Virus record (IMG/VR): IMGVR_UViG_3300027721_000073
Coordinates: 1 to 24,477 of that record
DNA length: 24,477 nucleotides
Source of the DNA: a virus
Direction: 5' to 3' (one strand)
A program made the translations under genes and the position numbers. The notes beneath the pieces were generated by a model. It worked only from the letters and a program-made list of their open reading frames with translations. It ran no database searches and was not told where the DNA came from. Shown one piece after another: positions 1 to 24,477 of this stretch. Within the stretch, counting starts at the first letter, position 1, and each line of letters opens with the position of its first letter.

Positions 1-33
1 CACGGGAGGGAGGCGAAGGGCACCCCATCGGTG

Positions 34-369
34 CTAGGCATCGACCACCTCACCCTTGATGACGGAGGTGGCGTCCGTCAGGCGAGCGTCCAGGGAGGGT
101 TCACCGTCGGAGTCGGCCATGAGGTTGTTCCAGACGAGGTTGTAGGCGGCAGAGCCGACGACGGTGGCGACGGTGATGAGGCCGACCGCGTTCTCGACCG
201 TCATGTCCTCTCCTGAGAAGAACACCGCCACGATGCCCACCACGATGTAGCAGACGAGGGCGATGAGGGCGTTCATCTGGCGGCTGAAGCCACTCTGCTT
301 GATGAAGGCGATGAGCAGGGGCAGCACGGCGCTGAAGATGATGAACGCGGGGTTGGCGAGTGGGTCCAT
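34..369 (-). CDS. Holin candidate (three transmembrane helices)
   Basis: A 111-residue membrane protein with predicted hydrophobic helices at residues 8-23 (AFIIFSAVLPLLIAFI), 33-52 (NALIALVCYIVVGIVAVFFS) and 60-81 (NAVGLITVATVVGSAAYNLV), and a polar, charged C-terminal tail of about 30 residues. Size, three helices, a charged tail and position after the tail genes fit a holin that permeabilises the host membrane at lysis. No endolysin gene is visible, so the lysis link rests on topology and position. The ATG at 369 is preceded by GGAGG at good spacing, and a 56-base gap separates it from the tail gene. Another small phage membrane protein is the alternative. Bases 1-33 beyond the stop show no gene I can support. 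Confidence 0.6.
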   Translation of the reverse strand: MDPLANPAFIIFSAVLPLLIAFIKQSGFSRQMNALIALVCYIVVGIVAVFFSGEDMTVENAVGLITVATVVGSAAYNLVWNNLMADSDGEPSLDARLTDATSVIKGEVVDA

Positions 370-387
370 GAGGCGACCTCCATAGAA

Positions 388-407
388 GGTTGCCCCTCCC
401 GGCTACC
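388..407 (-). other. Weak imperfect hairpin between the distal tail gene and the holin candidate
   Basis: In the 56-base gap, GGTAGCC and GGCAACC (minus strand) can pair over seven positions with one A-A mismatch around a six-base GGGAGG loop. No U-tract follows. It is listed only because the two other intergenic gaps of similar size hold much stronger hairpins. Confidence 0.2.
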
Positions 408-425
408 GCGATGAAGGATACCAGC

Positions 426-2276
426 CTAGAGGTAGTTGGGACGCCGGTACTGCTGCGACTCCTGCTCCTGCGGGCGGGCGACGGACGTGATGTTCTCGAG
501 GGACTGCATCGCCACGAGGTAGGTCACCGAGAGGATGTAGTCGTTGGTGCGAACGTCGTACACCAGGCCGGTATCGTCGGCCTCCTCCCAGTCCTCCGGG
601 TAGTCGAGCAACCCCGTGCGGAAGGACTCCACCTTCACTGACCCGGCGACCGGCTGGGCCTCGAGGGTGAACTGGCCGTTCTCGACCTTGACGTACTCGA
701 AGTTCCAGCCGATGTCTGGCTCCGGTGGGACGTAGGTCTCCACGGAGGTGTCACCGAAGGAGCCAACGAGTGTGATCTCATCGAAGCCCACCGCGATGTC
801 GGGCTCGAAGACCACCCCCCTGCCCCCAGTGCGAACGACCGTCCTCGCCCCGGCCGCGGGGTAGGAGATGCTCGCGAGGGTGTCGCCGGAGGTGTAGTCA
901 GCGAGGACGAACGTCACCTCCGTGACCGATGGGTACTCCATGGTCAGCCCATACCAGCGGTCGTTGTAGACGAGGAACCGGCCCGACTCCCAGTCGCCCA
1001 CCCTGAGGGTGGCGTAGCCGTAACCCTTGGTAGTGACCTCCCAGCCGTCGCCGCTGACACCCCCGATGGCGGTGAGGTTCTCCTGCTCGCTGACGACCTC
1101 CTCGTAGGGCTCCGCGATGCTCTGGTCGAAGGTCAGGAACGCCACGCCACTGACGGTGTCGTAGGAGTACTCGCGCACCGAGTAGGCGATGCCCTGCGCC
1201 ATCTGGGGACGGTCGTTGAAGGTGTGGGAGAGGCGGAACTTCCAGGTGAACTGCGTGGCCGGGAGGACCGTCGGTGACAGCAGGCTGATGCGGTTGGAGT
1301 CATCGATGCTGGAGGTCACGGTGACGGGCGTCGTGAGGAGGACGTGGTCCTCATCCACGTCGGCTGGCTGTCCACCGTAGAGGAGGGTCCTGGCCGTCCT
1401 GATCTCCACGGTCGGCGTCTCGCCCACCTCGATGATGGGCAGGCTGTCGATGTCCACGCCATCCACGAAGATGACGGGCTCGCCCTGGACGACCCACTCC
1501 CAGGTAAAGCCGTCGTCACCGTCGTAGTCCACCGACCACGAGTCGCCACCCCCGCTGTCGGGCCAGTCGATGACATCGAGGCCGATGCTGCAATGGACCG
1601 TGCCCCTCGTGTAGTGGTCAGCCACCAGCTGCGTCGGCGCGATGTAGTACGTCTTCCCGACCATGTCGGGGGTCACGTAGAAGCTGCCCCTCAGCCACAC
1701 GTATGAACCATCGCTGGGGAGTGTGACAGCGCCGATGAGCCTGCCGAACTCGAAGGAGGTGGGCAGCGTGGGCGACAGCCTGAGCTGGACCGTCTTCCCG
1801 AAGGCCACGGGGTTGGGGTAGGAGTCGGACCCGAAGAAGTAGCTGCCGGGGGTGTACCAGTTGCCCCTGATGGGGATGCTGACGCGGAGGTAGGAGACCC
1901 CTGACGGGAGTTCCGGGACGACGAAGGGGTGCCACGACTCCACGGAAGCGCCGCCGTACTGGGTGTTGTCGAGCCCCCCGCACGGTGACCACTCCGGCCG
2001 TTGCGTCCACGGGTAGTTCCAGGCGCTGCAACACGTCCCCAGGTTGCCAGTCTGCACGGTGCCCGTCCATATCCCCTGATAGGGGGCGTGGTAGCCGGTC
2101 GGCAGGTTCCCCGGCTCTGGTTCGCCGTAGGACTCTCCACACCTGATGCGGGTTCCCGTGTGGATAGAGGCCGGGAAGGGGGTGTCGTTGGGCCCCCAGC
2201 CCACGTCCCACTCGAGGGGGATGTCGTCACCCGCGCCCCTGATCCAGCCCACCGCACCGTCAACGTCGAAGGTCAT
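426..2276 (-). CDS. Beta-rich distal tail protein, function unassigned
   Basis: A 616-residue protein following the giant tail-tip gene. It is almost wholly beta-strand and loop in character, rich in Gly, Asp, Trp and Tyr, with five cysteines in the first 230 residues, including a CC pair at 82-83 and C99. Landmarks are RLIGAVTLPSDGSYVWLRGS, PVIFVDGVDIDSLPIIEVGE, a short Gly/Trp unit YGYATLRVGDWESGRF, and a C-terminal unit (about 520-590) with NFEYVKVENGQFTLEAQPVA, GSVKVESFRTG and YILSVTYLVA that resembles the hairpin modules of other proteins here. I do not recognise a family. A tail-tip or fibre component is likely from position. The start is ATG 2276, within an ATGA overlap with the giant gene and with GGAGGAGG upstream, rather than the in-frame codon at 2291. 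Confidence 0.6.
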   Translation of the reverse strand: MTFDVDGAVGWIRGAGDDIPLEWDVGWGPNDTPFPASIHTGTRIRCGESYGEPEPGNLPTGYHAPYQGIWTGTVQTGNLGTCCSAWNYPWTQRPEWSPCGGLDNTQYGGASVESWHPFVVPELPSGVSYLRVSIPIRGNWYTPGSYFFGSDSYPNPVAFGKTVQLRLSPTLPTSFEFGRLIGAVTLPSDGSYVWLRGSFYVTPDMVGKTYYIAPTQLVADHYTRGTVHCSIGLDVIDWPDSGGGDSWSVDYDGDDGFTWEWVVQGEPVIFVDGVDIDSLPIIEVGETPTVEIRTARTLLYGGQPADVDEDHVLLTTPVTVTSSIDDSNRISLLSPTVLPATQFTWKFRLSHTFNDRPQMAQGIAYSVREYSYDTVSGVAFLTFDQSIAEPYEEVVSEQENLTAIGGVSGDGWEVTTKGYGYATLRVGDWESGRFLVYNDRWYGLTMEYPSVTEVTFVLADYTSGDTLASISYPAAGARTVVRTGGRGVVFEPDIAVGFDEITLVGSFGDTSVETYVPPEPDIGWNFEYVKVENGQFTLEAQPVAGSVKVESFRTGLLDYPEDWEEADDTGLVYDVRTNDYILSVTYLVAMQSLENITSVARPQEQESQQYRRPNYL

Positions 2277-5200
2277 GCCTCCTCCTCCCACACCCTCGTC
2301 TCCACGCGGTCACTCGTGGAGATGCCGAAGTCGGTGTCGCTCTCGTAGTCGCGGGTGAAGTCATCGAGGATGGATGTGCTGTCCGTGGTACTCGGGCTGA
2401 TCTCCCACCCAGCGGGCGGATTGACGTGGATCCCGGGTCGGCTGTACTCGTAGTTGAAGGGCAGGAACTGGTAGACGTTCCATGGCTCCTCCGGGTCGAG
2501 GCCAAGCATCAACCTGTACCGCGGCACCGCACGGTAGCGGTCGTCGGGTTCCTTGATGGTGGCGAACTCGAGGGTCATCTCCCTGATGGGCATCTCGTCA
2601 GCATAGGCGTGCGTCAGGGACGACACGAAGGCCACCTGTCCAGCCTGGAAGCCGTGGTCGAAGATGACGGCGGAGGCCTTGACGACCGGCTCACCGTAGC
2701 GCCGCATGATGGCCGTGGCCCTCCGGTCGAGGGCGTTCTGCTTGTAGATGTCCTGCCTGAACTCGGCGTACTGCCAGCGCCCGAAACGCTGCACGGAGCC
2801 CTGCCCACCCCTGGCCTCCGCGCTGGCGAGCTTCTGCTGGTAGACGGCCTTGGCGCGCTTCAGGGCGGAGAGGTCGGCACGCTGCTTGGTGGTGCGCTCG
2901 TCGTAGGGGATGGCCCTGATGGCATCGATGCGTTCCTGCACGTTCTCGATCTTGTCCTCCCAGTAGAGGACGCTCCACGTCGCGTCAGCCTCCTGGTGGC
3001 TGTAGATGATGCCCCCGCCCTCCGGCTGGTAGGCCTCCGTGCCCCAGGCGAAGACATCGTTGCTGACGATGGAGATGTCAGAGGACACCGAGAGTTCGCG
3101 GCAGCTGATGCCACCGTCGCCGTCGGTGATGGGGAAGGGGGCCGTGACGCTGTTGCGATCGTGGTAGTGGAGGTTCCGGTATGGGTCGATCCACCACATG
3201 CCCTCCGTGATGCGGCTGATCTCCGTGAGGACATCGCGCAGCGTCGTCCCCGGCTGCATCGTCCACCGCTTCGTGGGTGCAGGAGACTCGATCTCGTCCA
3301 CGTAGGTGTGGAAGTTGAACCCCGGCATCCTCGAGAGGTAGTCGCGGGCGATGGTGCGGATGATGTAGCGGTCGGAGACCCCCTTGGCGAAGGGCGTCCA
3401 GTTCTCGTAGTGGCCGACCCCGCCGTGGTCCTCGTCCCACTCGGCGTTGTAGACCACGAGCTTGTCCAGCACGATGTTGTAGTCCGTCCCGTGCAGCACC
3501 GTCTTGGGCGTGGAGAGGTCGGAGAAGACGTAGCCGCGCTCCACGTCCGTGGTGTAGCCACCGAAGACCACGAGGCCATCGACCTCGACGCGGATCTCCT
3601 CGCCGCCGATGAAGGATGGGTAGGCCCCCTCGAGGTGCAGCTCGAACGTCCCCGCCCCGACCCTCGCTGACTGCGTGAAGCGCGTGGCAGACCAGAGCGT
3701 GTCGCCAGTGATGTCGTGCCAGTCGTCGGTGAAGGGCCTGGCCCAGAGGATGCGGACGTGGTTCGACCTCGTGACGGGGGGCTCGCCTCCGTAGGCGTCG
3801 GTGGCAGAGCCGGATGGGACGGACCACGGGCTAGGCGCCACGTCGGGAGGCGTCCCGCCACCGACCTCCTCGATGACGAGCGTCTGCCCGTCGATGACCG
3901 CCACGATGACGTACTCCTCGCCAGCGATGACGATGATGGAGCCCACCAGGGAGTCATCGAAGTCCGCGGTCGGGTCCGTGAACACCCCTCCGGTCACCGT
4001 CCCCCCGGTCCCCTCCTGGCTGGGGGGCCAGACCACCAGCTCACCGAAGGCGATGTAGGCGTTGACGTAGAAGCCCGTCCTGATGAAAGCATCGAGGGTG
4101 ATGGCCCCTCCGAGGCGCGCATCGAGGCTGAATGAGCCCGAAGCACCCCTCACCAGGGCCCCCAGGAGCGCGAATGCGCCACGCTGGGACGAGGTCAGGC
4201 TCGCATCGACGTGGATGGCCCTGTAGTCCCCTGCGGCGTCTGCGAGGACGGCATTCGCGGTCACCGATGTCGTCACCGATGTGCGCTTGACGGCGGAGGC
4301 GACGAACGACCCCGAGCCGGAGAGGACGCCGAGCAGCGCATCGAGCCTGAAGACCCCTGCGATGTCTGCGAAAAGCCTGAAGTAGCCCTGCGTGACGTAG
4401 GCATTGGCGTAGAAGAGGCCAGTGCCAGCGGAGCCAAGGAGGGAGGAGGCGGCGAACGCTCCCCGCGTGTCACCTGACGCTGCGATGTCGGCCCCGGCCG
4501 TGAAGGAGCCGTACCTGTCGGGCAGGGTGGTCTCAGCATCGATGGTGAATGTGGTCTCGCTCCAGTAGGAGTCCACCACCGCGTCGATGGGCCAGCCGTC
4601 CTCGCCAGAGAAGACGACCGTGCCCCACAGCGCGTAGACCCAAGCGCCAGCGGAGAACGATCCCGTGATGGTGCCCTGCGAGACCGGCACCATCGTGATG
4701 GCGTACACGGTGAAGGCGCCCGTGCGCGTGCGCGACCGGATCGCTGCATCCACCCTGAACGAGGAGGTCATGTTCCTCTTGCGGATGGAGTCGGAGTAGA
4801 AGAAGGCGTAGGGGTTGGAGGGGACGTGGATGCGAGCATCGACCCTGATGGGCCTCCCCGAGATGACGGCATCGACCGTCCCTGAGGAGATCGTCTCCCT
4901 CCCCACGGCCGACTTCAGGATGAAGCGCCTCGCGATGGCCCACTGGTACTGGACGCCGAAGGAGCCGACCCCGTAGTCGTGCTGGAGCTTGACCGCGTTG
5001 ATGGGCTTGGTCGAGAGCACCGGCCCGATGACGATGGCGGACAGGGGGATGACGCCGCCGTGCTCGTAGTAGGCATCGACGGTGAAGTCGCCAGAGACGT
5101 GCTTGTCATCCCTGATGGCGTTGACCGTGAAGGTCTTCGCGTAGGATCGGCCCTTGACGGCGTTGACGAGGATGCCGCGGAAGATGAAGGCATCGACCGG

Positions 5201-8200
5201 CCACCCGTAGACGGGCGTGGGGATGATGGCGAGCTGCACGCTCATGTCCATCGACGTGCCGTTGCCGTACGTGGCGTAGTACTGCCTGACGAGCGTCGGC
5301 TCCGTGTAGCCGGAGGTGCGGATGGCCCGCAACTGGGCGTAGTTGGTGCCAGCCTGGCTCAGGTAGCTGAAACCAGCCGGGTAGGCGAGGACAGACCCGC
5401 CGGATGCGAAGGCGTTGAAGAAGAAGGCCGTCAGGACTTCCTGCCCCGGGTAGACCACGAGCGGCGACGTGTAGTGCGGGAGGTAGGAGAAGGTCGGGAT
5501 GGTCCGCGTCTCGACGTGGGTCCGGTACATGCCCAGGCTGGCGTCATAGGGCTTGGGCGTGGCACTGGCGTTGTAGCGGTACGCCGCGACAGATACCGCC
5601 ATCGAACTCTTGAACCCGGCGTCCCAGTAGAACGTGTAGGTGGCGGGGTCGTACTGACCGCGCCTCCTCGTGAAGATCCAACCCGCATGAGAATGGTCAT
5701 CGGTCGGGAAGTAGGCGTACTGCGTCCAGCCCGGTGACCAGATCTCACGTTGGGACCCCTCCTCGTCACCGGAGATGAACGCGACGAGAAGGTCGTTCGT
5801 GCTCGTGGCCGGGGAGGTGACCGTGACGCTTCCGCCTGCGTATCCGGCTGCACCGTAGTTGCCCAAGTAGTAGACGGCGTTCTGCCGGTTCGGCAGGGAG
5901 CCCAGGACAGTGGCTGACTGGACGTAGTCATACGTGAATGTCGGTGGCAGGACGATGAGCGCATCGACATCGAAGAAGGTCGGTGAGTCGAGGTTCTCGA
6001 TGTTCAGCCAGACACCATCGAGGTAGTACTCAGCCCTGACGGCGATCCAGTAGGTGCCAGCCGCCAGGGTGACGCCAGCCCCCGGGGGCTGCGCGGACGA
6101 ACTCCCCATCGGGTATCTGGTGCCGTAGGCATACCCGGATGCGGAGTCGATGAGCGAGGACAGGTAGTCCTCCTCGTCGTTAGAGGCGTAGTTGCTTCCG
6201 GCGTAGTGGATGGGCTCACTGTCAGCGTTCGGCAGGGAGTCCCACAGCGTCAGCTCCGTCTCTGGGAGGTACGTCGAATACGGGACGATGTAGCGCGACC
6301 CGGACGTATCGATGCGGAAGCGCGCCCGCTTGGGGACCTCCAACTTGAGCCAGCCTGTAGCGTTCCCGGGGCTGGAGTAGTAGAGGGGGTAGGGGTCGTT
6401 CACGTTGTACGTGAGCAGGGAGAAGTCCCCGAAGGCGAACAGGGTCTGCCCCGGGGCGGGGGAGGTCACGGCGACGGCATCGACCGCCTCATCGGTGAAT
6501 GTCGAGAAGCCTTCGCTCGGAGCGATCAGGGCATCGAGCCGGAAGATCGGCCCACGGTTCTCGATGTTGATGGCGATGTAGCCGGTCTCGGCTCCGCCCC
6601 CATAGGGCCAGACGGCGATCCAGTAGGAACCAGACTCGAGGGTCAGCCCTGAGCCGTAGTTCGCGTTCGAGCTACCTCCGACGTAGAGCGTCCCCAGTGG
6701 TGCATCCGTACTGGTGTCGGAGAAGCCCGGTCTGTAGTAGTACTGGGCCTGGTCGGACCCAGGGCCGTCGCTGTAATGCCATGGGTCCTGGCTCGTTGTA
6801 GGTGGTGCTTCCTGGGGCCCCCAGATGGCGAGATCCGGGTCGTCGTAGTAGCTGTCGAACGACTCGATGAAGAAGAGACTCGCCTGTAGGACATCGAGCC
6901 TCATCCACCCGGAGGGTCCGGTCCGCAGCCCGTATACGGGGGGGTCGGTGGCATCCGCCGTGAAGTCCTCGAAGGACCCCCGGACACTGATGCTTTCTCC
7001 GATGTCTGGCGCGAGGATGCCCGGTGCCGTCAGGCGACTGTCAGACAGGTCGTAGACAGGCCCCGTGGAGGAGACGTAGGCGTCCACCGAGAACGTCTCG
7101 TGGATGAGGGAGATCTCAGCCGCAGCTTCGAAGAAGGACTCGAAGTACTCCCCGAGTCGCACCCTCGACTCGAGTGCGAACGACCCGACGGACTCCCCGG
7201 CGATGACGGCGTCCGCCCGGAAGCCCGTGATGGAGGCATCCAGCGCGAAGGTGCCGGGGATGACCCACCTGAACCACGCATCGACGGCGCGTGAGCCCGT
7301 GCCCTCCTTCAGGAGGGAGGCAGCGACATTGAAGGAGGCACCATCGTTGGGCGCGCTCTGGAGGAGGACCGTCAGCATCCCCCTGGAGTCGCTAGTGAGG
7401 ATGTTGAAGCCGCCCGTGACCGGGCCCACGCCGACGCTCGGCGTGGTTCCCAGGCTGCCCCAGTAGCTGGGGGCCGCGGTGCTCCTGAGCAGGAAGCCTT
7501 CGGTCGTCGTCCCTGCTCCTGGCGATGAGCCAGATGCCGGGGTGCTCCCGTAGTAGCCCGTCTCGAGGTGGACCGCGACCGCCGACGAGTAGCCTGCCGG
7601 GTAGCGTTCGAGGGTGTTGCTCAGGTACTGGCCGTTGTGATTGGCGGAAGCATGGAAGACGCTGCGGGCGATGCTCACGGGGTTCTGCGAGCGCAACATC
7701 ACCGAAGCGCCGCGAACGGTCTTCGCGTTATCGACGCGGATGATGTCGTCTGCCCTGCGTTGCGTGAGGTCGGTCAGGACCCAGAGTTCCCCGGAGTAGT
7801 ACTCGTGGATGACGTACGTCAGGGGCAAGCCGCCATACGTGACCGAGATGGCCTGGTTGCCGCTCGACCCGAACAGGGCGACGACCAGGGCGCTGTCGCC
7901 CGACACCATCGGATGTGCCCACGAAACGTCGGTGAGGTAGTTCGCGGAGACCACTGCGCCCGAGGAGACGATGCCGCTGCGGAGGGGCGCGAGGATGACC
8001 GCATCGACGTGGATGTGGTCGGGGAAGTGGGCATCGAGGGAGAACGAACCCCCGAGGGTCTCCAGCTGGGCCGCATCCGCCGTCGTGGAGAAGACCGCGT
8101 AGTTCTCGTGCCGGAACCAGGACCCCGCGCTGAAGGTCTTATCCCAGTGCTGGTGGCGGATGGCATCCACCGTCTTCCCAGGCAGGAAGGCGCTTTCCTG

Positions 8201-9091
8201 CATGAGCATCGACCAGTGGTAGCGAGAGCAGGAGGCCGTGAAGACCGCGAAGCCGCCCGTGATGCTGCTGGTGTCGGGACCCTGGATGGTCAGGACCGTC
8301 GCGACGCTGTTGCTGGCGTTAGTGTCGCCACTGGAGAGCCAGTAGCCGGTCCCGTACGGGTTGGCGGCAGCGTGCGGGTCCCCGCCCTCGCCTCCGGCGA
8401 TGCTGAAGAGCGCCTTGATCGTCGGCTGTGAGAGGGTGTCGTTCAGGGTCGTGATGTAGTTGCCTGCGACCCATCCGGTCCACGAGCTGACGGCGTTGAC
8501 GGTCGCGTAGGTGATGGCCGCGTGCCCTGAGAGCACCGTCGAGGACGCGAAGCAGTTGGCTGCCATCCCTGTGACGCGGATGACATCGTCGGCCCTGCCC
8601 GACAGGTCAGAGAGCGTCCAGACCTCGGTGTACCGTCCGTAATGGTTCGGCTGGTATCTCGCCGTCAGGGCCTTGTTGCCGTACGTGACGGCGGACGCGT
8701 AGTCGTTGTAGGCCGACAAAACGACGACGATGGCTTTGGCGTTCGCCTGGGGGACGTGGGTCCACGTCGGGTTCGCCATCTCCACGGATGCGTGGGTGTA
8801 ATCCATCCACGCATCGCCGCTGTAGGACTGCTCCTTCTGGAGGACGGCAGCGGCGGTGAACGAGCCCGTGATGCGAAGGTTCTTCTCGGCGTCGATGGTC
8901 CACGGCGTGCCAGCCCTCGGGACCTGGACCATGGAGTCCATGCGGAAGTACCAGGACCGCTCCCCGTAGCGGATGGCATCTACGCGGAAGTCGCTGAAGT
9001 AGCCGATGCGGGCGTAGAGGCTGAAGCCCCTCTCGGCCTGAGCGAGCCCGCTTCGGCCTAGTGTGAGTCTGCCGAGGACGGACTCACTCAT
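2273..9091 (-). CDS. Giant tail-tip protein: F-x-V-D-A repeats, beta-sandwich and PPC-like modules, C-terminal hub copy 2
   Basis: A 2272-residue protein, probably part of the tail tip. Modules in order: F-x-V-D-A repeats (20-100); beta-sandwich A (100-300); repeats (305-370); beta-sandwich B, similar to A (378-590); repeats (590-720); PPC-like unit 1 (716-855) and unit 2 (896-1045); a third sandwich (1050-1292); dense repeats (1295-1690); a small module VGSIIVIAGEEYVIVAVIDG (about 1697-1745); then a hub module (1775-2225) paralogous to the gene at 10018-11547. The hub carries an extra helical hairpin (about 2046-2095). The modules look carbohydrate- or surface-directed, which suggests a fibre or adhesin; this is inference. 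The ATG at 9091 has no good ribosome site and follows the previous stop by 3 bases. The end overlaps the next gene by ATGA. Confidence 0.7.
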   Translation of the reverse strand: MSESVLGRLTLGRSGLAQAERGFSLYARIGYFSDFRVDAIRYGERSWYFRMDSMVQVPRAGTPWTIDAEKNLRITGSFTAAAVLQKEQSYSGDAWMDYTHASVEMANPTWTHVPQANAKAIVVVLSAYNDYASAVTYGNKALTARYQPNHYGRYTEVWTLSDLSGRADDVIRVTGMAANCFASSTVLSGHAAITYATVNAVSSWTGWVAGNYITTLNDTLSQPTIKALFSIAGGEGGDPHAAANPYGTGYWLSSGDTNASNSVATVLTIQGPDTSSITGGFAVFTASCSRYHWSMLMQESAFLPGKTVDAIRHQHWDKTFSAGSWFRHENYAVFSTTADAAQLETLGGSFSLDAHFPDHIHVDAVILAPLRSGIVSSGAVVSANYLTDVSWAHPMVSGDSALVVALFGSSGNQAISVTYGGLPLTYVIHEYYSGELWVLTDLTQRRADDIIRVDNAKTVRGASVMLRSQNPVSIARSVFHASANHNGQYLSNTLERYPAGYSSAVAVHLETGYYGSTPASGSSPGAGTTTEGFLLRSTAAPSYWGSLGTTPSVGVGPVTGGFNILTSDSRGMLTVLLQSAPNDGASFNVAASLLKEGTGSRAVDAWFRWVIPGTFALDASITGFRADAVIAGESVGSFALESRVRLGEYFESFFEAAAEISLIHETFSVDAYVSSTGPVYDLSDSRLTAPGILAPDIGESISVRGSFEDFTADATDPPVYGLRTGPSGWMRLDVLQASLFFIESFDSYYDDPDLAIWGPQEAPPTTSQDPWHYSDGPGSDQAQYYYRPGFSDTSTDAPLGTLYVGGSSNANYGSGLTLESGSYWIAVWPYGGGAETGYIAINIENRGPIFRLDALIAPSEGFSTFTDEAVDAVAVTSPAPGQTLFAFGDFSLLTYNVNDPYPLYYSSPGNATGWLKLEVPKRARFRIDTSGSRYIVPYSTYLPETELTLWDSLPNADSEPIHYAGSNYASNDEEDYLSSLIDSASGYAYGTRYPMGSSSAQPPGAGVTLAAGTYWIAVRAEYYLDGVWLNIENLDSPTFFDVDALIVLPPTFTYDYVQSATVLGSLPNRQNAVYYLGNYGAAGYAGGSVTVTSPATSTNDLLVAFISGDEEGSQREIWSPGWTQYAYFPTDDHSHAGWIFTRRRGQYDPATYTFYWDAGFKSSMAVSVAAYRYNASATPKPYDASLGMYRTHVETRTIPTFSYLPHYTSPLVVYPGQEVLTAFFFNAFASGGSVLAYPAGFSYLSQAGTNYAQLRAIRTSGYTEPTLVRQYYATYGNGTSMDMSVQLAIIPTPVYGWPVDAFIFRGILVNAVKGRSYAKTFTVNAIRDDKHVSGDFTVDAYYEHGGVIPLSAIVIGPVLSTKPINAVKLQHDYGVGSFGVQYQWAIARRFILKSAVGRETISSGTVDAVISGRPIRVDARIHVPSNPYAFFYSDSIRKRNMTSSFRVDAAIRSRTRTGAFTVYAITMVPVSQGTITGSFSAGAWVYALWGTVVFSGEDGWPIDAVVDSYWSETTFTIDAETTLPDRYGSFTAGADIAASGDTRGAFAASSLLGSAGTGLFYANAYVTQGYFRLFADIAGVFRLDALLGVLSGSGSFVASAVKRTSVTTSVTANAVLADAAGDYRAIHVDASLTSSQRGAFALLGALVRGASGSFSLDARLGGAITLDAFIRTGFYVNAYIAFGELVVWPPSQEGTGGTVTGGVFTDPTADFDDSLVGSIIVIAGEEYVIVAVIDGQTLVIEEVGGGTPPDVAPSPWSVPSGSATDAYGGEPPVTRSNHVRILWARPFTDDWHDITGDTLWSATRFTQSARVGAGTFELHLEGAYPSFIGGEEIRVEVDGLVVFGGYTTDVERGYVFSDLSTPKTVLHGTDYNIVLDKLVVYNAEWDEDHGGVGHYENWTPFAKGVSDRYIIRTIARDYLSRMPGFNFHTYVDEIESPAPTKRWTMQPGTTLRDVLTEISRITEGMWWIDPYRNLHYHDRNSVTAPFPITDGDGGISCRELSVSSDISIVSNDVFAWGTEAYQPEGGGIIYSHQEADATWSVLYWEDKIENVQERIDAIRAIPYDERTTKQRADLSALKRAKAVYQQKLASAEARGGQGSVQRFGRWQYAEFRQDIYKQNALDRRATAIMRRYGEPVVKASAVIFDHGFQAGQVAFVSSLTHAYADEMPIREMTLEFATIKEPDDRYRAVPRYRLMLGLDPEEPWNVYQFLPFNYEYSRPGIHVNPPAGWEISPSTTDSTSILDDFTRDYESDTDFGISTSDRVETRVWEEEA
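2417..3769 (-). other. C-terminal tail hub module (hub copy 2) of the giant protein
   Basis: Residues 1775-2225 parallel the separate hub protein at 10018-11547: VLHGTDYNIVLDKLVVYNAE, TLRDVLTEISRITEGMWWID then PYRNLHYHD, RELSVSSDISIVSNDVFAWG, FGRWQYAEFRQDI, and HAYADEMPIREMTLEF. Relative to copy 1 it has an inserted helical hairpin (ENVQERIDAIRAIPYDE to QQKLASAEARGG), and it lacks the terminal fibre-type hairpin module. A structural hub usually begins a tail-tip protein; here it ends one. Confidence 0.68.
4022..5209 (-). repeat. Dense array of F-x-V-D-A-x-I beta repeats in the giant protein
   Basis: Residues 1295-1690 are made almost wholly of units of about 10-30 residues with the core F-x-(V/L/I)-D-A-x-(I/V/L), for example TFTVNAIRDDKHVSGDFTVD, SSFRVDAAIRS, GSFSLDARLG and AITLDAFI. 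About two dozen units are visible here, with more between modules further upstream in the protein. In DNA the V-D-A core gives a recurrent gcatcga on the plus strand (for example at 4089 and 4119). Each unit probably adds one or two strands to an extended beta structure. Confidence 0.7.
5957..6946 (-). repeat. Tandem PPC-like modules in the giant protein
   Basis: Unit 1 (residues 716-855; bases 6527-6946) and unit 2 (896-1045; 5957-6406) match throughout: VYGLRTGPSGWMRLDVLQAS versus LYYSSPGNATGWLKLEVPKR, then DLAIWG versus ELTLWD, GLTLESGSYWIAVWP versus GVTLAAGTYWIAVRA, and INIENRGPIF versus LNIENLDSPTF. The G-x-Y-x-I-x-V strand and the overall layout resemble bacterial pre-peptidase C-terminal domains. 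F-x-V-D-A repeats separate the two. Confidence 0.58.
7322..8794 (-). repeat. Duplicated beta-sandwich module (copies A and B) in the giant protein
   Basis: Copy A (residues 100-300; bases 8192-8794) and copy B (378-590; 7322-7960) share W-x-H-P/V, an A-(I/L)-V-V-x-L strand, SAVTYGNKALT versus ISVTYGGLPLT, EVWTLSDLSGRADDVIRV versus LWVLTDLTQRRADDIIRV, and the closing ITGGFAVFTAS versus VTGGFNILTSD. F-x-V-D-A repeats lie between them. The match is at protein level and divergent, which indicates an old duplication. A carbohydrate-binding or adhesion role is inferred. Confidence 0.62.
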
Positions 9092-9094
9092 GGC

Positions 9095-10009
9095 CTAGTA
9101 CGTACGAACGTAGTAGTAGGTGCCGATGCCCGCGATGGCGATGCCCCAACTGGAGTAGGCGATGCCAAAGTGCGTCGGAGTCACGGTGGTGGCAAGGGTG
9201 AGGGTCGGCAGCCAATCCACGCCGTTGGGGCTGAGTTCGGATGCGAACGAGTTGGCAGCCGTCCACCGCAGGCGGACGTGGAAGTCGAAGGGGTCGTAGA
9301 GCACGCCAGACGTGGTGGTGCCTGCGGTGCCCCAGTTGGTGAAGCTCCTCAGTGAGTTCGAGAGCCCGTGGCTGGTCTGGATGAAGGGCATGGCCCAGAC
9401 CTGTGTCCCCGCGCCAGCCGCGATGCCGTTGGAGAGGATGGGCCCCAGCATCTGGTAGTTGGTGGCGTACTGGGAGAAGTGCCTCATACCGACCTGAACG
9501 GTGAAGGGGAAGGACTGCCCACCGGGCATCGCACGCATCAGGGCGTGGCCGGGGCCAGCCGTGTCGGCAGAGGCGTTGTGGGCAAGGCTCAGGAGCCCAC
9601 CCGCCTCGGTGTAGGTGAGGTGCGCCGCGCTGCTCGTGTCCACCCTCGTCCAGCCAGCGTCAAGGGAGGCGTCATCGAACTCGTCAGAGAACACCTCACT
9701 CCCGGCTGGGACGTGCCAGCGGTTCGAGAAGCGTTCCCCCACCGCCGTGGTGAGGCCGGAGGCCGTGAGCACCATCTTCACGTTGGCGCCCGTACCGTGC
9801 GCGACGGCGGTCGTGGACTCCACGCCGCGGGTGACGGTGAGGTCGTTGGAAGAACGGGCCGTGACGAGCATGATCTCGCTGTCCACGACGATGCGGAAGT
9901 TGCCCCCGGTCGGGAACACCGAACCATCCAGCACGGTGACCGTGGTGTCGATGTCGGTCAACTCCTCGTTGAGGAGGGTCTCTCCGAAGTTCGCCAGTCG
10001 CTCAACCAT
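9095..10009 (-). CDS. Tail protein with ConA-like lectin domain, candidate receptor-binding protein
   Basis: A 304-residue protein in two parts. Residues 10-80 are a small beta module common in phage tail proteins (ELTDIDTTVTVLDGSVFP, then FRIVVDSEIMLVTARS, LTVTRGVESTTAVAHGTGA). Residues 106-304 resemble a concanavalin A-like jelly roll: FSDEFDDASLDAGWTRVD opening, FTVQVGMRHFSQY strand, FDFHVRLRWTAANSFASELS, PNGVDWLPTLTL, and a final FGIAYSSWGIAIAGIGTYYY. Such domains bind glycans, so adhesion to the host surface is a reasonable inference. The ATG at 10009 is preceded by AGGTAGGA, which includes the stop of the preceding gene. The stop is only 3 bases before the next ATG. Confidence 0.58.
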   Translation of the reverse strand: MVERLANFGETLLNEELTDIDTTVTVLDGSVFPTGGNFRIVVDSEIMLVTARSSNDLTVTRGVESTTAVAHGTGANVKMVLTASGLTTAVGERFSNRWHVPAGSEVFSDEFDDASLDAGWTRVDTSSAAHLTYTEAGGLLSLAHNASADTAGPGHALMRAMPGGQSFPFTVQVGMRHFSQYATNYQMLGPILSNGIAAGAGTQVWAMPFIQTSHGLSNSLRSFTNWGTAGTTTSGVLYDPFDFHVRLRWTAANSFASELSPNGVDWLPTLTLATTVTPTHFGIAYSSWGIAIAGIGTYYYVRTY

Positions 10010-10017
10010 GTCCTACC

Positions 10018-11547
10018 TCACAAGGTCCCTGATGCGTAGTACTCGACGTAGACCCGCTTGCCACCCGCGGGGTCCTCGGACAGCTTGAAGGTGCCGTTCT
10101 CCGGGTTCGTCTGAAGGAAGCCCACCGTGCCCGTCTCGGGGTCGAGAGCGCTGACTTGCTTGATGCCACCCACGTAGACGGTAAGGCTGTCTCGGATGTA
10201 GGCCGTGACGCATTGGTAGCGGCGCCCGCCGATGGACTGTGGGTACTCCTTGATGAGGGTGTACCGCTCCACGTTGGGGAGGGTCTCGTCGGGTCGGGCA
10301 CGGAGGTCCTTGACGTAGAAGTCGGGCTGCTTGAGGCCCCGGTTCTCCGGCCGCTTGAGGGCCAGCAGCAGGCCCCACGGGTCCTGCGTGTCGTAGGAGC
10401 AGGAGACCCGGTACTCCACCACGTCGGGGAGGCGGAAGTTCATCGAGATGGAGCGGATGGGGAGGTTGTCCGCGAAGCCGTGGGCGTCCATGCGGATCCA
10501 GATGATCTGGCCCGGGTAGAGGCCTGAGCGGTAGGTGGTGAAGTCGGCGCTCATGCCGGGTTCACCCTCCTGGTTGATGACCTTCTCCGCCCTGGCGTTG
10601 ACCGCCGTCTGCGTCCAGCGGGAGGCGAGGATCTCGCTGTACTGGAAGCGCCCGTAGGCGGCGACGGACGCCTCGTTGACGAGGTGACGGTACTTGAGGA
10701 GCTTCTGGCGCGACCCCGGGGCAGGGTTGAGGTCACCAGCCCAGATGATCACGTCGTCTTTGATGCTGCTGATGGAGGTCGTGACCGTCAGATCCTTGAC
10801 GTTCTCACCCGTCACGCCACCCGTGATCTCGGCTGGGTCGGCGTCGCCCACCCAGAAGGGTGCGAGGTCGGTGTCCTGCGCCTTGTAGACGAGGTAGCCC
10901 TCGGGGTCCACGTACCAGATGGTCGATCCCGGCATGGAGCGGTTGACGTTGCGGCTGACATCGGTGAGGAAGTCGCGCAGGGTCCCGCCCGCGGGCGGAG
11001 GTGTGAACGTCCCGTCAGGGTTGATCTGGCCGACGGGCTCGATGCGGTTCGTCTTGAGGGTCGGTGACACGAGGCCGATGTCGAAGTCGTTGAGCATGGC
11101 CTTGATGTAGTCGTCGTCCATGGTGTTCTTGGGCACGGCCACCACGTAGCCCTTCGACACGCCATCGTCATAGACCTTCTTGCGCCTGTACGTCCCCCCG
11201 CCGTCGGGGTATCGCTCGGGATGCTCGTGGTTGTACATGACCAGCTTGTCGAGGAGGATGTTGAGGTCCACCCCAGACAGCACCCACTCACGCACGGCCG
11301 CGTCTGCGAAGGCGTAGCCCCTCGCGATGTTGAAGAGGTAGCCCCTCCACCGACGCGCACCGTCGATGTCGAGGGTGATGCTGCTGCCCTCCTGGAAGGT
11401 GTGCGCCCCGGCGCGCACCGCGATGGTGCATGTCCCCGGCTGGGCGGAGGCAGACGAGGTGAAGTTGGTGCGGGCGTAGATGACATCGGCGCTGATGTCC
11501 CACCCGCCGACCGTGATGGTGATGGTCGAGCGCGTCGGGTCGGCCAT
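10018..11547 (-). CDS. Tail hub / baseplate protein (hub copy 1)
   Basis: A 509-residue tail-tip protein directly after the tape measure, the usual place for Dit/Tal-type proteins. The N-terminal third is a beta barrel unit (ITITVGGWDISADVIYARTN, then ITLDIDGARRWRGYLFNIAR), followed by VLSGVDLNILLDKLVMYNHE, TLRDFLTDVSRNVN, WYVDPEGYLVYKA, and a C-terminal hub part with SGLYPGQIIWIRMDAHGFAD then NLPIRSISMNF. Every one of these blocks recurs in order at the end of the giant protein at 2273-9091, so they are paralogues. Residues 429-509 add a hairpin module (SLTVYVGGIKQ, ETGTVGF, VYVEYYASG) of the type that ends many phage fibre proteins. The start ATG is 1 base after the tape measure stop and lacks a strong ribosome site, so coupling is likely. 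Confidence 0.65.
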   Translation of the reverse strand: MADPTRSTITITVGGWDISADVIYARTNFTSSASAQPGTCTIAVRAGAHTFQEGSSITLDIDGARRWRGYLFNIARGYAFADAAVREWVLSGVDLNILLDKLVMYNHEHPERYPDGGGTYRRKKVYDDGVSKGYVVAVPKNTMDDDYIKAMLNDFDIGLVSPTLKTNRIEPVGQINPDGTFTPPPAGGTLRDFLTDVSRNVNRSMPGSTIWYVDPEGYLVYKAQDTDLAPFWVGDADPAEITGGVTGENVKDLTVTTSISSIKDDVIIWAGDLNPAPGSRQKLLKYRHLVNEASVAAYGRFQYSEILASRWTQTAVNARAEKVINQEGEPGMSADFTTYRSGLYPGQIIWIRMDAHGFADNLPIRSISMNFRLPDVVEYRVSCSYDTQDPWGLLLALKRPENRGLKQPDFYVKDLRARPDETLPNVERYTLIKEYPQSIGGRRYQCVTAYIRDSLTVYVGGIKQVSALDPETGTVGFLQTNPENGTFKLSEDPAGGKRVYVEYYASGTL

Positions 11548-11548
11548 G

Positions 11549-14500
11549 TCAGTAGCTCGGGCGCCGCAGGCCCATCATCTGACCCTTCCGGCCAAGGGCC
11601 CGCTCCACTTCCTCTGCCACACGGCGAGCGAGGTGCGCGACATCGCGCTCTTCCCTGACGACGGGCCTGTCGATGTTGATGGTCAGGTTCACGGGACCGC
11701 CGCCGCCACCCATGTTCAGCATCCCCATGCGCGGGTTGCGGAGGATGGCGACCGTCTCCGTCCCGGCCTCTCCGAAGATGGCGGATGTCGGGGTGGAGTA
11801 GGTGCCCACCATACCCGTGGCCTGCTTGCCCATCCACTTGTCGCGCAGCTCCCGGGCCGTCGTCCCCGAGCCCGTCGTGGTCAAGCCCTGGCTCTCAGCC
11901 AGCTCCCTGGCCGTGGGCTGCCTATTGGGGGTCCTGACGGAGCCCAGCGGGTCGAAGTTCTTGTCCCGATCCTCAAGCTCGAACCTCGCACGAAGCTTGC
12001 GATCGACCTCCTCGAAGGTCAGCCCCAGGCTCGCTACGCCCTCGATGGTCTTGTTGATGATGTCGGCGTGCTTACGCTCGGCTTGGTTCGCGTAGGTTGC
12101 GGCCTTGTTCAGCCAGTCACCCATCTTCTGGGAGGCAGCAGCGATCTGCCTCTGCGCGACGGTCGTCTTGACTTCGGCATCCCTGGCCGTCTGCATGACC
12201 TCGATGGCCTTGCGAGCGTCGAGGGCGTTCCGCTGTGCGTTCTCGACCCAGATCTTCCCGGCGATAGCGAACTGCTGCTGGGCAAGGGGAAGCTGCTGCT
12301 GGCTGATGCCGTACTGCTGCGTGCTGAGGCCGAGTTGTCGCTGCCGGATACCGGCCGCGATGACGGCTTCTCGCTGGCGTGCGAACCGCTCCTCGCCCGT
12401 CTCTCCGGGCGCCTGGAACTGGGCCACAGCGAGACTGGTGGCGATGCTGCGCCGTTCAAGCGCAAGCGACAGCCCCTGTGCGATGAGCCCGATCTTCTGG
12501 CTGGCGAGCCCGAGGCTCTGACTGGCTCGTGAGGTCAGCCACTCTTCCCGCTGGAGATAGCCAAGTCGGGTGCCACCGACCTGTCCGAGCATGCCGACGG
12601 CATCCCCGAGGGAACGCTGGGCGATGCGGATCTGGTTGAGGTAGCTCGTGTCTGCGGCCACCTTCTGGGCAGCCATCATGTCCTCAGTGAGCCCAGCGAT
12701 GCTCACCGAGAGCGCCGTCGCCTCAGCCGTCGCCACGCTGAAGGCACCAGCGTTCTGTGGGGTCAATCTCTGGATCTCGTCACGCTGGTTCGCCAGACCC
12801 TCCGCAGCGATGCCCTTGATGTCGGCCTGGAGTGCCTCGGTGTCCGCGAAGCTCCTCCGGGCTTGCCGCTGAGTGGCCGCAGATGCGCCCACGGTGGAGA
12901 CACCAGCAGACGGGCTGATGAGGGGGTTCTGGGTGATCTGCTGCCACGTCGAGAAGGGGATACCAATGTCCACCTGGCGCTCGGTGAGCGCCTGGGCGCC
13001 CTGCCACTGGGCCCCCATGACGCGAGCTTGCTCCTTCGACCACGTAGCGGGGTCCTGGACGCCAAGGCCGACTCCGAGGACCACAGCGGCAGCGATGGCC
13101 TGGGTCGCATCAGCGAGACTGCCGTCGTTGAGCTTGAAGATGATGCCCGTCGAGGTCAGGTTCCTGAGGTCTTGGTATTCGACACCCTCTGGGATCGCGG
13201 CCATGGCCGCGCCGATCTCAGCCTCGCTCTGCGTCTTCGTAACGCTCACGCCAGCAGCCTGCATAGCGTAGGCGCGGCCAGCCTCATTGCTCTGGATGGC
13301 GTAGCTCCGCCTGCCCCTCTCGAGAGCCTCGGCCTGGTCGCCAACCAGCGCGTCGTAGAGGCTCTGCGTGTAGCGGTCGCGACCCATCCCCGGGGTCACC
13401 TCCCAGCCCTCTCCACCAACAAAACCGAGTCGCCCGAGAGGGCTCCCCTCCCGGTACGAGGCGGTGTCGGGCGTCAGCTTCATGGCGGCGCCCGCCAGTT
13501 GTTCGATGACGCCCTTGCCGCCGCCAAGCAGCTCACCCGCAAGTTCGCCCCCGAAGAGGCCCCCGAAGCCACCCATGGTCCCCGAGGGCATCCCGCTCCG
13601 GTTGGCGCCGAGGGCCGACTCGATGGCCGTCTCCCACTTGCCCGCGACTTCAGCGCCAGCCTTGACGGCAGACTCGAGCGTCAGTGGCCCAGCGGCAGCC
13701 TCGTTGAGCCCAGTGCTCAGGTTGTTCTGGATGGCGTAGGCATTCATCGTGGCTTCGGTGTTGCCCAACTGCTCGCGGGTCTGCTTGCCGAGCTGGGTCG
13801 TCGTCGCCTCCGACTGGGCCTCGAAGTTCATGAGGCTGTCAACGATCTTCCTGGCGGCGGGGTCAGCCGCCTGCATAGCCATGCCGACACCTTCCATGGC
13901 CCACGAGTAGACCTGGATGCCAGCCATGACCTTGCCAAGACCGACGAGACCCTGGGTCAGCCCGGGGACACCGGCCCGCAGCGCGTCTGACTCCTCCTCG
14001 CGGGCCTTGTTCCAGTCCTTGAGCACCGGGTTCGCCTTGACGAGGGTATCGATCTCGGCCTGGATGGGGGCCTTGGCGTCGGCGCGGGCAAGGGTCAGCT
14101 TGTCTTCCAGGGCCAAGTATTCCTTGATGGGCCGAGAGTCGGGCATGCCCTCCTCGATGCCTTGCCTCGCCCTGAGGGCTTCACGCTGCCGAGCAAGATT
14201 GACCATCTCCTGGCCCCGCCCCCGCCCCATGAAGGTAGAAGCAAGCTGGGCCACGTAGCCACGAGGCGTGCGAGCGGAGAGCGCCTGACCAGCCTCGGAG
14301 AGCTGCTGGGCCCTCATGCGGTCCTGGGCAGCCCGGTCTGGGTCCTGACCTGGGGTCATGTAGGGGTCGGTCTGCGTCGGACGACCGCGCCGCCCGCCGC
14401 CCGCGGCCCCACCTCCGCCGCCTCCGCCACTGGGGGGCGAAGTATCGACGTTCTGGGCGCTCAGGTTCCTGACATCGAGCTGCTCGATCACCGCCGGTCC

Positions 14501-17500
14501 AGCGGCCTGGAACCCACCAGTCATGACAGGTACGGGAGGCAGCGGCCCCGACTGCGGGATGCCGCCGAGCCTTCCCCTGGGCCCACGGAGGCGCCATGTC
14601 TGGGTCAGCGTCGAGAAGACCCGATCCGCGAACTCGGACACCATCGGCTGCCTGTCTTGAGACCTGAGACGCCGCTCATCCTCCCAGTCTCCGACCGTCG
14701 TGCCCCCCTCCGCACGCGGCACCTGTGCCATCAGTCGGTTGGGGATGATGACGCCATCCTCGGGAGGAGCGAACAGCTCCCCGCCAAGGTCGTGGTCTCG
14801 GCGCTTGCCGATGACTTGCATGCCACCCGCGGCCTTGGGGATCTGGTCCATGACCTTCTTGGGGATCATGTGCGCGAGTCGGTTGGGGACGAACAGCTCC
14901 TCACCGATCTCACCGACGATGTAGAGACCGTCGAGAGAGCCGGGGCCACCCGTGGCCCTCCGTTGCCCCATCACCCTGGCGAGGTTGGTCGCCGCCTCGA
15001 TGTTCGCGGTGTCGGGGTTCCAGTACTTGCCCTTGCCGGGAAGCTGGGACCAGGGCATGTCGGCGTAGGCGCTGGCCTCCTGGAGGATGCTGGCGGCGGA
15101 CGCACGGTCATACGCGAGCAGGGACCTGAAGTGACCCTTCTGCATGGCGTGAGGACCATGGCTGGTCAGGTCGAGGAACATCTCCTCAACGTCGTACCCC
15201 TTGAGGTCCGACAGCAGGCGGCTGCGCTGGCTGAACGTCAGCGGCGATGACATCTGGCCCTCGAAGAAGCCGGGGCTGAAGCCACCCATCCGCAGGAAGC
15301 CGCTGTCCAGCATCTTCTCGTAGACCTGTTCGTAGGGGGTGTTGGTCCCGACGATGTGGCGGGCAGCGTAGTGGGGGATGGTCCGCGTCCCCTTCACCAT
15401 GCCCGTGCTCTCGTACATGGGCCCCATGTGCAGCTTCTGGTACATGCCAGAGCCGAGGGCGCTGAAGTCTACGTACTTCCCGCTGGGCGCGAGCCAACCA
15501 GCGGCCATGGGATCCTCCGTGATCCCGAACATCTCAGCGGCCTTGGCCTCGAGGGCCGATGCCAGCTTCGACGGTTCACCCAGTCGGGCCATGAGGCCAC
15601 CCTGGGCGTGCTTGGCCCTCTCCTTGAGCTTCTCTTCCGCGATCTGCCAGCCCATGATGGGCTCCATCTCGTGCATCATCGAGACGAAGCCGCCTTGCTG
15701 CATCCCCGCGCCGCGCCAGTTGACCCACGTCGCAGCCTGCAACTGGGCGATGCGAGGCAGGCTCTTCTTGAGGGAACGAGGGAGCTGGGCGTGGACGTTG
15801 TGATACGCCTCGTTCATGGCGTCGCGGAACACGCCGACACCCGGTGACTGCATGTAGGCACCAGCAGTCGCGATCTGAGCGGCTAGCGCATCAAGGGTGG
15901 CAACATCGAGGTTCCCGCCCAGGTTGGCGTCGAACGGCACGACCTTCGGCCCAGACAGCCACCTGTGGATGCGGTCCTTGGATGTTGCGATCTGCCACGC
16001 CTTCTCCCCGCCACCAGGAACACCCGAGGGATGCATCCTGGGCAGGCCCATGACTCCCTTCGGGAGCTTTACGTTGCCTGGGCCAAGGAACTGGTCGATC
16101 CACTCACCAACTCGCGGGAGCAGCGCGTCAGCGTCCAGCTTCGTCGGGTATTCGCCACGCATGGCTCCTTGCAACATCGCGGCGGTATGGGCCACGTTCG
16201 AGGCGAATAGCATCTGCGGGCTGGTTGCCGCCAGGACAGCTCGAGCGCGACGTTCGCTAGGGTAGCCAGAGTGTCGGGCCGCTTCGCGAGCGATCTTGCC
16301 AGCGATGGGATACCAGTTCTCACCGATGTACACATCGTGAGGCGACAGCCGGTTGACGACATCCCAGATGTTCCGCTCCATGGCCGACGTTGGGCCGTGC
16401 CTCGCGAGGTCGGTCGCCCCCAGGATGCGCCCTGCCATAGCGTGGACCGGGCCCCCGCCCTTGCGGATGCCGAACCAAGAGGGCGGCATGAAGTGGGGGA
16501 TGTAACCGGCCGCATCGGGGGCGAGCATGTGCTCGTTGGGCATGACCCAGCCCTGGAACTTCTTGCGCGGTTGCTGGATGAGCTGGCCTGCGGTGGGGAT
16601 CTTGTCGATCCCCAGGCGCCTCGCGACAGCGAAGCGGTGGTTGCCATCCTCGATCTTGCCCGTGTTCCAGTAGGGGTCGTGCGAGAACGCGATGGGCTTC
16701 GAGGGGTCGAAGCCCTCTGCGTAGATCTTCTCGGTCAGCTCATCGAGGTAGCGGGTGTCATGCGCGTAGCGCGGGTGGAACTCGCGGTCGTGCGTCCTGA
16801 ACTGCTGGAGGGTATCGACGCTGACCCACTCGGTGATGTCCTTGAGGCCCTGGCTGCGCCAGTCCCGGTCCATCCATCCGGCGCCTGGGGCAAGGGTGCC
16901 CGGAGTCAGGAGGTGGGGGTAGCGGCCAGCCTTCCAGCCCTCCTTCCCGAAGAGGGCTCCACCGCCAAGCTGGCGCCGCATGGCACGGCTGTACATGATC
17001 TGCCTGAGGCGCTCCGCCGAGGCACGCAACGGCTTACTGGAGGCATACCACGTCGCCTGGTCGGCGGCGGCACCGGGGTCGATGCCCTGCGCCTTCAGGC
17101 GGTTGAAGCGGCCGAGATCGAAGGCTGCCTTCTCTCGCCCGCCACGCAGGAGCATGTCCGCTTCGCGCTTGTTGCTGACGACGGTCGAGGGGTCGATATC
17201 GATGAGGCCGGTCTCTGGATCAAGCCAGGTCCCCACGAACGGAGCACCAGCTTGACGCTGGGCCCAGACGGCCCTGATGAAGCCACGGACATCGTTCTGG
17301 GGGACGTGGTACGACTCGGCCCCAGGGAGGTAGGCGGAGACGCCCAGGGCATGACCCGTCGTGGGCACGGAGATGCCGGGGATGGCGGGCATCGTGGCGC
17401 CGCCACTGGCGATAGTGGCCTTGTAGGCCATGGAGCCGATCCCGGCATGCTTGATACCGCCGCCCCTGGAGCGCCTGCCTGCCATGGCGTGGATGCGCTG

Positions 17501-18115
17501 GTCATGCTGTCGCTGGCGAGAAGCATCGACCGCAGCCAGCTCGACCTCGAAGCGCCGCGTCTCTTCCTGCTTGCGGTAGAAGTCCTTGATGGAGGGGTGG
17601 ATGAGGCCAGCCGTCTTGGGGACGAAGACCTCTGCCCTGCGCTCACCGACGATAACGGGTCGGTTGGCCTCGACGGGGCCACCGAGGGCCTTCCTGGGCA
17701 GTGAGCCCTGAGCGCGCTCGATGGCTGCCGCGGCAGCCACGCGGCCCTGCTGGGGCGTGATGCCGTACTGCGTGGACAACACGGAGCCCATGAGGCTCTG
17801 GATGCTGTTCTTTCCCGTGGTGGCGAACTGCGGGTTGATGGTGACGGGGATGCTCTGGAGCCCCGCGGCGACTTGCTTGCGGAGCTTCGCGATGGACCCT
17901 TCGCTGACCGACAGGGTGACATCGACGGGCATGGCGGAGCCAGGAGCCTTGCCACCGGGCTTGCCGCCCGCGTGGAGACTCCCGACCCCGGCGCCTGCCT
18001 GGGATGCTTGCTTCTGGAAGGCGTTCAACTCCCCGCTCGCAGCATCCAGCCCTGAGCTGAAACCGCTCGCGTCAAGAGTGAGCCGTACGCCGATGGTGCT
18101 GACTTCGTCAGGCAT
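11549..18115 (-). CDS. Tail tape measure protein with large embedded cargo region
   Basis: A 2188-residue tape measure that sets tail length and passes through the tube at infection. The N-terminus (IGVRLTLDASGFSSGLDAAS) is typical of the family. Residues about 1255-2100 are the helical tape, with hydrophobic stretches near 1385-1420 and 1670-1690 and a Gln-rich repeat at 1925-1950. The C-terminus has GEAGTETVAIL (2115-2125) and a VNLTINIDRP strand plus amphipathic helix, also typical. Residues 150-1140 are unusual. They carry VIVGERRAEVFVP (154-166), a compact block at 270-345, a ParB-like domain at 425-512, a DUF7178-like region at 575-803, another block at 860-1050, and IVGEIGEELFVP (1066-1077). 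A Gly-rich linker lies at 1229-1243. The ATG at 18115 has GGGGAGG at proper spacing. Confidence 0.87.
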   Translation of the reverse strand: MPDEVSTIGVRLTLDASGFSSGLDAASGELNAFQKQASQAGAGVGSLHAGGKPGGKAPGSAMPVDVTLSVSEGSIAKLRKQVAAGLQSIPVTINPQFATTGKNSIQSLMGSVLSTQYGITPQQGRVAAAAAIERAQGSLPRKALGGPVEANRPVIVGERRAEVFVPKTAGLIHPSIKDFYRKQEETRRFEVELAAVDASRQRQHDQRIHAMAGRRSRGGGIKHAGIGSMAYKATIASGGATMPAIPGISVPTTGHALGVSAYLPGAESYHVPQNDVRGFIRAVWAQRQAGAPFVGTWLDPETGLIDIDPSTVVSNKREADMLLRGGREKAAFDLGRFNRLKAQGIDPGAAADQATWYASSKPLRASAERLRQIMYSRAMRRQLGGGALFGKEGWKAGRYPHLLTPGTLAPGAGWMDRDWRSQGLKDITEWVSVDTLQQFRTHDREFHPRYAHDTRYLDELTEKIYAEGFDPSKPIAFSHDPYWNTGKIEDGNHRFAVARRLGIDKIPTAGQLIQQPRKKFQGWVMPNEHMLAPDAAGYIPHFMPPSWFGIRKGGGPVHAMAGRILGATDLARHGPTSAMERNIWDVVNRLSPHDVYIGENWYPIAGKIAREAARHSGYPSERRARAVLAATSPQMLFASNVAHTAAMLQGAMRGEYPTKLDADALLPRVGEWIDQFLGPGNVKLPKGVMGLPRMHPSGVPGGGEKAWQIATSKDRIHRWLSGPKVVPFDANLGGNLDVATLDALAAQIATAGAYMQSPGVGVFRDAMNEAYHNVHAQLPRSLKKSLPRIAQLQAATWVNWRGAGMQQGGFVSMMHEMEPIMGWQIAEEKLKERAKHAQGGLMARLGEPSKLASALEAKAAEMFGITEDPMAAGWLAPSGKYVDFSALGSGMYQKLHMGPMYESTGMVKGTRTIPHYAARHIVGTNTPYEQVYEKMLDSGFLRMGGFSPGFFEGQMSSPLTFSQRSRLLSDLKGYDVEEMFLDLTSHGPHAMQKGHFRSLLAYDRASAASILQEASAYADMPWSQLPGKGKYWNPDTANIEAATNLARVMGQRRATGGPGSLDGLYIVGEIGEELFVPNRLAHMIPKKVMDQIPKAAGGMQVIGKRRDHDLGGELFAPPEDGVIIPNRLMAQVPRAEGGTTVGDWEDERRLRSQDRQPMVSEFADRVFSTLTQTWRLRGPRGRLGGIPQSGPLPPVPVMTGGFQAAGPAVIEQLDVRNLSAQNVDTSPPSGGGGGGGAAGGGRRGRPTQTDPYMTPGQDPDRAAQDRMRAQQLSEAGQALSARTPRGYVAQLASTFMGRGRGQEMVNLARQREALRARQGIEEGMPDSRPIKEYLALEDKLTLARADAKAPIQAEIDTLVKANPVLKDWNKAREEESDALRAGVPGLTQGLVGLGKVMAGIQVYSWAMEGVGMAMQAADPAARKIVDSLMNFEAQSEATTTQLGKQTREQLGNTEATMNAYAIQNNLSTGLNEAAAGPLTLESAVKAGAEVAGKWETAIESALGANRSGMPSGTMGGFGGLFGGELAGELLGGGKGVIEQLAGAAMKLTPDTASYREGSPLGRLGFVGGEGWEVTPGMGRDRYTQSLYDALVGDQAEALERGRRSYAIQSNEAGRAYAMQAAGVSVTKTQSEAEIGAAMAAIPEGVEYQDLRNLTSTGIIFKLNDGSLADATQAIAAAVVLGVGLGVQDPATWSKEQARVMGAQWQGAQALTERQVDIGIPFSTWQQITQNPLISPSAGVSTVGASAATQRQARRSFADTEALQADIKGIAAEGLANQRDEIQRLTPQNAGAFSVATAEATALSVSIAGLTEDMMAAQKVAADTSYLNQIRIAQRSLGDAVGMLGQVGGTRLGYLQREEWLTSRASQSLGLASQKIGLIAQGLSLALERRSIATSLAVAQFQAPGETGEERFARQREAVIAAGIRQRQLGLSTQQYGISQQQLPLAQQQFAIAGKIWVENAQRNALDARKAIEVMQTARDAEVKTTVAQRQIAAASQKMGDWLNKAATYANQAERKHADIINKTIEGVASLGLTFEEVDRKLRARFELEDRDKNFDPLGSVRTPNRQPTARELAESQGLTTTGSGTTARELRDKWMGKQATGMVGTYSTPTSAIFGEAGTETVAILRNPRMGMLNMGGGGGPVNLTINIDRPVVREERDVAHLARRVAEEVERALGRKGQMMGLRRPSY
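14966..15538 (-). other. Domain in the tape measure, residues 860-1050 (unassigned)
   Basis: It begins MFGITEDPMAAGWLAPSGKY followed by VDFS, a layout similar to the A-G-Y-x-L-P-D-G-x-x-x-D-F-S unit of several large phage proteins. It continues with RTIPHYAARHIVGTN, a Gly/Phe-rich GFLRMGGFSPGFFEG, and helices rich in Ala, Tyr and Trp up to the next GG...VGE motif. The function is not recognised. It is clearly globular and unlike the helical tape after residue 1255. Confidence 0.35.
15707..16393 (-). other. Domain resembling the phage DUF7178 type, embedded in the tape measure
   Basis: Residues 575-803 are helical with conserved-looking motifs: NWYPIAGKIAREAARHSGYP, RARAVLAATSPQMLFASNVA, then GEKAWQIA, HRWLSGPKVVPFDANLGG, VATLDALAA and LQAATWVNWRG. 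The order A-x-x-S-P-x-x-x-x-x-x-N, G-x-K-V-x-x-F, then V-x-x-L-D matches, from memory, free-standing actinophage proteins annotated DUF7178, whose helical layout recalls HhH DNA glycosylases. Both the family and any glycosylase link are inference without a search. Confidence 0.42.
16580..16843 (-). other. ParB/sulfiredoxin-like domain embedded in the tape measure
   Basis: Residues 425-512 follow the ParB-N pattern: ITEWVSVDTLQQF, then a pair of strand-helix units (YLDELTEKIYAEGFDPSKPI), then GKIEDGNHRFAVARRLGIDK and IP. DGNHR followed by A-x-x-L-G and a strand beginning IP is the signature of the fold, in which this loop forms the nucleotide-binding and catalytic site of ParB-type CTPases and nucleases. 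The fold call is good; activity is unknown. Confidence 0.62.
17081..17308 (-). other. Compact domain in the tape measure, residues 270-345 (unassigned)
   Basis: The block reads as a folded unit: VRGFIRAVWAQRQAGAPFVG, TWLDPETGLIDIDPSTVV, then a helix ending in REKAAFDLGRFNRL. The run of aromatic, Gly and Asp residues is unlike helical tape. The style (a G-T-W-x-D-P-E-T-G turn, I-D-x-S, then A-x-F-D-L) recalls domains in large multidomain phage proteins, but I cannot name the family and assign no activity. Confidence 0.4.
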
Positions 18116-18134
18116 CAGAGCCTCCCCAGGAGGT

Positions 18135-18706
18135 CTACGCCGACTCTCCCGTCAGAGTCTCAGCGTTGAAGTCCATGATGCCTGCGCCTCCGGTGACTGC
18201 GTCGTCGTCGGTGGGCTTGGCGTGGACCTTGATCCAATCCTCGCGTAAGGCGAGGTAGTAGTGAAAAGGGAGGGCTGCCACCTCGTGCGGCCAGACCCCG
18301 TACCAGCGTGCGATACGGAAGATCAGGTCACGGGTGGTGAGTCGTTTCCCTTGGACTCTTCCTCTTCCTCTTCATCTGCTGGCTTGGACTCAGGCTCATC
18401 ACCATAATGCATCTTGTTGACGGTCTGGTTGAGCTTCAACACCACGCGCATGGGGAGGTTGGCGAGGGCCTCTGCCGTGAGCTTGGGCTGCACCGAGCAG
18501 CGGATCACCATGAGCTTGAGGAGCAGGGCGTTATCGACCTGTTCGTCCTCTTCCCCGGTGAGGGGGTTCACCTTCGTAGTGGTGGCCTTCTTCACGAGGT
18601 CCTCGTAGTCACCGATGGACAGCTCGCGAAGGCGGTAGGAGACGCCGCGGATGACGACGGTCTCTTCGGAGAAGTCGGGGGTCAGGGCGTGCGCTGCGCG
18701 GGGCAT
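18135..18706 (-). CDS. Tail assembly chaperone, -1 frameshift (GT-like) product
   Basis: The heptamer GGGAAAC at 18350-18344 is in the correct phase (AAG-GGA-AAC, codons 119-121) for simultaneous -1 slippage to GGG-AAA. Reading on in the -1 frame gives 69 further codons without a stop: RLTTRDLIFRIARWYGVWPH, then EVAALPFHYYLALREDWIKV, then an acidic end, stopping at TAG 18135-18137. The fused product would be 190 residues. The extension has no early ATG or ribosome site of its own, fills otherwise empty space, and ends 20 bases before the tape measure ATG. A GAGGAAGAGGAAGAG purine run just upstream could act as a Shine-Dalgarno-like stimulator. Lambda uses GGGAAAG at the same place. Confidence 0.75.
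18323..18706 (-). CDS. Tail assembly chaperone, short (G-like) product
   Basis: Predicted 127-residue protein directly upstream of the tape measure gene, where lambda gpG and its analogues lie. Such proteins bind the tape measure and recruit tube subunits, and are absent from the mature tail. The N-terminus (TVVIRGVSYRLRELSIGDYE) has the short beta unit seen in many of these chaperones. A helical core follows (NALLLKLMVIRCSVQPKLTA, EALANLPMRVVLKLNQTVNK), then an acidic run of six glutamates before the C-terminus. Translation stops at TGA 18323-18325, a few codons past a slippery heptamer that gives the longer form. Confidence 0.72.
   Translation of the reverse strand: MPRAAHALTPDFSEETVVIRGVSYRLRELSIGDYEDLVKKATTTKVNPLTGEEDEQVDNALLLKLMVIRCSVQPKLTAEALANLPMRVVLKLNQTVNKMHYGDEPESKPADEEEEEESKGNDSPPVT
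18344..18350 (-). promoter_or_regulatory. Programmed -1 ribosomal frameshift slippery site GGGAAAC
   Basis: The minus strand reads G-GGA-AAC in the phase required for X-XXY-YYZ slippage, near the 3' end of the tail chaperone gene. The zero frame ends 19 bases further on, while the -1 frame stays open for 69 codons. This placement is the established position for tail chaperone frameshifts. I see no obvious downstream pseudoknot by eye. Confidence 0.75.
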
Positions 18707-19023
18707 AGTGTCACTCCTTCGATCAGAAGGCTCTTGTCCTGGAGGACCGTTCGCATGCCAGGGACTTGCTCGAGCCTGTACTGCTTGAATGGGTTGAGGT
18801 TGACGAGGATGCGTTTCTCGTACTCATCGTCATCCCAGAGGGCCTTGGACAGGAACGAAAAAGAGGCGTGGAGATCGTACAGAGCAGCATCCTGCCCGGT
18901 GTCTCCACGCCTCGTGAGCGTCCAACTTGTGAACTCCCCGACCTTGGCTCCAAGGAAGGGGATGTCAACGATACCGGCGGGTCGATATGTCCCTGACCGG
19001 ATCAGCTTGAAGAGATAGCCCAT
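18682..19023 (-). CDS. Small conserved-position tail protein, function unassigned
   Basis: A 113-residue protein between the tail tube and the assembly chaperone, start MGYLFKLIRSGTYRPAG. It has mixed alpha/beta character, with a LYDLHASFSFLSKALWDDDE segment and a basic, hydrophobic C-terminus. I do not recognise the family. Genes in this slot in other siphoviruses are often small tail-assembly or tube-associated proteins, so a tail role is inferred from position only. Of three candidate starts, the ATG at 19023 has AGG six bases upstream; the ATG at 19029 has AGG with no spacing, and an upstream GTG at 19089 lies inside the intergenic hairpin with no ribosome site. Its end overlaps the next gene by 25 bases in another frame, which suggests coupling. 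Confidence 0.55.
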   Translation of the reverse strand: MGYLFKLIRSGTYRPAGIVDIPFLGAKVGEFTSWTLTRRGDTGQDAALYDLHASFSFLSKALWDDDEYEKRILVNLNPFKQYRLEQVPGMRTVLQDKSLLIEGVTLCPAQRTP

Positions 19024-19046
19024 TGCCATCCTGCTGCTAGGGACTC

Positions 19047-19091
19047 GAGTGGGGGGCGGCAGCCGGGAGGGGCTGATGTCACCCCCCACTC
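19047..19091 (-). other. 10-bp GC hairpin after the second tail tube gene
   Basis: GAGTGGGGGG at 19047-19056 is the exact reverse complement of CCCCCCACTC at 19082-19091, with a 25-base GC-rich loop. It occupies the gap between the tube stop (19101) and the next start (19023). No U-tract follows on the minus strand (next bases GAGTCCCTAG), so simple rho-independent termination is unlikely; attenuation or message stabilisation is more plausible. It resembles the hairpin after the capsid gene in placement and in its six-G/six-C stem. Confidence 0.55.
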
Positions 19092-19100
19092 AGGTCGGGT

Positions 19101-19526
19101 TTACGGGGTCAGCGACCCGCTGGAGAAGACGACCCAGGCGCCAGCTGCACGGAAGTTGCCCGTGCACTTGATGGCGTCGGTGTTGGAGGCGGTGATGGAG
19201 GCGTCCATGAGGCCAGGGCCATAGGCGATGAGCAGCTCAGGCGACGCATCGTCACCGTAGAGGTAGATCTGGATGGCATCCGAGTTGGCGGCGTTCACCT
19301 GAGCGTCACCCTGGATGTCAAGGAGACCAGCGAAGGTCCCCTGGATGTCCTTCAGGCCCACGAGGTAGGTTTTGTTGACATCCCCGAAAACGGTCGAGTC
19401 AACGTAATCGCGGTTCAGCGAGAGCGTCCACTCGGTCTTGTTGACGACCTTGACCCCGGAGCCCTTTGGGCCTCCGAGATAGATAGCACCCCTCTTGCCA
19501 TGAAGGGCAGTTCCGACTGCGGCCAC
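19101..19526 (-). CDS. Tail tube protein, paralogue 2
   Basis: Predicted 141-residue tail tube protein, a tandem paralogue of the preceding gene. Shared landmarks are VVNKTEWTLSLNRDYVDSTV, NKTYLVGLKDIQGTFAGLLD, DASITASNTDAIKCTGNFRA and AGAW. It is about 16 residues longer, with an extra glycine-rich loop near residue 20 and a C-terminal VVFSSGSLTP extension. The start is GTG at 19526, supported by GAAAGGAAC about 7 bases upstream and by the match of the first residues (A..LHGKRGAI versus LNVVHGKNGSI) to paralogue 1. A 10-bp GC stem lies just after the stop, which is often seen after abundant structural genes. The third related copy lies in the head-assembly gene at the right edge. Confidence 0.78.
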   Translation of the reverse strand: MAAVGTALHGKRGAIYLGGPKGSGVKVVNKTEWTLSLNRDYVDSTVFGDVNKTYLVGLKDIQGTFAGLLDIQGDAQVNAANSDAIQIYLYGDDASPELLIAYGPGLMDASITASNTDAIKCTGNFRAAGAWVVFSSGSLTP

Positions 19527-19544
19527 GGGGCAGTTCCTTTCTGC

Positions 19545-19922
19545 TTACGCGATGGTCCAGGTCCCAGCGGCTCTGAAGTTTCCAGAGCATCGGACTGCGT
19601 CCGTGGCAGAAGCGGTGACAGTGGCGTCAAGGTAGGCGGGGCCGGATGCCACGAGGGTGCTGTCGCTCGCGTACAGCTGGAAGGTGTATGCGACACCGTC
19701 CGAGTACTGGAGTGCCAGCTCCGTGGCCGTGTCGAACAGCCCCGAGAAGGTCCCTGCGATGTCACGCAATCCCGCGGCGTAGACCTTGTTCCCGTCACGG
19801 AATGTGGTCGTGTCCGCGTAGTCGCGAGTCATGTTGAGGGTCCACTCGGTCTTGTTCGTGACCTTGCTACCGTTGATCCAGATGGATCCGTTCTTGCCGT
19901 GGACGACATTCAGGTCAGCCAT
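19545..19922 (-). CDS. Tail tube protein, paralogue 1
   Basis: Predicted 125-residue major tail (tube) protein. The N-terminus is a beta hairpin with a GS.VTNKTEWTLN segment, followed by RDYADTTTFRDGNKVYAAGL, RDIAGTFSGLFD, then DATVTASATDAVRCSGNFRAAGTW at the C-terminus. The same pattern recurs in the gene immediately downstream, and the pair sits between the tail terminator and the assembly chaperone. These proteins stack as hexameric rings around the tape measure. The ATG at 19922 is clear. Which of the two paralogues forms the bulk of the tube cannot be told from sequence. Confidence 0.75.
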   Translation of the reverse strand: MADLNVVHGKNGSIWINGSKVTNKTEWTLNMTRDYADTTTFRDGNKVYAAGLRDIAGTFSGLFDTATELALQYSDGVAYTFQLYASDSTLVASGPAYLDATVTASATDAVRCSGNFRAAGTWTIA

Positions 19923-19925
19923 GTC

Positions 19926-20345
19926 TCATGCCGCCTGACTGGTCCAGACGGAGTACGAGCCTCCGACCTGGTAGATGCGCTTTCCCTCGGAGTCGGTATC
20001 TGGCCCCGTTGGCAGATCCGATGTCCGTCGGCAAAGCAAGCTGTCCTGCCCATCCACGTTCAGCACTGCATCGTTGAGTGCCGCGGCGATGAGCGCGTCG
20101 AGGTTATTGGCCTCGACGGGGTTCTCCGCATAGACCGTCACATCGAACATCGCCCTGATGAGCACGCTGCTCCAGTTGTAGGAGTAGGGCGCGGCCACCA
20201 GTTGGTAGGTGATGAACGGGTATCTGGCCTTGCGGGGAGCGATCCCCTCGTGGATACCGCCTGCGATGGCGGACACAAGGGAGGGTGAAGCTCTGAGGGC
20301 CTGCACGATCGCTCGCTTGACAGGGGCGACTGAAGCTACAGCCAT
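19926..20345 (-). CDS. Tail terminator / tail completion protein (DUF3168-like)
   Basis: Predicted 139-residue protein that caps the growing tail tube and joins it to the head. The N-terminal helix VAPVKRAIVQALRASPSL, the segment YPFITYQLV, and the strand-helix unit MFDVTVYAENPVEANNLDAL followed by LNDAVLN are characteristic of DUF3168 tail terminators. The position immediately before the tail tube genes is the expected one. The ATG at 20345 lies 13 bases after the previous stop, with a GAAGGGGAA ribosome site. The stop (TGA at 19926-19928) is 3 bases before the next ATG. Confidence 0.68.
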   Translation of the reverse strand: MAVASVAPVKRAIVQALRASPSLVSAIAGGIHEGIAPRKARYPFITYQLVAAPYSYNWSSVLIRAMFDVTVYAENPVEANNLDALIAAALNDAVLNVDGQDSLLCRRTSDLPTGPDTDSEGKRIYQVGGSYSVWTSQAA

Positions 20346-20358
20346 CGGTCGTTCCCCT

Positions 20359-21018
20359 TCACAGTCGGACGACGATCTCGACCTCCATGCTGGTGCCTCC
20401 CTGCTTGGAGGCCTCCTTCACGGCTGCCGCGATCGCTTGTACGACCGCATCTCGGCTCTCTTCCGCTGCCGGTCGGAGGAAGGGGTGGGCACGGTTGTGG
20501 CGCGTGCCGAACTCCTGATACCCCGCGTACTCGGTGGGTGAGATTACCCATGCCTCCACCTCCGTCCCAGCGACCTGGGGCGGCGTGGAGTAGATCTCTC
20601 CGCGCAGGCGACCACCGACGTGGGTGTGACCCCAGGTCGAGTGTTCCGCCCGCTTGCTACGGACCTCGTAAGCACCCTGGCGGGTGAGTGGGCCCTCGTC
20701 CTGTTCGTACTCGGCCAGGTGTTCGAGGGCTGCCGATAGTCGTCGTTCATGCCACTGCCGGGGTGGCCTCTTGCCAGTCGCCGTGTAGGCGAAAGCTCCC
20801 GGGCCCGTGTCCAGCATCGACTCGACGGTCTTGGTGTCGAGGAACTCGAGGTCGTGCTGGAACTCCTCGGGCGTCTTGAGGCGGAAGGTGTACGACTTGC
20901 CGAAGATGTTGCGTACCGGCGCAAGTTGCTTGGCTCGCCTCTCCACGATCTGGGCGCCCTGCCCGAGACCCTGGGTGGCGGCGTCGATGATGGTGTTGGC
21001 GATGGCCTCGAAGTCCAT
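20359..21018 (-). CDS. HK97 gp10-like neck/tail-completion protein with large internal insert
   Basis: Predicted 219-residue protein of the HK97 gp10-like family, which acts at the head-tail junction. The family signature is clear: an N-terminal helix ending in ERRAKQLAPV (residues 26-35) and, near the end, YAGYQEFGTRHNRAHPFLRPA (164-184) followed by a C-terminal helix. Between them lies about 100 residues (36-138) that normal family members of about 130-150 residues lack; it is rich in charged residues and His/Trp (KRPPRQWHERR, then STWGHTHVGG). The ATG at 21018 was chosen over an upstream in-frame GTG at 21042 because it forms TGATG with the previous stop and has GGAGGGAG just upstream. Confidence 0.72.
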   Translation of the reverse strand: MDFEAIANTIIDAATQGLGQGAQIVERRAKQLAPVRNIFGKSYTFRLKTPEEFQHDLEFLDTKTVESMLDTGPGAFAYTATGKRPPRQWHERRLSAALEHLAEYEQDEGPLTRQGAYEVRSKRAEHSTWGHTHVGGRLRGEIYSTPPQVAGTEVEAWVISPTEYAGYQEFGTRHNRAHPFLRPAAEESRDAVVQAIAAAVKEASKQGGTSMEVEIVVRL

Positions 21019-21425
21019 CACTCCCTCCGCCTGAGGCTGCACGTCAGGAGCGGGAGCCAGGTGGACTCCTTCGTGGTGTCGGACACCGTGTAGGCATCCG
21101 GGCTGGGCCCCACGTAGACGTGGTCACCGATGTCGATGTCGGTGCCCACCGGAAGGAAGAGGCGGTAGGTGTTGGTGGTGACGATGGCCCCCGTGTCCAC
21201 GTCCTGCATGGGCGTAGGGGAGGAGAAGAACCAGCCCTTGACCGTGTTCCTGCGGCTGGCGCTGGTCTCGGCGTAGGTCAGGAAGTCGTCGCCGTAGTCA
21301 CCGCCCGGGGGGATGGCCCCCTCGGAGCGACGCTCGATGACGATGTCGGTGATCATCCCCAGCAGGGCGACATCCTGGAGGCGCTTCATCTGGTTCTCGG
21401 TGAAGAAGCGGTCCTGCCTTGCCAT
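21018..21425 (-). CDS. Head closure / head-tail joining protein
   Basis: Predicted 135-residue protein that seals the connector after DNA packaging and gives the tail a docking surface. The sequence has the small beta-barrel pattern of head-tail joining proteins: VKGWFFSSPTPMQ, then TNTYRLFLPVGTDIDIGDHVYVG, then YTVSDTTKESTWL and a charged SLRRRE end. Length and gene order agree with SPP1 gp16/HK97 gp9-type head closure proteins. It shares a TGATG one-base overlap with the connector upstream and another with the gene downstream, which implies translational coupling and fixes both starts. Confidence 0.65.
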   Translation of the reverse strand: MARQDRFFTENQMKRLQDVALLGMITDIVIERRSEGAIPPGGDYGDDFLTYAETSASRRNTVKGWFFSSPTPMQDVDTGAIVTTNTYRLFLPVGTDIDIGDHVYVGPSPDAYTVSDTTKESTWLPLLTCSLRRRE

Positions 21426-22336
21426 CAGCGCACCGTCAGGTTGTCCTGGGCGTACGCCGACAGGAGCAGCGATGCCTCAGGCACGAGCATGTCGAGGAGT
21501 TCTGCGAGCCCCTTGGGCTGGCCCCTGCGGAGGTCACGCTCCATGTCCACCTCTGCCACGCGCATCCTCGTGAGGTGCGCCATGCCGCGGGCATGGAGTT
21601 CTGCCTCGCCGTGGAGGTGGGCGATGATGTGGCCGGTTCCGTACTGGATGTCCCGCGGCAGCTTGTGGTGGTAGGTGGCCGACACCGTGTCGCTGGCAGC
21701 GAGGTTGTCGGTGAAGACGACCGTGCCCTCAAGAGCATCCACCGTGAAGCCCGTCGTCTGGACGGCGCCGTTCTTCTTGATGACCGGCTCTCGGCCGGTG
21801 TCGGTGTGCCAGAACTGGTTCTGGGCCCTCCACGTCTGGCCGTCCGAGCAGACGAGGTACTCGTCGCTGACGGTGAAGTCCCAGCCGTAGGTGTAGTTGC
21901 ACTTGGCGATGGGAGTCGCGAGCCCGACGTTGGGGACGATGAGGGCGTTGAAGAGGCCGCTCGACGTGAGCGCCAGCGACACGACCTCGAGGTATCGCTC
22001 GGAGTTGTTGATCATCAGCTCCGTCGCAGCGATCTCGACGTACTGGGTGTTGGTGACGTAGATGCGGAACTGGTTGACCGCGATGATGGGCCAGTGCCAC
22101 GGGTAGTACCGACGCTGGCCGATCTCGAAGGGGTTCGTGGGGTAGCGCCAAGCGTGCTGCTCCCCGGTGACCGTCCCGCCACGGAAGTCGTGCATCTGCG
22201 GGATGCGGGGGACATTGCAGTAGGAGTCCACGACCGACGAGGCCTGGTTGATGAGGGAGAGAAGCTCCGCGTCATCAAGCTCGGACACGTCGATGCCGAA
22301 GCCCATCTCTCGGAAGCGTGCTGGCGTCAGGTACAT
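21425..22336 (-). CDS. Head-tail connector (adaptor) protein with inserted beta module
   Basis: Predicted 303-residue neck protein sitting directly after the capsid gene, where gp6/gp15-type connector (adaptor) proteins are encoded. The N-terminus (MYLTPARFRE, then a helix DDAELLSLINQASSVVDSYC) is typical of such proteins, which join the portal ring to the tail. Residues 75-150 form a beta region. Residues about 155-226 look like an inserted Ig-like or hairpin module (VIKKNGAVQ, then EGTVVF, then SATYHHK). The C-terminus is helical (EAELHARGMAHLTRMRVAEVD). At 303 residues it is well above the usual 100-200 for this family, mostly because of the insert. The ATG at 22336 is preceded by GGAGGG at good spacing, and the stop overlaps the next ATG by one base (TGATG). 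Confidence 0.65.
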   Translation of the reverse strand: MYLTPARFREMGFGIDVSELDDAELLSLINQASSVVDSYCNVPRIPQMHDFRGGTVTGEQHAWRYPTNPFEIGQRRYYPWHWPIIAVNQFRIYVTNTQYVEIAATELMINNSERYLEVVSLALTSSGLFNALIVPNVGLATPIAKCNYTYGWDFTVSDEYLVCSDGQTWRAQNQFWHTDTGREPVIKKNGAVQTTGFTVDALEGTVVFTDNLAASDTVSATYHHKLPRDIQYGTGHIIAHLHGEAELHARGMAHLTRMRVAEVDMERDLRRGQPKGLAELLDMLVPEASLLLSAYAQDNLTVR

Positions 22337-22355
22337 CGATCCCTCCGGGGAGATC

Positions 22356-22388
22356 GGGGGGCCGGGAGAGGAGTCATCCCGGCCCCCC
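22356..22388 (-). other. Perfect 12-bp GC hairpin between capsid and connector genes
   Basis: GGGGGGCCGGGA at 22356-22367 pairs exactly with TCCCGGCCCCCC at 22377-22388 around a 9-base loop. It lies in the 59-base gap after the capsid stop and ends about 20 bases before the next start. No U-tract follows; the next bases are the ribosome site GGAGGG. It may act as a leaky terminator, attenuator, or 3'-end stabiliser of the abundant capsid message. The structure is seen; the role is inferred. Confidence 0.6.
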
Positions 22389-22395
22389 AGAAGGT

Positions 22396-23736
22396 CTAGG
22401 CGATCTTGACGCGGACCTTGTTGCTCCAGGGGAGGACCTTGACTGCCAGCCCGTTCATCATGAACACGATGTACAGGTGGGTCAGCTGGCCCGAGATACC
22501 GATGGGGATCTCGAGGACGGTCGGACCAGGGGAGCCGAGGTACGGCAGGGTGATGCCAGCCTCGTCAAGGACGTAGAGGTCGCGGTACTCCGTGCCGCCG
22601 ATGTGGTACGAGGCGATGGAGTCGCCGGGGACCGTGGCGAACGGAAGCTGACCGGCGTAGGTGTTGACCGACTGCGCGGTCGTGCCGACGCCGATGTTCA
22701 CGTAGTTGGGACCGACGAGGCGGACGTTGGTGTCCTGCTGCTCATCGAAGGTGATCTTCTCCTGAGGATGGCCCCAGATGATCGACGGCATGCCGCCCGC
22801 CTGGGTGATCGGGAGAAGGGCCTTGTCGATGGCGTTGCGGAACGCGCCAGTCGCGTAGGTCGTGGAGGTCTCGGCCACGAACGTGGAGGGATCCATGTTG
22901 ATGGCGTTGGTGACGAGCAGCTGCCGAAGGCCGGTGAAGGCGTTGGCGTCGTACAGGCCGTACTCGTCGTCACCCGTGCCCGAAGCGACCGTGGCGTTGC
23001 CGCCGAAGATCTGCTTCTGCATCTTGTGGCTCATGGCACGAAGACCACCCTGAAGCTCGAGAGCCTCGGGGTTGTAGTTCATGCCACCCGCCATGACGGC
23101 GAACTGGCTCTTGAGCGAGATGCCACGCCGGGTCGCGAGGATCGCGACGTTCGTGTTCTTCCGCTCGTACGTGCTGGTGTCGTCGGTCACGGTGCCCAGC
23201 TCTGCCATGAACTTGGCATCGCCGTAGGCCGTGATCTGGTTCCACGCATGCAGGAGGCCGTTGGCCGGTTCCTTCGCGAACCTGTCGTAGGCCGGGAAGA
23301 GCCGGATGAAGACCTCGTACAACATCGGTTCGAGGTCTTGTCTGATCAACGCGGTCGCGCCGCCCGTATCGAGCGCCTTGGCGATCTCAGGGTCGAGCTG
23401 ACCACTGAGCTGGTTGAAGGCGTTCTGGGCGGAGAAACCGGCGTGGTTCAGCCAGACGTGGAGGGGGACGCCTGCGTCCTTGACCGCAGCCTGGCGTGAG
23501 ACCAGGTCTGAGATCTGGGAGACGGACATGCTGCGGAGGGCCGTTGCCATCGTGGCACGCTCTTCGTGCGTGATGTAGCGGCGGGTCTGGGGTGCTGGAG
23601 TGGCCTGGTCCTCGATCCCCTGTGCGGGGGTCGCGACGTTGGGCGCCTCGTTCATCTTCAGGAGCGTCTGACCGATCTGCTCCTGAGTCTCGAGGACACC
23701 CTTCAACAGGCTTTCCAGTTCAGCCGACATGGTCAT
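22396..23736 (-). CDS. Major capsid protein (HK97 fold)
   Basis: Predicted 446-residue major capsid protein forming the icosahedral shell. Residues 1-50 are a short helix plus an Ala/Pro/Gln linker, and 50-120 are helical, possibly a delta/scaffolding region. Residues 145-200 look like N-arm and E-loop (ending in TYERKNTNVA), 205-246 contain the spine-helix region (GLRAMSHKMQKQIFGG), and 300-446 have the A-domain pattern, with a GGTEYRDLYVLDEAG strand-turn and a final beta strand. Length, central position and the head-tail gene order support the call. The start is ATG-ACC-ATG-TCG; an AAAGGA ribosome site lies inside the end of the preceding gene, whose stop is 6 bases upstream. A second ATG two codons later is possible. 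A strong GC hairpin follows the stop. Confidence 0.87.
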   Translation of the reverse strand: MTMSAELESLLKGVLETQEQIGQTLLKMNEAPNVATPAQGIEDQATPAPQTRRYITHEERATMATALRSMSVSQISDLVSRQAAVKDAGVPLHVWLNHAGFSAQNAFNQLSGQLDPEIAKALDTGGATALIRQDLEPMLYEVFIRLFPAYDRFAKEPANGLLHAWNQITAYGDAKFMAELGTVTDDTSTYERKNTNVAILATRRGISLKSQFAVMAGGMNYNPEALELQGGLRAMSHKMQKQIFGGNATVASGTGDDEYGLYDANAFTGLRQLLVTNAINMDPSTFVAETSTTYATGAFRNAIDKALLPITQAGGMPSIIWGHPQEKITFDEQQDTNVRLVGPNYVNIGVGTTAQSVNTYAGQLPFATVPGDSIASYHIGGTEYRDLYVLDEAGITLPYLGSPGPTVLEIPIGISGQLTHLYIVFMMNGLAVKVLPWSNKVRVKIA

Positions 23737-23742
23737 GACTGG

Positions 23743-24477
23743 TCATCCTTTCTTGAGAAGGGCGACGACCTCCGGGCCATAGACCGACTTGAGGCTCTCG
23801 AACTGGTCGCTAGCCTCTCGGTACACGGCTCGACGGCCGACGGGGGTGGCTGCGAGCTTCGCGAGGATCTCGTCCGTCCCCTTGATGGCCGTGAGGGCCA
23901 TCTGGGCGGCTTGATCCCGCTCCTCGGTCATGGACTCGAGCGCCGCCTTCGTGTCGATCAGCTCGCGGGTGATCGCCTTCAGGAGTTCGCTCGATGTCCG
24001 CAGGGAGGCGACGACGGTGGGCTCCAGGACCTGGAGCGCCGTCTCGACTTCCTCGACCTCAGGCTCGGTGGAAAGGCCGATGGCTGCCCATGGGCTCACG
24101 GGAGCAGCGGCCTCTTCCTCGCCCTCGTTCTCAGGTTCGCTCTCGGGAGCTTCCTGCGAGGTGCCGGTGGCGGCTGGCTTGCCGCGTCCGGTGTCGATGG
24201 AGATGTCCGCGTACGGCGTCGAGATGGACACCGTCGCGTCGGTGATGTCGGGTTCGACCTCTGTCTCGACCTCTTCCCCCTCGGTGGGGGCCTCGGGGTC
24301 GAGGTCTTCGGCGTTCTCGGTGGGGTCGCCCTCCTCATCCTCCGGGAACTGGGTGAGCGCCTTCATGGCCTCGTCGTCATCGATGGTGCCAGCGAAGGTG
24401 CCCTCGACATCCTTGATGCCGATGAGGTAGGTCTTGTTAGCGGACCCGAAGGACGTGGCATCCACGTAGTCGCGGTC
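23743..24477 (-). CDS. Head-assembly (scaffold/prohead protease-like) protein, C-terminal part, with tail-tube-like segment
   Basis: This gene is cut by the right window edge. The frame is open to the last base (D-R-D-Y before the GTG at 24465), so that GTG is internal, not a start. The visible part begins with a segment (DYVDATSFGSANKTYLIG, then IKDVEGTFAG) that closely matches the tail tube proteins at 19101-19526 and 19545-19922. An acidic, Pro/Glu-rich linker follows, then DATVSIS and a G-x-G-x-P-A-A segment resembling the tube C-terminus, a second acidic linker, and a helical, probably coiled-coil tail (about residues 140-205 from the GTG) ending near LAATPVGRRAVY. Position 6 bases upstream of the capsid gene plus the acidic and coiled-coil composition suggest a scaffold or the C-terminus of a prohead protease/XkdF-like protein. 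That role is inferred from context; no catalytic domain is visible in the window. Confidence 0.6.
   Translation of the reverse strand, partial: DRDYVDATSFGSANKTYLIGIKDVEGTFAGTIDDDEAMKALTQFPEDEEGDPTENAEDLDPEAPTEGEEVETEVEPDITDATVSISTPYADISIDTGRGKPAATGTSQEAPESEPENEGEEEAAAPVSPWAAIGLSTEPEVEEVETALQVLEPTVVASLRTSSELLKAITRELIDTKAALESMTEERDQAAQMALTAIKGTDEILAKLAATPVGRRAVYREASDQFESLKSVYGPEVVALLKKG
24163..24477 (-). other. Tail-tube-like segment split by an acidic insert, inside the head-assembly gene
   Basis: Bases 24389-24477 match 19334-19422 in the second tail tube gene at about three quarters of positions when aligned by eye without gaps, and the encoded residues match even better (RDYVD.T.FG..NKTYL.G.KD..GTFAG). 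An acidic stretch of about 35 residues replaces the middle of the tube domain. After it, DATVSIS and GRGKPAATG align with the C-terminal DA(S/T)(I/V)TAS and GNFRAAG of the tube proteins. The first half is secure; the second-half match is weaker and is inference. Confidence 0.55.

Follow-up and report, generated by a model that had tools for sequence, protein, structure and literature searches.

The window analysed here covers 24,477 bases of the record of a tailed phage and carries on its minus strand a series of late genes that runs from capsid, adaptor, neck, tail terminator, two tube-like proteins and chaperones through the tape measure protein (TMP), a YqbQ-like hub, a fibre, a giant protein of 2272 aa and a holin-like gene. 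The TMP gene (positions 11549 to 18115; all window features given below are on the minus strand) is one open frame of 2188 codons, encoding 2188 aa. It is identified as a tape measure by its place, since a long open frame lies here between tail chaperone ORFs on one side and the distal tail and hub genes on the other, and this synteny is kept across its relatives (the sister phages, see below). The hub gene follows directly (10018 to 11547; PF24032, E 2e-7). On the other side (18323 to 19089) two ORFs resemble tail-assembly chaperones, one at 18323-18706, which matches PHROG 344 (E 9.6e-5), and one at 18682-19089. Both are conserved in sisters; they are in different frames with a 25-base overlap, a candidate for a programmed frameshift of the G/GT kind. 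The two tail-tube-like genes (19101-19526 and 19545-19922) are adjacent, and both are kept in all sister contigs checked. The 2272-aa protein (2273-9091) contains many short FxVDAxI-type repeats and its C-terminal part resembles the YqbQ-like hub; it may thus be a second hub joined to a repeat fibre.

The TMP begins with a conserved N-terminus (residues 1-205, 17501 to 18115; 36-49% identity in sister TMPs), which includes a first VGExxxEVFVP motif at residues 156-166. Second and third VGE/ELFxP motifs, recognized by HMM at residues 1053-1138 (14702 to 14959) and 52-72% identical in several sisters, mark the end of the cargo, and the C-terminal tape, delimited by length comparison, extends over 910 aa from an RTPRG anchor (residues 1278-2188, 11549 to 14284). 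The initial annotation, which concerned positions 14966-17308 (TMP residues 270-1050), proposed that at least four globular blocks joined by glycine-rich linkers lie in the front half of this protein. The four blocks it listed were all found, between the conserved N-terminus and the C-terminal tape, and joints such as GGG and GGPVHAMAG do separate them. The proposed borders at 575-803 were almost exact (576-802), and the others were refined from 270-345 to 225-339, from 425-512 to 417-555 and from 860-1050 to about 850-1050. Continuous long helices, which would have spoken against globular blocks, do not occur across residues 205-1050 in the AF2 models, which start at residue 205 and have low confidence over 205-425. 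Profile and structure searches of each block identified a PHROG 17808-like domain, a ParB/sulfiredoxin (Srx) domain and DUF7178, and left the fourth block without a fold match. All of the blocks recur in the TMPs of related phages. The same architecture is present in many contigs independent of one another, among them five whose TMPs are complete, which rules out an assembly artefact.

The best defined block is DUF7178 (residues 576-802, 15710 to 16390), which matches Pfam PF23802 with E 2.1e-18 (67.4 bits against a cut-off of 27) and PHROG 3842 with E 3.6e-19. Its AF2 model has an all-alpha core with pLDDT >90, and structure searches of BFVD matched it to stand-alone phage proteins (E 2e-5). 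The usual form of the family is in fact a stand-alone protein of about 200 aa, from which the window copy, fused in a TMP, departs. All 71 DUF7178 loci from a generic scan, whose pattern would miss TMP-fused copies, were ORFs of their own or fragments, about 100-250 aa long, and a profile search of genome contigs with DUF7178 gave no match. The window copy has invariant Lys724 and Asp742, 18 residues apart. This pair is kept, 17-19 apart, in all TMP copies that cover the site and, by a crude scan, is spaced 17 to 22 in the stand-alone proteins; the spacing resembles that of the GxGxKT...VD motif of endonuclease III (18 apart). Furthermore, Kumao gp115, a member of the family, is annotated as an N-glycosylase. 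Human MutY was the only DNA glycosylase in the Foldseek list (rank 49, probability 0.44), PF00730 (HhH-GPD) had no match at E<=10 in 12 records, and an hhalign comparison of DUF7178 with HhH-GPD was marginal, three of 100 shuffles reaching the real score. The assignment of DUF7178 as an HhH-type DNA glycosylase/lyase is only suggestive, with about an even chance of being correct. CKS-like matches at residues 767-820 were dismissed as chance.

Block B1 (residues 225-339, 17099 to 17443) is a full-length relative of early actinophage proteins of PHROG 17808, aligning end to end with proteins of about 110-140 aa at 30-34% identity to the Arthrobacter and Microbacterium forms. An HMM built from ten stand-alone proteins gave the TMP 20.3 bits, whereas the highest score among 200 shuffles was 3.2; in reverse, an HMM of the TMP copies matched Yvonnetastic gp202 (E 4e-6). 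Sister TMP copies match PHROG 17808 at 6e-6, and the window copy was not listed by hmmscan against that profile. The assignment, a sequence-profile relation over the full length, is drawn from sequence because the AF2 model of residues 205-425 has low confidence. PDB sequence searches with the B1 and DUF7178 profiles gave chance matches only.

The block at residues 417-555 (16451 to 16867) was modelled by AF2 with pLDDT of about 80-92 over the core, and Foldseek related it with probability 1.00 to sulfiredoxin, ParB, Noc, KorB and SerK. Pfam ParB_N gave 13.7 bits, below the curated cut-off of 26.3; on the modelled fold together with the conserved DGNHR motif, we assign the block to the ParB/Srx superfamily, in agreement with the early suggestion that a ParB-like block here belongs to a nucleic-acid-acting fold family. 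Block B4 (residues 850-1052, 14960 to 15568), recognized by its conservation in sisters, carries a conserved AGxxxPSGxxxDFS motif and is modelled as an alpha+beta domain without a long helix (pLDDT 69.7, pTM 0.72). No PDB fold matched B4 with E<=0.001. TSEN-like hints (probability at most 0.51, poor TM-scores) were set aside.

The neighbourhoods of stand-alone relatives indicate where such proteins are used in other phages. Of the 12 kinds of phage in which tblastn found a stand-alone DUF7178 gene, 11 have it no more than about 3.5 kb from a record end and only SIO1/Siovirus does not; the carriers span cyanophage A-4L, roseophage CRP-1 and Mycobacterium and Gordonia phages. In the four actinophages Yvonnetastic, Kumao, Rockstar and BabyRay the DUF7178 gene adjoins a B1 gene near the right genome end, and two genes away from the DUF7178 gene of Herbertwm lies a ParB-like gene. 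Thus, three of the four blocks are relatives of genes in probable early regions of other phages, which is strong evidence but not absolute because genome or record ends can be arbitrary for circularly permuted phages. The initial annotation had speculated that the tape measure delivers early-acting domains; as far as the families are concerned this is partly supported, the relatives of DUF7178 and B1 being early-region proteins elsewhere.

Direct scans with the full TMP or the hub found no relatives; the lineage was opened by the capsid protein and then extended with the TMP N-terminus, which yielded some two dozen related contigs. Among 50,697 phage records, TblastN with the TMP and the capsid protein found none, so that the lineage is absent there at that sensitivity. 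The major capsid proteins of the sisters are 62-87% identical to that of the window, and the capsid, adaptor, neck, terminator, tube and chaperone proteins together range from 35 to 87%, mostly above 60%. N-terminus, VGE motifs and tape are common to the sister TMPs, and in most of them the middle is a different string of modules, bracketed in every complete TMP by two conserved TMP segments. From N to C, the order is B1, ParB, DUF7178, B4 in the window; ART-like, ParB, B1, DUF7178, JAB-like, zincin-like in L121; GNAT-like, HPr, B1, DUF7178 in L123; HPr, B1, JAB-like, DUF7178, HPr in L124; GNAT-like, B1, ParB, DUF7178, HPr in L132; ART-like, DUF7178, ParB, zincin-like, B1 in L134; and B4, DUF7178 in L131. 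Exactly one DUF7178 is present in all ten TMPs with complete cargo. The HPr domains are firm (Pfam 1e-25; TIGR01003 above cut-off in L124), the GNAT label is a weak Pfam match (0.023), and the ART, JAB and zincin labels are at motif level only, HExxH zincin-like motifs being seen by eye in some sisters; PDB searches with the JAB-like and ART-like modules gave no support. The HPr domains inside the TMPs have an intact GLHMRPS phospho-His site (L124 aa 273-355 and 1186-1268; L132 aa 1403-1477). The injection route of lambda is the PTS permease ManYZ, so that these domains may have a connection with the PTS.

Two sequences recur between modules and may be recombination joints: a 55-aa joint (GPLxRRLxGLP..PEWxRRARxxxLP), present for instance in L132 (aa 1346-1399), L108 (aa 333-389) and L124 (aa 216-271), and the 29-aa segment FQTAADWANDPFMAIM. 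An integrase was looked for in six sister records and none was found. The TMP frame of L120 (9989-11896) ends within the cargo, after 636 aa, by either a sequencing frameshift or a real truncation. The record of L117, L118 and L131 (130,935 bases) contains two capsid-to-TMP modules with different TMPs (open frames of 2152 and 2218 aa); this 131-kb viral contig represents two tandem phages, a chimeric assembly or a single phage that has two tail modules.

Pairs of nearly identical sisters show the exchange itself. L122 and L123 share about 99% identity over >11 kb upstream and 98.6% up to TMP residue 783; beyond it their DUF7178 alleles differ, after which the identity returns at 87%. L126 is without exactly 281 residues, corresponding to the JAB-like module of L124 (aa 527-807), with flanks 91% and 87% identical; between L103 and L108 one module near the N-terminus is swapped within flanks 93% and 97% identical; and L094 and L123 have a common GNAT-like module with 92% DNA identity beside an N-terminus of 80%. 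The cargo is thus modular and exchangeable, as both the module strings and these clean losses and swaps demonstrate. A large survey of phage protein mosaicism found a mosaic signal in tape measures and confirmed no genuine recent case (PMC10684548); the pairs described here are clear cases of such recent exchange of TMP modules. Pairwise dN/dS was 0.06-0.25 for DUF7178, 0.06-0.25 for the GNAT-like module, 0.09-0.16 for ARTd, 0.06-0.38 for HPr and mostly 0.13-0.32 for B1 (up to 0.6 against a truncated copy), compared with 0.10-0.75 for the TMP N-terminus, so that constraint on the cargo is no weaker. Since these ratios are low (mostly 0.06-0.3), the cargo is maintained under purifying selection and is not decaying.

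We consider it likely that the window encodes a genuine TMP with an N-terminal docking array of exchangeable early-phase domains, a chassis like that of polyvalent proteins and injected with the DNA. For the lineage as a whole, the balance leans towards the TMP being a general injection chassis, in which about 4-9 early-acting domains, one of them always a DUF7178 enzyme, form an evolvable array of cassettes that is shuffled by recombination at conserved joints and delivered, together with the DNA, before transcription. The C-terminal ~900 residues would act as ruler, plug and channel, and the N-terminal ~850 residues would carry B1, the ParB/Srx domain (of NTPase or nuclease type), DUF7178 and B4. 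The C-terminal helix of the lambda TMP is in the tail tip (PMC10721106), and by this analogy the N-terminal cargo would lie toward the head. Lambda TMP was labelled at the inner membrane during injection, and TMPs leave the tail (PMC13190303); the cargo would therefore enter the cell with the first DNA. The TMP would exit the tail ahead of the DNA, bringing the cargo to the inner-membrane or cytoplasmic side, where it would act before any phage gene is transcribed, on the entering DNA or on host DNA or nucleotides. That the cargo relatives are proteins which other phages make first after infection suggests that here they are injected ready-made with the DNA. We infer ejection with the TMP, cytoplasmic action, chemistry and tail length. 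Delivery has points against it: the narrow tube must be passed, so that globular domains must unfold or sit near the neck, and the cargo might be cut off before assembly.

The latter possibility, that the N-terminal half is cleaved in the producing cell and acts late, in assembly or lysis, without being injected, is unlikely but is the strongest of the alternatives. TMP processing occurs in other phages, repeated VGE motifs and flexible joints flank the cargo, and some sisters have zincin-like motifs. However, no protease was recognised in the cargo of the window, DUF7178 and B1 have their stand-alone relatives at early genome ends and not in late regions, and conserved TMP segments stand on both sides of the cargo in every complete TMP. 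It is still less probable that the blocks are structural, serving as packing domains or as anchors to the neck or tube and performing no enzymatic function in the new host. In its favour, no chemistry is known for B1 and B4, and ParB/Srx folds can be mere nucleotide-binding domains; but an anchor should not be freely exchangeable, and the identity, number and order of the modules vary while the tube, neck and chaperone genes stay conserved. The phospho-His sites of HPr and the Lys/Asp pair of DUF7178 are kept.

The lengths of the TMPs bear on the ruler. In six complete TMPs the tape, from the RTPRG anchor to the C-terminus, is 879-1046 aa, and the cargo between the VGE motifs of complete TMPs is 874-1483 aa; total length differs by about 730 aa among sisters with the tape near-constant. 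A near-constant tape with variable cargo fits a ruler limited to the tape, which at 0.15 nm/residue would correspond to about 135 nm for the window. TM4 is a published counter-example to such a tape-only ruler, since there an enzyme motif inside a TMP is counted: deletion of 114 aa (mt3) shortened the tail by about 20 nm (PMC1796659). That the whole 2188 aa is likewise an ordinary long tape, its blocks spanned and counted, is very improbable given the alpha/beta and compact all-alpha AF2 models in place of continuous helix and the ~730-aa differences among sisters.

The closest precedents are the polyvalent proteins for the concept and the TMP-derived effectors of contractile systems for the chassis. 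Polyvalent proteins, which occur in phages and in conjugative elements (Iyer et al. 2017, PMC5512222), likewise combine several disparate domains in a single large chain encoded among virion genes. They are inferred to be injected with the DNA, as the window TMP would be, judging by the behaviour of lambda TMP (PMC13190303). The repertoires overlap in ParB and, in the sisters, in GNAT and, by motif, zincin, ART and JAB; here, however, the chassis is a bona fide tape measure, and DUF7178, B1, HPr and B4 are additional domains. Neither "tape" nor "glycosylase" occurs in the main text of PMC5512222, and tape measures are not mentioned there. Sle1 and Tme of Streptomyces contractile-injection systems (PMC13277306, PMC11126660) are likewise TMP-derived with a reconfigurable variable effector domain, but this is a single C-terminal domain in phage-derived particles from a capsid-less contractile cluster, whereas the window has capsid and neck genes, and in its lineage the modules, 4 to about 9 of them, lie on the N-terminal side of the tape. 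In the TMP of mycobacteriophage TM4, the mt3 peptidoglycan hydrolase motif (PMC1796659) is also an enzyme-like domain acting at entry, but it is an enzyme of the cell wall, lies within the tape and is counted in the tail length, and there is no shuffled cargo of intracellular type. MuF-linked effectors, T4 Alt and the N4 virion RNA polymerase (PMC5512222) are virion-carried, injected and act at once, but they are carried in the head and are not part of a TMP. Cargo made of several modules in shuffled order, placed N-terminal to a phage tape, appears to be undescribed in the literature searched, most subscription journals and preprints lying outside it. If our reading is correct, the TMP of a tailed phage would be a programmable vehicle for effector delivery, beyond its functions as ruler and channel. 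It would provide a second, tail-based route beside the head-carried effectors and a natural template for tail-based protein delivery, and it would allow one to ask what activities a phage requires ahead of its first transcript.
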